A stretch of DNA of 64,000 nt from Pseudomonadota bacterium (lineage in GTDB: Bacteria > Pseudomonadota > Gammaproteobacteria > Steroidobacterales > Steroidobacteraceae). The translations under genes and the position numbers were made by a program. Every line of letters begins with the position of its first letter. Within the stretch, counting starts at the first letter, position 1. Below, one piece after another: positions 1 through 64,000 of this stretch. Where the stretch lies: positions 558,001-622,000 of the forward strand of contig JAFEDS010000016.1 of assembly GCA_018241505.1 (NCBI GenBank), in the 5' to 3' direction. The notes beneath the pieces are model-generated. The model had not been told where the DNA came from, searched no databases, and saw only the letters and a list, made by a program, of their open reading frames with translations.

Positions 1-4
1 GGCT

Positions 5-81
5 GGCAGCCTGCCAACAGGTTCAAGATACGCTGGCGGTTGATCATGGGCCTAGAGTACGCCGCTCTTGGGCAGGCTGCC
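5..81. repeat. 11-bp inverted repeat at window edge
   Basis: GGCAGCCTGCC at 5-15 is the exact reverse complement of GGCAGGCTGCC at 71-81, separated by 55 bases. It lies downstream of the AraC-type gene, which is read leftwards. It could form a long-loop hairpin, or it could be chance in GC-rich DNA. Nothing else recognisable lies in bases 1-131. Confidence 0.3.
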
Positions 82-131
82 ATCCAGGCAATCGATGACG
101 TCGGACTTCCTAGATCACGTGCCCGAAACCC

Positions 132-1184
132 TCAGGTGTCCCGCCGTGGGGTGCGCAGCTCTTTGGGCCGCATTCCGAAATGCCGGCGGAAGGCCGTTGC
201 GAACGAGGTCTGGTGGCTGTAGCCAACGGCTTGCGCCACCTGCGCCACGGTCATCCGCTGCTCGCGCAACAACATCAGCGCATGTTGCATCCGGCAGCGA
301 ACTGAAAAATCGAACAGGGTGACGCCATAGACGGCCTTGAAACTGCGCTTCAGGTACGTATCGTTCATGCCCGCCGCCCGTGCCACCTGCCGGATCGTGG
401 GGGCAGGCGCAAACTGCTTCATCAACACGGCACGGGCTTTCTGCAAGCAGCGCAAATCCCGCTCACTGAACTCATGGGTCGGCGTCTCCGTCAGGGAGCC
501 GAATGCGGCGACGGCCATGCACAACAGCTCCTGCGTCAACGCCTGCGTGTAGATGAGACCGAGCGTACCGGTATGCGGATTTTCGACGAGTCGCTTGGCG
601 CAATCGAACATCGGAACGGTGAGTGGCAACTGGCGGTACTTGAATTCACCGGGAACGCCGGACACCAGCGACGTCAGATTCCGGGGCGTTGTCAGACTGG
701 AGTCGATGAAATTATCCGTCAGATACCCGGTCCGCACGGTGATGGCAACACAGCGCTCGCGTGCGCCCGGAGCGGTCCACTCATCGAGGTCAACACCAGG
801 CGGTTGGTTGTAAACCAGCAGGCTGGGCCGATTGAGCCGCAACGGTTCAGTGCGGCTGACGCCCAATGTCAAATCGCCCGACAGCTTGAAATAGAACTGG
901 ATCATGCCGTCGCCCGGAATCAGCTCGGCACGCGGATCGCGATATGCGAAGTTTTCCACAATCACGTAGACGTCATTGCCAATCTGGGTCAACTCCCAGT
1001 AACCCTCGCCCTCCTCTTCGTCCAACATGATGCGCGCGCCGAGCAGATGCTGGTGCGGGTGCCGCCACAGCTTTTGGATGCCGGGCGCCTGCTCGAGATT
1101 GGCGAACGCCTCCGCCAGCGTATGACCCCTCCCCGCCAGCGCCGCGCGGAACAGCCCGCCTTTGGCTTCTTTTTTATCGTTCAT
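132..1184 (-). CDS. AraC-family transcriptional regulator
   Basis: 350 residues. The last ~95 residues form the double helix-turn-helix of the AraC/XylS family: a first HTH around 'TIRQVARAAGMNDTYLKRSF' and a second around 'MTVAQVAQAVGYSHQTSFA', ending in the usual 'FRRHFGMRPKELR'. The N-terminal ~240 residues resemble the sensor domain of AraC proteins and carry no recognisable enzyme motif. The gene is divergent from the flavoprotein gene at 1296 with a 111-bp gap, so it is a plausible regulator of the 1.3-9.4 kb catabolic region. The start has no clear Shine-Dalgarno sequence and could be slightly off. The effector is unknown. Confidence 0.9.
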   Translation of the reverse strand: MNDKKEAKGGLFRAALAGRGHTLAEAFANLEQAPGIQKLWRHPHQHLLGARIMLDEEEGEGYWELTQIGNDVYVIVENFAYRDPRAELIPGDGMIQFYFKLSGDLTLGVSRTEPLRLNRPSLLVYNQPPGVDLDEWTAPGARERCVAITVRTGYLTDNFIDSSLTTPRNLTSLVSGVPGEFKYRQLPLTVPMFDCAKRLVENPHTGTLGLIYTQALTQELLCMAVAAFGSLTETPTHEFSERDLRCLQKARAVLMKQFAPAPTIRQVARAAGMNDTYLKRSFKAVYGVTLFDFSVRCRMQHALMLLREQRMTVAQVAQAVGYSHQTSFATAFRRHFGMRPKELRTPRRDT

Positions 1185-1295
1185 GAGGTTTGACCCAAAT
1201 TCCTAACAAAGACATCCGCGCCGCAAAGAACGCCCCTGCTCGGGGGGCACCGCCCTCCATATGATGTACCAGCAAGCAGCACGGGGAACCAGTGG

Positions 1296-3665
1296 ATGAA
1301 AGAGCAGGCACAGGTCGTTGTTATCGGCGGAGGCGTAGTCGGGTGCAGCGTGTTGTACCACCTCACCAAGCTCGGCTGGCGCGACGTTGTGCTCTGCGAA
1401 CGCAAGGAGCTCACCGCCGGATCGAGCTGGCATGCCGCCGGCGGCTTCCACGCACTCAACAGCGACCCCGGCGTCGCACGCCTGCAGGCCTATACGATCT
1501 CACTATATAAGGAGATTGAGCGGGAGTCAGGCCAAAATATCGGCCTGCATGTGACCGGTGGCCTGAATGTGGCCGCCACCCGTGATCGCTGGGATTTTCT
1601 GCGCTCCGATTGGGCGCGGCACAAGGTGCTCGGATTGCACACCGAGCTGATCGGTCCGGAACAGATTCGCGAGTTGTGCCCGCTGATGGATACCTCGGGT
1701 GTGCTGGGCGCCATCTATGACCCGATGGAAGGCCACCTCGATCCATCGGGCACCACGCATGCCTATGCCATGTGTGCGCGCAAGGCTGGAGCCGAAATCT
1801 ATCGCCACACGCGCGTCCTGGAGGTCCGGCCGACGTCCCAAGGAACCTGGTTGGTCGTGACCGATGGCGGCACGATCGAAGCCGAGCACGTGGTCAACGC
1901 CGGCGGCCTCTGGGCACGCCAGGTCGGCCAGATGGTGGGTCTCGATCTGCCTATTGTCGCCATGGAGCACCACTACCTGTTGACCGAGGATCTCGAGCCT
2001 CTGAAACAACTCGAGGGCGAGATTCCCCTGGTGTTGGATCTCGATGGGGAGATCTACCTGCGCCAGGAGCGCAAGGGCGTATTGCTGGGCGTGTACGAAA
2101 GCGAAGCAACGCCGTGGGCGGTCAACGGCACATCCTGGGATTATGGCGAGAACGAGCTTCTCGCCCCGCAGCTCGATCGTTTGACCGAGGCGCTCGAGAA
2201 AGGCTTCCAGCGCTTCCCCACCCTCGCCGATGCCGGGATCCGGCGGATCGTCAACGGACCGTTTACATTTTCTCCGGATGGCAACCCTTTGGTGGGACCC
2301 GCGCCCGGATTGCGGAACTATTGGCTGGCGTGTGGGGTGATGGCAGGGTTTGCCCAGGGAGGCGGTGTAGGCCTTGCGTTGGCTCAGTGGATCACTCGCG
2401 GCGAGCCGGATGGGGATATTTTTGCCATGGACGCCGCACGCTTCGGTCCCTATACCACCCGAAGCTATACAGTTGCACGCACGCGCGAGTTTTACTCGCG
2501 GCGCTTCCAGATTGCCTATCCGAACGAATACTGGCCTGCGGGACGCCCCGCGAAGACCTCCCCTGTGCATGCCACACTGCGTGCGGCAAATGGTGTGTTC
2601 GGCGTGAGCTACGGACTCGAAGTCCCCCTGTTCTTCGGCGCGCCAGAAATCCCGAGCCTGCGCCGGTCCAACGCGTTTGATTGTGTTCGTACCGAATGTC
2701 AGGCGGTGCAGTCCGGCACCGGGGTGCTCGATATCACCTCGTTTGCCAAGTATTCGTTCAGCGGGCCCGAGGCGCAGGCCGCGTTGCGGCGGTTGCTGGC
2801 CGGGAGGCTCCCCGACGTGGGGCGGGTTCGGGTCACACCCATGCTGGCGCCCACCGGACGCCTGATGGGCGATCTCACCACAATGCGCTTGAGCGAGGAC
2901 TCATTCCTGGTGACCGGTTCCGGCTACCTGCAAGCATGGCACATGCGCTGGTTCGCGCAGCATACGGGCAACACCGTACGTAACATCAGCGACGCCTGGA
3001 GTGGAATCGCAGTTCTTGGGCCTGGAGCGCGGGAGATTGTGGCGCGCGTGGCGCCCGGACTGCGGGATATGCCATTCATGCACGTGTCTCAAACCGATGT
3101 TGGCTTCGCGCCTGCGCTGGTCGCGCGGCTGTCAGTCAGCGGTGAACTGGGGTACGAGATCTATGTACCGGCTGCCTATCAGCAGACACTGCTCGAGCTA
3201 CTGTTGCCCGGCTCCCGACACGTGGGCCTGTATGCTCTGAACGCGATGCGCCTGGAGAAGAGCTTCGGCATCTGGTCGCGGGAGTTTTCCCGGGACTATA
3301 CGCCCGCGATGGCGGGGCTCGGGCGTTTTATCGATTACAGTCGGAGCGACTTCATCGGCAGCGAGGCCGCACTGCGCGATCGCGAGCAACCGCCGTCGCG
3401 GCGCCTGGTCACATTGGCCGTCGATGTTGACGACGCGGAAGCCACGGGTTATGAGCCTATCGAGTTGGAGGGGCGGCTCGTTGGGTATGTGACCTCGGGT
3501 GGCTTCGGCCATCGGGTGGGACAGAGTCTTGCCATGGGTTACCTGGATTCGGCTGTTCCACTCGAGGAACCACGTCTCACCGTTACAGTGCTGGGTAAGC
3601 CATGCGCGGGTCGTATCCTGAGGCAGCCCGCATACGACCCCAGTGGGGATCGTATGCGGACCTGA
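1296..3665 (+). CDS. FAD-dependent dehydrogenase, dimethylglycine/sarcosine dehydrogenase-like
   Basis: 789 residues in the two-domain layout of dimethylglycine/sarcosine dehydrogenases. An N-terminal FAD oxidoreductase (DAO) domain opens with the dinucleotide-binding motif 'VVVIGGGVVGCS' (residues ~7-18) and has 'SSWHAAGG', in which His46 matches the histidine that carries covalent FAD in mammalian dimethylglycine dehydrogenase. From about residue 430 a GcvT-like aminomethyltransferase/folate-binding domain follows ('ALNAMRLEKSFG', 'PAMAGLGRFID'). The expected chemistry is oxidative N-demethylation of a methylated amine, with the C1 unit passed to tetrahydrofolate. The real substrate is not determinable; an amide-derived N-methyl amino acid would suit the neighbouring formamidase gene. 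GGGG sits 8 bases before ATG 1296. Confidence 0.88.
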   Translation: MKEQAQVVVIGGGVVGCSVLYHLTKLGWRDVVLCERKELTAGSSWHAAGGFHALNSDPGVARLQAYTISLYKEIERESGQNIGLHVTGGLNVAATRDRWDFLRSDWARHKVLGLHTELIGPEQIRELCPLMDTSGVLGAIYDPMEGHLDPSGTTHAYAMCARKAGAEIYRHTRVLEVRPTSQGTWLVVTDGGTIEAEHVVNAGGLWARQVGQMVGLDLPIVAMEHHYLLTEDLEPLKQLEGEIPLVLDLDGEIYLRQERKGVLLGVYESEATPWAVNGTSWDYGENELLAPQLDRLTEALEKGFQRFPTLADAGIRRIVNGPFTFSPDGNPLVGPAPGLRNYWLACGVMAGFAQGGGVGLALAQWITRGEPDGDIFAMDAARFGPYTTRSYTVARTREFYSRRFQIAYPNEYWPAGRPAKTSPVHATLRAANGVFGVSYGLEVPLFFGAPEIPSLRRSNAFDCVRTECQAVQSGTGVLDITSFAKYSFSGPEAQAALRRLLAGRLPDVGRVRVTPMLAPTGRLMGDLTTMRLSEDSFLVTGSGYLQAWHMRWFAQHTGNTVRNISDAWSGIAVLGPGAREIVARVAPGLRDMPFMHVSQTDVGFAPALVARLSVSGELGYEIYVPAAYQQTLLELLLPGSRHVGLYALNAMRLEKSFGIWSREFSRDYTPAMAGLGRFIDYSRSDFIGSEAALRDREQPPSRRLVTLAVDVDDAEATGYEPIELEGRLVGYVTSGGFGHRVGQSLAMGYLDSAVPLEEPRLTVTVLGKPCAGRILRQPAYDPSGDRMRT
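3628..3659 (+). terminator. Strong hairpin at the 3' end of the flavoprotein gene
   Basis: Bases 3628-3637 pair with 3650-3659, then a bulged A, then four C-G pairs closing a 3-nt AGT loop, giving about 14 base pairs. It overlaps the last codons of the flavoprotein gene, and the convergent hydrolase stop follows at 3671. There is no U-run, so it is more likely a transcript-end stabiliser or a factor-dependent stop than a classic intrinsic terminator. Confidence 0.4.
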
Positions 3666-3670
3666 ATATC

Positions 3671-4489
3671 TCAGGCGATATTGTGGTGGCGCAGGATCTC
3701 CCAGATCTTGTTGTTGACCACCTCGGGTTTGTGAATCTCACACGACACGTGCCCCAGACCCTGTAACATGTGGAAGCGGGCGTTGGGAGCCAGCTTGGCA
3801 ACACGCTGACCCATCGGGGCCGGGCACTGGCAATCCTCGCTGAAGCCGATCACGTCGATGGGCACTCGACATCCCGGCAACTGATCGACTACGTCGAAAT
3901 CAATGCAGGCCTGCCATTGAGCGGTCAACAGGTCACCGTCCCTGTGACCGTAGTTGACCCCCACCCGGTCGCGGATTTTCTGCCACAGTGCATCGTCTCC
4001 CAACACCTCGGACGGGTATGAAAACGCCGCGTAGTGGGTTACCGCGAAATCGGGCGGCAAACGGCCGCCGGACTTGCGGAACTCGACCTCCGCAATCATC
4101 CAATCGCGCGAGAAACCAGTTGCTTTCGCGGCAGTCCCCATCGGGATGGCCAACCGCACCAACTCGGGGTACTTGATCGCGAACTGCAGGGTGATGAGCG
4201 AGCCCATCGACAGCCCGATCAATACGACGGGCGGTTTGCACCGGGCGCGCACCAGGTCCGCACAATCATCCGCCATATCCTCGATGGTCCACGGCGGCCG
4301 CTTGTGGACTACCGTCTGGCCGGCACCGCGCGGATCCATCGAGGTGTTGCGAAAAGACGGCCCGAAGGTCTCGAACTGGTTGTCCCAGGCCTCCGCGACC
4401 TCATCGCCTCCGGGCAGCCAGACAATGTCCGGGCCGGTGCCGTGTTGCAGGTATCGAAGCTCGAGATCTTTGAGTTTCAGGGTGGGCAT
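3671..4489 (-). CDS. Alpha/beta-fold hydrolase
   Basis: 272 residues, cytoplasmic (no signal peptide). The nucleophile elbow is 'GLSMGS' (Ser94). An acidic residue in 'GFSEDCQCP' and a histidine in 'GLGHVSCE' near the C terminus would complete the Ser-Asp-His triad. An early 'HGTGPDIVWLPG' corresponds to the oxyanion-hole region of this fold. GGAG lies 7 bases before the ATG. It converges on the flavoprotein gene (5-bp gap) and diverges from the formamidase operon, so it probably acts on the same compound or a breakdown product. Family assignment is firm; the substrate (ester, lactone or amide) is unknown. Confidence 0.88.
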   Translation of the reverse strand: MPTLKLKDLELRYLQHGTGPDIVWLPGGDEVAEAWDNQFETFGPSFRNTSMDPRGAGQTVVHKRPPWTIEDMADDCADLVRARCKPPVVLIGLSMGSLITLQFAIKYPELVRLAIPMGTAAKATGFSRDWMIAEVEFRKSGGRLPPDFAVTHYAAFSYPSEVLGDDALWQKIRDRVGVNYGHRDGDLLTAQWQACIDFDVVDQLPGCRVPIDVIGFSEDCQCPAPMGQRVAKLAPNARFHMLQGLGHVSCEIHKPEVVNNKIWEILRHHNIA

Positions 4490-4681
4490 GCAGAACTCCG
4501 TGAAGCCGGCCGTTACTGAGCAACGAGTACCGTGCCGCAGCCCGCTTGCGCAAGCCTCACACGGGTGTGTTCACGGTCGGGGGATACAACTCATCCAAAT
4601 CCCTACATCCTGGAACCGATCGCCTAAAAACCCTTCAGATACCCTGTGATAAACAACTACGTGACTCACGGGGATAATGAC

Positions 4682-5629
4682 ATGAATCACAACTCGAAGG
4701 CCCATACGATCCACCGCGAACATCAGCACCTCTCGTGGGACAATTCCCGCGAGCCGGCGCTGACGGTCGCCCCTGGGGATACCGTCACTTTCCGCGACAT
4801 TGACGCCATGTGCGGGCAACTCACTCCCGAATCGACGGTCGAAACCCTCGCGCACATCGATTTCGGGCGGGTCAATCCCATCGCGGGTCCCGTCTACGTC
4901 GATGGCGCAGAGCCGGGGGACACACTGAAAGTCACCCTGTTGGGATTCGAGCCCTCCGGGTGGGCCTGGACGGGCGTGATTCCCAACTTCGGCTTGCTGG
5001 CTCAGGATTTCCCTGAGCCGGCGCTGCACATCTGGAAATACGACCGCAGTTTCAGCACGCCCGCGGCTTTCGGCAAGTGGGCGCGCGTCCCGCTCAAACC
5101 CTTCTGTGGCACCACCGGTGTTGCACCGAAAGAGGCCGGCAGTCACAGCACCATCCCGCCCTACGCGACGGGCGGCAACATGGATATTCGCGACATCAGC
5201 GAGGGGACCGAGCTTTACCTGCCCGTGCAGGTAAAGGGAGCGTTGTATTCGATCGGTGACCCTCATGCTGCCCAAGGTGACGGCGAAGTGTGCGGCACAG
5301 CAATCGAGTCGCCCATGAGCGTGCAGGCCCGGCTCGAGCTGGTCAAGGGAGGCAACTTGCCTTTCCCCCGTTACTACTGCCCCCGCCCCGTAACCAGGCA
5401 CCTTGATGGTAAAGGCTACGACGTCACCACAGGCATTGGCCCGGACCTGATGGAGGCGTCCAGGAACTCCGTGCGGGGAATGATTGACCTGCTGGGTAAG
5501 ACGCAACACCTGAGTGCACCGGAGGCCTACATGCTCTGCAGTGTGTGCGGTGATTTGCGTATCAGTGAGATTGTGGATCGGCCGAACTGGGTGGTGTCGT
5601 TCTACATGCCGCGAATTGTGTTCGAATGA
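4682..5629 (+). CDS. Acetamidase/formamidase family amidase
   Basis: 315 residues from ATG 4682, chosen because GGGGAT lies 7-12 bases upstream; an in-frame ATG at 4646 lacks such a site. It matches the FmdA/AmdA family along its length: 'GDTVTF', 'VNPIAGPVYVDGAEPGDTL', the central 'GGNMDIRDI' and the signature 'GDPHAAQGDGEVCGTAIE'. Members hydrolyse formamide, acetamide or related small amides to ammonia and the carboxylate in the cytoplasm. It is first in an operon: its TGA overlaps the ATG of the MFS gene by four bases, and that gene overlaps the TBDR gene. This suggests the amide reaches it through those two transporters. Confidence 0.9.
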   Translation: MNHNSKAHTIHREHQHLSWDNSREPALTVAPGDTVTFRDIDAMCGQLTPESTVETLAHIDFGRVNPIAGPVYVDGAEPGDTLKVTLLGFEPSGWAWTGVIPNFGLLAQDFPEPALHIWKYDRSFSTPAAFGKWARVPLKPFCGTTGVAPKEAGSHSTIPPYATGGNMDIRDISEGTELYLPVQVKGALYSIGDPHAAQGDGEVCGTAIESPMSVQARLELVKGGNLPFPRYYCPRPVTRHLDGKGYDVTTGIGPDLMEASRNSVRGMIDLLGKTQHLSAPEAYMLCSVCGDLRISEIVDRPNWVVSFYMPRIVFE

Positions 5630-6801
5630 ACGTGACTGCCGCCGAGGTGAGCGGTATTCAACGGCAGGCGTGGTTTGATGTGGCTGCGGCCGTATACGCG
5701 GGTGTTGCCGCTCTGTTGGTTGTCAACACGCTGCCTGCGCTCGTCAACGTGCTGGCGCACGGACTCGCGTGGAACGATCGCGCGCTCGGGGTGTTCGCGG
5801 CCGCCGACGTTGCGGGGATCACCCTTGGTTCGCTGGTGGGAATCCCGCTGGTTCAACGCCGATCATTGATGTCGACCACTCTCGGCGGAGTCATTGCGCT
5901 GGTTGTTGCCGACATCGGCTGTGGGCTCGGTGGGGGCGAGTTCCAAGTCAATGCGTTTCGCTTTGCCGGAGGGTTGGCTAGTGGGGTCATCCTCGCCGCC
6001 TGTTATGCGCTGTATTCGTATGGCAATGCGCAGCGCAACTTTGCCTCGTTCTGCTTGGGGCAAATGGCGTCCGGGTTGATTGGTGTTACTGCGCTCCCCC
6101 ACCTGGCGGCGCGCTGGGGCTGGGCCAGTTCGTTCGTGTTTCTCGCGGCGGCCACCGCGTTGGCTATTCCTCTGGCCTGGTGGTTGCCTCGACATAGTGC
6201 CCAGCGGAACCCCGTTGCCGTCAATACAGTGGGCGCTGCCAAAACAGCCGCTTCTGTTTGGGTGGCTGTGGCCGGCATTGTGGTCTATGTGATTGGCGCC
6301 GGCGCGGTATGGACGTTCATGGGGCGCATGGGGCTCGCCTCGGGCCTGTCGGAGCAGGATGTCAACTTCGCCATTTCGGGTTGCGAAGTGGCCGGCATCC
6401 TGGGGGCTGCCGCCACTTTGTTTCCGAGTCGGCACCTTGGGACTTTCATACCGCTCACCGTGTGCGCATTGCTGTCCGCGGCATCTGTGTGGGCCATGCG
6501 ATCTTCGAACCCGACGATCTTCTTCTGGGCGCTCGCGGTATTCACATTCACCTGGCTGGCATTTGCCACCCTCCAGTTTGCAGTGATTGCCGCCGCCGAT
6601 AGTCGAGGCATCGCAACCATCAGCATGTCCACGGCCTGGTATCTGGGATTCACGGTGGGTCCGTATCTCGGCGGCTCGCTGGTTGAACACTACGGATTTG
6701 TGCCGGTGCAGATTTTTGGTGCGGGCGGCGTGCTGCTCGCACTGCTTACGCTCTTTCCGCTCCGTTCGCGCGCTACAACAACACTTGGGGTAAAACAGTG
6801 A
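5626..6801 (+). CDS. MFS transporter
   Basis: 391 residues, about 12 hydrophobic segments, typical of the major facilitator superfamily. A loop with basic residues ('PLVQRRSLM') follows the second segment, where MFS proteins carry their cytoplasmic loop 2-3 motif. It starts in a four-base ATGA overlap with the formamidase stop and ends in a GTGA overlap with the TBDR start, so translation of the three is very likely coupled. The inferred job is inner-membrane import of whatever the downstream TBDR brings into the periplasm. The substrate is unknown and export cannot be ruled out. Confidence 0.85.
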   Translation: MNVTAAEVSGIQRQAWFDVAAAVYAGVAALLVVNTLPALVNVLAHGLAWNDRALGVFAAADVAGITLGSLVGIPLVQRRSLMSTTLGGVIALVVADIGCGLGGGEFQVNAFRFAGGLASGVILAACYALYSYGNAQRNFASFCLGQMASGLIGVTALPHLAARWGWASSFVFLAAATALAIPLAWWLPRHSAQRNPVAVNTVGAAKTAASVWVAVAGIVVYVIGAGAVWTFMGRMGLASGLSEQDVNFAISGCEVAGILGAAATLFPSRHLGTFIPLTVCALLSAASVWAMRSSNPTIFFWALAVFTFTWLAFATLQFAVIAAADSRGIATISMSTAWYLGFTVGPYLGGSLVEHYGFVPVQIFGAGGVLLALLTLFPLRSRATTTLGVKQ

Positions 6802-9371
6802 CAAATAAGACGACTGCCACCGTACAGGCGATTTTGCGACGGAGCGCGCCGTTGTGGATGCTCAGTGCTGTGGCAGCGGAAGCCCAGGTCTCACCGTCAC
6901 CGGAGGAATCGGCTCCAGCGCCGCAGGAGATCGTGGTTACTGCGCAGCGTCGAACTCAGTCAGTGCAGGACGTTCCGTACAATATCAGCGCTGTGGGCCA
7001 AGGCGCCATTCAAGAGGCGGGCGCTACTTCCATCAACGACCTGACTCGGCTGGTTCCAGGCCTGACGACAGTGGATGAAGGCGCCGGCGCCCGCGGGCAA
7101 ACCAATAACCTGACACTGCGAGGTTTGCGCACAAACAGCCCCGGGGGTGGGCAGGCGACCACGGAGACGCCGGGCCAGACAGTCAACTCGGTGTCAACCT
7201 ACTGGGGCGAGACACCCATTTTCTTTCCCATGCCCTTGTACGACATCGATCACGTCGAAGTCCTTCGCGGGCCCCAGGGTACCCTGTACGGTTCCGGCGC
7301 CGAGGCCGGGACGATCCGCTTCATCCCCGTCCGGCCGCAATTCGATCGCGTCTCAGGTGAAGCACAGGTTGAAGGCAGCGCTATTGAGAAGGCATCCCAG
7401 TTCAATAACTGGAATCGCGAGGCCCGCGCGATCCTCAACGTGCCGCTATCTGACACACTGGCCGTGCGCATGGTCGCGGGCGTCGAGCACGACGGCGGCT
7501 TCATCACCAACAACAATCTGGTCGTCCGCGAGGGAAACGGTCAGTTCGCTGTGCCGATCCCCAGCATCCCAGGCGACCTGACCAGCGGCCCCGTGATCGG
7601 GCCGTCCCGATCGAATACCAACACGGCGTCGCAGTGGTTCGCACGCGCGGCCCTGCGTTGGGCACCGAATGACAAGATTGACATCCAGGCTGAATACCTG
7701 CACCAGTACATCTACGCGGCCAATACTCAGTATTCGAGCCCCGGCTATGCGGGTGGGCGGTTGGACCTGACCGCGCCCAACGCGGCGGCGCCTCCGGGCG
7801 CCGATAATCCGGCCCAGTGGCCCAATGCGGCGTTCAACATGAACCCGGGCGATCGCTATACCTCTGCCGCGTTCATTGAATCGCCTTACAAGGATAATAC
7901 CAATCTGTTTGACCTGGTTGCGACGGCTGACGTCGGGTTTGCCACGGTCACCTCCGCCACATCGTATTACTCGGATAACAGTGTGGGCGTGAGTGATTGG
8001 ACGGGGCTGATCGACAACCCGGCCACCGTCAACTACAACTTGTTCTTCCCATACAACGGCTATCCTCGGATCGTCACACCGGCGTACGTACCCGCCGAGA
8101 ATCGCGCGTTCGTGCAGGAATTGCGCCTGGTATCCAAAGCGGGAAGCTTCTTCGACTACGTGGTTGGCGGCTACTACAACCGGCAACCCGCCAAAGCCGG
8201 CTGGTTGCAATTGATGCCCGGTATTGCGGCCTACAATGCTGCCATTGGCATGCCCAACCCGTCCGCTGACGGCGATATCATCTGGGACTACAATCGCAAT
8301 ACCCTCTTCCAGGACCGCGCCTTGTTTGGGGAACTGACCGCGCACCTGACGTCGGCGTGGCAAATCACCGGCGGGGTTCGCTATTTCAGCCAGTCTTTCA
8401 AGACCGATACGTTGTCGCGGTTGCCGTTCTGCGGAGCTGTTTGCGCCAGTGATCAGGAAGATCCGCAAGGGGTGACGAGTACTCACGGCACGCAGAGTAT
8501 TCATCGGCACGTGTGGAAGTGGAACACCTCGTATGATCTGAACAGGGACACCAAGGTATATCTGACGTATTCGGAAGGTTTCCGGCGCGGTGGTGCCAAC
8601 GCAGTGCCGATTGCCGGTACTTATGCATCCCTGCCGGCGTATCTGACCTTTGAGCCCGACCTGGCCAAGAACTATGAGCTCGGCATCAAGGGTGCCCTCT
8701 TCGACCGCGCCCTCAGTTACACGGTCGATGTCTATCGGGTCAATCTGAACAACTTTCAGTTTGATGGAGTCAATTTGAGCGGGCTTCCGCTCACCTACAA
8801 TGGCAGCACGGCGCGATCGCAGGGCGCGGAAGTTGATTTGCAAGCTCAGTTGGGACGCCGCACGCGGGTATCGTTGGGATACGCCTACACCGACGCGACC
8901 GTGCAGAAGACCTTTCAGTTGAACGACTATCCTTCGTACGCGACGATCCCGTCACTGGGAGGGGACGGCCAAACAGCCCCGTTGTTTGGGGGGCCTATCG
9001 CGGCAGGTACCCGGCTGCCTGGCGTGCCCAAGAGCTCGTTCACGGCCTCAGTAGAGCATACAGTGCCGGTTCCGGTGCTCGGAAACTCGTCTCTCACACT
9101 GCACGCGGATGGGGCGTACCGCACGGCTGAGTCGGCCAACATTGTGCCGACGAGCGTGTACAACTGGGAGATTCCATCGAGCTTTGTCGGGAATGCGCGC
9201 GCGACGCTCGATACGGGTGGTTCTTTTGCTTACAGTGTGTTTGTCGAGAACTTTACCGATGCCATCGGGTATTCCGGTGGCACTAACGTGCAGGCCTATC
9301 CGTACTATGGGAGGTTCCGGTTTGTGACGCGTCCCAGGACCTGGGGGGCGAGCGTGACATTCAAGTTCTGA
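6798..9371 (+). CDS. TonB-dependent receptor
   Basis: 857 residues starting at GTG 6798, which overlaps the MFS stop; GGGG lies 8 bases upstream. A short hydrophobic leader ends near 'AVAAEAQ'. A TonB-box-like 'QEIVVTAQRR' precedes the plug domain, which contains 'YDIDHVEVLRGPQGTLYGSGAEAGTIRF'-type plug-end sequence. The remaining ~650 residues form the beta-barrel and end in '...TFKF' with the terminal aromatic typical of outer-membrane barrels. There is no N-terminal STN domain, so it transports but does not signal to a FecR. It belongs to the 'QRRTQSVQDVP' group common in TBDR-rich proteobacteria. Its ligand is presumably the amide or N-methyl compound handled by the operon. Confidence 0.93.
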   Translation: MTNKTTATVQAILRRSAPLWMLSAVAAEAQVSPSPEESAPAPQEIVVTAQRRTQSVQDVPYNISAVGQGAIQEAGATSINDLTRLVPGLTTVDEGAGARGQTNNLTLRGLRTNSPGGGQATTETPGQTVNSVSTYWGETPIFFPMPLYDIDHVEVLRGPQGTLYGSGAEAGTIRFIPVRPQFDRVSGEAQVEGSAIEKASQFNNWNREARAILNVPLSDTLAVRMVAGVEHDGGFITNNNLVVREGNGQFAVPIPSIPGDLTSGPVIGPSRSNTNTASQWFARAALRWAPNDKIDIQAEYLHQYIYAANTQYSSPGYAGGRLDLTAPNAAAPPGADNPAQWPNAAFNMNPGDRYTSAAFIESPYKDNTNLFDLVATADVGFATVTSATSYYSDNSVGVSDWTGLIDNPATVNYNLFFPYNGYPRIVTPAYVPAENRAFVQELRLVSKAGSFFDYVVGGYYNRQPAKAGWLQLMPGIAAYNAAIGMPNPSADGDIIWDYNRNTLFQDRALFGELTAHLTSAWQITGGVRYFSQSFKTDTLSRLPFCGAVCASDQEDPQGVTSTHGTQSIHRHVWKWNTSYDLNRDTKVYLTYSEGFRRGGANAVPIAGTYASLPAYLTFEPDLAKNYELGIKGALFDRALSYTVDVYRVNLNNFQFDGVNLSGLPLTYNGSTARSQGAEVDLQAQLGRRTRVSLGYAYTDATVQKTFQLNDYPSYATIPSLGGDGQTAPLFGGPIAAGTRLPGVPKSSFTASVEHTVPVPVLGNSSLTLHADGAYRTAESANIVPTSVYNWEIPSSFVGNARATLDTGGSFAYSVFVENFTDAIGYSGGTNVQAYPYYGRFRFVTRPRTWGASVTFKF

Positions 9372-9399
9372 GCTTACCCGAATTTGCCGCCGGATCAGC

Positions 9400-10707
9400 C
9401 TACTGAGCCGGCGCGAGCCGCTCGACCATTTCCCTCACGATCAGGTGCTTGATGGTGGCGACGATCCTCCGTTCACCTCCTAGAAAAACGCCAACCGCCG
9501 CGGGATAGTCAGCATTTTCTGTTTCGATCCGATCCTGGATCTTCTCCGCTGCCAACGGCAAATCCCGAACCAGCCGATCCAGCTCGCGCGTGCCGATTCG
9601 TCGTGGCAAACCTAACACCTCACCGGCTCTCAGCACGGATTCGCGGTTCACGCCGCCCAGCGTGGTTGCGCCAGGCAATTCAATCGCCAGGTCGACTACG
9701 GGCCAGTTGGCACGCTCATTTGCGAACGCGCGCGCGTGATAGGTGCCGGTGCTCACCAGATCGTACGCCGGCGCGAGGTCGATACCTTCTGCGCTGACGA
9801 GGAATGACAGGTTCTTCAGGTGATTGTCCGTGTTCGCAATGAGCAGATTTAACACCAGCCAACGGTACAGACTCAGTCGGGTGATGGCCCGATTGCGGCA
9901 GAGCTCAGTGATCTCAGCCAGTGTCTGCAAAGTCGCGGTCCTGTACTTGAAGGTGCGCGATTTATTCAGCAACTGGCAGGCGTCAATAATGTGACGCCGT
10001 TGTGTAGGGCCCACTTCGGTCACGATACGGTCGAAGCGCTGAACGATGTAGACGGGTTCCGGTGTGTAATGTCGGAAGATCGGCGGAATCGGTAAACCCA
10101 ACTCCCGAGCCAGGCTCATGGTGAAGTATTCGTTGATCACCGAGGCCGGAAAATCATCGCCGACGTGATTCGGCTTCAGGATATGAGTGGATGGCTCGCT
10201 GCCCTCCGGCTCGAACAACTCGCCCTTGCGGTAGACAACCCAGAGTTTGTTCTGAGCTCCCGCCACCGACATGCGTTTCGGAGCACCGCTGCTCAGAGGT
10301 ACGCGCGGCAGGTTCCGAATGCGTCCTGCAAGCTCAGCGTCAGACAACGGTCGCAGCCCACCTTTCTGGGGAAGGTCCTGGCCCGGCGGCAGGAGTACGA
10401 GTGAGCCAGCAGACTCGGCGCCCAGATATTCGAGCAGCGCGAAGGCATCGTCGCCCTTGATGTTAGCTTGCTTGCTGACAACTTCCCGCATCTGCTCTTC
10501 AGGCAGAAGATTGTCAAAGTACCACTGGATAGGACGCTCGCTCCCGCCGTCCTCAAAGTGCAACTTTGAGCGCGGGAGTGCCGGAGAGAGATCAAAGCTG
10601 TCGGGGCGACCAACCCACTCGGCGTCGTACTCGAAGGTCCACAGATCATTTCCTTCGGCGATCGTGCCCACCACCTGTCCATTCAGATACGCGATGAGCT
10701 TGCGCAT
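9400..10707 (-). CDS. hipA: HipA-family serine/threonine kinase toxin
   Basis: 435 residues, the usual HipA length. An N-terminal HipA subdomain opens with 'AYLNGQVVGTI'. 'RMSVAGAQNKL' (145-155) is the phospho-regulatory loop, in which Ser147 matches the autophosphorylated Ser150 of E. coli HipA. 'ANTDNHLKNLSF' (291-302) carries the catalytic Asp and 'APAYDLVS' the metal-binding Asp. HipA kinases phosphorylate a tRNA-synthetase (GltX in E. coli) and cause growth arrest. It follows the HipB-like gene by 5 bp, the standard order. All core motifs are intact, so the kinase should be active. The target is not inferable from sequence. Confidence 0.93.
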   Translation of the reverse strand: MRKLIAYLNGQVVGTIAEGNDLWTFEYDAEWVGRPDSFDLSPALPRSKLHFEDGGSERPIQWYFDNLLPEEQMREVVSKQANIKGDDAFALLEYLGAESAGSLVLLPPGQDLPQKGGLRPLSDAELAGRIRNLPRVPLSSGAPKRMSVAGAQNKLWVVYRKGELFEPEGSEPSTHILKPNHVGDDFPASVINEYFTMSLARELGLPIPPIFRHYTPEPVYIVQRFDRIVTEVGPTQRRHIIDACQLLNKSRTFKYRTATLQTLAEITELCRNRAITRLSLYRWLVLNLLIANTDNHLKNLSFLVSAEGIDLAPAYDLVSTGTYHARAFANERANWPVVDLAIELPGATTLGGVNRESVLRAGEVLGLPRRIGTRELDRLVRDLPLAAEKIQDRIETENADYPAAVGVFLGGERRIVATIKHLIVREMVERLAPAQ

Positions 10708-10712
10708 GTTGG

Positions 10713-11015
10713 CTAAGGACGCTTCTTGGTACGTCGGCGCTGATAGGTGCCCTGCAAGCCAATTCCGGCGCGCACATGTTCCAGTTCTCGCGCAGCCTCG
10801 TCCGGGATGTCCAGTGACAGTGGGATTCCCAGCTCGGTCAGCACCTTGAGCACGCGGTCGAATTGCACGGTCGGCTTGCCATGCTCGACGTCCTGTGTGA
10901 ATTGCTTACTCACACCGGTGGTGGCCGCCAAGTCGTCGATCCTCACGCCACTATGACGACGAACCGCTCGTACAGCCATGCCCACATCAGCCGCTGATTT
11001 AACGGGTATTCGCAT
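10713..11015 (-). CDS. hipB: HipB-like antitoxin, XRE-type helix-turn-helix
   Basis: 100 residues. A helix-turn-helix of the Xre/Cro kind spans about residues 12-66 ('AVRAVRRHSGVRIDDLAATTGVSKQFTQDVEHGKPTV'-region), followed by a basic tail ending in 'RRRTKKRP'. HipB neutralises HipA and represses the operon. The start codon is 8 bp downstream of the first of three matching palindromes and just after a good promoter, which is consistent with autoregulation. Confidence 0.9.
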   Translation of the reverse strand: MRIPVKSAADVGMAVRAVRRHSGVRIDDLAATTGVSKQFTQDVEHGKPTVQFDRVLKVLTELGIPLSLDIPDEAARELEHVRAGIGLQGTYQRRRTKKRP

Positions 11016-11022
11016 AGATAAA

Positions 11023-11040
11023 TTCCTACGTTCATAGGAA
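11023..11040. promoter_or_regulatory. HipB operator O1
   Basis: TTCCTACGTTCATAGGAA: perfect 6-bp arms TTCCTA/TAGGAA with a 6-bp centre. It abuts and overlaps by one base the -10 box of the hipBA promoter and covers the expected transcription start, so bound HipB would block RNA polymerase. Confidence 0.75.
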
Positions 11041-11068
11041 CTATACCCCGGCGAGATTCCTGTGTCGA
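11040..11068 (-). promoter_or_regulatory. hipBA promoter, sigma-70 type
   Basis: On the minus strand TCGACA (11068-11063), 17-bp spacer, TATAGT (11045-11040). Five of six bases match each consensus and the spacing is ideal. It is flanked by operators O1 (on the -10 side) and O2 (just upstream of -35). Confidence 0.7.
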
Positions 11069-11073
11069 GATTA

Positions 11074-11091
11074 TTCCTATGAACTTAGGAA
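11074..11091. promoter_or_regulatory. HipB operator O2
   Basis: TTCCTATGAACTTAGGAA, same TTCCTA/TAGGAA arms as O1. Its centre is 51 bp from that of O1 and it sits just upstream of the -35 box, where a second repressor dimer would flank the polymerase site. Confidence 0.75.
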
Positions 11092-11123
11092 TTAAGGCTC
11101 ATCAGCCCTTATCCGTGGTGTAA

Positions 11124-11141
11124 TTCCTACGATCTTAGGAA
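11124..11141. promoter_or_regulatory. HipB operator O3
   Basis: TTCCTACGATCTTAGGAA, 50 bp beyond O2. The regular 50/51-bp spacing puts all three sites on about the same face of the helix. It lies 13 bp from the stop codon of the neighbouring gene. Confidence 0.7.
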
Positions 11142-11153
11142 CATGCGATCGCC

Positions 11154-11510
11154 CTACTCCGGAGCCCGCAGCACCTTGAGAATGCACCAACAAAGCTGCG
11201 GACTGATCGGCTCGTTGAGATAGGGCATCGAGAGCTGACAAAGCACCCGATCCAGAATGTCCTTCCGGCTGGATTCGTACTCGATTCCCGGCCTGCCTTC
11301 GATCATGTCGGCCCACGCTTGCAGATCGGAGGCCGAGACTTCGTTGTCCAAGTAACGCCGTACACCTCGAGCGAGGTGCGCGCAAGTCAATGTGACGACC
11401 TCACCCTCGTAGTCATAGGGCACATCTCGGAACGATAACTGCAGTTCTGTCAGGCTGCCTTCGAAGCTCACCAGCGCCCTGAGGCAGTCACGCTGTTTAT
11501 TCAGCGCCAC
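11154..11510 (-). CDS. Uncharacterised protein in the nitrite/sulfite reductase operon
   Basis: 118 residues from GTG 11510. I do not recognise the family. It is acidic, has no signal peptide or membrane segment, and contains a motif 'SSRKDILDRVLCQLSMPYLNEPISPQLCWCILKVL'-type C-terminal helix region with three cysteines. It starts 5 bp after the stop of the previous minus-strand gene, so it is the last gene of the reductase operon and probably has an accessory or structural role there. Base composition matches its neighbours. Confidence 0.65.
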   Translation of the reverse strand: MALNKQRDCLRALVSFEGSLTELQLSFRDVPYDYEGEVVTLTCAHLARGVRRYLDNEVSASDLQAWADMIEGRPGIEYESSRKDILDRVLCQLSMPYLNEPISPQLCWCILKVLRAPE

Positions 11511-11515
11511 ACGGG

Positions 11516-12094
11516 CTAGGCAATTCGCGCCAACAGCGTATCGAGGGGCACCTGGCTCGGGGTGTCTACTCGTACCGATAGACGCTCCTTGGAGTCAGCC
11601 TCGCGCGTCATTGTGTAAGGGGCACCGGCGTAGAGCCGGTCCAGGAAGGTCTTCAGCGCCGGTTCGAGCTGCGCATACGCCGCATCCGTGTTAGGAGCGG
11701 TGAACCGGTCATTGGCGAAGAACTCGAGGCGATTGCCGGGCACATTGACTGCGCCCCCGAGCTCCGCGTCTTCGCACATGAGCTTCGCGGCCCTGAGCGC
11801 CTTGCTTGCGACCAGGCAAAGGCGTGCTGACAGCTCATCGCTCAGGCGGCGCTTGCTGTAGTAAACAACACCGCGTCCGTGACCCCCCTCATCCAGGGCA
11901 TAGTTCCCCTCGTGAGCAATGAGCATGACACCAGGGCCGGCCGGTACATGACTGTAGTCCGCCACATCGATCAGCAGATCCGGCAGGGCATTCTGTTGGA
12001 TCCAACGATGATAGAGAGGGATCAGCTCGAGGATGTCGAGCTCGTCCGCTTCCGCAGCGAAGAACTTAAAACCGAACTTGTGGAGATCCATCAT
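11516..12094 (-). CDS. Uncharacterised protein following the reductase gene
   Basis: 192 residues, cytoplasmic, family not recognised. It begins 2 bp after the reductase stop (TGA CG ATG), which implies coupled translation. The sequence includes 'LIPLYHRWIQQNALPDLLIDVADYSHVPAGPGVMLIAHEGNYALDEG' in the first half and a mixed alpha/beta pattern, with no cofactor motif I can name. Close coupling to a sirohaem reductase suggests a role in its assembly, electron supply or regulation, but that is inference. Confidence 0.7.
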   Translation of the reverse strand: MMDLHKFGFKFFAAEADELDILELIPLYHRWIQQNALPDLLIDVADYSHVPAGPGVMLIAHEGNYALDEGGHGRGVVYYSKRRLSDELSARLCLVASKALRAAKLMCEDAELGGAVNVPGNRLEFFANDRFTAPNTDAAYAQLEPALKTFLDRLYAGAPYTMTREADSKERLSVRVDTPSQVPLDTLLARIA

Positions 12095-12096
12095 CG

Positions 12097-14415
12097 TCAG
12101 GCCACCGCTTCGGCCGGCCCGGTCACCTTGCCACCGGACTTCGCCTGCGCCCGCGCCTTGGCCTGTTGTTCGCTCATACGCTGGTAGTAAGCGTAAACCG
12201 CCTCGATAAAGAGTTGCGCTTCTTCCACCAGATGCCGGGCCTTTTCCGGCGTATAGACGCGGTCATGGTCGGCATGACGATTGAGCAGAAACAGGGCGAA
12301 CTTGCCGCCGGCATACTGGCCGGCCTCGGGCGATTGAAACAGTTGCGTGTCATAGAAGCGCTTTTTGAACTCCGCGACAATCCGGTCCGGATCATCGCCG
12401 AGATCCCAAAGCTCGGTTCGAACCAGACCCTTGGCGGCAATGAGCATGGATTGATGAGCCGCTCGATCCGCCGTCTCAATGTCGTTCTGCTCGAGATGAA
12501 TCTGGGCCTCGAAATTGCGCTGCTCGGCCGCCTGCAGGTCGAATTCAATCTGCGGGACCACTTCGCCCGCACATTCACCCGTAGTGATGTCCGAGATCGT
12601 GAACTCGCGTGGGTCACGCCAATCGGAATACAGTGTCCGATCCACAGCGTAGGGCGGAACCGCGGAGAAGGCATCCACCATCTCTTTGAGAGCCTTTTTG
12701 CCGATACGTCCGACAAAATCCTTGAAGCGCTCGCCGGGCTGGCGACCCGACACGTAGCGTTGAGTTACATGATCAATGAACTCGGGAATGCGTTTGGACG
12801 GCACGGCCCCAATGGTCAGCCCGTAGGTTGCACCGTTGTTCTCCCACTCACCGCCCATGAGTACACGGAAATGCGGCACAGTGGCGCCGCCCACCTTGCG
12901 CGAGACACCGTAAAAGCCGATATCGGCCAAATGGTGTTGGCCACAGGAGTTGAAGCAACCGGACATCTTGATATGCAGGTCACGCACGGCCGGGTCGATG
13001 GCGCCATTCTTTTGCCGCTCCACAAACTGCTCGTGGAGCTCTGCTGCCAGGCCACGCGAGGCCGCGATTCCCAGCTTGCAGGTATCGGTGCCCGGACACG
13101 ACACCACATCCTCGATCTTCCCGGCGCCGCCCAGGGCCAGGTCCAGCCGCTCGAGCTCAGCAAACAGGGCCGGCAAGTCAGCTTCGGAGACCCAGCGCAG
13201 AATGAGATTCTGCTCGACGGTTGTCCGTATGTTGTCGCCTACAAAGCGGCGCGCGACATCGGCGAGTTGGCGTAGCTGCCACGATGTGATGTCGCCGAGC
13301 GGCAAGGTGATGGTGACCACGACATAACCGGCTTGTCTTTGCTGGTAGACGTTGGTGGCGCGCCATGCCTCGAACGCAGGGTTGATGCCAACCTGGCTGA
13401 GTGGCGACGACGGCTTGGCCGGGGTCTCGTGATAGCGCTCGACATCCTTCAGATAGTCTGTCCAACGAGGATCGCGCGGCAGGATTTTGCGCTCCTCGAG
13501 CACGAGGCGGCGGAACTCTTCGAGACCGAGTTTCTCGACCAGGAATTTCAGGCGCGCCCGTCCGCGGTTACGCTTCTCGCCAAGACGCGCAAACACACGG
13601 CAAGCGGCCTGCGCAAGCGGCAGGATCTCCTCTTCCGGCACCGTGGCGTCGAAAAGTTGCGCATCGTAAGGAACAGCGCCCAGACCGCCCCCAATGGTTA
13701 CCTGGAAGCCGCGATGGGTAATGCCGTTGGACTGCCAGGTCTTGGCAATAAATCCCAGATCGTGGATGTTTGTGAGGCCACAACTGGATGACTTGCAGCC
13801 GGAGAAGGCGACCTTGAATTTGCGCCCCATGTCCTGGGTGTCCGGATGGCCCAGGAGATGATAGGCCATGGCTTTGGCATACGGCGTGGTGTCGAAAGCC
13901 TCACAACGGCAGACACCCGCGATCGAACAAGCCGTCACGTTTCGCACCGTATTCCCGCAGGCTTCGCGGGTAGTAATACCGACAGCCGCCAACCGGCGCA
14001 TCAAATCCGGCGTGTCTTCGATGTGAACGTAGTGGAGCTGCACATCCTGCCGGGTCGTGATGTGGCAAATGGCATCGGAGTACTCCTCGGCCACATCGGC
14101 TAAAACATCCATCTGCTGCGCATTCAGCCCACCGAACGGAATCTTGATGCGCTGCATGCCGGGCGCATCCCAGACCGTCTCCGTACCCTTGGTGGCCGCG
14201 GTCGGGAACGGCAGGCCGCGATGAGAAATGCCGTCGTGGCGCTGCCCATTATCGTAACGCTGGCCATAAGCCCCCCGGCGCAGGCGAGCCTCACCGAACA
14301 GCTTGTCCTCGATCTTGCCCTGCTTTTTGAGCTCGATCTGGCCCTCATAGAGGTCAATTTCACGCGCGAGATCCATTGGCGTGCGATCCGCGAGGCGTTC
14401 TTTCCAGCTAGCCAC
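12097..14415 (-). CDS. Ferredoxin-type nitrite/sulfite reductase (sirohaem, [4Fe-4S])
   Basis: About 772 residues from GTG 14415; ATG 14376 is the alternative. The frame stays open to 14649, but the translation upstream looks non-coding. There are two sirohaem-reductase half-repeats. The C-terminal half has the cluster motif C-x5-C ('CPGTDTC') and C-x3-C ('SGCFNSCGQHH') that holds the [4Fe-4S] cluster bridged to sirohaem. The N-terminal half has 'NVTACSIAGVC' and 'FSGCKSSSC', a degenerate copy. The reaction is six-electron reduction of sulfite to sulfide or nitrite to ammonium. An additional ~170-residue C-terminal helical extension follows the second half. It heads an operon with two unknown genes. 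Confidence 0.88.
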   Translation of the reverse strand: MASWKERLADRTPMDLAREIDLYEGQIELKKQGKIEDKLFGEARLRRGAYGQRYDNGQRHDGISHRGLPFPTAATKGTETVWDAPGMQRIKIPFGGLNAQQMDVLADVAEEYSDAICHITTRQDVQLHYVHIEDTPDLMRRLAAVGITTREACGNTVRNVTACSIAGVCRCEAFDTTPYAKAMAYHLLGHPDTQDMGRKFKVAFSGCKSSSCGLTNIHDLGFIAKTWQSNGITHRGFQVTIGGGLGAVPYDAQLFDATVPEEEILPLAQAACRVFARLGEKRNRGRARLKFLVEKLGLEEFRRLVLEERKILPRDPRWTDYLKDVERYHETPAKPSSPLSQVGINPAFEAWRATNVYQQRQAGYVVVTITLPLGDITSWQLRQLADVARRFVGDNIRTTVEQNLILRWVSEADLPALFAELERLDLALGGAGKIEDVVSCPGTDTCKLGIAASRGLAAELHEQFVERQKNGAIDPAVRDLHIKMSGCFNSCGQHHLADIGFYGVSRKVGGATVPHFRVLMGGEWENNGATYGLTIGAVPSKRIPEFIDHVTQRYVSGRQPGERFKDFVGRIGKKALKEMVDAFSAVPPYAVDRTLYSDWRDPREFTISDITTGECAGEVVPQIEFDLQAAEQRNFEAQIHLEQNDIETADRAAHQSMLIAAKGLVRTELWDLGDDPDRIVAEFKKRFYDTQLFQSPEAGQYAGGKFALFLLNRHADHDRVYTPEKARHLVEEAQLFIEAVYAYYQRMSEQQAKARAQAKSGGKVTGPAEAVA

Positions 14416-14653
14416 TTCGATGATTTCCGTCGCTTGAATGGGAATTGGGCGGCACCGAGCCGTCCGCCGTGCCCCTGTCCGGGAATGACAGACAAGTAAC
14501 AGAATGATAGGCCCCTTGAAGGGCCGAATTAGACTTCCGGGTTCTAACGATATGAGCTTTGAGCAGAAGGGGCGGTCGCGTTCAGCGAGGCCCGTACCTT
14601 TTGAGCAACGCGCTCTGTCGTGAGCATCGAAATCGACCGCCCCTGGCACGGCT

Positions 14654-15187
14654 TCAGTGCTCGCTCCGCCACTTTTTCACGACAGCCATCGTGTTCTCAA
14701 CGTGCTTGGTCGCTGCGAGGTCTGTGTATGAATACAGGATCTCACCCGTTGGGGCGATGACGTAGGACGTACGGTTCGCGAAGTCGGGTTTGGCAGGCAA
14801 CACGGCGTCATATGCTTTCATGACGACGCCATCGCCATCCGAAGCGACCGCAAACTTGTTGCGGCACTCGCTGACGGAGAACTTCTGAAGTGTCTCTATC
14901 GAGTCATGTGATACGCCGATCACCGTCGCCCCCAGTTTTTTGAATTTATCCGTCGCCTGCGCAAATTCGTGCGCTTCGACTGTGCAACCCTCCGTGAAAG
15001 CGGCGGGATAGAAATACAGCACCACGGGCCCGTGGCGAAGTGCATTCGCGAGAGAGAATGAGAAGGTTTTTCCGCCCAGCGAGGCTTCAACTTCAAAGTT
15101 GGGCGCCTGCGTGCCGTTCGGTAGGGCCGCGAACGCCGAGGTAGATACCAACGACACTATCAACGTAGCGATGAAACGCGATTGCAT
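14654..15187 (-). CDS. Secreted peroxiredoxin (AhpC/TSA, Bcp-like)
   Basis: 177 residues. A clear signal peptide ends at 'STSAFA-ALPNG' (about residue 20), so it acts in the periplasm. The thioredoxin-fold peroxiredoxin domain has 'YFYPAAFTEGCTVEA', whose cysteine is the peroxidatic one. The position 5 residues on, where many Bcp proteins have the resolving cysteine, is His; another cysteine lies in 'VSECRNKF'. It probably reduces hydrogen or organic peroxides in the periplasm. GGAG is 8 bases before ATG. It is divergent from the riboswitch-controlled serine dehydratase gene. Confidence 0.88.
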   Translation of the reverse strand: MQSRFIATLIVSLVSTSAFAALPNGTQAPNFEVEASLGGKTFSFSLANALRHGPVVLYFYPAAFTEGCTVEAHEFAQATDKFKKLGATVIGVSHDSIETLQKFSVSECRNKFAVASDGDGVVMKAYDAVLPAKPDFANRTSYVIAPTGEILYSYTDLAATKHVENTMAVVKKWRSEH

Positions 15188-15341
15188 GAATGTTCTCCAA
15201 GTCAGGTAGGACCATCAGGGAACGAACAGATCGCACCAATCGACCGGACAACGGTCCCCAATATTTCCGCAACTCCACCGCCGGGAACTGATTCTTGGAC
15301 AATTGACACGCCGCCGGGCACCGGCGATTATTAACACGTTG

Positions 15342-15490
15342 AGCGGAAGAGACCGGATCGTCCGGCGCCGAAGGAGCAACCACCCCGGAAACTCTCAGGC
15401 AAAAGGACCACTCAGCAAATCACTTCTGGAAAGTGGCGCGTCAGCGCCCGCCGACGGGATAACAATCTCAGGCAAAAAAGACAGAGGGGT
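15342..15490 (+). ncRNA. Tandem glycine riboswitch
   Basis: Two successive aptamers with the conserved glycine-riboswitch words. Aptamer 1 (about 15342-15412) has 'GGAAGAGACCGG', 'GCCGAAGGAGCAA' and 'AAACTCTCAGGCAAAAGGACC'. Aptamer 2 (about 15418-15490) has 'TCTGGAAAGTG', 'CGCCGACGGGATAACAA' and 'ATCTCAGGCAAAAAAGACAGAGGGG'. The linker between them is only a few bases, as expected for the tandem class. It ends ~40 bases before the serine dehydratase start. Glycine binding presumably switches that gene on, since excess glycine is converted to serine by GlyA and then deaminated. Confidence 0.93.
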
Positions 15491-15499
15491 ACAGCAACT

Positions 15500-15515
15500 G
15501 GCTGGCTAGCCGGCC
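15500..15515 (+). promoter_or_regulatory. Candidate expression-platform hairpin
   Basis: GGCTGG-CTAG-CCGGCC forms a 6-bp stem (one G-U pair) with a 4-nt loop. It lies between the second glycine aptamer and the GAAAGG ribosome-binding site (15516-15521) of the serine dehydratase. There is no U-run, so control is more likely translational than by termination. Confidence 0.45.
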
Positions 15516-15528
15516 GAAAGGTGTACCT

Positions 15529-16908
15529 ATGTCTGTCAGTTTCGATCAAAGATCTTCCTCACTCAGCGTCACCGATCTGTTCACGATCGGGATCGGTCCG
15601 TCGAGCTCACATACAGTAGGCCCCATGCGCGCCGCGGTGAAATTCGCGCTGGCGGCCCTCAGTCAGGGCTTGCCGGTCAATGTGCAATGTGAGCTGTTCG
15701 GCTCGCTCGCGCTGACTGGCAAAGGACACGGAACAGACGTTGCAGTCATCCTGGGTTTATCAGGATGGTTGCCCGAGGAAGTTGATCCGGCAGAGGTTCA
15801 GGGTTTCCTCGCAGCGGTCCGCTCCAGTGGTACGTTGAAGTTGGGTGGCCGCCATCCGCTGGCCTTCATCGAGAGCAAGCACCTTCACTTCAGGATGGGG
15901 GAGTTTCTGCCAGGCCATGCCAACGCCCTGCGCCTGACTGCGCGCTACGCGGATGGGAGTGCCTTTCCGCAGACTTGCTTTTCAATCGGAGGAGGCGCGA
16001 TTGTTCTCGAGGGCCAAACACCCGCCACCGCCTCTTCGGTTGAGGTTCCCTTGCCATTTCACTCCGCGGCGGAACTTCTCGAGTGTGGCCGTCGCACTGG
16101 GCTGAAGATCGGCGAGATTGTGTTGCTGAACGAGGACGCGCGCCGTCCCCGCGAGGCAACCAACGCATTCCTCGATCGAGTCCGACAGGCGATGCTCGAT
16201 TGCATCGAGCGGGGTTCCCGGGCCGAGGGAGAGCTTCCGGGCGGTTTGGCAGTCCGCCGGCGGGCCAATTCATTGCACCAACGATTGTTAGCGCGCGGTT
16301 CGCACAGCGATCCGTCTCACGTGTTCGATTGGGTAAGCCTGTACGCCTTGTGCGTAAATGAAGAGAACGCAGCAGGAGGGCGCGTGGTGACGGCGCCGAC
16401 GAACGGAGCTGCCGGTGTGATTCCAGCCATTCTCAAGTACTACGAGACGTTTGTGCCAGGGGCGACGGCTCGAGGCTCGCGCTGCCTGTTGGCAACGGCA
16501 GCGGCGGTCGGTTTTCTGTACAAGACTCGCGCCTCCATCTCGGCCGCTGAGATGGGTTGCCAGGGTGAGATTGGCGTGGCCTGCTCCATGGCTGCAGCAG
16601 GTCTTGCTGCCGTACTGGGCGGGGATAATCGGCAAATCGAGAATGCTGCCGAGATTGGCATGGAACATAACCTCGGGCTCACTTGCGACCCGGTGGGAGG
16701 TCTGGTGCAAATACCTTGCATCGAGCGCAACACGATGGGCGCCGTAAAGGCCATCAATGCCGCGCACCTGGCACTGCATGGCGATGGCAGTCACATCGTG
16801 TCACTCGATGCCGTGATTGAAACGATGCGTCAGACTGGCAGGGACATGCAATCGAAATACAAGGAAACCAGCCTGGGGGGGCTCGCCGTCAACGCGGTCG
16901 AATGCTGA
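15529..16908 (+). CDS. sdaA: L-serine dehydratase (L-serine ammonia-lyase, Fe-S)
   Basis: 459 residues, the single-chain SdaA form with both beta and alpha domains. '[17 protein letters not shown]' near residue 22 is the family signature. The three [4Fe-4S] cysteines are Cys344 ('MGCQGE'), Cys386 and Cys397 ('[12 protein letters not shown]'), one residue off the E. coli numbering and with identical spacing. '[13 protein letters not shown]' is the substrate-loop motif. The reaction is L-serine to pyruvate and ammonia in the cytoplasm. The upstream tandem glycine riboswitch shows control by glycine, linking it to one-carbon/glycine breakdown; the dimethylglycine-type dehydrogenase at 1.3 kb could feed the same pool. 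Confidence 0.96.
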
Positions 16909-16932
16909 TAGAAAAACATGGAGGAAATAACT

Positions 16933-17019
16933 GTGGATCTTTCAAAGTCGAGCGTCGTAGTTAAATCGAGCCTCGGGTATGCGCGCATGGTTGCGTTCGA
17001 TCCGTTAGTCGTCGTATAA
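16933..17019 (+). CDS. Candidate 28-residue peptide
   Basis: GTG 16933 follows a near-ideal Shine-Dalgarno GGAGG (16920-16924) by 8 bases. The frame runs 28 codons to TAA 17017-17019 and is also open from ATG 16918 (33 codons). The peptide starts MDLSKSSVVVKSS and ends in FDPLVVV; it has three valine triplets or near-triplets and no cysteine. It ends 29 bases before the TBDR start, so it may be a leader peptide that couples translation to the receptor, or a small secreted or modified peptide. No maturation enzyme genes lie nearby. Support is the ribosome-binding site and position only. Confidence 0.4.
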   Translation: MDLSKSSVVVKSSLGYARMVAFDPLVVV

Positions 17020-17048
17020 CCGCATAACCGACACAGTCAGCTCATTCG

Positions 17049-20000
17049 GTGTTGGAGCGGCAGAATTCGCGGCGAATAAGCAACAATCTACCCCGGATCC
17101 TCGCAATAGCACTCTGCGGCGTTGCCGCGTGCGCTGTCTTTGATCCACAGTCGGCTTGCGCTGCGGGTTTGCATAGCCTGGACATCCCCGCCCAGGATCT
17201 GGGCTCGGCTTTGAAAGCCTTGGCGGCCGCGGCCGATGAGCAGATCCTGTTTTCTCCCAGTGTGGTTGCTGGCCGGCGCAGCAGCAGCGTCAAGGGCGAC
17301 TACACAACTGACAATGCCGTTGCCGTGCTCCTGAAAGGGACGGGGCTCCGGGCCGATCGTTCGCCGGGGGGCGTAATACTGGTCCGCGCCGCGAGCGCGA
17401 ACGCACCCAAACAGAATTCGACGCAGAGTACCGAACAGGCTCCAACGCTGCCTTCGGCAGCACCTGACTCCGCTAAGGGCCCTCCGATCACAAACCCTGT
17501 GGACAAAGTCGCGGCCACGGCGGGTCTCATCAAGGACGAGGTCGTTGTGACCGGTTCGCATTTGCGGTCGCAATACACAGCTTCGACGCCGATCCAGGTC
17601 GTGACGGTGGATGAGGCATCGAGCGCGGGGATCGTGGGCGCACAGGGGATCGTAGCGTTGTCGCCCGCGGCTTCGGGCACGCAACAGGTGAACAACCTGC
17701 TGGCCGCCAGCGGTGCGGGAGGCGCGGTCTCGCTCGGTGGCACGAATATCAACTCGATAGCACTACGCAACCTGGGGGCAACCCGGACACTGACCTTGCT
17801 GGATGGGCGCCGCCTGACTCCGGCGGGTGTGGGCAGTCAGGTCGGTCCCGTGGACTTGAACGTATTGCCCTCATCGATTATTGACCGAGTGGAAGTGCTG
17901 ACCGATGGGGCTTCCTCGATCTATGGCTCGGATGCGGTGGCGGGTGTCGTCAACATCATCACCAAGCGGGCCGCACAGGGGTTGGAGCTCAATGTCTTCG
18001 GCGCCGATTCGCAGCACGGTGGTGGCCGCTACGAGCAGGCCTCGCTGTTCTGGGGGCGGGAGCTCGATCGGGGCTTCATCAATGTGGCAGCCGAATACAA
18101 CGAGCAGGATGCGCTAGAGGTGCGGCAACGGCCACAAACCGCCTGCGCCCAGAACTACGTGTTCGATCCCTCCAATGGACAGCGGCTCGATTTGCGCGAT
18201 CCCAGCGGGCAATTCAAGTGCCGCAATCTGAACCCGACGGGCGTGTTCTTCGATCAGTCCTACTATTTTGGTTGGTTTCAATACGATCCGATGTTGAGCG
18301 CAGGGCGGTATCCGGCGGCGGGACTGAGCTTGCGCGGGGCGTTGCCGCAATGGGTGTGGGCGGCCCGGCCGGGCTACCCGGATACCTATCCTTACGCCAA
18401 CGAAAACTCTTCGGCCTATCAGAATGCGGATGTAATCTCACCGCTGCGGCGGCTGAGCCTTTACAGCTCCGCAGCTTACAAGCTCACCGATGACATCGAG
18501 CTGTACGGGAACGCGTTGTTCAACCAGCGCACTTCCTCGGCGACCTCGTGGATGTTTCTGTACCCCGTGCTCGATGCCGCCAATCCCAACAACACGGTGT
18601 CTGCCGGACTGATCGGCGCCAGCGGTGGGCAGTCCAATGGCAACGTCCTTCCACAGATGAATATGCCGTTCGAGTCGGTTCAAAGCGTTCGCTACGCACA
18701 AGCGAGCATCGGTGCCCGAGGAGCGTTGGACCTGGGGCGCTTACTCCACGACGGATCCTGGGAGCTGACGCTTCAATACGGCCGTTCCTACGGCAAGTAC
18801 GCGCAAGACTTTTTCTATCAGGACCGGCTCAACGCTGCCACCGGTGCGGGCGCCGCCTGTAATCCTGCGCTCATCACTGTCTCCGGCCCGACGCCGTGCG
18901 CATCGATTCCATGGCTGGATCCTCAGTTCCTGGTCAATCAGAACTGGACCGCTGCACAACGCAACTTCCTGCAAGGGTGGGAGTGGGGTCACACCACGTA
19001 TGCGCTGGCGAGCCTCGAGGGCCTGGTCAAGGGCGCCCTCCTGCCGTTGCCGGCCGGCTCGATTGATGCGGCTCTCGGATTTTCGCTGAGATTCGACGAT
19101 CTAGATGACGTGCCGGGACTCAACGCGCAGAGGCACAACTACTTCGAACAGTCCACGGCAGGTGTTACTCGAGGCAACGACACCGTCAGAGAAGTGTATG
19201 TCGAGACAGGTATACCCCTGTTGGCCGATCTTCCATTGATTCACCGCTTGGCTCTGTCAGCATCGGGGCGATACACGGATTATCGAAGCTACGGCTCGGG
19301 CGAGACTCACAAACTGGGTCTCAACTGGGAGGTGACTCCAAGCGTCAGTTTACGCGGCACCTACGGCACCTCCTTCCGTGCTCCCACGCTCTACGAGCTG
19401 TTCTTGGGCGATCAGACCAGCTTCTACTCGTATTTTGATCCATGCGTACGTTACGGTCAGAGCTCGAGCGCCATTGTGAGGCAGAACTGTGCGGCACAGG
19501 GTCTGGCCCCGGATTACGTACCACCCACATCCTCCACCGGCATACTCGGCACGGAAGGAGGCGGTGCAGGTCAGTTGAAAGCTGAGACATCCACCAATCT
19601 GACCTACGGCGTTGTTTTCAGGCCAACCTTCGCCGATCTGCAGGTAGCGCTCGACTATTACGCCATTAATGTGCGCAACGAAATCGCCACGTACGGCGTG
19701 GACAGCATCATCCTGCAATGCTATGGGCTCCCTCAGGGGAGCGGCTCGTTCTGTGACAAGATAACGCGCGACCCGCTCAGCCACGCAATTATCGCCGTCG
19801 ACAATCAGCTCCTCAACATTGCACAGGACAGGAGACGCGGAATTGACTTGACTGCCCGATATGAAACGGACGTGCGGTTAGGACACGTCACCTTGGAGTC
19901 GAGGTGGACACATACCCTGACAAATGAGGTGGTACGAGATACCACCTCCAAGCCGGAGGACGACAATGGGCTCAGCGGAAACCCCAAGACCACCGGCCTG

Positions 20001-20390
20001 TTTGAGTCGACGCTCGCCGCCGGACGTTGGAAATTCTACTATGGATTCAACTATATAGGGCCAACGAACGATGCCCCCTTTTACGCGCCGACGGGTGACA
20101 TCTTCAAGTACTACGGAGGGTACGCTGGCCTCACACAGTACGGAAACCCCGACGATCCGCTGACCGTACGTGAGCTGCTGCGCACGCCTGCATACGTGAT
20201 CCACCATGTCAGCGCCAAATGGCAGTTTGACAAACAGGGGTTTGTGCAGGTGGGTATCAAGAACCTGCTCGACAAGCAGCCCCCGGTCGACGGATTCAAT
20301 ACAGTGACCTATCGGATCGGGTCAGTTCCCAGCAACCTGTATGATTTCGCCGGGCGGACTGTGTTTGTACAAGCGCGGATGAGATTCTGA
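17049..20390 (+). CDS. TonB-dependent receptor with STN signalling domain
   Basis: 1113 residues from GTG 17049. Signal peptide about 1-39 ('ALCGVAACAVFDPQSACAAG'). Then a secretin/TonB N-terminal (STN) domain about 42-95 ('SLDIPAQDLGSALKALAAAADEQILF'), the part that touches FecR-type anti-sigma factors in the periplasm. A linker with the TonB-box-like 'DEVVVTGSHLR', a plug domain with 'VEVLTDGASSIYGSDAVAGVVNIITKR', and a large barrel ending '...ARMRF' follow. The sigma and FecR genes come directly after, so this is the sensing receptor of the cluster. From about residue 165 on it is a close paralogue of the receptor at 22192; only the STN region differs. Confidence 0.93.
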   Translation: MLERQNSRRISNNLPRILAIALCGVAACAVFDPQSACAAGLHSLDIPAQDLGSALKALAAAADEQILFSPSVVAGRRSSSVKGDYTTDNAVAVLLKGTGLRADRSPGGVILVRAASANAPKQNSTQSTEQAPTLPSAAPDSAKGPPITNPVDKVAATAGLIKDEVVVTGSHLRSQYTASTPIQVVTVDEASSAGIVGAQGIVALSPAASGTQQVNNLLAASGAGGAVSLGGTNINSIALRNLGATRTLTLLDGRRLTPAGVGSQVGPVDLNVLPSSIIDRVEVLTDGASSIYGSDAVAGVVNIITKRAAQGLELNVFGADSQHGGGRYEQASLFWGRELDRGFINVAAEYNEQDALEVRQRPQTACAQNYVFDPSNGQRLDLRDPSGQFKCRNLNPTGVFFDQSYYFGWFQYDPMLSAGRYPAAGLSLRGALPQWVWAARPGYPDTYPYANENSSAYQNADVISPLRRLSLYSSAAYKLTDDIELYGNALFNQRTSSATSWMFLYPVLDAANPNNTVSAGLIGASGGQSNGNVLPQMNMPFESVQSVRYAQASIGARGALDLGRLLHDGSWELTLQYGRSYGKYAQDFFYQDRLNAATGAGAACNPALITVSGPTPCASIPWLDPQFLVNQNWTAAQRNFLQGWEWGHTTYALASLEGLVKGALLPLPAGSIDAALGFSLRFDDLDDVPGLNAQRHNYFEQSTAGVTRGNDTVREVYVETGIPLLADLPLIHRLALSASGRYTDYRSYGSGETHKLGLNWEVTPSVSLRGTYGTSFRAPTLYELFLGDQTSFYSYFDPCVRYGQSSSAIVRQNCAAQGLAPDYVPPTSSTGILGTEGGGAGQLKAETSTNLTYGVVFRPTFADLQVALDYYAINVRNEIATYGVDSIILQCYGLPQGSGSFCDKITRDPLSHAIIAVDNQLLNIAQDRRRGIDLTARYETDVRLGHVTLESRWTHTLTNEVVRDTTSKPEDDNGLSGNPKTTGLFESTLAAGRWKFYYGFNYIGPTNDAPFYAPTGDIFKYYGGYAGLTQYGNPDDPLTVRELLRTPAYVIHHVSAKWQFDKQGFVQVGIKNLLDKQPPVDGFNTVTYRIGSVPSNLYDFAGRTVFVQARMRF

Positions 20391-20456
20391 CCTCAACCCT
20401 ACTACGACGCCCGACCGGGCCCAATCCTCAGCGGCCAGGGAGGATTTTCGCAAGCG

Positions 20457-21058
20457 GTGAGCATGTACCGGCAATTCCTTGTCCTTCCCTGGCGAAGGGC
20501 GCATTCTCGTCCAATGTCCGCGAATTCTGAGAGTGCACCGCTGACCCGAGCCCAGGAGCTTGCGGAATTGCACGGGCGATTCCGTCTCCCTCTGCTGGCC
20601 TACTTCGCGCGACGCGTGAGGAGCGCGTCCGAGGCCCAGGACTTGGTGCAGGATGTTTTCGAGCGTGTCGCACGAAGCATTGGCACGCAAGTTATCCGCA
20701 ATCCCGATGCCCTCGTGTTCCGGATCGCTGTTAACTTACTTCGCGATCGGGCGCGTCGGGCTCGCAGGCGCGGTGTCGAGGTGCCGTTACCCACTGAGGA
20801 AACGACAGAATTTGCGGACGCGTTCATTGTGGATCTGTCTCCCGAGCGCGTCGTATTAGGTGAGCTGTCGCTTCCCAGGTACTCCAGGCGCTCGAAGATC
20901 TGGATGAACGGACTCGCGCGATGTTTTACCTGTGCAGGCTGGAGAATCTCAAGATGCGGGAGATCGGCAATCTCTACGGCATCTCGGAGAGCGCAGTTGA
21001 GAAGCAGGTAGCCAAGGCGCTGTCACACTTGACCCGACGGATATACGGCGATGACTGA
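20457..21058 (+). pseudogene. FecI-like ECF sigma factor, frameshifted
   Basis: The first part (GTG 20457 or ATG 20514 to about 20876) encodes sigma region 2: 'LAYFARRVRSASEAQDLVQ', 'DVFERVARS'. In that frame the protein then turns to unrelated sequence and stops at 21011. Reading one base back from 20876 instead gives QVLQALEDLDERTRAMFYL and then 'MREIGNLYGISESAVEKQV', a perfect sigma region 4, ending at TGA 21056-21058. A single C missing from the CCC at 20874-20876 explains this exactly (restored: S-L-P-Q-V-L). It is either a real inactivating deletion or a homopolymer sequencing error. The restored stop overlaps the FecR start by 8 bases, as in intact pairs. Confidence 0.85.
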
Positions 21059-22097
21059 GGGACACAACAGCATGCCGGCAGGTCGAAGCCGCTCGGACGT
21101 GGCCGCCGAGTGGTATGTGCGCCTGCAGAGCGACAGCGCCTCGGAGGAGCTCCTCTCGGAGTTCCATCAGTGGCTGCAGGGTGATTCGCGCAACATTGTC
21201 GCTTTTCAGCGTGTGAGCGCGGTTTGGCACGGCATGGGCGAGCTTGCGTCCGCACCTGAGATCATGGTTGCTCGGCGCGATGCATTGGAGAACTCCCGTA
21301 GAGCGGCGCGCAACAGATGGTCGGTTCCCGCTTTTCGCGCCTCATGGAGACAGCGGCGCTCGATTCTGTGGACCGCGGCCGCGTGCCTGATGTTATCTCT
21401 CATCGTTGCGGTAATGTTCGGTAACCTGCCCGCATCAAAGGTGTATTCCACCGATCTTGGCGAACGCCGCAGCGTTCTGCTTCAGGACGGCTCCACCATT
21501 ACTCTCGACGCCCGAAGCCGTCTGCGTGTAACGCTCACGGAAAAGGCTCGGACCGTTGTCCTGGAGCAAGGCCAGGCGCGTTTTGGGGTTGCCAAAGACC
21601 CGCTGCGACCTTTTCGTGTGCAGGCGGGAAGTCAGGTTGTCACGGCCGTGGGAACCCAATTCGACGTCGAGCTCGTTTCGGGTAGCGTGCTCGTGACGTT
21701 GATGGAAGGACGAGTCGTCGTTGCCGGTGTCGAAGCCAAAGAGTTGGGGACTGCCTCGCCGCATGCTCATACTGTGGATCTGTATCCGGGCCAGAGAATC
21801 GCCATTCAAAAGGACGGAGCAACCGTACTCTCGTCGCAAGTGGATTTGGACCGGGCGAATGCCTGGCAGGCCGGCAAGTTCTTCTTCGAGAACGAGCCGC
21901 TCGGCAGTGCGGTGGAGCGCTTCAACCGCTACTCACGCCAGCGCATCACAATTGATCCCAACATCAGGTCGGTAACCGTCAGCGGCGTGTTCAATGCAGG
22001 CGAAGCCGCCCCTTTCATTGAAGCCCTGACATTGTATTTTCCCATCAAAGCCGACTATCCCGGCGATTCTGAAATCCATCTCTCCCCCCGGCTCTGA
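21051..22097 (+). CDS. FecR-family anti-sigma factor
   Basis: 348 residues. An N-terminal FecR cytoplasmic domain ('AAEWYVRLQSDSASEELLSEFHQWL', about 18-42) would bind the ECF sigma factor. A single membrane segment at ~104-124 is followed by the periplasmic FecR domain ('TDLGERRSVLLQDGSTITLDARSRL', 'VGTQFDVELVSGSVLVTLMEGRV') and a C-terminal domain ('FENEPLGSAVERFNRYSRQRITID') that contacts the STN domain of the receptor. Its start overlaps the restored sigma reading frame. The reading frame is intact even though the sigma gene before it is broken. It sits between the STN receptor and its STN-less paralogue. Confidence 0.92.
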   Translation: MTEGHNSMPAGRSRSDVAAEWYVRLQSDSASEELLSEFHQWLQGDSRNIVAFQRVSAVWHGMGELASAPEIMVARRDALENSRRAARNRWSVPAFRASWRQRRSILWTAAACLMLSLIVAVMFGNLPASKVYSTDLGERRSVLLQDGSTITLDARSRLRVTLTEKARTVVLEQGQARFGVAKDPLRPFRVQAGSQVVTAVGTQFDVELVSGSVLVTLMEGRVVVAGVEAKELGTASPHAHTVDLYPGQRIAIQKDGATVLSSQVDLDRANAWQAGKFFFENEPLGSAVERFNRYSRQRITIDPNIRSVTVSGVFNAGEAAPFIEALTLYFPIKADYPGDSEIHLSPRL

Positions 22098-22161
22098 GGC
22101 GAAACGCTCTGCCGCTGTGGTTTTCTGCTTCCCCGTCGTCGAAGTAGCTGACACGACAACA

Positions 22162-22174
22162 GGGCTTTCAGCCC
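22162..22174 (+). promoter_or_regulatory. Short hairpin upstream of the second receptor
   Basis: GGGCT-TTC-AGCCC, a 5-bp stem with a 3-nt loop, ends ~5 bases before the GGGGAG ribosome-binding site of the TBDR at 22192. It could affect access of ribosomes, or separate expression of FecR from the receptor. Stem strength is modest. Confidence 0.25.
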
Positions 22175-22191
22175 GATAGGGGAGTCACACC

Positions 22192-25100
22192 ATGCGCGTA
22201 GATCAGGATTCGTGCCGGCTTGGTATTGCCGTGGCTTGCGGGTTGATAGCGGGTCTGTGCCTGCAGTCACCCGCGACCGCAGCAGAGCCCGCGGAAGCGA
22301 AAGTGTCGGCTGCTGACTCACCGACGCAAGCTCTGCCGGACGACACACTGGCACTGCAGGAAGTGGTGGTCACAGGTTCACACCTGCGGCCTGAGTACAC
22401 AGCCTCGACGCCGATCCAGGTAGTGACGGTAGATGAAGCATCGAGCGCGGGGATCGTGGGCGCACAGGGGATTGTGGCACTGTCGCCCGCGGCTTCAGGC
22501 ACACAACAGATCAACAACCTGCTCTCGGCCAGCGGTGCAGGCGGCGCGGTGTCGGTCGGCGGCACCAACATCAACTCGATTGCGTTGCGCAATCTGGGGG
22601 CGACCCGAACACTGACCTTGCTGGATGGGCGGCGCCTGACCCCGGCGGGTGTGGGCAGCCAGGTCGGTCCCGTGGACTTGAACGTGTTGCCCTCCTCGAT
22701 CATCGAGCGCGTGGAAGTGCTCACGGATGGCGCCTCTTCGGTCTATGGCTCGGATGCGGTTGCCGGTGTGGTCAACATCATCACCAAGCGAGGGGATGGG
22801 TTTGAGGTGAATGTCTTCGGCAGCGATCCGCAGCATGGTGGCGGTCGTTTTGAGCAGGCATCCGTGTTCTGGGGGAAGAAGCTGGAGCGGGGCTTCTTCA
22901 ATGTGGCAGCCGAATATAACGAGCAGGATGCGCTGGAAGTGCGGCAACGTCCGGAGACTGCCTGCGCCCACGACTATGTATTTGATGCCGCGAGCGGACA
23001 GCGGGTCGATCTGCGCGATCCGAGCGGGCAATTCAAGTGCCGCAACCTGAACCCGACGGGTGTGTTTTTCGATCAGTCCTTTTACGGGGGCTGGTTTCAG
23101 TACGATCCCACGTTGAGCGGCGGGCCTTATCCGGCGGCTGCACTGACCCTGCGCGGCGCATTGCCGCAATGGGTCCGAGCGGGTCGGGCCGGTTATCCGG
23201 ATACCTATCCCTATGGCACGATGGACTCCCCGGCCTATCAGAATGCGGATGTCATCTCACCGCTGCGGCGGCTCAGCATTTATAGCTCCGGGGCTTACAA
23301 GCTGACTGACAACATTGAGCTGTATGGGGATGCGTTGTTGAACCAGCGTACCTCCTCGTCGGCCTCGTGGATGTTCCTATACCCCGTGCTCGATGCCACC
23401 AATCCGAACAACACCGTCTCTGCCGGATTGATCAACGCCAGTGGTGGGACTTCCAACGGCAATGTCTCTCCTCAGATGAATATGCCGGTGCAGTTCACAC
23501 AAGACGTCCGCTACACGCAGGTGTCGGCTGGGCTGCGCGGCAACTTTACATTGGGCGACTTTCTGCGCGACGGCTCATGGGATATCTCCGCGCAGTATGG
23601 CCGCTCCTACGGCAAGTACGCGCAAAACTTCTTCTACCAGGACCGCCTCAACGCCGCCTCAGGTCCGGGCGTCGCCTGCGATCCTTCTCTCATCACCGTC
23701 TCCGGTCCGACACCCTGTGTCTCGATTCCCTGGTTGGACCCTCAGTTCCTGGTCAATCAGAACTGGACGCCTGCGCAACGCAACTTTCTGGAAGGGTCGG
23801 AGTGGGGTCACACCACCTACACGCAGGAGGTTCTCGAAGGGTTGGTGAGAGGCTCATTCCTGCGGCTACCCGCCGGCTCGATCGATGCGGCTCTCGGCTA
23901 CTCAATGCGATTCGAGGACCTCGATGATGAGCCAGGCCCAAACGCACAGGCTCACAACTACTTCGCGTTCTCAACCGCTGGCGCTACCAAAGGAAGCGAC
24001 ACTGTCAGAGAAGTATACGGTGAGGTCGGCATACCGCTGTTGGCCGACTTGCCGTTGATTCACCGATTGACTCTGTCAGCCTCCGGGCGCTACACGGACT
24101 ATCGCAGCTACGGATCGAGCGAGACTCACAAGCTGGGCCTCAACTGGGAAGTGATTCCAAGTGTCAGCTTCCGGGGTACCTACGGCACCTCCTTCCGCGC
24201 TCCCACGCTCTACGAGCTGTTCCTTGCCAACCAGACCAGCTTCTTTCCCTATTTCGACCCATGCGTGCGCTACGGGCAGAACTCCAGTGCCATAGTGCAA
24301 AAGAACTGTGCCGCCTTGGGCCTCCCCCCCGATTACGCGCCGTCGACGACGAGCATTGTCGCAACGGAGGGCGGCGGAGCCGGCAGCCTGAAGGCGGAGA
24401 CCTCCACCAATCTCACCTACGGGGTTGTTTTCAAACCGGCTTTCGCGGATCTGCAAATAGCGATCGACTACTACGCCATCAACGTGCGCAACGAGGTCGC
24501 GACCTACGGCGTGAACAGCATCGTCTCGCAATGCTACGGGCTCGCCCAGGGAAACGCGGCGTTTTGCGACAAAATCACGCGCGATCCGCTCACTCATTTG
24601 ATCACCAATGTGGATAATCGACTCGTGAACGTCGCTGCGGACCGGCGGCGCGGTATCGATCTGAGCGTCAAGTACGATGTCAATCTCCCGGTAGGACATT
24701 TGGGCTTGCGTTCGCAGTGGAGCCGTACGCTCACCAATGAGCTGGTACGGGAGCCCAGCACCCCGCCCGAGGATGACAATGGACTCAGCGGCAATCCCAA
24801 GGCCACCGGCCTGGCGGAGCTCACCTACACGTTGCGGAGCCTCACCTTCAATTATGGGATCAACTACATAGGGCCCACGAACGACCTGCCGTATTACGAG
24901 GCACAACAAATCAACATCTCCAACTACTACGGTTCGTACGCGGGACGGCACCAGTACGGAAACTCGAATGATCCGCAAGTAGTCCGCGAGCTGCTGAGCA
25001 CACCTGCATACACGCTTCACTACGCCAGTGCCAAGTGGCAATTCAGCGAGAATGCGTTTGTGCAGTTGGGCATCAAGAACCTGTTTGACAAACAACCGCC

Positions 25101-25206
25101 GGTGGAGGGTGCGGACGCGTTCACCTACCGCATCGGCTCGGTACCCGGTAACCTGTATGACTTCGCCGGTAGAACCTTCTTTGGCCGTGTTGGGATGAAA
25201 TTCTGA
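22192..25206 (+). CDS. TonB-dependent receptor, STN-less paralogue
   Basis: 1004 residues from ATG 22192 (GGGGAG 7 bases upstream). Signal peptide about 1-27 ('GLCLQSPATAAE'). There is no STN domain: 'EVVVTGSHLRPEYTASTPIQVVTVDEA' appears ~60 residues in. The plug and barrel track the receptor at 17049 almost residue for residue, including 'GGTNINSIALRNLGATRTLTLLDGRR' and the ending 'YDFAGRTFF...GMKF'. It should import a related ligand without signalling. Expression probably depends on the sigma/FecR genes upstream. The tricorn-like protease gene starts one base after its stop, so the two are co-translated. Confidence 0.93.
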   Translation: MRVDQDSCRLGIAVACGLIAGLCLQSPATAAEPAEAKVSAADSPTQALPDDTLALQEVVVTGSHLRPEYTASTPIQVVTVDEASSAGIVGAQGIVALSPAASGTQQINNLLSASGAGGAVSVGGTNINSIALRNLGATRTLTLLDGRRLTPAGVGSQVGPVDLNVLPSSIIERVEVLTDGASSVYGSDAVAGVVNIITKRGDGFEVNVFGSDPQHGGGRFEQASVFWGKKLERGFFNVAAEYNEQDALEVRQRPETACAHDYVFDAASGQRVDLRDPSGQFKCRNLNPTGVFFDQSFYGGWFQYDPTLSGGPYPAAALTLRGALPQWVRAGRAGYPDTYPYGTMDSPAYQNADVISPLRRLSIYSSGAYKLTDNIELYGDALLNQRTSSSASWMFLYPVLDATNPNNTVSAGLINASGGTSNGNVSPQMNMPVQFTQDVRYTQVSAGLRGNFTLGDFLRDGSWDISAQYGRSYGKYAQNFFYQDRLNAASGPGVACDPSLITVSGPTPCVSIPWLDPQFLVNQNWTPAQRNFLEGSEWGHTTYTQEVLEGLVRGSFLRLPAGSIDAALGYSMRFEDLDDEPGPNAQAHNYFAFSTAGATKGSDTVREVYGEVGIPLLADLPLIHRLTLSASGRYTDYRSYGSSETHKLGLNWEVIPSVSFRGTYGTSFRAPTLYELFLANQTSFFPYFDPCVRYGQNSSAIVQKNCAALGLPPDYAPSTTSIVATEGGGAGSLKAETSTNLTYGVVFKPAFADLQIAIDYYAINVRNEVATYGVNSIVSQCYGLAQGNAAFCDKITRDPLTHLITNVDNRLVNVAADRRRGIDLSVKYDVNLPVGHLGLRSQWSRTLTNELVREPSTPPEDDNGLSGNPKATGLAELTYTLRSLTFNYGINYIGPTNDLPYYEAQQINISNYYGSYAGRHQYGNSNDPQVVRELLSTPAYTLHYASAKWQFSENAFVQLGIKNLFDKQPPVEGADAFTYRIGSVPGNLYDFAGRTFFGRVGMKF

Positions 25207-25207
25207 A

Positions 25208-28200
25208 ATGTTGCCGGCTCCCTGTGCCGCCGCGGCCTGCGCTGCCGCGGCGGGCCTGGTAGGCATTGCGCAGTCTCAACCGGCTCGGGCTCAGGAATAT
25301 TTGCGCTTTCCTGATATCTGTCACAGTCAGGTGGCCTTCACATTCGGCAGCGACATTTGGATGGTCTCGAGCGCGGGAGGGGCCGCGACGCGCTTGACGA
25401 GCGATTTCGAGATGACGCGCTTTCCCAAGTTCTCACCGGATTGCAGAACACTGGCATTCACGGGCGAGCGCGATGGCGACTATCAGGTCTACACAATCGC
25501 GACGAGCGGGGGGATCCCACGCCAGCTCACGAGCTATCCATCGCGAGGTCGCCTGTCTCCAAGATGGGGTACGGACAACCAGGTCTACGGCTGGACGCCC
25601 GATGGGAAGGCCGTCCTGTTTCGCTCTTACCGGGACAGTGCGCAGTTGCCGGAGTCGAAGCTTTATCTCGTGCCGGCAGCAGGTGGGAATGCGGCCGCGC
25701 TGCCAATGCTTCGCGCAGGCGCCGGGGTCTATTCGCCCGACGGAAAGCAAATTCTCTACTCGCCTCTCGCACGCGATTTCAGAACCTGGAAACGCTATTC
25801 GGGCGGGTGGGCACAGGATCTGTGGACCCTCGATCTGTCCAACCGCACGATTCACAACATCACCCACGACAAGTTCACGGATCGGGACCCCATATGGAAT
25901 GACAATGGGATCTTCTTTGTCTCCGACCGCAATGGCCGCTCGAATCTATACGCCTACGATCAGGCGACGGATAGCGCGCACCAATTGACTCACTACGAAG
26001 ATACGGACGCGAAGTGGGCAAGCGGTGACAAGGCCGGGCAGATCGTCTACGAGGTCGAGGGGACCCTGCACGTGTATGACTCGACTGCGAAGCTCGATCA
26101 TGCGCTGACGATTGTGCTGCCTCACGTCGACGCTCCCGGACTGCCGCAAACACATACCATCGACGCGCAAGTAGAGTCTTTCGACCTGGCTCCGAACGGC
26201 GAGCACGCTCTGTTTGTTGCGAGAGGCGATATTTTTGTGCTGCCGGTACGCGAGGGTGTCATCAGAAATGTCACTCACAGCGCTTCCGCGCACGAGCGCG
26301 ACGCCACATGGTCGCCGCAGAGCGATGCCATCGCCTTTATTTCGGACGCGAGCGGCGAGGAAGAGTTGTGGGTTACATCGGCAGACGGAATACAGGGCCC
26401 GAGACAGGTCACCCGCGGACATCGCACTCGGTTTTACCATCCGGTCTGGGCCCCCGACGGTCACAACATTGTGATGTCAGACAAGGACGGCGACCTGCTC
26501 GATGTCCGAGTCGACACCGGAGCCGTGAAGATGGTAGGTGGAACCGGAGCCTGGTTCGTTAAGGACTATTCGTGGTCTGCCGACAGCCGCTTTATTGCGT
26601 ATTCGCAGCTTCAGGACACGAATTACGCGGTGATCAAGATCTGGGACTCAGCAGACGGCAGCAACCATACCATCACCACCGAACTGGCGAATTCGTTCAA
26701 CCCGCAATGGTCCCCGGACGGTGGCCTGTTGTACTTCCTGGCCGATCATGGCTTCGAGCCGCAGGTCCCGGAGATTGAGTGGAATTTTGCCGTGACTCGG
26801 CAGACGGGCATCTACGCGGTGGCTTTGACCGCCGCTTCAAACAACCCGTTTACCCCACGGGATGGAGCGGTGCCGCCGCCGGCCGGGCAACCGGCGGGGT
26901 CCGTGCAGACAAAGATCGACTTTGCGGGTCTAGGTGACCGTTTGATCAAGGTACCCGTGCAATTCGACAATCTAAGCGACTTGGCGGTACGCAAGGGCGC
27001 GCTGATCTACAGGAAGCGCGGCGCTTCGGTCTTTGGGCGCAACGAGGACCAGGATGCCCACCTGTTTGAATTCAAGCTGGACACACGCGCGGAGCGGGAA
27101 ATCGCGCAAGACGTTCAGGCGTATGCGGCTGACACCGAACGTGAGGTGCTCGTCAGGGATTCGAACCGCAAATATAGAGTGTTCACCCATGACCGTCCGC
27201 CCCAGGGGGTGTCTCTGGAGGACCTGCGCGTGAGCAGTGTGCCGCGGGAAGAATGGGCGGAGGTCTTTGCCGAGGTGTGGCGCCGCTATCGGGACTACTT
27301 CTATGCAACCAACATGCACGGTCATGACTGGGACAGTATCCGCAAACACTACCAGCGGCTGCTGCCCGCGCTGGCCGACCGGGACGATTTGGATTACCTC
27401 CTGGGTGAGATGATTGGCGAGCTCAATGTGAGCCACGCGTATGTGGATCGAGGGGGGCCGAGAAAGCACAAGGAGACGGCCGCCGCGACGCTCGGGGCGC
27501 GCCTGGAGCTGGATGAGGCGGGCCGTATCCGCATCACGCACATCTTTCAGGGTGACAACGCCGATCCCCGTTTCCGCTCACCCTTGACCGAAGTCGGTGC
27601 GAGTGTCAGACCTGGCACCTACCTGTTGGCTGTCAACGGGCAACCGGTGGGGCGGGAGCATTCACCTTATGACACTCTGCGCGGCCAGGCTGACAAGACA
27701 GTTGAGCTTCTGGTGAGTGACCGCCCGACGCTGGCCGGCGCGCGCAAGATCATGGTGCAGGCTCTCGAGAGTGACGTGCCGTTGATTTACCTGGAGCGCG
27801 TATCCCACAACCGTGAGTACGTGGAGCAAAGATCAGGCGGACGACTGGGTTACGTCTACATTCCCGATATGGGGGCTCAGGGTTTACGTGAATTCATCCG
27901 CCAGTACTACGGACAAATCAGGCGAGATGGACTGGTGATCGATGTTCGCGGCAACACGGGGGGCAGCGTCTCGCGGATGATTCTCGAGAGGCTCCTGCGC
28001 CCTCACTACAGCCTGGGTTATATCACCGGCATCCGCGCACCCCAAACCTATCCATGGGGCAGATACTCACAGGTGTTCACCGGCGAGATGGTCATGCTCG
28101 CGAATGAATATACGCAATCCGACGGCGATACCATTGCGTGGACGTGGAAACAGGCCGGACAGACCCTGATTGGCAAGCGGACGTGGGGCGGCGTCATTGG

Positions 28201-28453
28201 GACCGGCGATACAGGACCGCTACTGGATGGAGGAAGCGTCGCCGTCCCGCAGTTCGCATTGGCCGGTAAACAGGGCGAGTGGATCGTCGAGGGCCAGGGT
28301 GTCTCGCCCGACATCGAAGTCGACTACGACCAGCGAGCCCTGACCACCGGTCAGGACCCGCAACTGGAAACCGCCATCAGCACCTTGTTGGACCGGATCA
28401 AGGGCCGTCCCGGCGAATTGCCGCCGGCACAGCCCTATCCGAGCAAACCTTGA
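25208..28453 (+). CDS. Tricorn-like protease (S41 family) with beta-propellers and PDZ domain
   Basis: 1081 residues. An alanine-rich signal peptide ends about residue 29 ('QSQPARAQEY'), so it is exported, unlike archaeal tricorn. Two WD40-like propeller blocks fill residues ~40-620 (blades such as 'PKFSPDCRTLAFTGERDGDYQVYTI'). The tricorn C1 region with 'ELNVSHAYV' (His743), a PDZ-like stretch ('GTYLLAVNGQPVG') and the S41 core ('GLVIDVRGNTGGSVSRMI') follow. Ser971 in 'NEYTQSDGD' is the likely nucleophile; the two positions match His746/Ser965 of tricorn closely. It cleaves oligopeptides. The location right after two TBDRs suggests it processes an imported peptide in the periplasm. Confidence 0.92.
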   Translation: MLPAPCAAAACAAAAGLVGIAQSQPARAQEYLRFPDICHSQVAFTFGSDIWMVSSAGGAATRLTSDFEMTRFPKFSPDCRTLAFTGERDGDYQVYTIATSGGIPRQLTSYPSRGRLSPRWGTDNQVYGWTPDGKAVLFRSYRDSAQLPESKLYLVPAAGGNAAALPMLRAGAGVYSPDGKQILYSPLARDFRTWKRYSGGWAQDLWTLDLSNRTIHNITHDKFTDRDPIWNDNGIFFVSDRNGRSNLYAYDQATDSAHQLTHYEDTDAKWASGDKAGQIVYEVEGTLHVYDSTAKLDHALTIVLPHVDAPGLPQTHTIDAQVESFDLAPNGEHALFVARGDIFVLPVREGVIRNVTHSASAHERDATWSPQSDAIAFISDASGEEELWVTSADGIQGPRQVTRGHRTRFYHPVWAPDGHNIVMSDKDGDLLDVRVDTGAVKMVGGTGAWFVKDYSWSADSRFIAYSQLQDTNYAVIKIWDSADGSNHTITTELANSFNPQWSPDGGLLYFLADHGFEPQVPEIEWNFAVTRQTGIYAVALTAASNNPFTPRDGAVPPPAGQPAGSVQTKIDFAGLGDRLIKVPVQFDNLSDLAVRKGALIYRKRGASVFGRNEDQDAHLFEFKLDTRAEREIAQDVQAYAADTEREVLVRDSNRKYRVFTHDRPPQGVSLEDLRVSSVPREEWAEVFAEVWRRYRDYFYATNMHGHDWDSIRKHYQRLLPALADRDDLDYLLGEMIGELNVSHAYVDRGGPRKHKETAAATLGARLELDEAGRIRITHIFQGDNADPRFRSPLTEVGASVRPGTYLLAVNGQPVGREHSPYDTLRGQADKTVELLVSDRPTLAGARKIMVQALESDVPLIYLERVSHNREYVEQRSGGRLGYVYIPDMGAQGLREFIRQYYGQIRRDGLVIDVRGNTGGSVSRMILERLLRPHYSLGYITGIRAPQTYPWGRYSQVFTGEMVMLANEYTQSDGDTIAWTWKQAGQTLIGKRTWGGVIGTGDTGPLLDGGSVAVPQFALAGKQGEWIVEGQGVSPDIEVDYDQRALTTGQDPQLETAISTLLDRIKGRPGELPPAQPYPSKP

Positions 28454-28471
28454 AGCTGACTCAGCTCGCCG

Positions 28472-30151
28472 TTACGGGTAAATCAGCGGATAACCGCTGT
28501 TGGTCAACGGGCATGAATTGATGGTCGCCAGAACGTTCGACCAATTGGCCCACGGCCGCGTTGTGTTGTTATTACCCAGGTAAGTCCAGAACGCATGGCT
28601 CGAAGCATAGGATCGATTGAGAGCCACGCAGATATCCGCCGGGGTGTAGCCCTTGCCTGACACATAGACGCCCAGGTTAGGTGCCTCAATGAAGACCATG
28701 GAATGGATCCTGGAACGCATGTCCGGTCCGAGCGCAGGATACTGGGTGCCGATGGCTTTGCCGGCATACTCCATCAGGCCCCAGTTATTGAGGGCGCCAC
28801 CGTGTTGATCGATCCAGGTCTGGCCATAGGTATCCATCGTGCCCGGCACGACGTGACGCTCGATCATGAACCGCTCGAGCTGCTGTGTGCGCACTGGCGT
28901 ATCGAGCCACGTGTTTTCCACGATGACGTTGGTATTCGGAAACGCTGTTGCTGTGGCGGCAACCAGGTTTTCCCAATTGACGAGGTTCGTAGCGCCATTG
29001 AAATCCGGCGCGCCATTGCTCATGGAGGCGCCGATAACCCACGAGCTTTCCGCGAACATGATGGCTTCGAAATAGGGATCGCCGTTGAAAGCCGCGCCGA
29101 GCTTCTCATGCAGCTTGATCCACCGTTCCATGACAGCAGGCCGGTGTAAAGCGGCCACCGCCGTGACGCCATTGCCCTTACCGCCCCACCAGCCATAACT
29201 TCCGGCAATCGGGCTCGGGCCATACATGGGGCTGTTCGCGATATATTTCGGTATTGCCCCTCTGGCATCGGTGGTGGAATTCTTTCCCGGCATCACCACC
29301 AGCACCAGGTGCTTGGGTTTGTTGAAGTGCGTCTTGAGGTAATTCAGCAAGGCCGCAACTTGCGAGAAGTCATATTTGTCTTGCGCGGGCTCCAGCGCCG
29401 ACCAATAGATATAGGCACTGTAGCCGACCACGTTATCGTGATTGTTGAGCTGGCTCATTTCAGCCACGAATTCATTCCAGGTACCCGGCGCCTGGGCAGT
29501 GAACGAACCGCCTGGACCCAGAATGGCGTTCGTGGCCAGGTAGTGCCCCGGATTCCATTTCATGGAATGGCTGCCTGAAGCGACCTGAACCGAGCAGCTT
29601 GCGTAAGCGTAAGTACCGCTGAGGGTGCCATTGGAGCAGGTACGCGCCTGGGTCTTGCAGGTCTGGCCTGACGGTACGCTCGAAGCGAGATAGGCCGTCA
29701 CGGATGATCCGTTGGCGATGCTCTTGCCGTTGAACGTGCACGACCCTGCGGTGCCGCCAGTGCCTGATCCACCAACAGTGAAAGTAGCAGCGTGAGTAGC
29801 ACCCCACAACTTGGCGCCACCCGAAGTATAGACGGTAGGATTGAAGTAATAACTGCCGGCCGGCTTGGATGGCACGGCGATGGTGGTCGTTGTAGTTTGA
29901 TTGACCGCGTAGCTCAATCCTGTAGCTGACACCTGACCGACATACGCGTTGTTGCTGGCGTTGTACAACCAGAGAGTGAGTCTTGCGTTACTGGCCGCGA
30001 CGCCGGGAGAAATCTTGGCGGTGACGGTAATGGTTTGACCCGTTGCTGCCGGATTGGGACTGCTCGAAAAAGTCGCTGACGCGGCAAGCGCCACATTTCC
30101 ACAGAAGCAGCCCAGCGCTGTGACAGTGAGCGCACAAAGATAATTCCTCAC
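28472..30151 (-). CDS. Secreted glycoside-hydrolase-like protein
   Basis: 559 residues from GTG 30151 (GGGGAG 5 bases upstream; GTG 30154 also possible). Signal peptide to about 'CFCGNVALAA'. An N-terminal Ig-like domain of ~100 residues ('FSSSPNPAATGQTITVTAKISPG') and a small four-cysteine segment ('GSCTFNGKSI', 'TCKTQARTCSNGTL', 'YASCSVQV') come before a ~350-residue domain that looks like a TIM-barrel glycosidase ('YWSALEPAQDKYDFSQVAALL'). Glu residues in 'AIMFAESSWV' and 'MVFIEAPNLGVY' are candidate acid/base and nucleophile. Substrate unknown; I cannot assign a GH family. It converges on the tricorn-like gene with an 18-bp gap. Confidence 0.65.
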   Translation of the reverse strand: MRNYLCALTVTALGCFCGNVALAASATFSSSPNPAATGQTITVTAKISPGVAASNARLTLWLYNASNNAYVGQVSATGLSYAVNQTTTTTIAVPSKPAGSYYFNPTVYTSGGAKLWGATHAATFTVGGSGTGGTAGSCTFNGKSIANGSSVTAYLASSVPSGQTCKTQARTCSNGTLSGTYAYASCSVQVASGSHSMKWNPGHYLATNAILGPGGSFTAQAPGTWNEFVAEMSQLNNHDNVVGYSAYIYWSALEPAQDKYDFSQVAALLNYLKTHFNKPKHLVLVVMPGKNSTTDARGAIPKYIANSPMYGPSPIAGSYGWWGGKGNGVTAVAALHRPAVMERWIKLHEKLGAAFNGDPYFEAIMFAESSWVIGASMSNGAPDFNGATNLVNWENLVAATATAFPNTNVIVENTWLDTPVRTQQLERFMIERHVVPGTMDTYGQTWIDQHGGALNNWGLMEYAGKAIGTQYPALGPDMRSRIHSMVFIEAPNLGVYVSGKGYTPADICVALNRSYASSHAFWTYLGNNNTTRPWANWSNVLATINSCPLTNSGYPLIYP

Positions 30152-30154
30152 CAC

Positions 30155-30711
30155 ATCTCCCCTAAAACTACTCTTGAACAAAACGCTGCTGGAGATGACA
30201 CCCATTGCTCTTCAAAACTGCGAGTCCGGACTCGCGCGTGTTATGTTGAAGCAGGCTTGCCATTGGGCGCGGAGTAAGCCATCACACGCATGAACGTGCA
30301 ATATGTCTCCATTGGAACACGTCTCTCGTAAGCGACAACTGCGACGAGATGTCCCTGTTCCTGCGCCACTCGCCCAACTGCGGTGCTGCACGCGATGAAT
30401 TTTCCCGGCGTCGCGCGGGCCTATGACGTGAACTTCACAGGGGAGAAGTGTCGATGTTAGTCCAACTGCTGCAAGCAAATCGCGACGAGTCTGGCGTCAT
30501 CTATTCTGAAGCTCCCGAAAAGAACCACACCTCAGAAGTTGTCGCAGAGCGCGCCGGGCATGAGCATTTGCGCATGCGAAAGCCGTGCAGATCCGAACGA
30601 GTTGCCTGGACGCACTACAGAAACGTCAAACTGAGTAAATTCAATAGCTTAGTTAGCGCGAACCCGTCGCGGACGCTTAACAATCATCGCCAGATACCTT
30701 GTTTACCATAT
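30155..30711. other. 557-bp intergenic region, no gene seen
   Basis: It lies between the divergent glycosidase-like gene and the AbiE-type module. Short open frames on both strands have no good start site and no family resemblance. Its right half is more A+T-rich than its surroundings, which fits the left border of an acquired toxin-antitoxin module. Confidence 0.5.
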
Positions 30712-30733
30712 AGATTAACATTTCTGTTAATCT
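30712..30733. promoter_or_regulatory. AbiE-type operator candidate
   Basis: AGATTAACA-TTTC-TGTTAATCT: perfect 9-bp arms around a 4-bp centre, ending 6 bases before the toxin start codon. AbiEi antitoxins repress their own operon by binding inverted repeats at the promoter, so this is the obvious candidate site. Confidence 0.65.
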
Positions 30734-30739
30734 ACATTG

Positions 30740-31636
30740 ATGATATCTTCCGGCCATTTACACACTCAACTCGCCGCTCAATGGGCTGCTTCAGCCCAGT
30801 ATTTCTTTCTGAATGCCCTGATGGCAGACCCTGGAGTGCAATACGAGCACATTGCCTTCCATGGGGGCACCTCCCTGCATTTCTCTTGGCGCTCCCCCCG
30901 TTTCTCCGAGGACTTGGACTTCCTACTCGCGCGAGATGCCGGACAAATTCACTCAATCGTAAAGAAAGCGGGAGAAAAAGTTGCCGAAGCATTCCGCGCG
31001 GACGATCCGCGCTTTTCAGTTGAACTGAAGGGCAAGACGCGCCTGGACGAGCGGATGATCGCTTATGAACTGCGCGTGTCCCATCCAGACTACATGGGGG
31101 AATCTCTGGTCAAGGTGGAATTCTGGCGGGTAACTCCCCAGTATCTGGCCGGCTACCCGGTAGCACTTCGCTCGCCGATTCAGCCAGGCCAGATGGTTTC
31201 CCGAATTTCCAACCCGGTTCCGGCGGCAACTCTGGAGACCGCCTACTGCGACAAACTGACCGCGTTTGCCACCCGACCCTATCTGAAGTGGCGTGACATC
31301 TACGATCTGTGGTGGATCGGAACACAAACGGACGCGAAACTCGACGTCTCTGCGATCACGCTCCAGTTCCTTCACAACGTCTCCGCATATCAGACGGTCG
31401 ATGGACTTTCCCCCGCGCTGGCTTTACGGAGGTTTCTGGAAAGCGACGCCGATGAGTTGGTGAAGAAAGCCGATCCGGATCTGAAGCGGTGGATCCCTCC
31501 CGCACTTTGGCAAAAGATGCACCCGCGAGTCACCACCGAAATGGTTCGTTACGCGAGACATGCACTTCAAACAGTTGCTGATGTCATTGAGAAGAAAGTC
31601 ACGGACGGCACCCTGAGCAGGATTCCTCATGACTAG
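30740..31636 (+). CDS. AbiEii/AbiGii-type nucleotidyltransferase toxin
   Basis: 298 residues from ATG 30740 (an adjacent TTG at 30737 is also in frame). The nucleotidyltransferase signature is intact: 'HGGTSLHF' (about 41-48) and 'FSEDLDFLL' (about 56-64), whose two aspartates bind metal. The rest matches the AbiEii family ('KVEFWRV', 'YCDKLTAFATRPYLKWRDIYDLWW', where K and D are conserved). In type IV AbiE systems this protein modifies tRNA or another target and halts growth, for instance on phage infection. Its 3' end overlaps the next gene by 8 bases. The toxin lies first here, whereas in AbiE operons the antitoxin normally comes first. Confidence 0.9.
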   Translation: MISSGHLHTQLAAQWAASAQYFFLNALMADPGVQYEHIAFHGGTSLHFSWRSPRFSEDLDFLLARDAGQIHSIVKKAGEKVAEAFRADDPRFSVELKGKTRLDERMIAYELRVSHPDYMGESLVKVEFWRVTPQYLAGYPVALRSPIQPGQMVSRISNPVPAATLETAYCDKLTAFATRPYLKWRDIYDLWWIGTQTDAKLDVSAITLQFLHNVSAYQTVDGLSPALALRRFLESDADELVKKADPDLKRWIPPALWQKMHPRVTTEMVRYARHALQTVADVIEKKVTDGTLSRIPHD

Positions 31637-32237
31637 CGCCCTCGAGCGCCTGCGGGAAATGCCCGAGGCATTCACATTTTCCGGTTTCTGCAAGCTCAAC
31701 GGTTTTTCCAACGAGGTCGCGGCCGTCTGCTTGCGTCGGTGGAAGGAGAAAGGGCTCATCGAGCCAGCCGGTGATCGCGCCAGGATCTATTTCAACAAGC
31801 TACGGTCACCGGAGGTGGACAGCACTTTGCGAGTTGCTGCTCTGCTGTTCGAATACCCCAGCGCCGTTCTGTGTGGTGAATCGGTGTTGCATGCGAGCGG
31901 ATGGATCACTCAGATTCCCGCGCAACTGTCGGTCGCGGTTCTATCCCGCCCCAGCTACGTCTCGATGCACGGTTTTGATATCCGAGGCCGACCGCTCTCG
32001 TGGCTCCGAAAGACCCATCCGCTGATCGACACTTCCGAGCAAAAGCGCATATTCGCACTGCGCGCCCTGCCCCCCGCGCTGGCCCTGGCGGATCTGTACG
32101 CTACTGCGAAAGGCTGGCACCCGGATCCGGATGATCTCGACATTCCGCAAGAGGAGCACCATTCAGTGTTGGCTGCTTTCGAACTGCTTGGATTGAAACC
32201 GGAAGCAGCACTGCCGGCGCTTCTCGAAACAAACTGA
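31629..32237 (+). CDS. AbiEi-type antitoxin
   Basis: 202 residues. The N-terminal ~60 residues form a winged-helix-like domain ('FTFSGFCKLNGFSNEVAAVCLRRWKEKGLIEPAGDRARIYFNK') as in AbiEi proteins. The C-terminal part ('EYPSAVLCGESVLHASGWIT', 'ALADLYA') matches the AbiEi neutralising domain. It should repress the operon and prevent toxicity of the nucleotidyltransferase. It overlaps the toxin gene by 8 bases, so the two are made together. The sequence shows no truncation. Confidence 0.82.
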   Translation: MTSALERLREMPEAFTFSGFCKLNGFSNEVAAVCLRRWKEKGLIEPAGDRARIYFNKLRSPEVDSTLRVAALLFEYPSAVLCGESVLHASGWITQIPAQLSVAVLSRPSYVSMHGFDIRGRPLSWLRKTHPLIDTSEQKRIFALRALPPALALADLYATAKGWHPDPDDLDIPQEEHHSVLAAFELLGLKPEAALPALLETN

Positions 32238-32286
32238 CCAGGAATGAGCAAGCGCTGCGGGAGCCGGCGGCAGGCAGTCCAGCTCC

Positions 32287-33996
32287 CTAACGGCGCTGAT
32301 TGTCACTGCCTGCGCGAATGCCCAGGAATTCCGCCCCCGGCTTCCAAGCGGGCCAATGGCTCGAGTTGGCAATCTCCGCGCCGATGCGCACGGCAACGGC
32401 GGTTTCCTGTGCAGTGCCCTCGAAGGTCCACTTGGGATCGAATTCATCCTTGGGCTGGTGATATCGATTGACGTTGTAGTCCTCGGATCGGGCGGTACCG
32501 GCCGCAAGGCCGCCGACGAAGAGATCCCGGCCGACGCGGAAGCTCAAGGAAGGCACGCCGCGCTTTGCGAACGAATAGTGATCGGAACGAAAGTACCAAC
32601 CCGCCTCCGGATGCGGTTCGATCTCCAAGCGCATTCCTTCGGCAGCAGCGGCTCGAGCAAGCGCGTCTTCCAGGTCCGTGCGGCCGGCCCCCACCAGCTC
32701 GATGTCGCGCGCCTTGCCGAGCATCACATGCGGGTCCAAGTTGATCACCGCCGCCGTGTGCTCCAAGGGGTAGAGCGGATGACCTGCGTAGTACTCGGAC
32801 CCTAGGAGCCCTTTCTCCTCCGCGGCGTAAGCAATAAAGATCAGCGTGCGATCGGGCCTCCTGCCTCGAGAGAAAGTACGCGCCACTTCGAGCAGCTCGG
32901 CGGTGCCAGTCGCGTTGTCGACGGCGCCGTTGCGGATGTCATCACCGCTCTCATCGGGCGCACCTTTGCCGTTCGCGTCCCAGTGCGCGCCATAGAGGAC
33001 GAATTCCTCCGGGCGTTTGCCTCCGGGCAGGCGAGCCACCACGTTGCGGCTGACGATGTCATGAGAGCTCATGGTGAACTCTGCGGAGAAGAAGGCACCA
33101 TCCAAGTTCCGCCAATGAAACTCAGGCTTGCGCGCTTCGATCTTCAACTGCTGAAGATCAAAGCCAGCGCTGGCGAGCAACTCGCTCGCCACCTGCCACT
33201 GCAACCAGCCGCTGATCGCGGAGGACACCCCAGCGCCGTTGGCCGGGTTGGCTGGCGCGGCGGGGGTGGCCGCGGTGGTTGCGGTGGCCTGAGTCGGCGT
33301 AGAGGTGATCTCCATGCTGGCGATGCGGTCGCCGTTGGCGACCTGGCGCCAGGGATAGCTCGCGGCAGCATCTTCGTGGATCACCAGCACCGCGGCGGCG
33401 CCCGCTGCCTGGGCGGCCGCGACCTTCGCGCCAAAGCGACCGCCGTAGACCATGGCCTTGCCGTCGAACTTGCCATAGGCGGGACTATCCGGCGTGGCCT
33501 CGAAGTCAGGATCGTTGGCCAGGACCAGGGCAACCTTGCCGTGCAAATCGACCCCGGCAAAATTGTCCCAGCCCTTGTCCGGTGCCTTGATGCCATACCC
33601 TATGAAAACAATGGGCGCATCGATGACCTGGTTGTGGCCGGTGTTGTGGGAAGAGAGGGTTATGTCCTTCCCGGCCGTGAGGCTCCTGGCGCCGCCGCCC
33701 CGGGTCTTCAATGTGATGCCGACTGCCGGCTGGCGCTCGAAAACCCGCAAAGGGACCTCCTGAAACCAGGAGCCGTCGCTGCCGCCGGGCTGCAGTCCCG
33801 CGGCTGCGAATTGCTTTGCCAGATATTCGACCGTCTTGGCGTCGCCGGCTTGACCCGGCCCCCTCCCCTGGAATTCGTCGGCAGACAGGACGCGGACGTC
33901 CTCTCGCAGCCGTTGCTTCGAAATGGGAGCGAGTGCCTGCGCGATGGCGAGAGAGGTTGCCAGGGATAGTGACAAGAAGCCGGTGAGTTGTTTCAT
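32287..33996 (-). CDS. Secreted M28-family metallopeptidase with PA domain
   Basis: 569 residues with a signal peptide ending near 'SLAIAQA'. A protease-associated (PA) insert lies in the middle ('IVFIGYGIKAPDKGWDNFAGVDLHGKVALVLAND'). The M28 zinc ligands are visible in order: His in 'LYGAHWDANG', Asp in 'GAVDNATGTAELLEVA', the Glu pair in 'YAAEEKGLLGSEYY', Asp in 'INLDPH' and His in 'RSDHYSFAK'. It is expected to be a di-zinc aminopeptidase in the periplasm or outside. ATG overlaps the stop of the alpha/beta hydrolase (ATGA), making it the last gene of the TBDR operon. Confidence 0.93.
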   Translation of the reverse strand: MKQLTGFLSLSLATSLAIAQALAPISKQRLREDVRVLSADEFQGRGPGQAGDAKTVEYLAKQFAAAGLQPGGSDGSWFQEVPLRVFERQPAVGITLKTRGGGARSLTAGKDITLSSHNTGHNQVIDAPIVFIGYGIKAPDKGWDNFAGVDLHGKVALVLANDPDFEATPDSPAYGKFDGKAMVYGGRFGAKVAAAQAAGAAAVLVIHEDAAASYPWRQVANGDRIASMEITSTPTQATATTAATPAAPANPANGAGVSSAISGWLQWQVASELLASAGFDLQQLKIEARKPEFHWRNLDGAFFSAEFTMSSHDIVSRNVVARLPGGKRPEEFVLYGAHWDANGKGAPDESGDDIRNGAVDNATGTAELLEVARTFSRGRRPDRTLIFIAYAAEEKGLLGSEYYAGHPLYPLEHTAAVINLDPHVMLGKARDIELVGAGRTDLEDALARAAAAEGMRLEIEPHPEAGWYFRSDHYSFAKRGVPSLSFRVGRDLFVGGLAAGTARSEDYNVNRYHQPKDEFDPKWTFEGTAQETAVAVRIGAEIANSSHWPAWKPGAEFLGIRAGSDNQRR

Positions 33997-35003
33997 CTCT
34001 CCGAGTTTGCCACCTGGGATAGCACTTGAGAAACGGCATCTATCACCGCCTGGGGCGCATCGATCTGGACGTAATGGCTACTGCCGGGAACGATAAGATC
34101 AACGCCGCGTGTGGACAGCGCTGCCAGCTCCCCATGCATCTGCTTGATGATCCCAAGCAAGGTGTCGCGCTCGGTCGCAGACAAACCGGGTATTCTGGGC
34201 TCTGCGGCCGTCAGCACCACCAACGGAATTGAGCCATAGGAGCGGCGCGCAGCAGCGGCCTGATCCGAGCTCGGCCCCATGATCCCATCAAACTCCGACA
34301 GCTCCGACCGCAGGTGCTCCGATTTGCCGTTCAGGGCAGCCGCCGCGGCGTTTGCGGCGGGCGGAAGATCGGCCGCCGGCTGATCCTTACACATCTCATC
34401 GAGCTGGTTGCCCGGTTTACCCTTACCCTCGAGTCTATCGAGGCACCCCTGGAGAATTGCGCGCTGTTGATCAAACAGCGCGGCAATCCGGGGCAGCGAC
34501 CGCCCGATGCGCTTGTCCTGATGCTCAGTCGCCGGTTCTACGAGCACCATCCCCACGATCTCCTTCAAGTGCAGATCGGCGTAATAGCGCACGTTTAGAC
34601 CCCCGAGCGAATGTCCCACCAACACGTAGGGTGGCTTCAGGCCCGCAGCCTCAAACAAAGCCTTCATGTCCTGTGCGATATGCACCGCGTCCCGCGGCAA
34701 CGGGCCGGGATCGCTGAAACCCGATCCCGCGCGATCAAAGGCACACACTCGCGTACGTTCGGCCAGGCGCGAGTGGACCTTTCGCCATATCACTGCCGAA
34801 TCACCCAGCCCCGCATCCAGCAATACAGTGGGACTGCCGCTACCGATGCAGTAGATATTCATGGCGCGCCCGTCGGGCAGGCGCACGAGGCGCTGGGGGG
34901 AGGCATACACACGCCAGGAAGGATTGGGAGCCACAGTCGACGCGGCAATCATCAACACCCCACATCCCAGCCCGGCGAGCGCCCTGAAAATCAGGTGTTT
35001 CAT
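33993..35003 (-). CDS. Exported alpha/beta hydrolase
   Basis: 336 residues. An N-terminal hydrophobic segment ('ALAGLGCGVLMIAASTVA', residues 8-25) is a signal peptide or anchor. The nucleophile elbow is 'VGHSLGGLN', preceded by 'RAGSGFSDPG', and a C-terminal 'GSSHYVQIDAP' supplies the histidine. The fold resembles haloalkane-dehalogenase-like esterases. ATG follows the TBDR TAA directly (TAAATG), and the gene ends in a four-base overlap with the M28 peptidase start. It probably removes an ester or acyl group from the substrate that the TBDR brings in, before peptidase action. Confidence 0.87.
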   Translation of the reverse strand: MKHLIFRALAGLGCGVLMIAASTVAPNPSWRVYASPQRLVRLPDGRAMNIYCIGSGSPTVLLDAGLGDSAVIWRKVHSRLAERTRVCAFDRAGSGFSDPGPLPRDAVHIAQDMKALFEAAGLKPPYVLVGHSLGGLNVRYYADLHLKEIVGMVLVEPATEHQDKRIGRSLPRIAALFDQQRAILQGCLDRLEGKGKPGNQLDEMCKDQPAADLPPAANAAAAALNGKSEHLRSELSEFDGIMGPSSDQAAAARRSYGSIPLVVLTAAEPRIPGLSATERDTLLGIIKQMHGELAALSTRGVDLIVPGSSHYVQIDAPQAVIDAVSQVLSQVANSER

Positions 35004-37565
35004 TTAGAATTCCACATCAACGGAAGCGCCGAAGACTCGCGGCTGCAGAGGAACCGCATCGACACTGCCTATCAGGCCGGTCAAGGCGCTCTGCTGAGGC
35101 GCTTGCGACAGGTAAACGATGCGGTTGGTCAGGTTGCGGATGAAAAAGTTGAGTTTGTAACGCTCGAACCACAGTCCCATGCGCGCATCGCCGACGGTGT
35201 AGGCAGGTTGTTTGGCATTCGGCGACGCAGGATCCGCGGATACCGCACCGACATTCTCTTCACCTACATAGCGAATGCCGGCACCCACGTTGGCTTTCAG
35301 CCGTTGAGTGAGGGACCAGGAATAGTCGGCATTCAGACCGGCCGACCACACCGGCACTCCGGGGAGCTGGGGTCCCAGCCGGAACGGCGGTGCCCCGTCC
35401 AGGAGGCTGGTGAGGCGCCCTTTGTTGTAAGCGGCGTTGTAGCCCAGCCGAAGTCCTCGTGTCGGCCGCCAATCCCCCTCCAGCTCGAGTCCGCGACTGT
35501 AGGCATTGCCGGCATTGGCCAGATAGGAACAACTGCACGCGGCATTCACCACCTGCAGTTGAATCCCTTTCCAGTCAATGTAGTAACCGGTGATGTTGAA
35601 CAGCACCCGGCCATCGAGGAAAGTCGACTTCAAGCCCGCTTCATAACTCATCAGCGTATCTGAATCGACGGTCGGCTTCGCTCCGGCGATTGCCAGATTC
35701 GGCCCGCCCGGACGATATCCGGTCGCGACCTTGGCGTAGAGCATGACTTCGCGCGTGAATCGATACCGGCTCGAGCCGGACCACGTAGTGACGCCTTCCG
35801 AGGAATGGCCCGGCTGATCGGTAAATCCTCCGAGCACGAAGCCGTCGGTTATCTGCCGGAACTCCTGGCTGTTGTGGGCATACCGTACGCCGCCCGTAAC
35901 ATCGAACTGGGAAGTGACATTGAGGGTCAGGTCGCCGAAGGCGGCATGCTCCTTGTACGTACTGGGCAACTTTCCGTAGAAGAAGAATGGGGTGAACACG
36001 GGGTTGTTGATAGGTTGGTAGCTGCTGTCATAGACGCTGGCGAGCTGGTAGTTACTGTTCTTCTCATCTGTGTAAAAGCCGCCGATGAGCCATTCCAGCC
36101 TGCCTCCCGTTGCCGAAGCCGCACGTAACTCCTGCGTAAACTTCCGCAAATTCAAATCCAGCAGGTAATTGCTGTAGCCGCCCGCCGCCTCGCCCAGGGC
36201 CAGGGGAAACTCCCCGTAGGAACTGGTCGTGTCCTGAACTCGAACGGTGGCCGTTCTCGACCAGCTCGAAGCCGCTGTAACAGTGATGCCCAGCGGCGCG
36301 TCATAGTTGATCGTCCCCTCATAGTAGTCGAGCTTCTTGGAAAACGGCTGCTCGAAAGGATGGGAGCCGCTCAATCGGCCGAATACGGGCTGACCGCGGA
36401 AAAACCGCGCGCCCTGGTCCTCGTAAGTGCTGACATTCCCCAGAGTCACGATGGCGTCGTCGTCCGACTGCGTGCGGTTCCACAGCCCGCTCAAATTGAT
36501 GCGCAGGCCATCCAGAGGATTCCAACTCGCAGCCGCACGCCCGCCATACTCCCTGGCGGTGTTGCTGTCTGGATCGCGGACAAACACATCATCGGTAAAA
36601 CCTTGATAGCGGCGATCGTAGAGGCTGACCCGAATGCCCAATTGGTCCTGGATGAGTGGCATATTGCCCGCGGCGCGGACCGCGTAGCCGGCGCCACCGC
36701 CTTCCTGAGTATGACTGACCTCACCGCCCGCCTCCGCACTGTAAGTGTTGGTATTGGCCGGTTTCAGCACGTACTTGATCAAGCCGCCCATGGCTCCGCC
36801 GCCGTACAGTGTGCCTTGCGGCCCCCTCAGGACCTCCAGGCGGTCCAGATCGTAGGGCATCAGATCGAGCGCAAACAAAGCGGCCACGGCGTAATTGGAG
36901 CTCGATCCCAGCGGCGCGTCGTCGATGTAGTAGCTGACGAGCGACCCGGAGCCCAACACACCGATACCGCGAAGAGTGACCGATGTCTGGCCCGGCGACC
37001 CGCCGTCCTGGATGTTCAGCCCGGGCACGTACTGCGAGTAGTCAGCCAGGCGGCTCATGCCCAGATCGAGCAGCTTTGCACCCTGCACAGCGCTGACGGA
37101 AGTCGGTACCGTCTGGATGTTCTGAACGCGCTTCTCAGCAGTGACCACGACTTCTTCGAGAATGCCGCGGGATACATCATTGGCAGCGCGCGGTTCGGGC
37201 TGGCCGCTGCTGCGCGGCGCAGTTCCCGCCTCCGGAACCGGCGGGGAGCTCTGCAAGCTCAGCGGGACGATCGTAATGGCGTTGCGGTCCAGATACTCGA
37301 ATGTGAGACCGGTCCCGCGCAAAAGCTGCTTCAGTGCTTCCTCAAAAGTGAGATCGCCTGCAGCCCCGCCAGTGTACTGATCTTTGACCAGATCGCTGCG
37401 ATAGACGAGTTGAACATCGCGGTCTCTTGCCAGCATCTTCAGGGCCGGCGCCAGTTCCTGCGGCGCGATATCAACTGGCCGGCGGATCGCAGCCAGACCG
37501 TCGTCCGCATGAGTTATGCCGACCAAACTCAGGCACGCCAGGGCCAGCGCAACAGTTGCACGCAT
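35004..37565 (-). CDS. TonB-dependent receptor with STN signalling domain
   Basis: 853 residues from ATG 37565, chosen for its GGGGGAG site; the frame is open to 37700. Signal peptide to about 'SLVGITHADD'. STN domain about 25-80 ('VDIAPQELAPALKMLARDRDVQLVYRS'). TonB-box-like 'LEEVVVTAEKR', plug ending in 'LRGPQGTLYGGGAMGGLIKY', then barrel ending '...ASVDVEF'. The STN domain fits the sigma/FecR pair directly upstream. A class-D/E promoter element lies at 37634-37663, so the receptor has its own sigma-dependent start besides read-through from FecR. Confidence 0.93.
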   Translation of the reverse strand: MRATVALALACLSLVGITHADDGLAAIRRPVDIAPQELAPALKMLARDRDVQLVYRSDLVKDQYTGGAAGDLTFEEALKQLLRGTGLTFEYLDRNAITIVPLSLQSSPPVPEAGTAPRSSGQPEPRAANDVSRGILEEVVVTAEKRVQNIQTVPTSVSAVQGAKLLDLGMSRLADYSQYVPGLNIQDGGSPGQTSVTLRGIGVLGSGSLVSYYIDDAPLGSSSNYAVAALFALDLMPYDLDRLEVLRGPQGTLYGGGAMGGLIKYVLKPANTNTYSAEAGGEVSHTQEGGGAGYAVRAAGNMPLIQDQLGIRVSLYDRRYQGFTDDVFVRDPDSNTAREYGGRAAASWNPLDGLRINLSGLWNRTQSDDDAIVTLGNVSTYEDQGARFFRGQPVFGRLSGSHPFEQPFSKKLDYYEGTINYDAPLGITVTAASSWSRTATVRVQDTTSSYGEFPLALGEAAGGYSNYLLDLNLRKFTQELRAASATGGRLEWLIGGFYTDEKNSNYQLASVYDSSYQPINNPVFTPFFFYGKLPSTYKEHAAFGDLTLNVTSQFDVTGGVRYAHNSQEFRQITDGFVLGGFTDQPGHSSEGVTTWSGSSRYRFTREVMLYAKVATGYRPGGPNLAIAGAKPTVDSDTLMSYEAGLKSTFLDGRVLFNITGYYIDWKGIQLQVVNAACSCSYLANAGNAYSRGLELEGDWRPTRGLRLGYNAAYNKGRLTSLLDGAPPFRLGPQLPGVPVWSAGLNADYSWSLTQRLKANVGAGIRYVGEENVGAVSADPASPNAKQPAYTVGDARMGLWFERYKLNFFIRNLTNRIVYLSQAPQQSALTGLIGSVDAVPLQPRVFGASVDVEF

Positions 37566-37633
37566 CAGGACTCCCCCACCTTTTAACAGGCTATCCATCC
37601 GGATCGTCGTACGAGGCGACGACCTCATGCTGT

Positions 37634-37663
37634 TAAAGAGCGGTTGCGTGCCAATAGTGAATA
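37634..37663 (-). promoter_or_regulatory. Candidate ECF-sigma promoter of the first system (receptor)
   Basis: On the minus strand GGTATTC-N17-GCTCTTTA, read from 37665 to 37634. It lies between the FecR stop and the TBDR start. It shares both boxes with the element before this system's sigma gene (39396-39424) and differs from those of the second system. Confidence 0.55.
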
Positions 37664-37722
37664 CCTCGACCGCCGAATTATTTTTTTCCTGCGCGCACAA
37701 CCCGCCGCGCCGCGGGCCACCG

Positions 37723-38832
37723 TCATCGCTTGCCGATGCGAATCTCGCTGTCCGTCTCTTCGACTCTCAGCTCCGGCTGCGCGCGCAGAAACTTCAGGAA
37801 CAACGTCGGGTCCGCGGATGAAAACCGGCCGCTGATACGCATGTTACCCACGTCCAGGGCGGTGATGACGAGCCGCCGCTTGTTATATCGATTGAACTCA
37901 TCCGCCACTTCAGTGAGGGGCGAGGAATCAAACACCAGATTGTGCTGTGTCCATGCGGTTGCCGTTGCAACATTGGCCGCGTGCACAGCCGCAGCCGCTG
38001 TTTGCTCGCTCGCCGAGTTTCCCGCAGGAACGCTCAGTTGCTCCCCGGCAGCCAGCAGAATCCCATTCGCGCCCGTGCTGCTCGATTCTTCGGTGGGCGG
38101 TAGGGTTGCCGCCGCCCCACTCGGGCCGGCCGCAGACCTATCGGCGGAGACCTCCACTCTTCCCTCGACAACCGTAACAACTGTGGCCGCGCCCTTGCGG
38201 TAAACATCGAATTGCGTGCCGACCGCGAGCACCCGGGTCGCCCCGCTGTGAACGACAAACGGACGGGCCGCGTTGTGAGCGACGCGGAACAGTGCCTGCC
38301 CCTCGACAAGATCCAGGTCCCGTTGCTTTTCGCTGTAGCGAACCCGAACCCGCGAGCGTGAATTCAGGTCGAGTGTCGAGCCGTCGGCCAGAATGATCGA
38401 TCGCTGCTCGCCTATATCAGTGGAGTACGTGTTGCGGAAAAACGTGTACCACGTCGCCACTGACCCCACGGCGATCACCAACATCGCGGCGAGCGCCGGG
38501 GCTCTCCACCGGCTCGCGCGCCTGTCGCCGCCCTCCCGCGACGGCGACAACCGCGCCTGCACCGCTTTCCTGTCGGACCGGCCTTTGCCCACCAAAGAGC
38601 TGATGTTGACCTCACTGCGTGCGTCGTCCAATAGTTGCTCCGCCTCCGGGTTCCAGTCAGGCCCGAGGGCGGGAACGTCCTCCCAGATGGCGGACATTTC
38701 CAGGTAAGCGCGTACGTGCTGCGGAGACTCGCGTAACCAAGCGTCGAACCGTTCTTTTTCGGCAGGTCCCAGTCCACCGTCGCGATGTTTGACCAGCCAC
38801 TCGGTGGCCTCTTCGTAGATCTGAGTATTCAT
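37723..38832 (-). CDS. FecR-family anti-sigma factor
   Basis: 369 residues from ATG 38832 (8 bp after the sigma stop; the frame is open further upstream, inside the sigma gene). A cytoplasmic FecR domain ('YEEATEWLVKHRDGGLGPAEKERFDAWLRESPQHV') is followed by one membrane segment ('APALAAMLVIAVGSVATWYTFF', about 120-140), then the periplasmic 'TDIGEQRSIILADGSTLDLNSRSRVRVRY' and 'RVLAVGTQFDVYRKGAATVVTVVEGRVEV'. The C-terminal 'DSSPLTEVADEFNRYNKRRLVI' contacts the STN domain. It keeps the FecI-like sigma in check until the receptor binds its ligand. It is intact throughout. Confidence 0.92.
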   Translation of the reverse strand: MNTQIYEEATEWLVKHRDGGLGPAEKERFDAWLRESPQHVRAYLEMSAIWEDVPALGPDWNPEAEQLLDDARSEVNISSLVGKGRSDRKAVQARLSPSREGGDRRASRWRAPALAAMLVIAVGSVATWYTFFRNTYSTDIGEQRSIILADGSTLDLNSRSRVRVRYSEKQRDLDLVEGQALFRVAHNAARPFVVHSGATRVLAVGTQFDVYRKGAATVVTVVEGRVEVSADRSAAGPSGAAATLPPTEESSSTGANGILLAAGEQLSVPAGNSASEQTAAAAVHAANVATATAWTQHNLVFDSSPLTEVADEFNRYNKRRLVITALDVGNMRISGRFSSADPTLFLKFLRAQPELRVEETDSEIRIGKR

Positions 38833-38840
38833 GCTCGACA

Positions 38841-39362
38841 CTACTTCCGGTCCTTCAGGTACTGCCGGCAATGAAGCAGAGCCTTGGTCAGGTATTTGGC
38901 CGCGTTGGCACGCGAAAACCCGAGCCGCGCACCGATTTCCTCGAGCGAATAGCCATCGCGGCGGTGCAGAAGCAACACCGCCCGGGCTTTGGGCGACAAC
39001 TGGCTCAAAGCGCCCTGCAGCGCCTGCAACTGCTGTTGCATCTGCGCCTGTACGCAAGGGTCTTCAGCCGGGGACGACTCCATTTCGTTGATCAGGGCCG
39101 TGATCTCCACGGCCTCAGGCGCCGCCGCCCTGCGCAACAGGTGCTGATGGAGCACGTGGAAGGCGACCATGTACAGGTACGACTCGGAGCTGCGGATCGT
39201 CTCGTGCCGATCAATGCGCAGCATCCGCAAGAACACTTCCTGAACCAGATCCTCCACATCCACGGCACCCTGCCGCAGCCGCGAGGCCAGAAACCGCCGC
39301 AAGCGTTGCCCGTGCTGCCGTTCCAGGTCAGCAACAAATGCCTGCTTTTCGCTCGAGCTCAA
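38841..39362 (-). CDS. FecI-like ECF sigma factor
   Basis: 173 residues from TTG 39362, with GGGGG 7 bases upstream. Sigma region 2 'RFLASRLRQGAVDVEDLVQEVFLRMLRI' and region 4 'LLHRRDGYSLEEIGARLGFSRANAAKYLTKALLHCRQYL' are both intact. It forms an operon with the FecR gene after it. A promoter element matching the one in front of the receptor lies 34 bases upstream, which suggests the sigma factor drives its own gene. Confidence 0.93.
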   Translation of the reverse strand: MSSSEKQAFVADLERQHGQRLRRFLASRLRQGAVDVEDLVQEVFLRMLRIDRHETIRSSESYLYMVAFHVLHQHLLRRAAAPEAVEITALINEMESSPAEDPCVQAQMQQQLQALQGALSQLSPKARAVLLLHRRDGYSLEEIGARLGFSRANAAKYLTKALLHCRQYLKDRK

Positions 39363-39395
39363 ATGCGCCCCCGTTACCTACGTACCCCTCCAGAG

Positions 39396-39424
39396 TAAAG
39401 AGCAGTTACGGCGAAAAACGAATA
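39396..39424 (-). promoter_or_regulatory. Candidate ECF-sigma promoter of the first system (sigma gene)
   Basis: On the minus strand GGTATTC-N16-GCTCTTTA. Same two boxes as the element before the receptor gene at 37634-37663. It sits upstream of the sigma gene start at 39362. Confidence 0.55.
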
Positions 39425-39466
39425 CCCAGGCCATGAGGAAATTTCCCCTGCCGCGAAGCTGTGATT

Positions 39467-39817
39467 CTATTTCCGAAGAACCTTGTCCATGGCCTTCCCC
39501 TTGGCGAGCTCATCGACCATCTTGTCCAGGTAGCGGATTTCCCGCATGACAGGCTCTTCGATGCTCTCGATTCTGACGCCGCAGACGACTCCGGTGATCA
39601 AGGCTCTCGATGGATTCATTCGAGGCGCCTGGGCGAAGAAGTCCTCGTAGTTGGTCTGTTTCTGGAGTTGACCTTCGAGTGCCTTCTGGGAGTACCCGGT
39701 GAGCCAGCGAATGACTTCGTCGACTTCAGCCTGCGTACGCCCCTTCTTCTGCGCCTTGGCCACCAGGAGCGGATACACCCTGGCAAAACTCATTGAGTAG
39801 ATGCGATGCTTTGTCAT
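39467..39817 (-). CDS. DUF2200-family protein
   Basis: 116 residues, soluble and small. The sequence '[40 protein letters not shown]' matches the conserved core I know as DUF2200. Function unknown. It lies between the two sigma-receptor systems and is not obviously part of either; its own promoter would fall in the 39818-39901 gap. Base composition matches its neighbours. Confidence 0.8.
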
Positions 39818-39836
39818 TCATCAACCTGGCCATAGA

Positions 39837-39855
39837 AATCAGTCACTTACTGATT
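39837..39855. terminator. Inverted repeat between receptor and DUF2200 genes
   Basis: AATCAGT-CACTT-ACTGATT: 7-bp arms and a 5-nt loop, 47 bases after the stop of the receptor at 39902. On the minus strand a short TTTCTAT follows, so it may be a weak intrinsic terminator. An operator for the DUF2200 gene is the alternative. Confidence 0.4.
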
Positions 39856-39901
39856 CTACAGGAGAGCCAACCCGCTCGTCTCCCCTCTCGCTGCGGATGA
39901 G

Positions 39902-42454
39902 TCAGAACTCCGTTGTCACGCTCAGCCCGACGGTACGGCGTTCGAGCAGGCCCACCTGAACCGGTCCGCCCAGGGACGCGTAGGTCGCCGAGGCGGATAG
40001 CTGACCTGCCCTGTCGAACAAGTTGTGAACATAGGCCTGTAAGGCCCAACTTCCCAGCATGACGCCACTGCGCAGATCGAAGCTCGTGTAGCTCGGCAAC
40101 ATATATTGAGGAATAGTCAAATTCTGCGAGTAGGAAGTAGTCCGGTCCGAGTTGAACCGCAACGAGGCGCCGACACTGGGCTGCAGTTGCGAGGCGGTAT
40201 ACCGATAATCAGCAGTCACCGACTCTGTGAAGCGCGGCACGTTGGGCAGTCGCTCCCCAGCTTGCCCTCCCAACGCCGTGCTTGCGTCGACCAACCGAGC
40301 GTCCTGATAGGCGAAGCCACTCGTCAGTGTCAAATCGCGCACCGGGCGCGCTGTAAAAGTCAGCTCGGCACCGTTGATCCGCGCACGCCGGCCGTTTGCG
40401 ATGACCGAAGCGGGCCCAACGACCGTCCGCAACTGGATATCCGACCAATTGATGCGATAACCCGATACCTCGTAGCCGAACACGCGCTCGTCGCTTTCAC
40501 CCTTCGCACCGATCTCATAACTCTTCAGGCTATCCGAGTCAAACGTGGGTTTATTGAGCCGTTCCCCCGTCGTGGGATCGACCACCAACGTGTTAGGCCC
40601 GCCGGGGCGGTATCCCGTAGCGAACCGTGCGTAGACGTTGTTGTGTTCGTTGATCTTGTACCGGGCATCCGCCAGGTAGGTTTCGACGGTGTCCTTCGAT
40701 CGTGCCAATGGCAGGCTGCCTACCAGCAGGCCGGTCCCGATTTGTTCGAAGCGCTGATTGTTATGTGCCACGCGCGCACCACCAGAGACCTCGAGCGCAT
40801 CGGTGATCCGCCAGGATAGGTTGCCGAAGCCGGCCAGCTCCGCGTAGTGGCTCGGCACGTTGGCATTCGCCAGGACCAAGGGCAGAGGGCGGCCCGTTCC
40901 ATCGGCCACCACCACGTTACTGCCGAATGAGGTGGACTCACCCGTATAAAACCCGCCGATCAGCCACCGCAGCGTATGCTCGCCTGTCGAGCCCAGGCGA
41001 ACCTCTTGCGTGAACTTATGTGTCGCCGGAGTTTGATCGATCGCGGCGCGCACGACACCGAAGGCCCCGAGCAGCGGCCCATAGACTGCCGAAAGATCAT
41101 TGCGGTAGAAAGTCTCCACCGTCTGGTAGCTCGTGATGGAGGTCAGTTGGGCGGCCCCAAAGTCATAGGTGACAGTCGCGCTGCCCAGGCGAAACTTCTG
41201 ATCGAATGGTTCCGGATACAACCTGGACTGGTCGTACGATCCGGCGATCGGCTGCCCGCTCGAGGTAAAGTCGGCGGTAGCCGCTCCTTTGCGGTGAATG
41301 TCCTGGAGGAAGCCGCCCAGGCGCACCGACAGTCCGTCAATCGGCGTCAGGAGCAGATCGAGCCTGCCACCATAAGTATTGGATCGATCGACGTCCGGCT
41401 GCCCCATGGCTAGGTTGTCATACAAACCGCCATCGCGTGAAAAGTAGCCGCTGGCTCTCAGAGCAGCCTTGTCCGGAGCCAGCGGAACGTTCACGGCGGC
41501 TGCACCGTTGTATCCGATACCACCGCCCCACGTATCCGCAACGCCCGCCTGCATTCCTCCGTGAACACCCGCCGTGGATGGAGCTTGGGTCACATATTTG
41601 ATGAGGCCACCCATCGTACTGGCACCGTAGAGTGTTCCCTGCGGTCCGCGCAGAATCTCGATTCGCTGCAAATCGAAAAGGCCGAGATCGAGCGCAAGGA
41701 CGGATGAGCTGGAGTATACCGTTGAGCCGCCGTAGGGGACGTCGTCGACATAGACGCCTACGGTGGGGCTGATATCGGCACCGCTGGTGACACCGCGCAG
41801 GGTTATCTGTGTTTGACCCTCTCCTACGCTAGTAAAAGTCAGTGCGGGAACTGTGTTGGCGAAATCACGGAACCGCAGCGCATTCAGCCTCTGCAGATCC
41901 GCTCCAGTCAATGCGGTGACCGATTGCGGCGTGTCGATGAGCCGTTCCGCCGTTTTGCGAGCAGTGACGACAACCTCCTCGAGCAGCACGCCTGCTGTCC
42001 CTTCCTCCCTCGAGTTGGAGTCCACAGGGCTGTTTGTGACCGGCACATCCGCGGCACTGGCAATTCTGGTTGTCAGTATCCGGTTTCCCTGAGAATAGCT
42101 CCCGACATAGTCCGAAGGGTCCTGCCCGTCCGATTTACTGTTGGAACTGACAGGTACGATCGTCACCGTCTTGTCGTCCAGGTATGAATACCCCAGACTC
42201 GTTCCTTCCAACAACCTCGTCAGTGCTTCCGTCGTGGTGAGGTCTCCCACAGCTCCCTGTGTGCGCGCAGTCCCCACGACCTCCGCGAGGAATACGACAT
42301 GCAGACCCCGCTCGCGTGCCAACGTCTTCAGGGCCGGCACCAACTCCTGCGCGGGAATATTCGTGGATTTCCGGATCGAGGCCTGTACATCCTGCCCGGC
42401 ACACAGACCCACCGCCGACAGGCACACTACCGCCACAAAAACTGCTACTCGCAC
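39902..42454 (-). CDS. TonB-dependent receptor with STN signalling domain
   Basis: 850 residues from GTG 42454, picked because GGAGGGG stands 3 bases upstream and a signal peptide starts there ('VAVFVAVVCLSAVGLCAGQ'); the open frame to 42844 overlaps FecR and is not coding. STN domain about 28-80 ('TNIPAQELVPALKTLARERGLHVVF'), TonB-box-like 'LEEVVVTARKTAERL', plug with 'EILRGPQGTLYGASTMGGLIKYV', barrel ending '...LSVTTEF'. Two residues before the end are acidic/Thr, as in the neighbouring receptors. It is the sensing receptor of the second system; promoter element 42528-42556 precedes it. Confidence 0.92.
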   Translation of the reverse strand: MRVAVFVAVVCLSAVGLCAGQDVQASIRKSTNIPAQELVPALKTLARERGLHVVFLAEVVGTARTQGAVGDLTTTEALTRLLEGTSLGYSYLDDKTVTIVPVSSNSKSDGQDPSDYVGSYSQGNRILTTRIASAADVPVTNSPVDSNSREEGTAGVLLEEVVVTARKTAERLIDTPQSVTALTGADLQRLNALRFRDFANTVPALTFTSVGEGQTQITLRGVTSGADISPTVGVYVDDVPYGGSTVYSSSSVLALDLGLFDLQRIEILRGPQGTLYGASTMGGLIKYVTQAPSTAGVHGGMQAGVADTWGGGIGYNGAAAVNVPLAPDKAALRASGYFSRDGGLYDNLAMGQPDVDRSNTYGGRLDLLLTPIDGLSVRLGGFLQDIHRKGAATADFTSSGQPIAGSYDQSRLYPEPFDQKFRLGSATVTYDFGAAQLTSITSYQTVETFYRNDLSAVYGPLLGAFGVVRAAIDQTPATHKFTQEVRLGSTGEHTLRWLIGGFYTGESTSFGSNVVVADGTGRPLPLVLANANVPSHYAELAGFGNLSWRITDALEVSGGARVAHNNQRFEQIGTGLLVGSLPLARSKDTVETYLADARYKINEHNNVYARFATGYRPGGPNTLVVDPTTGERLNKPTFDSDSLKSYEIGAKGESDERVFGYEVSGYRINWSDIQLRTVVGPASVIANGRRARINGAELTFTARPVRDLTLTSGFAYQDARLVDASTALGGQAGERLPNVPRFTESVTADYRYTASQLQPSVGASLRFNSDRTTSYSQNLTIPQYMLPSYTSFDLRSGVMLGSWALQAYVHNLFDRAGQLSASATYASLGGPVQVGLLERRTVGLSVTTEF

Positions 42455-42527
42455 CGCCCCTCCAACGCCTCTTACGAGACTGCTTGTTATTACTGCCAGC
42501 CCCGATGTCTGGTCAGTCGCTGAAGCG

Positions 42528-42556
42528 TTAGAGCGCTGGGGTCGAAAAAAGGGATA
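42528..42556 (-). promoter_or_regulatory. Candidate ECF-sigma promoter of the second system (receptor)
   Basis: On the minus strand TATCC-N17-GCTCTAA. The surrounding ~34 bases are almost identical to the element before the esterase gene at 45563-45591, including a T-rich tract after the -35-like box. It lies between FecR and receptor genes. Confidence 0.6.
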
Positions 42557-42612
42557 AAGATGGGCCGGGAATTCTCGTTGTAACAAGACAACGAGCCGGG
42601 TGGCAGCGACGT

Positions 42613-43722
42613 TCACTTCCTGGAAATGCGGATTTCCCCTCCCGCCTCCACCACATGGATGCCCTGCTGAGCCCGCAGGAAACGCAGCAGCAAGCCCGGA
42701 TCCGCAGACGGGAAGACTCCGGTCACATGAAACGTCGCCACGATGGGATCGCTGATAACCAACTTGCGCCTGTTGTAGCGATTGAACTCCTGCGCGACTT
42801 CGGCCAGAGGTGTCATCTCGAAAACCAGCTCCCGTTGGGTCCACGCTGTCGCCGCCCGCACGTCAGCGGGGCGCGGCCTCGGAACCTCCTGATCTGTCAC
42901 AGTGACTTGCTCGCCAGTGGAAACCAACACCGACGGGGAGCCGGCTTCGCTTGTGGAGCGGTCAGCCGTGAGTTGCGCTGGCGGCAATGCTTCCTGGGCA
43001 AAGACGGCTACCCGGCCCTCCAGAACCGTGACCTGCGTGCCAGAAGCCTTTCGGTACACGTCAAACTGCGTACCCACCGCGCGCACGCGTGTGCCAGCAC
43101 TTTGCACCACGAACGGCCGGGTAAGATCCTTGGCGACCTTGAACAACGCCTGGCCCTCGACCAACTCCACTTCGCGCTCGCGCTCCGAGAATCGGATCCG
43201 CACGCGCGACTCGGAGTTGAGCTCAATGATTGAGCCATCCGCGAGATGCGCGATCCGCTGTTCGCCCGTACCTGTGGCAAAGTGTGTATGCCGATAGGCA
43301 TTCAGCCCAACGAGTCCGAGACCTGAGCAGGCCAGCAACAACGAGGCCAGTACCGCCGACCGCCAGGAAACCAATCTCGATAGCCGCGCGATTCCGACGC
43401 GCACTGTACTAACATTCACGCGAGCTGACGGGACAGGTGCTTGACGGCTCGAGGCACCGCTTTCACCCGCCAGCGTGATGACCTTCGTACTGGCGCGCGC
43501 GCGGGCGATCAGAGCATCGAGGTTATAGCCCAGATCGAGCTTCGAATCCTCGAGCTCCTCGCACAGGCAGGAGATCTGCAAAAAGGCTCGGATATGCTCC
43601 GGGGAACGGCGAAACCAGGCGTCCAACCGCTCACGCGCGGCCGCATCCATCTCGCCCAGGTGCAACTCAACGACCCACTCGGAGGCCTCCTCGTAAACTT
43701 GCTTGTTGCGGCTCTTCTGCAT
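42613..43722 (-). CDS. FecR-family anti-sigma factor
   Basis: 369 residues from ATG 43722 (AGGAG 8 bases upstream, overlapping the sigma stop region; an earlier in-frame start at 43758 lies inside the sigma gene). N-terminal 'YEEASEWVVELHLGEMDAAARERLDAWFRRSPEHI' binds sigma. A membrane segment ('SAVLASLLLACSGLGLVGLNAY') precedes periplasmic 'TGTGEQRIAHLADGSIIELNSESRVRIRF' and 'RVRAVGTQFDVYRKASGTQVTVLEGRVAVF'. The C-terminal 'MTPLAEVAQEFNRYNRRKLVI' is the STN-contacting part. It is close to the FecR of the first system in layout and wording, which points to duplication of the whole unit. Confidence 0.92.
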   Translation of the reverse strand: MQKSRNKQVYEEASEWVVELHLGEMDAAARERLDAWFRRSPEHIRAFLQISCLCEELEDSKLDLGYNLDALIARARASTKVITLAGESGASSRQAPVPSARVNVSTVRVGIARLSRLVSWRSAVLASLLLACSGLGLVGLNAYRHTHFATGTGEQRIAHLADGSIIELNSESRVRIRFSEREREVELVEGQALFKVAKDLTRPFVVQSAGTRVRAVGTQFDVYRKASGTQVTVLEGRVAVFAQEALPPAQLTADRSTSEAGSPSVLVSTGEQVTVTDQEVPRPRPADVRAATAWTQRELVFEMTPLAEVAQEFNRYNRRKLVISDPIVATFHVTGVFPSADPGLLLRFLRAQQGIHVVEAGGEIRISRK

Positions 43723-43732
43723 GGAGCGTCTC

Positions 43733-44251
43733 CTAGCCCTCCAACTTCTTCTGCTCATCGCACAGAGACAAGGCCCTTGCGAAATACTTTTTCACACTGT
43801 GTGTCGACACGCCGAGCTTCTCGGCGATCTCGCCCAACTTCATGCCGTACTGCAGGCGCATCACCAATGTCGCATGGACATGCGGCGGCAGGCTTTGCAA
43901 TGTTCGATCGAGCGCTTGCAGACGCTGCTGCGCATCCACCTGCGCGGAAGGGTCGGGGTGGCCGGCCGTCTGCCGATCGACCATTTCACCCAGCGCTTCC
44001 AGGGATTCAGGCATGGCGGCGCTGCGCAAGATATGCTGATGCAAGACGTGGCCCGCGACCGTCATGACATAGGCGGCCGGATTGCGGATCGAGTCGGGCC
44101 CGACCCGCAGAATGCGCAGAAACACCTCTTGCTCCAGATCCGACACATCAGGAGAGTTGTTGCGCAGGCGCGAGCTGAGGTAACGGCGCAGTCGCCTCCC
44201 ATACCTCGTCGCGATCTCGTTGACAAACGCCTTTCTCTCGTCGATCTTCAA
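43733..44251 (-). CDS. FecI-like ECF sigma factor
   Basis: 172 residues from TTG 44251 (GGAG 6 bases upstream; upstream translation is not sigma-like). Region 2 'RRYLSSRLRNNSPDVSDLEQEVFLRILRV' and region 4 'LVMRLQYGMKLGEIAEKLGVSTHSVKKYFARAL' are intact. As in the first system the start is TTG within a conserved leader, and a candidate promoter (44302-44330) of the same class as its receptor's lies upstream. FecR follows with 10 bp between. Confidence 0.92.
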   Translation of the reverse strand: MKIDERKAFVNEIATRYGRRLRRYLSSRLRNNSPDVSDLEQEVFLRILRVGPDSIRNPAAYVMTVAGHVLHQHILRSAAMPESLEALGEMVDRQTAGHPDPSAQVDAQQRLQALDRTLQSLPPHVHATLVMRLQYGMKLGEIAEKLGVSTHSVKKYFARALSLCDEQKKLEG

Positions 44252-44301
44252 TGCGGCTCCGGTGTACCTACGGCTTTCCCCACAGGCGGCAGTCAAATGT
44301 A

Positions 44302-44330
44302 TTAGAGCGGCCGGCGAGGGAAAATAGATA
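44302..44330 (-). promoter_or_regulatory. Candidate ECF-sigma promoter of the second system (sigma gene)
   Basis: On the minus strand TATCT-N17-GCTCTAA, the class shared with 42528-42556 and 45563-45591. It lies upstream of the sigma start at 44251 and may mark autoregulation. Confidence 0.5.
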
Positions 44331-44358
44331 ATGGCGGACACAGGCAGCGGAAGGGCTC

Positions 44359-44577
44359 ATGCGCATATCTGCGATGACCGCGTTCATCCTGGCTGGCAGC
44401 CTCGTGCTGAGCGGCTGCGGCACAGCCGCCCCACGAAGCGGCGCGGATCCCGGCAAGACGACGCAAATAGCACTACAGAAAATCGATCGCATTTGCGCAT
44501 TGCCGCACGCCGAGCGCGATGCGCAGCTCAACAAACTCAAAGCACAAACCGGCGTGTTTCTCGTTTGCAGCCAGTGA
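44359..44577 (+). CDS. Small lipoprotein
   Basis: 72 residues. The signal peptide has a lipobox 'LVLSGC' (Cys20), so the mature ~53-residue protein should be acylated and held in the inner or outer membrane. The rest ('RICALPHAERDAQLNKLKAQTGVFLVCS') is a short helical part with two cysteines that could pair. GGAAGGG stands 4 bases before ATG. It is divergent from the sigma gene of the second system and shares its 107-bp upstream gap. Function unknown. Confidence 0.75.
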   Translation: MRISAMTAFILAGSLVLSGCGTAAPRSGADPGKTTQIALQKIDRICALPHAERDAQLNKLKAQTGVFLVCSQ

Positions 44578-44583
44578 CCAGCA

Positions 44584-45522
44584 TCAACACCGGCCTGCCG
44601 GACCGCCTCGGTAACAGGCGCGCAGGAAGCTGAACCACGCTGGCACCGCTCCGGTCATGTGAGTTTCCATAGGGATGATCTCGGTGGATACTCGAAGTCC
44701 GGGCAAGGGATGCTGACTCGTCTGAGCGAGCAGTTCGCTGGTGCCGCGGGCAGTGAGCCACTGGTAGACGCTGGATTCCGCAAGTTCGCGCGCGCCCAGA
44801 GTGATGTGCAGTTGGCGTCCCGAATAGTCATCCTTCGAAGCGACCGCTTGACGGTACATATGGAAGATCTGACTGTTTTCGCCGACGATACCTGGGCTGC
44901 TGGCGCCGATGCGCTTGAACAAGCTCGATCGCGTGAGCGCCACATAGGCCGAAAACAAGCCGCCGTAAGAGACGCCCCACAGGCCGACATCATTTGCGTC
45001 GATCCGGAAGGTTTGCGCCAGCCGCGGATGCAGCTCATTCTCCAGAAAGTCGAGGAACTTGTCGCCCGCAGGGTGCGCGAACATCGCCACATATCGATCG
45101 GCTTCGTCCCGCGGCAGCAGGCCGGCCTTCACACTCATTTCAACCGCCTGAAGCATGACCTCCGGCACCGGTTCCTCCGGGGGGAGCAGATCACGAACGC
45201 GCAGCCAGACCCATGCGCTACTTTCACGCTCGGAATAACCGACGGATACCAGAATGAAGGGAATGTGAGGCGAGAGGGCGTCGCTTTGTCCCGGCTGATG
45301 AAACGGCGCCGTAGTCGGAAAGAAAAGATTCCCATCCACTTGGTAAACGATCGGATAGGCCTGGGTCTGGTCGGCGTCGTATTGCGCCGGCGGCGTGACC
45401 CAGACGCCGAAACGGGCCCCGGCTGACTTCGAGTCAATCTCGAAATAGCGGGTGGACGGAAAGAGTGCCCCAAATGAAGCCTGGGTCTCGGTCAGTTCGA
45501 ATGAATCCTGGGTCGCTGACAT
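44584..45522 (-). CDS. Esterase of the Fes/BesA-like alpha/beta-hydrolase family
   Basis: 312 residues from ATG 45522 (GGGAG 9 bases upstream; the frame is open to 45645 but includes the promoter element). 'YPIVYQVDGNLFF' and the nucleophile elbow 'GLWGVSYGGLFSAYVAL' match the putative-esterase group that includes siderophore esterases. A His in 'METHMTG' is likely catalytic. No signal peptide. Its own promoter is nearly identical to that of the receptor at 42454, so it belongs to that regulon even though not adjacent to the receptor. Hydrolysis of an imported ester, possibly a ferri-siderophore, is a fair hypothesis and no more. Confidence 0.8.
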   Translation of the reverse strand: MSATQDSFELTETQASFGALFPSTRYFEIDSKSAGARFGVWVTPPAQYDADQTQAYPIVYQVDGNLFFPTTAPFHQPGQSDALSPHIPFILVSVGYSERESSAWVWLRVRDLLPPEEPVPEVMLQAVEMSVKAGLLPRDEADRYVAMFAHPAGDKFLDFLENELHPRLAQTFRIDANDVGLWGVSYGGLFSAYVALTRSSLFKRIGASSPGIVGENSQIFHMYRQAVASKDDYSGRQLHITLGARELAESSVYQWLTARGTSELLAQTSQHPLPGLRVSTEIIPMETHMTGAVPAWFSFLRACYRGGPAGRC

Positions 45523-45562
45523 GAAAGAAGACTCCCGCCGCTTCTGGCCACTTCGTAAAACG

Positions 45563-45591
45563 TTAGAGCGTTGGAGTCGGAAAAAGGGATA
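45563..45591 (-). promoter_or_regulatory. Candidate ECF-sigma promoter of the second system (esterase)
   Basis: On the minus strand TATCC-N17-GCTCTAA, -10-like box ending 41 bases before the esterase ATG. It shares ~30 of 34 bases with the receptor's element at 42528-42556. Confidence 0.6.
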
Positions 45592-45608
45592 AAGAGGGCC
45601 GGTTGCGG

Positions 45609-46997
45609 CTATACCTCGATCACCTTGCCCGGATTGAGAATGCACTTGGGATCCAACGCCCGCTTGAGTGTTTTCATGAGCTCGATCTCGGCGCGTGAGC
45701 GCGAAACCGACAACCAGGCCTTCTTTTCCAGCCCGATCCCATGCTCGGCAGAGACCGTTCCCCCGATGTGTGCGAGCGGTCGATAAACGATTTCATCGCT
45801 TGCCGCATGAAGCTCGTTGACGTTGTTACCCTTGACCTCAGGGGCCACAAAGAAATGAAGATTGCCATCGCCGATGTGCCCGAGCACAAAGAGCCGGCTG
45901 TTCGGCCAGCGCTCCTGCAGATCGCTTCTCACACCCTCGACGTACTCGAGCATGTTTCGCAGCGGCACACCAACATCGTAAAGGAACAGCGGCTCGTAAC
46001 GGCGCAGTGCCTCGAAGTTTTCCCGAATCTTCCAGATGCTCTCGCGTTCTGTTTCCGACTTGGGTAGAACCGCATCGACAATCAGGCCGCCCTGCAGAGC
46101 GGCTTCGACGGCTGCCTGGAAACGATGTTCGTCTTCCACCGGATCCGGTCCTCGCGCCTCCACGATGACATAGAAGGAATGCTGCCGGCCGAGCGGCGAG
46201 TGATGTCCGCCGGGTGCGGTGACTTCCCGGTAGTAGTCGCCCCACATCGCCTCAAAGGATGAGACTGTTCCGCCCAGGCGCCGGTCCATCTCGCGGAGCA
46301 GCGTCGCAAGATGTTCGGCACGATCGATTGTGACCAGGGCTGTATTCGTGCTCGGCAAGCGCTCTTTGAGGGCCAGGACAACGCGCGTAACAATGCCGAG
46401 CGTGCCCTCACTGCCAATGAATAGTTGCTTGAGATCGTAGCCGGAGTTGTTCTTCAGGAGGCGGTTCATCGAAGAGATGACCGTGCCGTCCGGGAGCACA
46501 GCCTCGAGTCCAAGGACCATGCCGCGCGTCATCCCGAACCGGATGACGTTTAACCCACCCGCATTCGTCGCCACGTTGCCACCGAGCGTGCAAGAGCCGC
46601 GCGCGCCGAGGTCGAGCGGCAGGAACAGTCCGAGTTGCTCGACCGCCTGCTGAAGATGTTGGAGACGGCAGCCCGATTGCACCGTCACCGTGCGGCCGAC
46701 CACATCGATCTCCTCGATAGAGTTCATGCGCTCCAGGGAGACAATGACATCCCCTGCTGTCGAGCGATCACCATCGCAGACACCCGTGAGGCCACCGTGT
46801 GCGACGACCGTTTGCCCGTGGGCGTGGCAAACACTCAGGATGCGGCTCAGCTCTTCGGTTGTTCGCGGGCGAGCGAGCGCCAGCGCTTCCAAAGGGGTCG
46901 AGTCCCAATAGTTCCGCGCGCGCATGCTGAGCGACGCGGTATCGAGGATCGTTTCCACGCCCACTTGTTGGCGTAACTCACTGACGACATCGGCCAT
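45609..46997 (-). CDS. FAD-linked dehydrogenase (glycolate/D-lactate oxidase GlcD-type)
   Basis: 462 residues from ATG 46997. An N-terminal PCMH-type FAD-binding domain has 'GQTVVAHGGLTGVCDGD' and 'LGARGSCTLGGNVATNAGGLNVIRFG'. The C-terminal half is the FAD-oxidase C domain with 'GHIGDGNLHFFV' and 'SAEHGIGLEKKAWL', typical of D-2-hydroxyacid dehydrogenases. It oxidises a 2-hydroxy acid and passes electrons to the chain or an acceptor. It overlaps the FadR-like gene by 20 bases, so the two are coupled and the regulator probably responds to the same acid. Confidence 0.9.
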   Translation of the reverse strand: MADVVSELRQQVGVETILDTASLSMRARNYWDSTPLEALALARPRTTEELSRILSVCHAHGQTVVAHGGLTGVCDGDRSTAGDVIVSLERMNSIEEIDVVGRTVTVQSGCRLQHLQQAVEQLGLFLPLDLGARGSCTLGGNVATNAGGLNVIRFGMTRGMVLGLEAVLPDGTVISSMNRLLKNNSGYDLKQLFIGSEGTLGIVTRVVLALKERLPSTNTALVTIDRAEHLATLLREMDRRLGGTVSSFEAMWGDYYREVTAPGGHHSPLGRQHSFYVIVEARGPDPVEDEHRFQAAVEAALQGGLIVDAVLPKSETERESIWKIRENFEALRRYEPLFLYDVGVPLRNMLEYVEGVRSDLQERWPNSRLFVLGHIGDGNLHFFVAPEVKGNNVNELHAASDEIVYRPLAHIGGTVSAEHGIGLEKKAWLSVSRSRAEIELMKTLKRALDPKCILNPGKVIEV

Positions 46998-47775
46998 ACA
47001 CAGTACCTTTGCTAGGCGGGGTCTCACTGTCAGGCGTACCTGAACAGGCCGCCCGAAATAACGAATTGATTGACAGATCAAAATGGCACGCCATGGCTGC
47101 TCCGGCGCCGACCGGATCCCGCGCACAAATCCGCTCGACGATCGCTTCGTGCGCATCGATGATTCGGATGATCTCAACCTCGCTGCGGCTATCGGTGTAG
47201 TCGTTCCGGAGCGACTCCGCGATAGCTGAATCGAGTGCCGACAGGACCAGCGAGTTGAGTGGGTTGTTGCTGGCCTCGGCGATGGTGATATGAATGTTCA
47301 TGTCAGCGGCGCGGCGGCGCTCATTGTCATCGACCGCGCCGCGCATCTCGGCCACCAGCATGCGCAAGCGATGCCGCTGCTCCTCGGTCGCGAAGCGGGC
47401 GGCAAGCTGCGCAGCGTGAATTTCTATACCGCGGCGAAACTCCTGGACGTGCAGTAGTGTCGCCTGCGCAATCTTTAGCGCATGTCCGAAAATCTGCGCC
47501 AGCGCAATCGGATTGACCGCGTGCACGCGAGGGCATCGCCCATTGCCGATTTCGAGCACACCGAGCGCCGCAAGAATCCGGTAAGCCTCGCGCACACTTC
47601 CTCGGCTTACGCCGAGCTCGCGCGAGAGTTGCACTTCGCTGTCGAGGGCATCGCCTGGTCGCAATCGACGCGCGCTGATCGTCTCTACGAGGTACCGCAC
47701 GACTCGAGAGGAGACGGTGTCCTCGCTCAACGCGGGCCGTGTGTCTGGATCAATCATCGCGCGGCACGCTCCCAT
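46978..47775 (-). CDS. GntR-family regulator, FadR subfamily
   Basis: 265 residues (start 47775, or ATG 47757). An N-terminal winged helix-turn-helix ('LRPGDALDSEVQLSRELGVSRGSVREAYRILAALGVLEI', residues ~38-76) is followed by the all-helical FCD ligand-binding domain with 'RRGIEIHAAQLAARF' and metal-type ligand 'DMNIHITIAEASNNPL', 'IIDAHEAIVERI'. It overlaps the FAD dehydrogenase by 20 bases and diverges from the amidohydrolase. Two near-identical palindromes flank the intergenic region. It probably senses an organic acid, likely the dehydrogenase's substrate. Confidence 0.92.
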   Translation of the reverse strand: MGACRAMIDPDTRPALSEDTVSSRVVRYLVETISARRLRPGDALDSEVQLSRELGVSRGSVREAYRILAALGVLEIGNGRCPRVHAVNPIALAQIFGHALKIAQATLLHVQEFRRGIEIHAAQLAARFATEEQRHRLRMLVAEMRGAVDDNERRRAADMNIHITIAEASNNPLNSLVLSALDSAIAESLRNDYTDSRSEVEIIRIIDAHEAIVERICARDPVGAGAAMACHFDLSINSLFRAACSGTPDSETPPSKGTVYGRCRQ

Positions 47776-47786
47776 GGAGTGACTCC

Positions 47787-47803
47787 AACCTATTCGATAG
47801 GTT
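47787..47803. promoter_or_regulatory. FadR-type operator 1
   Basis: AACCTATTCGATAGGTT: 7-bp perfect arms around TCG. Eleven bases upstream of the regulator's first start codon, so well placed for autorepression. Confidence 0.7.
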
Positions 47804-47883
47804 ATCCCAGTTTGAATAATCGGTAAATCAAATCAGGTGATTTTCGCAGAATTTGTTCAACGCATCGGCACGCGTTTTGAGGT

Positions 47884-47900
47884 GACCTATTTGACAGGTT
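47884..47900. promoter_or_regulatory. FadR-type operator 2
   Basis: GACCTATTTGACAGGTT matches operator 1 at 14 of 17 positions and keeps its arms. Eighteen bases before the amidohydrolase start, so the regulator probably controls both divergent units. Confidence 0.65.
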
Positions 47901-47918
47901 CCAGCCTTTTCTCCTAGC

Positions 47919-49166
47919 ATGCGCCTCATGATCAAACTCATCAGGAACGCCAGGGTTTTCGACGGGCACAGCGCTGAGCTCCTGGAGGGCTTCGACCTGG
48001 TGGTCGAAGCCGATCGAATTGTCGATCTCGGACGGCAATTGAAAGCCAACGCGCACATGCAGATCGATCTCCGCGGACGAGTCCTCTTGCCGGGGCTGAT
48101 TGACGCGCACGTCCATGTCTATGCCGCCGAGCTCAACCTGACACAAAACATGCGGCGGCCATTTTCTTATGTGGCCCACTACGGCGCGCGCCTGCTCAAG
48201 CACATGCTGGACACGGGATTCACCACGGTACGCGATGTGGGCGGCGGCGATGCCGGGCTGGCGCATGCGCTGAAGGACGGATTGTTGACGGGGTCACGCC
48301 TGGTTTATGGCGGGCGCATCCTGTCGCAGACGGGTGGACATGCTGACTGGCGGCCCGGCCATGAACATGATCCGAGCTGCATGCCGTGTGGTTGCGGGCT
48401 CACGGATCAGCGAATGAGCGTCATCGCCGACGGCGTCGATGAAGTAATCAAGGCCGTGCGAGAAGAGCTGCGTCGGGGCGCGAGCCATATCAAATTCGTT
48501 GCCTCGGGCGGCGTTGCATCCCCGGCCGACCCGCTTGATTCGATGCAATACTCGCCGCAGGAAATCGAGGCCATTGTTGCTGAGACCGCCCGCCACGGCA
48601 GTTATGCCGCAGCTCATTGCATTCCCAATGCGGCGATCAAACTGTGTACGGAACTGGGTGTGCGCTCAATCGAACATGCAACCCTCGTGGACGCACCGAC
48701 AGCCCAGTTGATGAAAAAGATGGGCACCTTTGCCGTGCCGACGCTGGCGGTGGTCGAATCCTTGTCACTCTACGGCGCTGAGCTTGGATTGCCGAAGGCA
48801 AGCTGCGCAAAGCTCGCCTCGGTTGCCGCCCTGACAAAGGGCGGCCTGGCGATCCTACGCGATGCCGGAGTTTCCGTCGGTTTTGGTACGGATCTCATTG
48901 GCCCGCTGTATACCCGCAATCTCACGGAGTTTGCCTTGCGCAGCGATGTGTTTACTCCGATCGAAATCCTGCGTCAGGCAACTTCGATCAACGCGAGCTT
49001 GCTGCAGCGCACGGGGGATCTGGGCTGCATCGCCCCTGGTGCGCGTGCCGATCTGGTCGCCGTGGATGGCGACCCTCTGCGCGATATCAGTGTCATGACC
49101 CGCGGGCCGGCCGCCATGCCTTTGGTAATGAAGGACGGCGAAATCGTGCGTAACTTGCTCAGCTAG
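47919..49166 (+). CDS. Amidohydrolase (imidazolonepropionase-like/prolidase-like)
   Basis: 415 residues from ATG 47919 (ATG 47928 also possible). An N-terminal small beta domain is followed by a metal-dependent TIM barrel: 'LIDAHVHV' (the HxH ligands), a Lys in 'HIKFVASGGVA' that is the usual carboxylated lysine, His in 'AAHCIPN' and 'SIEHATLVD', Asp in 'GFGTDLIGP', and the end 'CIAPGARADLVAVDGDPLRD'. No signal peptide. Members cleave cyclic imides, N-acyl amino acids or dipeptides. Divergent from the FadR-like regulator and likely under its control. Confidence 0.9.
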   Translation: MRLMIKLIRNARVFDGHSAELLEGFDLVVEADRIVDLGRQLKANAHMQIDLRGRVLLPGLIDAHVHVYAAELNLTQNMRRPFSYVAHYGARLLKHMLDTGFTTVRDVGGGDAGLAHALKDGLLTGSRLVYGGRILSQTGGHADWRPGHEHDPSCMPCGCGLTDQRMSVIADGVDEVIKAVREELRRGASHIKFVASGGVASPADPLDSMQYSPQEIEAIVAETARHGSYAAAHCIPNAAIKLCTELGVRSIEHATLVDAPTAQLMKKMGTFAVPTLAVVESLSLYGAELGLPKASCAKLASVAALTKGGLAILRDAGVSVGFGTDLIGPLYTRNLTEFALRSDVFTPIEILRQATSINASLLQRTGDLGCIAPGARADLVAVDGDPLRDISVMTRGPAAMPLVMKDGEIVRNLLS

Positions 49167-49184
49167 GGATGCGAACTCGTCGGG

Positions 49185-52136
49185 CTAGGGGGTTAGTTGC
49201 TGCAGGCTGAGCCCGTCACCTGCGTACACTCGTCCGTTTGCATCCAGCGCCAAGTAGCTCAGTGAGCTGAATCCTGACTTCACGGTGGTTTGGCTTGGAG
49301 CATAGGCGCCATTGCTGTAGGCAATCTCGGTGACTGCACTGGTGGCTTGAGCAGTCAGGAAAATGTTCCCCAGCCTGTCCAGAGCTATGTTCGGTATTCT
49401 GCTCGGGCTGGTACCGAGGCTCACGAGCGTGGAGCTGTAAACGCCGTTGCTGAATACAACCTCTTTCACCGTCTGGGTACCGATGGTGGGACCATTGACA
49501 GTGAAGACATTGCCGCTCGAATCCACCGCAACCGTAACCGGCCGGGTTATTCCCGATGCCACCGTAATGGGCGTTGCAGCGTAGCTGCCGTTACTGAACG
49601 CAATTTTCTTGATTTGACCGTTGAGAGTGTCGGCGACGAACACATTCCCGCCGGCGTCGACGGCGATGCCCGACGGCCGGTTGAATCCCGACCCCAGCAG
49701 GACAGCCGTCGCGCTGTAACTGCCGTTGCTCAAAACAAACTCCTTGATGGCGTTGTTGTTGGCGTCCGCTACGAACAAATTGCCGCTCGCATCCAAAGCG
49801 ACGCCCATTGGGTTGTTAAATCCCGCGGCAATCACCACCGGTGCACCGCCGTAGCTGCCGTTGTTGTACAAAAACTCCACCACACGGTTGTTTCCGGTAT
49901 CGGCAATGAACAGATTGCCATTGCGATCGACTGCGGCACCCGTCGGGCCCTTCAGACCCGAGCCGAGCGTAACGGGCGCCTGGGTATAGTTGCCGTTGTC
50001 GAAAGGAATCAGCTTGATGACCCGGTTCGAGCGATCGGTCACAATGATATTGCCGGTTGCATCCAGAACCAGATCCCAAGGCAGGCTGAACCCGGAGCCG
50101 ATCGCGACCGGGGTGCCAAAACTACCCGCGCTGAACGGTACCTTTTTGATGACATTCTCGTTTTTCGGCGCAACAAACACGTTGCCGCCCGCATCGACGA
50201 CCACCGCATTGGGATTGTTGAATCCGGACCCCACTGCCGTAGAGCTCGCGCTGTAACTTCCATTGCTGTTGGCGACTTCGTCTACGTAGCCGTGAGCGTT
50301 ATCGGCAACATACAAGTTACCGCTCGCGTCGAGTGCCGTACCGTTGGGGAAACTGAACCCAGGACCGACCTGAAAGGGCGCGCCATAAGTGCCCGCGGTA
50401 TTGATGATCTCGACGACTGTCGTACTGTTGGTGATGGACGCAAACACATTGCCGCTGGCACCGACGCTCAGTCCCGCTGGATACCCGAGGCCGCCGGCAA
50501 CCTGACTGGAAGTCGCGCCGTAGCTGCCATTGGTGAACGGCAGCTTCAGGATTTCACCGCCATTAGCCCAATTGCCTACAAAAAGGTTACCCGCCGTATC
50601 GAGCCTGACACCCCCCGCCCGCACGCCGGGCAGGAGCCTGATTGCCTTCGAGGAATAGACCCCGCTATTCAGGGCGTACTCGCTGATGTACGTCGACCCA
50701 TAATCGGCAATAAACAGATTGCCATGAGCATCGACGGCCGCACTGAGCGGAATGCTGAGATAGTCCACAATCGGCGTTGCCGTCAGACTCGACACACTGC
50801 CGCACGTGATAGAGACCGAGTTTACATCGGCATTGGCAGTCCCGCTCCCACTAGCCACGCTGCACGACAGAGCGATGCCATACGGCTGAGTACCGACGGT
50901 AATGCTGTATGCGGATCCTGAGCCGACGCCGGTGTTCATCGTGAAAGACGTGGCGTTCGCGCTGATCGGAGTGGGATCGCCGCTGTTGTTGAGCAGCACG
51001 AGGCCGGTGTTGGCTCCTAGACCGCTGATCGTTCCGCCAACGGTGTGGGTATTGGGTGAACACGTGACCACAACGCTATTTACCGCGTTGGTTCCCATAA
51101 TCCCGGCGCCACCAGAGACAGTACAGGTCTCCCCCGTAGGATTCGCCTGCACGCCGATGGAGTAAGATCCGGTGTAAGAGACGGGCTGCATCATCGTGAA
51201 ACCGCTCGCACCCGCAAGCACCGACAGAGTGTCACTTCCATTGGCCAGCACGAGGCCGGCCGCGTTTAGACCGGTGATTGATCCACCCACGGTGAATGAG
51301 CGATTTGAGCAGGTGATCGCAACATCCGTGACATTGTCTGCACCAACGCTGCCGCTGCCATTGTAAGCCGAGCAGCTCAATCCCGGAGGGTTGCTCTGGA
51401 CGGTCACAGAGTAGCTGCTGCCGAACGGGACCGACCCTGGCATGACAAAACTCGCAGCGTTGGCAGCCACAGTCAGTGTGTCATTGCCATTGGCTAACAC
51501 CAGGCCTGCGTTCGCACCCAACCCTGCAATCGAACCGCCCACTGTAAAAGGCTGATCTGAGCAAGTGAGAACAACGCTGCTTGACGCAGCGGCCGGCATC
51601 GTTCCGGAGCCCTGAGCTACCGCACAAGTGATTCCGGCCGGCTGCCGGCTGATTGCAACCGCGTAGGAGCTGTTGTATGCAACCTTGGTTGGCATCGTGA
51701 ACGATGTTGCCCCGGCCGGAATCGCGAGGGTATCGGCGCCATTTGACAACACCAATCCAGCGCCGTTGAGGCCGATGATAGTGCCTCCCAGATCGTATGC
51801 CTGCGCGGAGCAGGTCACCACGACGTTTGCGACATTGGCTGACGTGATGCTGCCGCTGCCGCCTGCAACCGAGCAGGTTTGTCCAGTGGGTTGTGTGGCT
51901 ACAGTTATTGTGTATTGTGCGCCGGACGAGAGATTCGATGACAGGTATATTGTTGAAGCACCGTTGCCGACCGGCACCGTGCTGCCATTCACGTTCAATG
52001 TCAGCCCATCGCTGCTCAGCCCACTCACAGTGGCCTTGAGACTATAGGTCTGCCCTGTCGTGCCGCCACTGCCACCGTCATCGCAGCCAGTCAGCGCTAT
52101 CAGCGCGAGGAATGCGCTCAGACGATGTCGAAGCAC
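49185..52136 (-). CDS. NHL-repeat lipoprotein with cysteine-paired repeats
   Basis: 983 residues. Lipobox 'LIALTGC' (Cys18) marks a lipoprotein. Residues ~30-450 hold five tandem ~85-residue beta-rich repeats, each with 'TVGGSI..GL' near its start, 'SYSVTVQSNPPGLSCS'-type mid-part and 'VAITCS' at its end, so one Cys pair per repeat. Residues ~460-980 form about a dozen NHL-type blades ('LDASGNLFVADANNNAIKEF'), enough for two propellers. Likely a surface or periplasmic binding protein; ligand unknown. The internal DNA repeats are similar, which could allow recombination. Confidence 0.8.
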   Translation of the reverse strand: MLRHRLSAFLALIALTGCDDGGSGGTTGQTYSLKATVSGLSSDGLTLNVNGSTVPVGNGASTIYLSSNLSSGAQYTITVATQPTGQTCSVAGGSGSITSANVANVVVTCSAQAYDLGGTIIGLNGAGLVLSNGADTLAIPAGATSFTMPTKVAYNSSYAVAISRQPAGITCAVAQGSGTMPAAASSSVVLTCSDQPFTVGGSIAGLGANAGLVLANGNDTLTVAANAASFVMPGSVPFGSSYSVTVQSNPPGLSCSAYNGSGSVGADNVTDVAITCSNRSFTVGGSITGLNAAGLVLANGSDTLSVLAGASGFTMMQPVSYTGSYSIGVQANPTGETCTVSGGAGIMGTNAVNSVVVTCSPNTHTVGGTISGLGANTGLVLLNNSGDPTPISANATSFTMNTGVGSGSAYSITVGTQPYGIALSCSVASGSGTANADVNSVSITCGSVSSLTATPIVDYLSIPLSAAVDAHGNLFIADYGSTYISEYALNSGVYSSKAIRLLPGVRAGGVRLDTAGNLFVGNWANGGEILKLPFTNGSYGATSSQVAGGLGYPAGLSVGASGNVFASITNSTTVVEIINTAGTYGAPFQVGPGFSFPNGTALDASGNLYVADNAHGYVDEVANSNGSYSASSTAVGSGFNNPNAVVVDAGGNVFVAPKNENVIKKVPFSAGSFGTPVAIGSGFSLPWDLVLDATGNIIVTDRSNRVIKLIPFDNGNYTQAPVTLGSGLKGPTGAAVDRNGNLFIADTGNNRVVEFLYNNGSYGGAPVVIAAGFNNPMGVALDASGNLFVADANNNAIKEFVLSNGSYSATAVLLGSGFNRPSGIAVDAGGNVFVADTLNGQIKKIAFSNGSYAATPITVASGITRPVTVAVDSSGNVFTVNGPTIGTQTVKEVVFSNGVYSSTLVSLGTSPSRIPNIALDRLGNIFLTAQATSAVTEIAYSNGAYAPSQTTVKSGFSSLSYLALDANGRVYAGDGLSLQQLTP

Positions 52137-52305
52137 TGCGGAACCTCAGGATGTCGTTGTGCGCGGAAGTCTGCACAACACAAGACCTTAGTCCCACGCA
52201 TCCAGTCACACAGTAAACATATTCAATGAACTTAATCTGGGCAAAGTGTGACGTAGTTAACGATCCGAAGGCTGCCGGTCACGTTCCGCGCAGCGAGGCT
52301 CTGCA

Positions 52306-53844
52306 TCAAGGCCGAGAGCTGGCGAGGTACAAGCCCGGCCTCGCAGCCGCATCGCTAGTGAAGACAACCCCACGCCCACCGTAGCTTGCGAAATACTGCA
52401 AATGCACTTGAGGCGCCACCAGTCTCGGCAGCGTGTTCGGCCGCCCAGCGTCGACCACACGCAGGTCGCCCGTGGACAGCTCAAAACTGTCAGCGGGAGC
52501 ACTGTTGAACACCATGTGATCGTTGAATGCCACCACGCTGCCGGTTGCTGCCTGGAAGCGGAATACGGTGTTGTCCTCATTGATCTGCCGAGCCGCACCG
52601 AACCGGTCGGTGACCAACAGCGCGCCCGCGATCGAGGAGTACATGCCGTACCTGGAATCCGCCGTGAACGTCTCGACGCCGGCGAAGTTTTGCTGCTGAC
52701 TGTCCACGACCGTCGTCGAGCCGGTGTGCAAATCGAGTAGGTTGAGATCGGAGGCGAATGTGACCGGATCGAAGCTCGTCGCATACAACACGAGCCTGCC
52801 GTCAGGCGAAGGCGTCCGGATCTTAGGGTAGCTTCCCAAGTGAAACAGACGCACATAGGGGAAGGCGAATTGGCTTGCTACCGTGATGGGCGCCTGGCCG
52901 CGCGCCGCCAGCCTCAATTCGACCGGCCCCGCTGCTGACGGCTGCGCCGTATAGACCGCCGCGCCACGGTCCGTCAGAAACCCTCTCGGGAACTTCCGGG
53001 GGTCGCCCACCTGGTCGACAGTCCGAACCGAGCCCCGATCGGTGACAATGACGGGATCACCGGTCGCGTGCAGGCGCACGAAGAACTCCGTCTCCTGCGG
53101 ATTCGTCTCGAGAGCGAACGGCAGCGGCGTCTTAATGTCGTTGATCAAGTCGACCCGACGGCCATGCACCCAGCGCGACAGCGTCGCAGTCGTGTCCGTG
53201 CCTGCGCAGTATACCGCCGCGGGTACCGCCTGCCCCGGCGGCCCGACGAACGCCGCGAGCGGGCGGCACAGACCGGAGGGGAAGTCGAGCGGAATCTGCT
53301 TCAGCAATGTCTGCTGGTGCTTGCCCAACACATCGACGATCGCGAGGTCACCGACTAGACCGCCCGCGCCCGTGACATTGGTCTGGTACAGCACCCACTG
53401 GTTGTCAGGGCTGACATCGACAGCCACCAGCCCATCCGTCGCAGCATCGGAGATGCGGTGCGCGCCACCCGCCGCAGTCCAGACGAACAGCGGGCTGACG
53501 CCGAATCCCGGGAAGTTGCGCTGCGGATCGCTGAAGACAAGTGCCACCTTTCCGATCGTCTGGACGTCCGAGAGGTCGTTGTTCTGTACTTCAGCAATTA
53601 CGTGACGGCGCGCGCCGGGGACAAGCTTCTGTGCATAGACGGTCCGGCCGTCCTGATAGATGGCATAGTTGTCATCAGTAACGCTCTTCAGCAGCAGGTT
53701 CGAACCCGCCTGGATCAGGAGAGGCGAGCGCGCGCTCAGCGTTTGCTCGACTGCTGCTGCAGCTTCCGTGGATGAATCCTGAGCAACCGCAATTGCCGCT
53801 GCGGACGACAGGTACAGAACACCAAGCACAATCCTTAGCTTCAT
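52306..53844 (-). CDS. Secreted propeller-like protein of unknown function
   Basis: 512 residues from ATG 53844 (GGAG 7 bases upstream). Signal peptide ends near 'AAAIAVAQD'. The repeats resemble WD40-like/TolB propeller blades ('ISDAATDGLVAVDVSPDNQWVLYQTN', 'IRTPSPDGRLVLYATSFDPVTFASDLNLLDLHTGS'). No catalytic domain is attached, unlike the tricorn and S9 proteins nearby. It lies divergent from the rhomboid protease gene. Function unknown; binding of protein or peptide is possible. Confidence 0.65.
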   Translation of the reverse strand: MKLRIVLGVLYLSSAAAIAVAQDSSTEAAAAVEQTLSARSPLLIQAGSNLLLKSVTDDNYAIYQDGRTVYAQKLVPGARRHVIAEVQNNDLSDVQTIGKVALVFSDPQRNFPGFGVSPLFVWTAAGGAHRISDAATDGLVAVDVSPDNQWVLYQTNVTGAGGLVGDLAIVDVLGKHQQTLLKQIPLDFPSGLCRPLAAFVGPPGQAVPAAVYCAGTDTTATLSRWVHGRRVDLINDIKTPLPFALETNPQETEFFVRLHATGDPVIVTDRGSVRTVDQVGDPRKFPRGFLTDRGAAVYTAQPSAAGPVELRLAARGQAPITVASQFAFPYVRLFHLGSYPKIRTPSPDGRLVLYATSFDPVTFASDLNLLDLHTGSTTVVDSQQQNFAGVETFTADSRYGMYSSIAGALLVTDRFGAARQINEDNTVFRFQAATGSVVAFNDHMVFNSAPADSFELSTGDLRVVDAGRPNTLPRLVAPQVHLQYFASYGGRGVVFTSDAAARPGLYLASSRP

Positions 53845-54094
53845 GACAGCTCCACGGTGGCCTTTGATTTGCCAATCGCAAAGCGCCTCCGGAATACGAC
53901 ACCACCGGGCTCGAGCGACCCCAATCCCGTCGGGGCACCCGAATCCGGCACCGCTTTGCACCACTAGCCATTGGCCGAGTGGCAACGGAGAGTTTGTGGA
54001 AATTGTTTGATCGCTCCGTTAACATCGCCGAACATTGCTCGCGGCGATGGCGATCGGCGCAATAAGTTGCCAAGAAAATAAAAAGGGTCCGCAA

Positions 54095-55615
54095 ATGGAC
54101 TTCGATTCCCTTGCGACGGAGCAGCGCAGCGTCAGCGACTCCAGTACGAGCACCCTAACCGTCTATTTTACCAACCCGACCGTCTGGGCCCGATTGCCAT
54201 CTCATCCTCAACCGTATTGGAAGCTGGCAGGCGAAGGGACCATCAGCTTCGAAGGCGACCGGATTATCCTTCGGGGCCGCAGACCCCGACCCTTCTGGTT
54301 CGCCGCCCCCTATGAAACAGCATTCGGGCGCGCGGACATATCGAATGTGGTCCGCGAACAAACCCTCATTCAGTGCCACGTCCGTATGGCAGGAGCAACC
54401 AGGATTTTGCGCCTGTGGTTGAAAGACTCAGCGTCGGCTGAGCAACTGGTGGACAAACTTCCGCAGGAGCACACTGCAGAGTTTGATAGACAACTTGCCG
54501 AGCACACGTCATTCAACGCTGCATTGGCAACACTCCCCACCGGCACGCCAGTGGTGCTCGCACTGTTGATCGCCAACATCGCAATGTTCACTGTTACCGC
54601 ATTCGCCGGCGGTGGGCTGTTTCAGGCAAACGGAGCCGTCCTCGTGAACTGGGGGACAAATTATGGCCCGCGCACACTGGAAGGGGAATGGTGGCGATTG
54701 CTGTCATCCAGTTTTCTGCACTTTGGTGTGCTGCATATAGCCCTCAACATGTGGGCGCTTTGGTCCATTGGACCGCTCACGGAGCGACTGTTCGGCTCCG
54801 CCTATTTCCTGGTGTTATATCTCTTCGCAGGTCTGTGCGGCAGTTTCGCCAGCCTCTATTGGCACCCTGATATCAATAGCGCGGGCGCATCCGGAGCGAT
54901 CTTCGGCGTGTTGGGCGGGTTGCTGGCGTTCATGGTAAACCCCCGGACTCGGATCCCTCCCAGCATCGCCGCGACTCATCGCAACAGCGCGCTTGTATTC
55001 ATCGCATACAATCTGGTCAACGGCGCTGCTCATGCGGGTATCGACAATGCCGCTCACATCGGCGGACTGGTGAGCGGTATTGCGATGGGATTCGTGTTGG
55101 CGCGACCTCTGGATCAGGATTCACGCCAGGACCCTTTGCCGCGACTCAGCCTCGGCATACTTTTGAGCATGATCATCCTAGGCACTCTGTGGTGGCCATA
55201 CCGCCATCCAGATCCGACAACCATTGCGGATCGCAAGTTCAGGCAGCAGTACAAGCTATTTGTCGCGGCGGAGCGGGACGCCCTCGACTACCAAAGTAGA
55301 CTCGATCAACTAGTATCCTCGAACGAGATAACCCGGGAGGAATGGGGGCGGCGTGTCCGCAGCAACGTTCTTTACAAGTGGGAAAAAGCCGAGAACCAGA
55401 TTGCCGACACCAAGCTACCCGACAGCTCGCGCTTTGTACCCTTGCGAACTGCACTGCTGGAATATCTCGAGCAAAAACGCTTTGCGCTGGACTTGCTGGG
55501 TGAAGCTGCGCGCAACAACGATCCGGAGAAGCTCGAATGGGGAAGAGACGTCAACACAAGAAACAAATCCAAGGAACAACAGGTCCGTCGTCTCATAGAG
55601 CAAATCAATCCTTGA
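54095..55615 (+). CDS. Rhomboid-family intramembrane serine protease
   Basis: 506 residues from ATG 54095 (AAAGGG 6-8 bases upstream; the frame is open from TTG 54035). A soluble N-terminal ~150 residues of no known family come first. Six-segment rhomboid core: 'EWWRLLSSSFLHFGVLHIALNMWAL', 'GASGAIFGVLGG' with the catalytic Ser, and 'DNAAHIGGLVSGIAMG' with the catalytic His. A ~130-residue charged, helical cytoplasmic tail ends it. It cleaves membrane-protein substrates within the bilayer. Both extensions are unusual in length. It converges on the S9 peptidase gene and their 3' ends overlap by 11 bases. Confidence 0.9.
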   Translation: MDFDSLATEQRSVSDSSTSTLTVYFTNPTVWARLPSHPQPYWKLAGEGTISFEGDRIILRGRRPRPFWFAAPYETAFGRADISNVVREQTLIQCHVRMAGATRILRLWLKDSASAEQLVDKLPQEHTAEFDRQLAEHTSFNAALATLPTGTPVVLALLIANIAMFTVTAFAGGGLFQANGAVLVNWGTNYGPRTLEGEWWRLLSSSFLHFGVLHIALNMWALWSIGPLTERLFGSAYFLVLYLFAGLCGSFASLYWHPDINSAGASGAIFGVLGGLLAFMVNPRTRIPPSIAATHRNSALVFIAYNLVNGAAHAGIDNAAHIGGLVSGIAMGFVLARPLDQDSRQDPLPRLSLGILLSMIILGTLWWPYRHPDPTTIADRKFRQQYKLFVAAERDALDYQSRLDQLVSSNEITREEWGRRVRSNVLYKWEKAENQIADTKLPDSSRFVPLRTALLEYLEQKRFALDLLGEAARNNDPEKLEWGRDVNTRNKSKEQQVRRLIEQINP

Positions 55616-57659
55616 AGCGGTTGAACCAGGCGAGAATCGCTGCCACTTCCTGCGCCAGATGCGACGGCCGCGATGCCAGACTTCCGTGCGAGGCGCCCGG
55701 AACCCTTATGAGCGCTGTTGGAATACCTCGAAGCTGCAGAGCCTGGTAGTATTGTTCGGCTTCTGCCGGAGGGGTCCGATGGTCCTCCTCTCCGACTAAC
55801 ACCAGAGTCGGTGTCGTCACTGCGCCCACCAGCGACAGAGGCGAATGTCGCCAATATGCGTCCGGATCCTCCCACGGCAGCTTGCCGAGCCAATAGGGCC
55901 CCATGAAAGTGTACTGATCCGAGGTCAGCGACAGACTGGTCCAATTGATTACCGGTCTTTGGACGACCGCCGCACGAAAGCGGCTGTTTTTGCCGACAAT
56001 CCACGCTGTCAACAACCCACCGCCCGAGCCGCCCGTGACAAACAGGTTGTTGGCGTCAACGAAGTCTTTCGCTGCCGCCGCATCGACCACGCTCATCAGA
56101 TCGTCATAATCGTGACCGGGGAAATCATGGGCAATGCCGGAAGCAAACTCGTCTCCGTAGGAGTCAGACCCACGCGGGTTGCAGTAAACGACAACAAAGC
56201 CCGCCGCCGCATACAACTGGAATTCCGTGGACCACAGCTCCCCGTAACTCGCGTAAGGACCGCCATGGATCTCCAGGATGAGCGGAAATTTTTGTCCCGG
56301 CGCAATCCGGGGCGGCGTCATGATCCAGGCGTCGATGGGTTGGGCATCGAACTTCGAGGGCACCTGAAGATGCGTTGCGGTGGCAAGTGCCTTGTTTTCG
56401 AGCAACTCCGCGTTGAGATGCGTCAACCGGTGCTCAGAGCCCTTCGAGGACACGACTATTTCGGATGGATAGCCCACATTCCCGCGCGCAAAGGCGACCG
56501 CTGCGTTTTTAGCCACTGAGAAAGCCCCGCCGACCGCGTAGGGCAAATCCAATCCTTCGTAGGAAAGATCGCGAGCAACTTCGTTGACGCGGCCGGTCAG
56601 CGATATTCGGGCAATCTTTTGAACGCCCCTGTCAATATAAACAACGTAGACGTTGCGCCCGTCGGCGGACCACTGCGGAGCATCAACAGGCCGATCGAGA
56701 GTGGCAGTCAACGAATGCGCGTGTCCTCCATCGCGGTCCATGATGTAAAGCTCGGTATCCTGGTGGGGCCGGTGCTCATCGATATATCCGAGATACGCGA
56801 TGTAGCGCCCGTCCGGCGATGCGACCGGCCATACGGAGGGACCGTTGGCATGCGTTAGCTGGGTAAGCACGCCGTCCGCGACACTCAGCCGATAGACATT
56901 GGATTGAAGAGGCTGTCGCTCCCAACCCTCGGCCCGATTGCCACTGAAGAGAATGGACTGCCCGTCGGGCATCCAGGAAAGATTGTGACCATCATTGAAG
57001 TCACCAAAGGTGAGCTGCCGTGGAGCCCCGCCGTCGGCTGAGACAACCCAGATGTGCCGGAAGCCTCGGGGCAGGTATCCGCCGGAGTCGCTGCGATAAA
57101 TCACGTCACCGATAACCTTGATGGGATCGGCCCACGTAGCGCCGGGGGGCTTGACGAGGGGAGGACCCAAGGTCAGCGGGGCGACGGGTGACGCCATTGT
57201 GAAAGCAATCTGATGCCCGTCCGGCGACCAGGCGATATCGCCCGGAGCCGCGGGCAGATTGGCGATCTTGGAAACAACGCCGTGCTCCATCCACCGGACG
57301 TATAGCTGCGCTGGAGCACCGGAGGGCGGCGTTGAAATATAGGCCAGGCGAGTTCCGTCGGCAGACCAGCGGGGGCTCACCGCCGAAGGCCCATCGACCA
57401 GCGGTGCCTGCTTGCCGGTGGCGGGATCGATGAGCCATATCGAACGCTCTCCCCTATCGGTCAGTACGCTGTAAGCAACGCGGACATACGCAATTGCGCC
57501 GCCGTCAGGTCGGATACGAGGGTCGCTGGCGACCTGGAGATCGAAGACATCTCGCGGGCTGAACGTTTCAGACGGTAGTGCCCCGGCAAGCTCACAGAAT
57601 CCACACAGAAGACACAGCACGGAAACGAACCCTGCATTCGGCATTGTTGATCTTCTCAT
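55605..57659 (-). CDS. S9-family prolyl oligopeptidase/dipeptidyl-peptidase-like
   Basis: 684 residues with a signal peptide ('CLLCGFCELAGALP', cut near residue 28). An N-terminal WD40-like propeller of ~400 residues with several 'W-S-x-D/P-D-G' repeats is followed by the alpha/beta hydrolase domain. Ser in 'GGSGGGLL', Asp in 'LVGEEDHRTPPAEAEQ' and His in 'PGASHGSL' are the triad. It releases short peptides from an N terminus in the periplasm. The ATG overlaps the stop of the CocE-like hydrolase (ATGA): last gene of the five-gene receptor operon. Confidence 0.93.
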   Translation of the reverse strand: MRRSTMPNAGFVSVLCLLCGFCELAGALPSETFSPRDVFDLQVASDPRIRPDGGAIAYVRVAYSVLTDRGERSIWLIDPATGKQAPLVDGPSAVSPRWSADGTRLAYISTPPSGAPAQLYVRWMEHGVVSKIANLPAAPGDIAWSPDGHQIAFTMASPVAPLTLGPPLVKPPGATWADPIKVIGDVIYRSDSGGYLPRGFRHIWVVSADGGAPRQLTFGDFNDGHNLSWMPDGQSILFSGNRAEGWERQPLQSNVYRLSVADGVLTQLTHANGPSVWPVASPDGRYIAYLGYIDEHRPHQDTELYIMDRDGGHAHSLTATLDRPVDAPQWSADGRNVYVVYIDRGVQKIARISLTGRVNEVARDLSYEGLDLPYAVGGAFSVAKNAAVAFARGNVGYPSEIVVSSKGSEHRLTHLNAELLENKALATATHLQVPSKFDAQPIDAWIMTPPRIAPGQKFPLILEIHGGPYASYGELWSTEFQLYAAAGFVVVYCNPRGSDSYGDEFASGIAHDFPGHDYDDLMSVVDAAAAKDFVDANNLFVTGGSGGGLLTAWIVGKNSRFRAAVVQRPVINWTSLSLTSDQYTFMGPYWLGKLPWEDPDAYWRHSPLSLVGAVTTPTLVLVGEEDHRTPPAEAEQYYQALQLRGIPTALIRVPGASHGSLASRPSHLAQEVAAILAWFNRFKD

Positions 57660-59512
57660 GGCGATTCTCCGAACCCAGGGCCGACATCCAGCTCAGGCAA
57701 CAGCAGGTACGTCCCCTGCGGACCGAACAGGATCTGCTGTGTGGCGCGCTCATAGTCTTGCGGGACCGCGGACATGATAGACACGTAACGCTGCGGATTT
57801 CGATCGTAGAGCGGAAACCAACTCGACTGAATGTGGATCATGAGGCGATGGCCAGGACGAAACGTGTGCGCGGCATAGCTGAGCTCAAAACGGTACTCAC
57901 AAGCCATAGCGATGGGTATTGGCGTTGGATATTGCAGGTTGTTCCGGTAACGGCCTCGCAGCATCTCGCTTGCGACCAGAAGCTGATAACCTGAGAGCGG
58001 CGGCGACTGAAGGTCCTCGTCCGGATAGGCATCAATCAACTTCACGACCCAGTCGCAGTCATCGGCACTACTGACTGCGCGCAACACGGCTGTCGGACGT
58101 CCGCGAACCGTCAATGGCCGCTCCAGTGGCTGAGTGACCAGGCTGAGAACGTCAGGTCGACCGTCAGCGAAGCGCTGATCATCCAGGAGCCATTCGCCAA
58201 ATCCGGGTGTTGGACCACCGATTGCCGGGAAGCCGCCGGAGGAGGATCGATAGAATGGAGCGATCGGGGGTGCACGGAACGGCACCGGGTTGGCAGGGTC
58301 GGAAATGTACTCGTACTGCCCCCGGTCCGACGGCGCTTGCCATTCGAGCTGGTGTGCCGGCGCCACAAACAGCGGCGTGTGCCGAGACGCAGCGAAGACC
58401 TCATCCTGCGCCCAACGTCCAAGCCCCGTATCGAAAATGTGTATTCGCTGTGTCTGGGCGGGCGGGACGCTGGCATCGCGCGGCGCCGGATCGCGCAGAT
58501 GCCGATCGAGAAACGGCCGCGCAATATCACGGCGCCAGAATTCGGCGGTTGGCGCGTTCCACTGGAATGGGCCGAGTCGCTCACCCGCGTCGCGATTGTT
58601 CTGTCCGTGGTCCCACGGCCCGGCAACGAACACATCTTCACGATGGATGTCACGGGCCCGAGTCGCCGCAAAGACTGCAGGCGCGCCGTAGGGATCGTAG
58701 GAGTCGAACAGACATTGGACGATCATGGTAGGAACAGGGCGAGCCGGGCTGCGCGCAAGGCGACGATCCAGCGCCTGTTCACTCCAGAAGGCATCGTAAG
58801 CCGGATGCTCGATGAGACGGTGAAAGTAGCTCGTTGGTTCGAAATGCGCGGCAACATTGACCGCGCTACCCCGCGCGAGCCACCAGTCATACAAATCAGG
58901 ACTCTGATAGGGAAAATGAGTGAAGGTGCCGCCGGGGTCCGTCTCCATCCCATAAACATATTCGAATGAATTGCCGAGGCGGAATGCGCCGTTGTGAAAA
59001 TCGTCATCCCCCTTCCAACAGTCGATTTCCGGGGCTGTCGCGATGACGGCGCGAAGTGCAGGATGCGGGTCTACTGAGGCAGTGAGTGCCACCCACGCGC
59101 TGTAGGATCCGCCCAATATGCCCACTCGACCGTTGCTGCGCTCGATATTTGTCACGATCCACTCGACCGTGTCATAGCTATCAGTACTCTCATCCGTGAG
59201 ACCGGTATTGAACGGCCCGCGCAACGGCTGGCGCAAAGTCAGACGTCCCTGCGAGCCGCATCGGCCTCTGACCTGCTGCAGAACCTGAATATAGTCTGTC
59301 GCGAGCTCTCGTCCCGCAGGGCCCCGCAGTTCGCGGATATCTCTGATGGATGAATCCAGCTCGATTTTGTACGGCGTGCGGTAGAGCAGTACCGGCAATC
59401 GATCTGTAGTCTCGGTCGGGTGCAAAACAGCGGTGCAAAGTGTCACGCCGTCGCGCATCGGGACGGCAACCCATTCGAGTGTGAAGTTGCGGGGCGGCAC
59501 AGGCGGCTCCAT
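57656..59512 (-). CDS. CocE/NonD-family hydrolase
   Basis: 618 residues from ATG 59512, preferred for its GTGAGGG 5-8 bases upstream (a GTG at 59524 overlaps the MFS stop). The X-Pro dipeptidyl-peptidase-like domain has 'LPVLLYRTPYK', 'VQQVRGRCGSQG'-type and the nucleophile 'GGSYSAWVAL'; 'QCLFDSYDPYG' and 'VAGPWDHGQ' give Asp and His. The C-terminal jelly-roll domain ends the protein. Family members hydrolyse alpha-amino-acid esters, acylated beta-lactams, cocaine or X-Pro peptides. No signal peptide, so it acts in the cytoplasm on something the MFS permease imports. Confidence 0.9.
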   Translation of the reverse strand: MEPPVPPRNFTLEWVAVPMRDGVTLCTAVLHPTETTDRLPVLLYRTPYKIELDSSIRDIRELRGPAGRELATDYIQVLQQVRGRCGSQGRLTLRQPLRGPFNTGLTDESTDSYDTVEWIVTNIERSNGRVGILGGSYSAWVALTASVDPHPALRAVIATAPEIDCWKGDDDFHNGAFRLGNSFEYVYGMETDPGGTFTHFPYQSPDLYDWWLARGSAVNVAAHFEPTSYFHRLIEHPAYDAFWSEQALDRRLARSPARPVPTMIVQCLFDSYDPYGAPAVFAATRARDIHREDVFVAGPWDHGQNNRDAGERLGPFQWNAPTAEFWRRDIARPFLDRHLRDPAPRDASVPPAQTQRIHIFDTGLGRWAQDEVFAASRHTPLFVAPAHQLEWQAPSDRGQYEYISDPANPVPFRAPPIAPFYRSSSGGFPAIGGPTPGFGEWLLDDQRFADGRPDVLSLVTQPLERPLTVRGRPTAVLRAVSSADDCDWVVKLIDAYPDEDLQSPPLSGYQLLVASEMLRGRYRNNLQYPTPIPIAMACEYRFELSYAAHTFRPGHRLMIHIQSSWFPLYDRNPQRYVSIMSAVPQDYERATQQILFGPQGTYLLLPELDVGPGFGESP

Positions 59513-59520
59513 GACATCCC

Positions 59521-60801
59521 TCACTTCTCGAGCTCCATCCGCGCTGCTGCCAGCCGATAGAACACGATGCCGAGGCTACCGGCCCCTACGGCAACCAGGG
59601 TGACTGACTTTCCCACGGCCAGTGGGTCTTCAAACACCGCATCCGTCAGCAATGCAGTCGCCAGAGTTCCCAGCCCGAGACCGACCAACATGTTCCCGAA
59701 CGATATCGACGCGATGCTGACGCCGCGGACGGCACTCGGCACGGCCTCCTGCATGGCCGTGATTCCGACGGTCGCGGTCGCAGACGACAGCGTATTCCAA
59801 ACACAGAACGCCGCGACGATCCAACCCGGACTGGGGGCGGCCCATATCAACGCACCTGGCAGTGCGAGCATGGCGCCGACGGCGGCCACTTTGGCCCGCG
59901 CTGCCAGGCCGCCCGAACGAGCGAGGCGATCTGAGACAAAACCACCGGCCAACGAGCCGATGAGGCCGGTAGCAATGACCGCGCCCCCGTAAAACGCGGC
60001 GATCGCCGCCGGACCCACATTGAAAATGCGTGAAAGTACCGTAGGTATCCAGTTGAGCAGTGCAAAATCGCCGGCCGACATCAACGCCATGGCGCCCAGT
60101 AGCGGCAGAACAATTACACGTCGTTGAACGAGAGTCCTGAGCGCGTCACGCAAGCTCAAAGTGCCGTCAGCCCGTTGGCTGCCTGCGTTCGAGCGGCGCG
60201 GCTCGCGGACTGTCAGTAGCAGCAATGCGATGAGAATTCCCGGCGGCCCGAGCAGGAGCAGAACCACTCGCCACGGTGCAACGGGACTCAACAGCGGGAT
60301 ATGACCAAGGAGTCCACTCTGCACGCTGGCGAGCAAGGCGCCGCCGACCGCGAGGGCCACACCTTGACCTGCCACCATACCCATCAAAAACAACCCAGTA
60401 GCAGTTCCGCGACGATACGGCGGAAAGCTGTCAGCGATGATCGACATCGCCGCGGGTGCCAATGCGGCCTCCCCCACTCCAACACAGAGTCGTGCCGCGA
60501 ACAGAGCGCCAAATGAATTCGCAAACCCGCAGGCAACCGTGGACACCGTCCATATCAACACGCCCACCACGGTGACAGTGCGCCGGGGAAAGGTATCCGC
60601 CAGTCGCCCGAACGGCAATCCGGCAAAGCCGTAGACCGCCGCAAAGGCGAGGCCCTGCAGCAGACTGATTTGAATATCGCTGATCCGCAGGTCCACGCGA
60701 ATAGGATCGACCAACAGGCTCAAAATCTGCCGATCCGTAAATGACAATACCCCAGCGACACAGAAGAGCGCGACCGTCCACCACGCACGCCACTGGCTCA
60801 C
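59521..60801 (-). CDS. MFS transporter
   Basis: 426 residues from GTG 60801, in a GTGA overlap with the esterase stop. Twelve membrane segments; 'GLPFGRLADTFPRRTVTVVG' is the MFS loop 2-3 motif. The sequence resembles the spinster-like/ACS part of MFS common in TBDR-rich proteobacteria. Likely imports the receptor ligand or its esterase product across the inner membrane. The next gene starts 8 bases after its stop. Confidence 0.9.
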   Translation of the reverse strand: MSQWRAWWTVALFCVAGVLSFTDRQILSLLVDPIRVDLRISDIQISLLQGLAFAAVYGFAGLPFGRLADTFPRRTVTVVGVLIWTVSTVACGFANSFGALFAARLCVGVGEAALAPAAMSIIADSFPPYRRGTATGLFLMGMVAGQGVALAVGGALLASVQSGLLGHIPLLSPVAPWRVVLLLLGPPGILIALLLLTVREPRRSNAGSQRADGTLSLRDALRTLVQRRVIVLPLLGAMALMSAGDFALLNWIPTVLSRIFNVGPAAIAAFYGGAVIATGLIGSLAGGFVSDRLARSGGLAARAKVAAVGAMLALPGALIWAAPSPGWIVAAFCVWNTLSSATATVGITAMQEAVPSAVRGVSIASISFGNMLVGLGLGTLATALLTDAVFEDPLAVGKSVTLVAVGAGSLGIVFYRLAAARMELEK

Positions 60802-61769
60802 AAACCCGGGCCGAGCACGAAACGAACAGCGCGGCTCAAGGCCGCAGGTGGCTCGGAGAGATGACCGTCATCCGGGTAGACGATTCCAACTGCCTGGTAG
60901 TCAGGCGCACCCTTGACGGCGGCGAGTCGACCGGCAAGGTCACGCGCGTTGTCCACCATGCGCAACGATTGAACCAGGGCGTTGACCTGGTCGAGGGTGA
61001 AGGGATTTCCGGGCGGCAATGCCTTCCACAACGCGGACTCCTGGCCACCTACGGTGATGAGCACCCGGGGAGCGATCTTGCGCTCTGCGACCTGCCGGGT
61101 GAACGCAGCCTCGCCCTTCAACACCGCCCGATCATTCCAGAAGATCGACGGACTCGCGGCAATGTAGGCCCGGAAGGAGTTGGGTTGCTGAAAGAGGGTT
61201 TGCAGCACCGCGAGACCGCCGAACGAATGGCCAAAAATGCCCGTCCTGGCCGGATTGATCGGTGCCATCGACGCCACGAGCGGTTCTATCTCCTTCGCAA
61301 TCACCTGAAGGAAGGCATGGAGACCACCAAAATCCTTGGGTGTCATCCCCGGCATGAGCATCCCGACGTCGCTCGGCGCGGGTAGCGTGAGATCGAATGC
61401 CCGTCGCCGCTCAATTTCCATTCGGTCGCCGGTCGCATAGCCGATGCCGACTACCAACACCGGTCCCACGCCGGGAGAGTAGGACTGCAGAGCCGCGGTC
61501 GCGGCCGCAGTGCTGAAGTACGCATTACCATCCAGTACATACAACACCGGATATCCGCCCTTGGGCGCCTCCTGCGCCGGCTTGGCGACGAAGATGCGAT
61601 ACGGGCGTCCGTTTGAGGTGGACACGAAGTCGAATTGCTGCGCCCGGTCCACTATCACTGGAGCGCCGGCAGCAGCCGATGCGGCAAGCGACGGCATCTT
61701 CAGAAGCCCCGGTAAGGCTGCGGTGGCGGCAGCGGCTTTCAGCAATGACCGCCTTCCAGAGGAAATCAA
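60798..61769 (-). CDS. Tat-exported Fes/BesA-like esterase
   Basis: 323 residues. The N terminus 'GRRSLLKAAAATAALPGLL' is a twin-arginine signal. 'YPVLYVLDGNAYF' and the nucleophile 'GIFGHSFGGLAVLQTLFQ' match the same putative-esterase family as the gene at 44584; the C-terminal His is in 'PDDGHLSEPP'. It would act in the periplasm right behind the receptor. ATG overlaps the receptor stop by four bases. Substrate could be an ester-linked siderophore or other natural product. Confidence 0.88.
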   Translation of the reverse strand: MISSGRRSLLKAAAATAALPGLLKMPSLAASAAAGAPVIVDRAQQFDFVSTSNGRPYRIFVAKPAQEAPKGGYPVLYVLDGNAYFSTAAATAALQSYSPGVGPVLVVGIGYATGDRMEIERRRAFDLTLPAPSDVGMLMPGMTPKDFGGLHAFLQVIAKEIEPLVASMAPINPARTGIFGHSFGGLAVLQTLFQQPNSFRAYIAASPSIFWNDRAVLKGEAAFTRQVAERKIAPRVLITVGGQESALWKALPPGNPFTLDQVNALVQSLRMVDNARDLAGRLAAVKGAPDYQAVGIVYPDDGHLSEPPAALSRAVRFVLGPGL

Positions 61770-64000
61770 AACGAAGCATCCACTGAAATGCCGACGGTGC
61801 GAGGTTGAAGCGGCGCTCCGAGGAGCTGACTGGTCTGGCCCGTCAATCCGTCAGTCAGGACCGAGTAGCCCAGATACGCTCGCTTGTCCCCGACGTTCTT
61901 GACGAACAGACGTACCGTCCAGCGATCGTTGGATAGATCAGTGTTCAGATCGACCGCCGAATAACCCGGCAGCCGGAACGAGTATTTGCTGTGAGCCACG
62001 GCCGACAACCGCTCCCCCACCATTCTGAGCCCGGCACCGGCGCGGACTTGCCAGTCGCCAAAGACAGGTTGTGTGTAGTCGCCTCGAAGCGAGCCGCTCC
62101 ATTTGGGGATATTGGTCAAACGATCACCCGAAAGGCCGCCCACCGAAGGGGCATTCGCCGTGAGCGTCGCTTCGTCGTAGGCGCCCGTGGCCGACAGTGT
62201 GAGCCGGTCCGTAACCCGCAACGAGCTGTTCGCTTCTACACCCTGACTTCGCGCCGTGCCGCCATTCGTGAAGAAAGAGAACCCTTCAGTGTTGGTGGCG
62301 CTGATTTGAACGTTGCTCCAGTTGATGCGGAAGGCCGCGATGTCGAGCAACGCGCGTCGCTCCATGAACTGCGATTTGAGGCCCGCCTCATAGTTGGTGA
62401 GAGTGCTCGACTGATAGCTGGGCGGCACATCCGGCAGTACGACGTTTGGGCCGCCGGGCTGATACCCACTGGCGACTCGCGCATAGAGCATGCTGTCCTT
62501 GGAAAAGTGGAAGCTCGACGTACCGCTGTAAGTCCACACGCCCTCGCTGGACGATCCGGGGTTGTCGGCCGGTGCGACAATGGAACCGGATGAAGTCTGC
62601 CGGAAGGTCTGCAGGTTCTTCGCGTACCGAACCCCGCCGCCGACATCGAAGCGATCCGTGAAATGAAACGTCAAGTCGCCGAACCCGGCATATTCCTTGT
62701 AGGTCGAGGGTATCGACCCGATGAAGAGCGGATCCAGGCTGACGAGGGAAGCTCCGTTCAACTGTTGTGCGGTAAGAAGCTGTTTATTGGCACTGTCCTC
62801 GTGTGTATAGAACACGCCCGCGAGCCACTCCAGTCGACTCCCGCTCGGGGAGGTGAGCCTGAATTCCTGTGTGTATTTGCGCAGACCCAACTGGATGAGG
62901 AAGGCGGAAAGCCCGGCGGGCTCGCCAAACAAGGGGTACAACTGGCCATACGTTCGGGTCACGTCCTGAGTCTGTGTCGTGAGCGTATCGGCATAACTGG
63001 AGGCCGACACGAAGTCGGCCCAATCCAGATCCCAGTTGACCGTGAGGGACTGATAGGAGATGCGTTTGTAGAACGGTTGCTCGAAGTAGTTGTTGTCCTT
63101 CAGGTCGCCTGCGACCGGCAGGGGAATCGGCTTCGTTGGTGTGAGAGCAATCTCCGCGGAGCCGTTCGCATCGATCCGCTGGTACAACGCGCCCAGTGTG
63201 ACGGAAAGTTTCTCGGCAGGCTGCCACAGGAATGACAGGCGCCCGCTTTGTTGCTTGACGCTGTTCTGATCGCGCGCACCGGTTTGCGCACTGTCAATGT
63301 ATCCGGGAGTCTGCTCCACGGCGTAGCTTGCAACCATGGCCAGCCGATCCTGGACCAGCGGTGCGTTGATCATCGCGCGCGCGCCGCCACCGATCGTGCC
63401 TGCCCCGTTGATACCGAAGCCATCGGCTCCGACACGCACGTGCAACTGCTTGGTGTCCGGCTCTGTCAGGATGTATTTGAGCAGGCCACCCATGGTGCTC
63501 GCGCCATACAGAGTTCCTTGCGGGCCCCGCAGAACCTCCATGCGCTCCACATCATAGGGCAACAGATCCAACGCGAAGTTAGTGTTGCGCGAGTAGCCCG
63601 AGCTGCCGCCCACCGGGGTGTCGTTGATATAAGTTCCAACGGTGGCCCCCGATCCCAGGGGAGCGACACCGCGGATGATTACAGTGGTCTGCCCCGGAGT
63701 ACCGGCGGATACTACCTGGAGGCCCGGAACGTAGGCCCCGACATCGGCCAGTTGCGTGACGTGCAGGTTGTCGAGCAAATCCTTGTTGACGACACTGACC
63801 GACGATGGCACGTCCTGAATGTTCTCGGAGCGCTTCTGCGCCGTGACCACGACCTCATCCAGGCCAATGGCTTCCAAAGCGGGTTTCCCGGGAGCGGGCG
63901 TCGCCTGACTGCCCGTTGTCTGGCCCTTCTGCGTGCGCGCGTTGGAGTTTTCAGGGGGAGCAGAGTTGCCGCCCATCTCTTTCGCCCCGGCAGAAGTTTG
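61766..64000 (-). CDS. TonB-dependent receptor, 5' end outside the window
   Basis: At least 744 residues; the frame stays open to the window edge, so the true start, the signal peptide and any STN domain lie outside. Visible: TonB-box-like 'LDEVVVTAQKRSENIQDVPSS', plug with 'MEVLRGPQGTLYGASTMGGLLKYI', and the barrel ending '...GISVDASF'. It resembles the receptors at 35004 and 39902 in plug and barrel. It is the first gene of the operon seen here; whether a sigma/FecR pair lies further upstream is unknown. Co-translated with the Tat esterase. Confidence 0.93.
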   Translation of the reverse strand, partial: QTSAGAKEMGGNSAPPENSNARTQKGQTTGSQATPAPGKPALEAIGLDEVVVTAQKRSENIQDVPSSVSVVNKDLLDNLHVTQLADVGAYVPGLQVVSAGTPGQTTVIIRGVAPLGSGATVGTYINDTPVGGSSGYSRNTNFALDLLPYDVERMEVLRGPQGTLYGASTMGGLLKYILTEPDTKQLHVRVGADGFGINGAGTIGGGARAMINAPLVQDRLAMVASYAVEQTPGYIDSAQTGARDQNSVKQQSGRLSFLWQPAEKLSVTLGALYQRIDANGSAEIALTPTKPIPLPVAGDLKDNNYFEQPFYKRISYQSLTVNWDLDWADFVSASSYADTLTTQTQDVTRTYGQLYPLFGEPAGLSAFLIQLGLRKYTQEFRLTSPSGSRLEWLAGVFYTHEDSANKQLLTAQQLNGASLVSLDPLFIGSIPSTYKEYAGFGDLTFHFTDRFDVGGGVRYAKNLQTFRQTSSGSIVAPADNPGSSSEGVWTYSGTSSFHFSKDSMLYARVASGYQPGGPNVVLPDVPPSYQSSTLTNYEAGLKSQFMERRALLDIAAFRINWSNVQISATNTEGFSFFTNGGTARSQGVEANSSLRVTDRLTLSATGAYDEATLTANAPSVGGLSGDRLTNIPKWSGSLRGDYTQPVFGDWQVRAGAGLRMVGERLSAVAHSKYSFRLPGYSAVDLNTDLSNDRWTVRLFVKNVGDKRAYLGYSVLTDGLTGQTSQLLGAPLQPRTVGISVDASF

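Follow-up and report, generated by a model that had tools for sequence, protein, structure and literature searches.

The window analyzed here, a 64,000-nucleotide stretch of DNA, contains two adjacent FecI-like σ systems and five similar elements on the minus strand, upstream of the two σ genes, their receptor genes, and an esterase gene. This arrangement raises the question of whether each σ factor acts on its own gene as well as on its receptor. Passages of three papers describe FecI-like σ factors as generally not autoregulated (PMC3817407, PMC9249621, PMC8103513), and a cognate-type element upstream of a σ gene predicts the opposite of what is reported for the studied members. The genes concerned are the following.

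32287..33996, minus strand: M28 family peptidase, overlapping the end of the hydrolase gene (Pfam Peptidase_M28, 151.5 bits)
33993..35003, minus strand: alpha/beta hydrolase, directly 3' of receptor 1 (Pfam Abhydrolase_1; adjacency)
35004..37565, minus strand: TonB-dependent receptor 1 with N-terminal STN signalling domain (Pfam STN, Plug, and barrel above cut-off)
37723..38832, minus strand: FecR-like σ regulator 1 (Pfam FecR, 83.8 bits; DUF4880)
38841..39362, minus strand: σ1, FecI-like ECF σ factor, TTG start proposed (Pfam Sigma70_r2 and r4_2; best NCBIfam match a FecI model, below cut-off)
39902..42454, minus strand: TonB-dependent receptor 2, GTG start proposed (STN match of 27.3 bits, just below the Pfam cut-off of 28.4 bits; E 3.1e-6)
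42613..43722, minus strand: FecR-like σ regulator 2 (Pfam FecR, 74.9 bits)
43733..44251, minus strand: σ2, FecI-like ECF σ factor, TTG start proposed (Pfam Sigma70_r2 and r4_2; best NCBIfam match a FecI model, below cut-off)
44584..45522, minus strand: esterase (Pfam Esterase; solved-structure matches)

Both σ factors contain only the region 2 and region 4 domains in Pfam and are about 170 residues long, which places them among the ECF (group IV) σ factors, and each is followed by a FecR-like gene and then an STN-type TonB-dependent receptor gene, the arrangement of FecI-like surface signalling. Neither is the ferric-citrate FecI equivalog, as they scored 73.0 and 66.4 bits against the NCBIfam ECF_sigma_FecI cut-off of 260. 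The hydrolase and M28 peptidase genes probably belong to the receptor 1 operon. Residues ~143 to 230 of the esterase resemble siderophore esterases (IroE/ferric enterobactin esterase) in matches to solved structures. The five elements, scored where indicated by a two-block EM model, are as follows.

37634..37665, minus strand: candidate promoter element T1, GGTATTC-N17-GCTCTTTA, upstream of TonB-dependent receptor 1 (sequence; EM score 13.6)
39396..39426, minus strand: candidate promoter element S1, GGTATTC-N16-GCTCTTTA, upstream of σ1 (sequence; EM score 13.6)
42528..42558, minus strand: candidate promoter element T2, TTTATCC-N17-GCTCTAA, upstream of TonB-dependent receptor 2 (sequence; EM score 10.6)
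44302..44332, minus strand: candidate promoter element S2, ATTATCT-N17-GCTCTAA, upstream of σ2 (sequence; EM score 9.8)
45563..45593, minus strand: third candidate system 2 element, TTTATCC-N17-GCTCTAA, upstream of the esterase gene (sequence)

All five elements of the original prediction, each with a TAT-type box and a 16- to 17-bp spacer, are present, and their division into two classes that follow the two systems holds at 5/5 sites. Read from the TAT box onward, they span 37634-37663 (TATTC-N17-GCTCTTTA), 39396-39424 (TATTC-N16-GCTCTTTA), 42528-42556 (TATCC-N17-GCTCTAA), 44302-44330 (TATCT-N17-GCTCTAA), and 45563-45591 (TATCC-N17-GCTCTAA). The upstream boxes read GGTATTC, TTTATCC, or ATTATCT. 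The claim that all five share GCTCTWA stood only in part: GCTCT is common to the five, while the full motif matches on the minus strand at the three class 2 sites (GCTCTAA) and is missing from both class 1 elements, which read GCTCTTTA. By itself, GCTCTWA is not enriched (4 occurrences in the window versus 6.83 expected), and it was rejected as a shared motif. The tails following GCTCT differ between the window classes, with TTTA in class 1 and AA in class 2; as a class marker, the tail was likewise rejected. Because the close relatives of σ1 (67 to 78% identical; L068, L070, L090, and L092) all keep GGTATTC while their tails vary (GCTCTTAT, GCTCTTTA, GCTCTAAT, or GCTCTATA), class is marked by the upstream box rather than by the tail after GCTCT.

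The whole 7.88-Mb assembly was then searched with the class patterns. TATYYN{16,17}GCTCTWA gave three matches, all in the window (two with the reversed-pattern control), and TATTCN{16,17}GCTCTTTA gave two, both in the window (control, 0); apart from the five elements, nothing in this genome matches either class pattern exactly. Relaxed patterns yielded three further matches for class 1 (control, 0) and two for class 2 (control, 6), all five of which were taken as chance because they fall within long open frames, and a wider regulon was rejected. The three class 1 extras nevertheless exceed their control. Over the exact and relaxed patterns, with the boxes as found in the window, the regulon of each σ factor looks local. 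A scan by position for third sites in 55 related systems returned nine (control, 1): the esterase site with 0 mismatches, which is the only exact third copy, one same-strand site in system L107 with 2 mismatches, and seven opposite-strand sites with 2 mismatches each.

To place the window systems among their relatives, we collected 61 related σ/FecR/TonB receptor systems for which both upstream regions were available. An element lies upstream of both the σ gene and the receptor gene in 55/61; in the other six (L079, L082, L103, L104, L105, and L056), no convincing element was found on one side. The two-block EM model scored 123/129 upstream regions above 4, compared with 16/129 reversed, 13/129 reverse-complemented, 56/645 Markov, and 2/64 fecR-interior controls. 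Thus, 3 to 12% of control stretches also reach such a score. The gap between the boxes, allowed to range from 11 to 15, was 11 or 12 in 120/123 elements. Element positions are constant as well, the median start of the −10 box being −42 relative to homology-projected σ starts (n = 65) and −76 relative to those of the receptors (n = 58). In own versus other pairs, identity was 84% versus 51% over the box and 88% versus 75% over the −10 box. Among the 34/55 systems with [GA]CTCT on both sides, own similarity was 9.12 compared with 4.28 (standard deviation, 0.40) after permutation, a value reached in 0/20,000 permutations. The two window systems and the four paralogous systems nearest to them in this genome all have a σ-side and a receptor-side element, and the σ-side box is closest to its own receptor-side box in 6/6. 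Among more distant FecI-like systems, a shared score of 12 was reached by 6/27 own pairs versus 19/702 cross pairs; therefore, pairing occurs in some of these systems but is not general there. The prediction that each σ factor autoregulates and drives its own receptor, which had been made from positions, describes an arrangement that, at the level of sequence, recurs in 55/61 systems.

To relate the boxes to the σ proteins, we computed a partial Mantel profile that controls for the remainder of the σ protein. Co-variation with the −35 box peaked at σ residues 141 to 152 in region 4.2 (0.564), and co-variation with the −10 box peaked at residues 65 to 76 in region 2.3/2.4 (0.443), each with 0/2,000 permutations reaching the peak; the crossed values were near zero (−0.05 at residues 64 to 75 and −0.08 at residues 142 to 153). 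With σ-side boxes alone, both peaks reappeared (0.461 and 0.454; 0/2,000 each), and with σ-side or receptor-side sites alone they shifted by one or two residues at most. The peak places were also stable in sets of 39, 26, and 17 divergent representatives, and that of the −35 box held when the box was taken at a fixed offset from literal [GA]CTCT. In the set of 17, the −35 peak kept its place and lost significance (reached by 120/1,000 permutations), and the −10 peak was weak with 26 (25/1,000) and 17 (47/1,000). Single residues 17 and 47 (0.34 and 0.31) came close to residue 151 (0.40), and such single-residue values carry no claim of a residue-by-base code. Because the two boxes co-vary separately with two regions, the elements are most likely −35/−10 promoters read by the cognate FecI-like σ factor. 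The assignment of the elements to the σ factors, inferential in the original prediction, is supported in that the upstream box tracks region 4.2 and the downstream box tracks region 2.3/2.4; at the level of sequence, these systems look like autoregulated ECF σ factors with a cognate promoter.

Nonetheless, other explanations have to be weighed. Position and similarity alone cannot tell a promoter from an operator, and the elements might serve a separate local regulator instead of being read by σ. This is very unlikely, since each of the two boxes co-varies with its own DNA-reading part of σ, in the correct place, and the boxes lie at a nearly fixed distance from each other. Shared ancestry of whole σ genes and their promoters could also produce co-variation; indeed, −35 box distance rises with overall σ distance (correlation, 0.55), and secondary −35 peaks lie outside region 4.2, at residues 162 to 173 (0.346) and, with receptor-side sites alone, at about residue 17 (0.36). 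We consider ancestry as the sole cause quite improbable, because the remainder of the protein is controlled for in the profile, the two boxes peak in different places, and the crossed values are close to zero. Nearest-neighbor prediction, counted as mismatches with neighbors forced to a minimum σ divergence, bears on the same issue. For the −35 box (mismatches of 10), region 4.2 was no better than the whole σ factor with that minimum at 30 to 40% (2.53 versus 2.59 and 3.11 versus 2.94) and was better at 45% and 50%; among neighbors more than 50% divergent, it gave 3.94 mismatches versus 4.87 for the rest of σ, 4.23 for the whole σ, and 5.33 for the mean of eligible neighbors. In that range, region 2.3/2.4 likewise predicted the −10 box better than the whole σ factor did (1.02 versus 1.29).

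It might also be proposed that the paired elements are recent within-locus duplications of promoter segments and hold no recognition information. The T2 and esterase segments fit such an origin, being identical at 45/56 bases with the spacer and downstream bases included. For the σ/receptor pairs it is contradicted, because their spacers (39% identical) and downstream bases (31%) are hardly more alike than those compared between systems (32% and 28%), and as an account of the pairs it is scarcely credible. Finally, only the receptor-side element might be cognate, with the σ-side element used mainly by another factor and the σ gene not truly autoregulated, like E. coli fecIR; passages of two papers report no autoregulation of fecIR, hasI, or Stenotrophomonas maltophilia hemI (PMC9249621, PMC12772443). 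We think this unlikely here, as the σ-side boxes match the receptor-side boxes and by themselves give the region 4.2 and 2.3/2.4 peaks. Altogether, the five elements are very probably promoters of the two FecI-like ECF σ factors, with private −35 boxes, serving autoregulation and receptor activation.

Little cross-talk between the two window systems, as originally predicted, is plausible from the boxes. Over a 10-base box, the σ1 element differs from that of its own receptor at 2 positions and from that of the system 2 receptor at 4; for system 2, the corresponding values are 3 and 5. Judged in the same way, low cross-talk is not general: the σ-side box of a related system (L039) differs from the system 1 receptor box at only 2/10 positions, and several Peristeroidobacter soli systems have near-identical boxes in common.

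Under the promoter reading, a ligand-loaded STN-type TonB-dependent receptor would signal via FecR, and σ would be released. Its region 4.2 would bind the private −35 box and its region 2.3/2.4 the largely common GCTCT −10 box. Binding upstream of the σ-fecR genes would yield positive autoregulation in the cell, and binding upstream of the receptor operon would activate the receptor; σ2 may additionally drive the esterase gene, whose promoter segment would be a copy. Paralogues in the same genome would be kept apart mainly by joint diversification of the −35 box and region 4.2, with the −10 box and region 2.4 helping in some systems. More broadly, we consider it likely that in a large FecI-like subfamily, with many parallel copies in Steroidobacteraceae, the textbook wiring is reversed: nearly every copy would autoregulate from a private promoter and be insulated by joint diversification of region 4.2 and the −35 box or, less often, region 2.4 and the −10 box. 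Since 55/61 systems provide a natural cognate-type promoter pair adjoining the σ gene, recognition residues and bases become readable from sequence. Prediction of cognate targets could extend to new systems, and the insulation of a cell's many paralogous receptors from one another becomes testable. If the subfamily reading is true, these pairs amount to a natural promoter-recognition code for FecI-like σ factors, omitted in earlier code-learning, and the predicted positive feedback alters the switching expected of such receptor systems.

In E. coli, the gene order is FecI σ, FecR, and FecA receptor. The window systems resemble it in their order of σ, FecR-like regulator, and STN-type TonB-dependent receptor, and FecI models are the best NCBIfam matches of both σ factors, below cut-off. 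Unlike E. coli fecIR, described in part of one paper as Fur-regulated and not autoregulated (PMC9249621), the window σ genes are also preceded by a cognate-type element, and it is the −35 box that is private; at the fecA promoter, −35 changes are said there to act much less than −10 changes. The likeness to the autoregulated ECF groups of the promoter-code work (Rhodius 2013, PMC3817407; Todor 2020, via PMC8103513), as far as those passages describe them, lies in the same promoter at the σ gene and its targets and in −35 and −10 boxes read by regions 4 and 2. The present systems differ from the code-learning groups in being FecI-like with paired promoters, the FecI-like groups ECF05-10 having been excluded because they were said to "do not autoregulate" (PMC3817407). 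Positive autoregulation is reported for Leptospira LIC_12757, an ECF σ factor that also has a FecR-like partner, LIC_12756 (PMC12155086); it differs in being listed as ECF229 (PMC12655853), and in the relevant part of the former report no Leptospira TonB receptor is said to carry an N-terminal signalling extension. Pseudomonas aeruginosa VreA-VreI-VreR (PUMA3) is similar in combining surface signalling with a TonB-type receptor, and passages on it discuss self-induction of the σ factor, which its authors term unusual (PMC2729926). In PUMA3, a single operon seems to hold both σ and receptor, whereas each window system has two separate cognate-type promoters.

The minus strand of the window carries two complete FecI-like systems, and a further sigma locus lies on the plus strand:

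38841-39362, minus, sigma 1, FecI-like
37723-38832, minus, FecR 1
35004-37565, minus, TonB-dependent receptor 1, STN-type
43733-44251, minus, sigma 2, FecI-like
42613-43722, minus, FecR 2
39902-42454, minus, TonB-dependent receptor 2
44584-45522, minus, esterase, upstream of system 2
about 20457-21056, plus, further sigma gene, before a FecR gene (whole locus 20457-25206)
21051-22097, plus, FecR gene of this locus
22192-25206, plus, TonB-dependent receptor gene of this locus, plug and barrel

In system 1, an alpha/beta hydrolase gene and an M28 peptidase gene come after receptor 1 on the minus strand. For receptor 2, the STN match (27.3 bits) falls just below the Pfam cut-off of 28.4, and no STN match was found in the plus-strand receptor. 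The homology match of the plus-strand sigma is limited to residues 12-77, and its gene seems to contain a frameshift that separates region 2 from region 4; it is either a pseudogene or a sequence error. One stretch of the esterase is similar to siderophore esterases of the IroE kind; together with the position of the gene under a putative system-2 promoter, this suggests an ester-linked siderophore as a possible ligand of system 2.

The original prediction held that two promoter classes match the two adjacent systems. All five minus-strand elements, each composed of a putative -35 box, a spacer and a putative -10 box, were located where it had placed them: S1 and T1 (class 1) before sigma gene 1 and its receptor gene, and S2, T2 and the esterase element (class 2) in system 2. 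GCTCT is common to all five, while the longer GCTCTWA originally proposed does not match class 1. In the 7.88-Mb assembly, the exact class-1 pattern occurs twice and the exact class-2 pattern three times, always in the window, compared with 0 and 2 matches for the respective reversed patterns; relaxed patterns added three (class 1) and two (class 2) matches, which lie inside long open frames. The observation is real and its reading correct in the main.

We searched the same genome (93.9% complete) with sigma 2 and obtained 45 matches with E up to 0.001, counting sigma 2 and sigma 1. Four further sigmas are 41-54% identical to sigma 2, and all 20 stretches taken around further matches contained a FecR-like match. 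Each of the four closest paralogous systems (L036 to L039) has one element ahead of the sigma gene and one ahead of the receptor gene, with a downstream GCTCT except on the receptor side of L038 (ACTCT). The upstream box is private to each system: ACCCACTT in L036, GGTTTC in L037, GGGGGTATAAA in L038 and GGTGTCCACTG in L039.

For relatives in other genomes, a contig scan retained 79 loci, which hold the best 80 of 116 relatives. An order-wide search gave at least 56 matches in 23 of 396 genomes, with at most 8 candidates scored per genome; the matches listed were all from the family of the window, and 47 of the 49 outside its genome were taken, mostly the same loci as in the contig scan. Removal of identical sigmas reduced 160 systems to 118; 68 whose sigma scored 130 bits or more entered a two-block EM model seeded with the consensus already seen in the data, and 50 weaker ones were left out. 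A receptor gene was present on the stretch in 61 of the 68 and missing in seven. The model returned GGTAnCCAnTTT as the box, followed after a gap of 11-12 by [G/A]CTCT[A/T], and 55 of the 61 systems scored above 4 on both sides; L079, L082, L103, L104, L105 and L056 scored weakly. Scores above 4 were reached by 123 of 129 real stretches, a count favoured because the model was fitted on those very stretches, versus 16/129 reversed, 13/129 reverse-complemented, 56/645 Markov and 2/64 fecR-interior controls; above 8, the counts were 102 versus 3, 2, 3 and 0. In four systems (L073, L074, L096 and L183), both promoters carry ACCCT rather than GCTCT, and these systems have in common an atypical region 2.3/2.4 segment, ALANHVLYQ. 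More distant FecI-like systems (L045, L043, L117, L126, L130 and L041) also contain element pairs with different boxes, such as GGGGACCA and CCCCGTCATG in L045.

Sigma-side and receptor-side elements resemble each other within a system. Before EM modelling, with 34 of 55 systems anchored on a literal [GA]CTCT, own similarity was 9.12 versus 4.28 in 20000 permutations (sd 0.40, maximum 6.18). When the EM boxes of the 55 retained systems were used, mismatches averaged 1.62/10 within own pairs versus 4.88/10 in other pairs. Identity in own versus other pairs was 84% versus 51% in the upstream box, 88% versus 75% in the -10 box, 39% versus 32% in the spacer and 31% versus 28% downstream. Own pairs are therefore alike in the boxes but unlike in the spacer and downstream, and simple duplication of a segment does not account for them. 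T2 and the esterase element depart from this pattern and are alike through the spacer: their segments (42508-42563 and 45543-45598, minus) are identical at 45 of 56 positions, spacer and downstream bases included, and look like a copied promoter. When the loci of the 55 systems were scanned by position, the esterase element was the only exact third copy. In L107, a candidate additional sigma-type element shares the strand of the sigma-side element and lies about 1.4 kb upstream of it, with its -10 box near base 3458 of that locus (plus) and 2 box mismatches.

We compared box distances with sigma distances across the 55 systems in sliding 12-residue windows, controlling for the rest of the protein (sigma 1 numbering). 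The -35 box peaked at residues 141-152 (0.564, 0/2000 permutations), inside the Pfam region-4 match (113-165), and the -10 box at residues 65-76 (0.443, 0/2000), inside the region-2 match (15-79); crossed values were -0.05 and -0.08. From general knowledge of ECF sigmas and a SigE alignment, we take these segments to be the region 4.2 helix-turn-helix and region 2.3/2.4, respectively. Sigma-side sites alone gave 0.461 (-35) and 0.454 (-10), 0/2000 each, and receptor-side sites alone 0.565 (-35, 0/2000) and 0.369 (-10, 3/2000). A secondary -35 peak (0.346) lay at residues 162-173 and another (0.36), in receptor-side sites, near residue 17; a secondary -10 peak started from residue 38 (0.278). 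Reducing the set to 39, 26 or 17 divergent representatives left the main peaks in place; the -35 peak lost significance with 17 (120/1000), and that of the -10 peak was weak with 26 (25/1000) and 17 (47/1000). At a fixed offset from the literal [GA]CTCT (n=29), the -35 peak fell at 140-151 (0/1000). Nearest-neighbour prediction of the -35 box was clearly better from region 4.2 than from the whole sigma only when neighbours differed by more than 45%. At the sequence level, these data extend the two classes of one window to a predicted family-wide rule, with a test of which sigma region would read which box.

Insulation was assessed in five multi-system genomes (39 hand-grouped systems, three weak-scoring ones included). 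By the -35 box, the own receptor box was strictly nearest in 20/39 and tied in 11/39, and optimal assignment was right in 33/39; with the -10 box added, these values were 27/39, 6/39 and 36/39. The own receptor box was nearest in all six systems in the genome of the window, where L039 and system 1 differ at 2 of 10 box positions and may cross-talk. Some Peristeroidobacter soli systems have a near-identical -35 box, a few of them with distinct -10 boxes, so cross-talk is possible there.

Among the papers listed (titles and abstract openings), none dealt with paired promoters of FecI-like systems from Steroidobacteraceae. Rhodius 2013 omitted FecI-like groups because these do not autoregulate (PMC3817407), a FEMS review describes fecIR and hasI as lacking autoregulation (PMC9249621), the FecI-like exception is restated (PMC8103513), and HemI is described as not autoregulated (PMC12772443). 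Leptospira LIC_12757, with a FecR-like partner, is reported to be autoregulated (PMC12155086), which counts against the present systems being unique.
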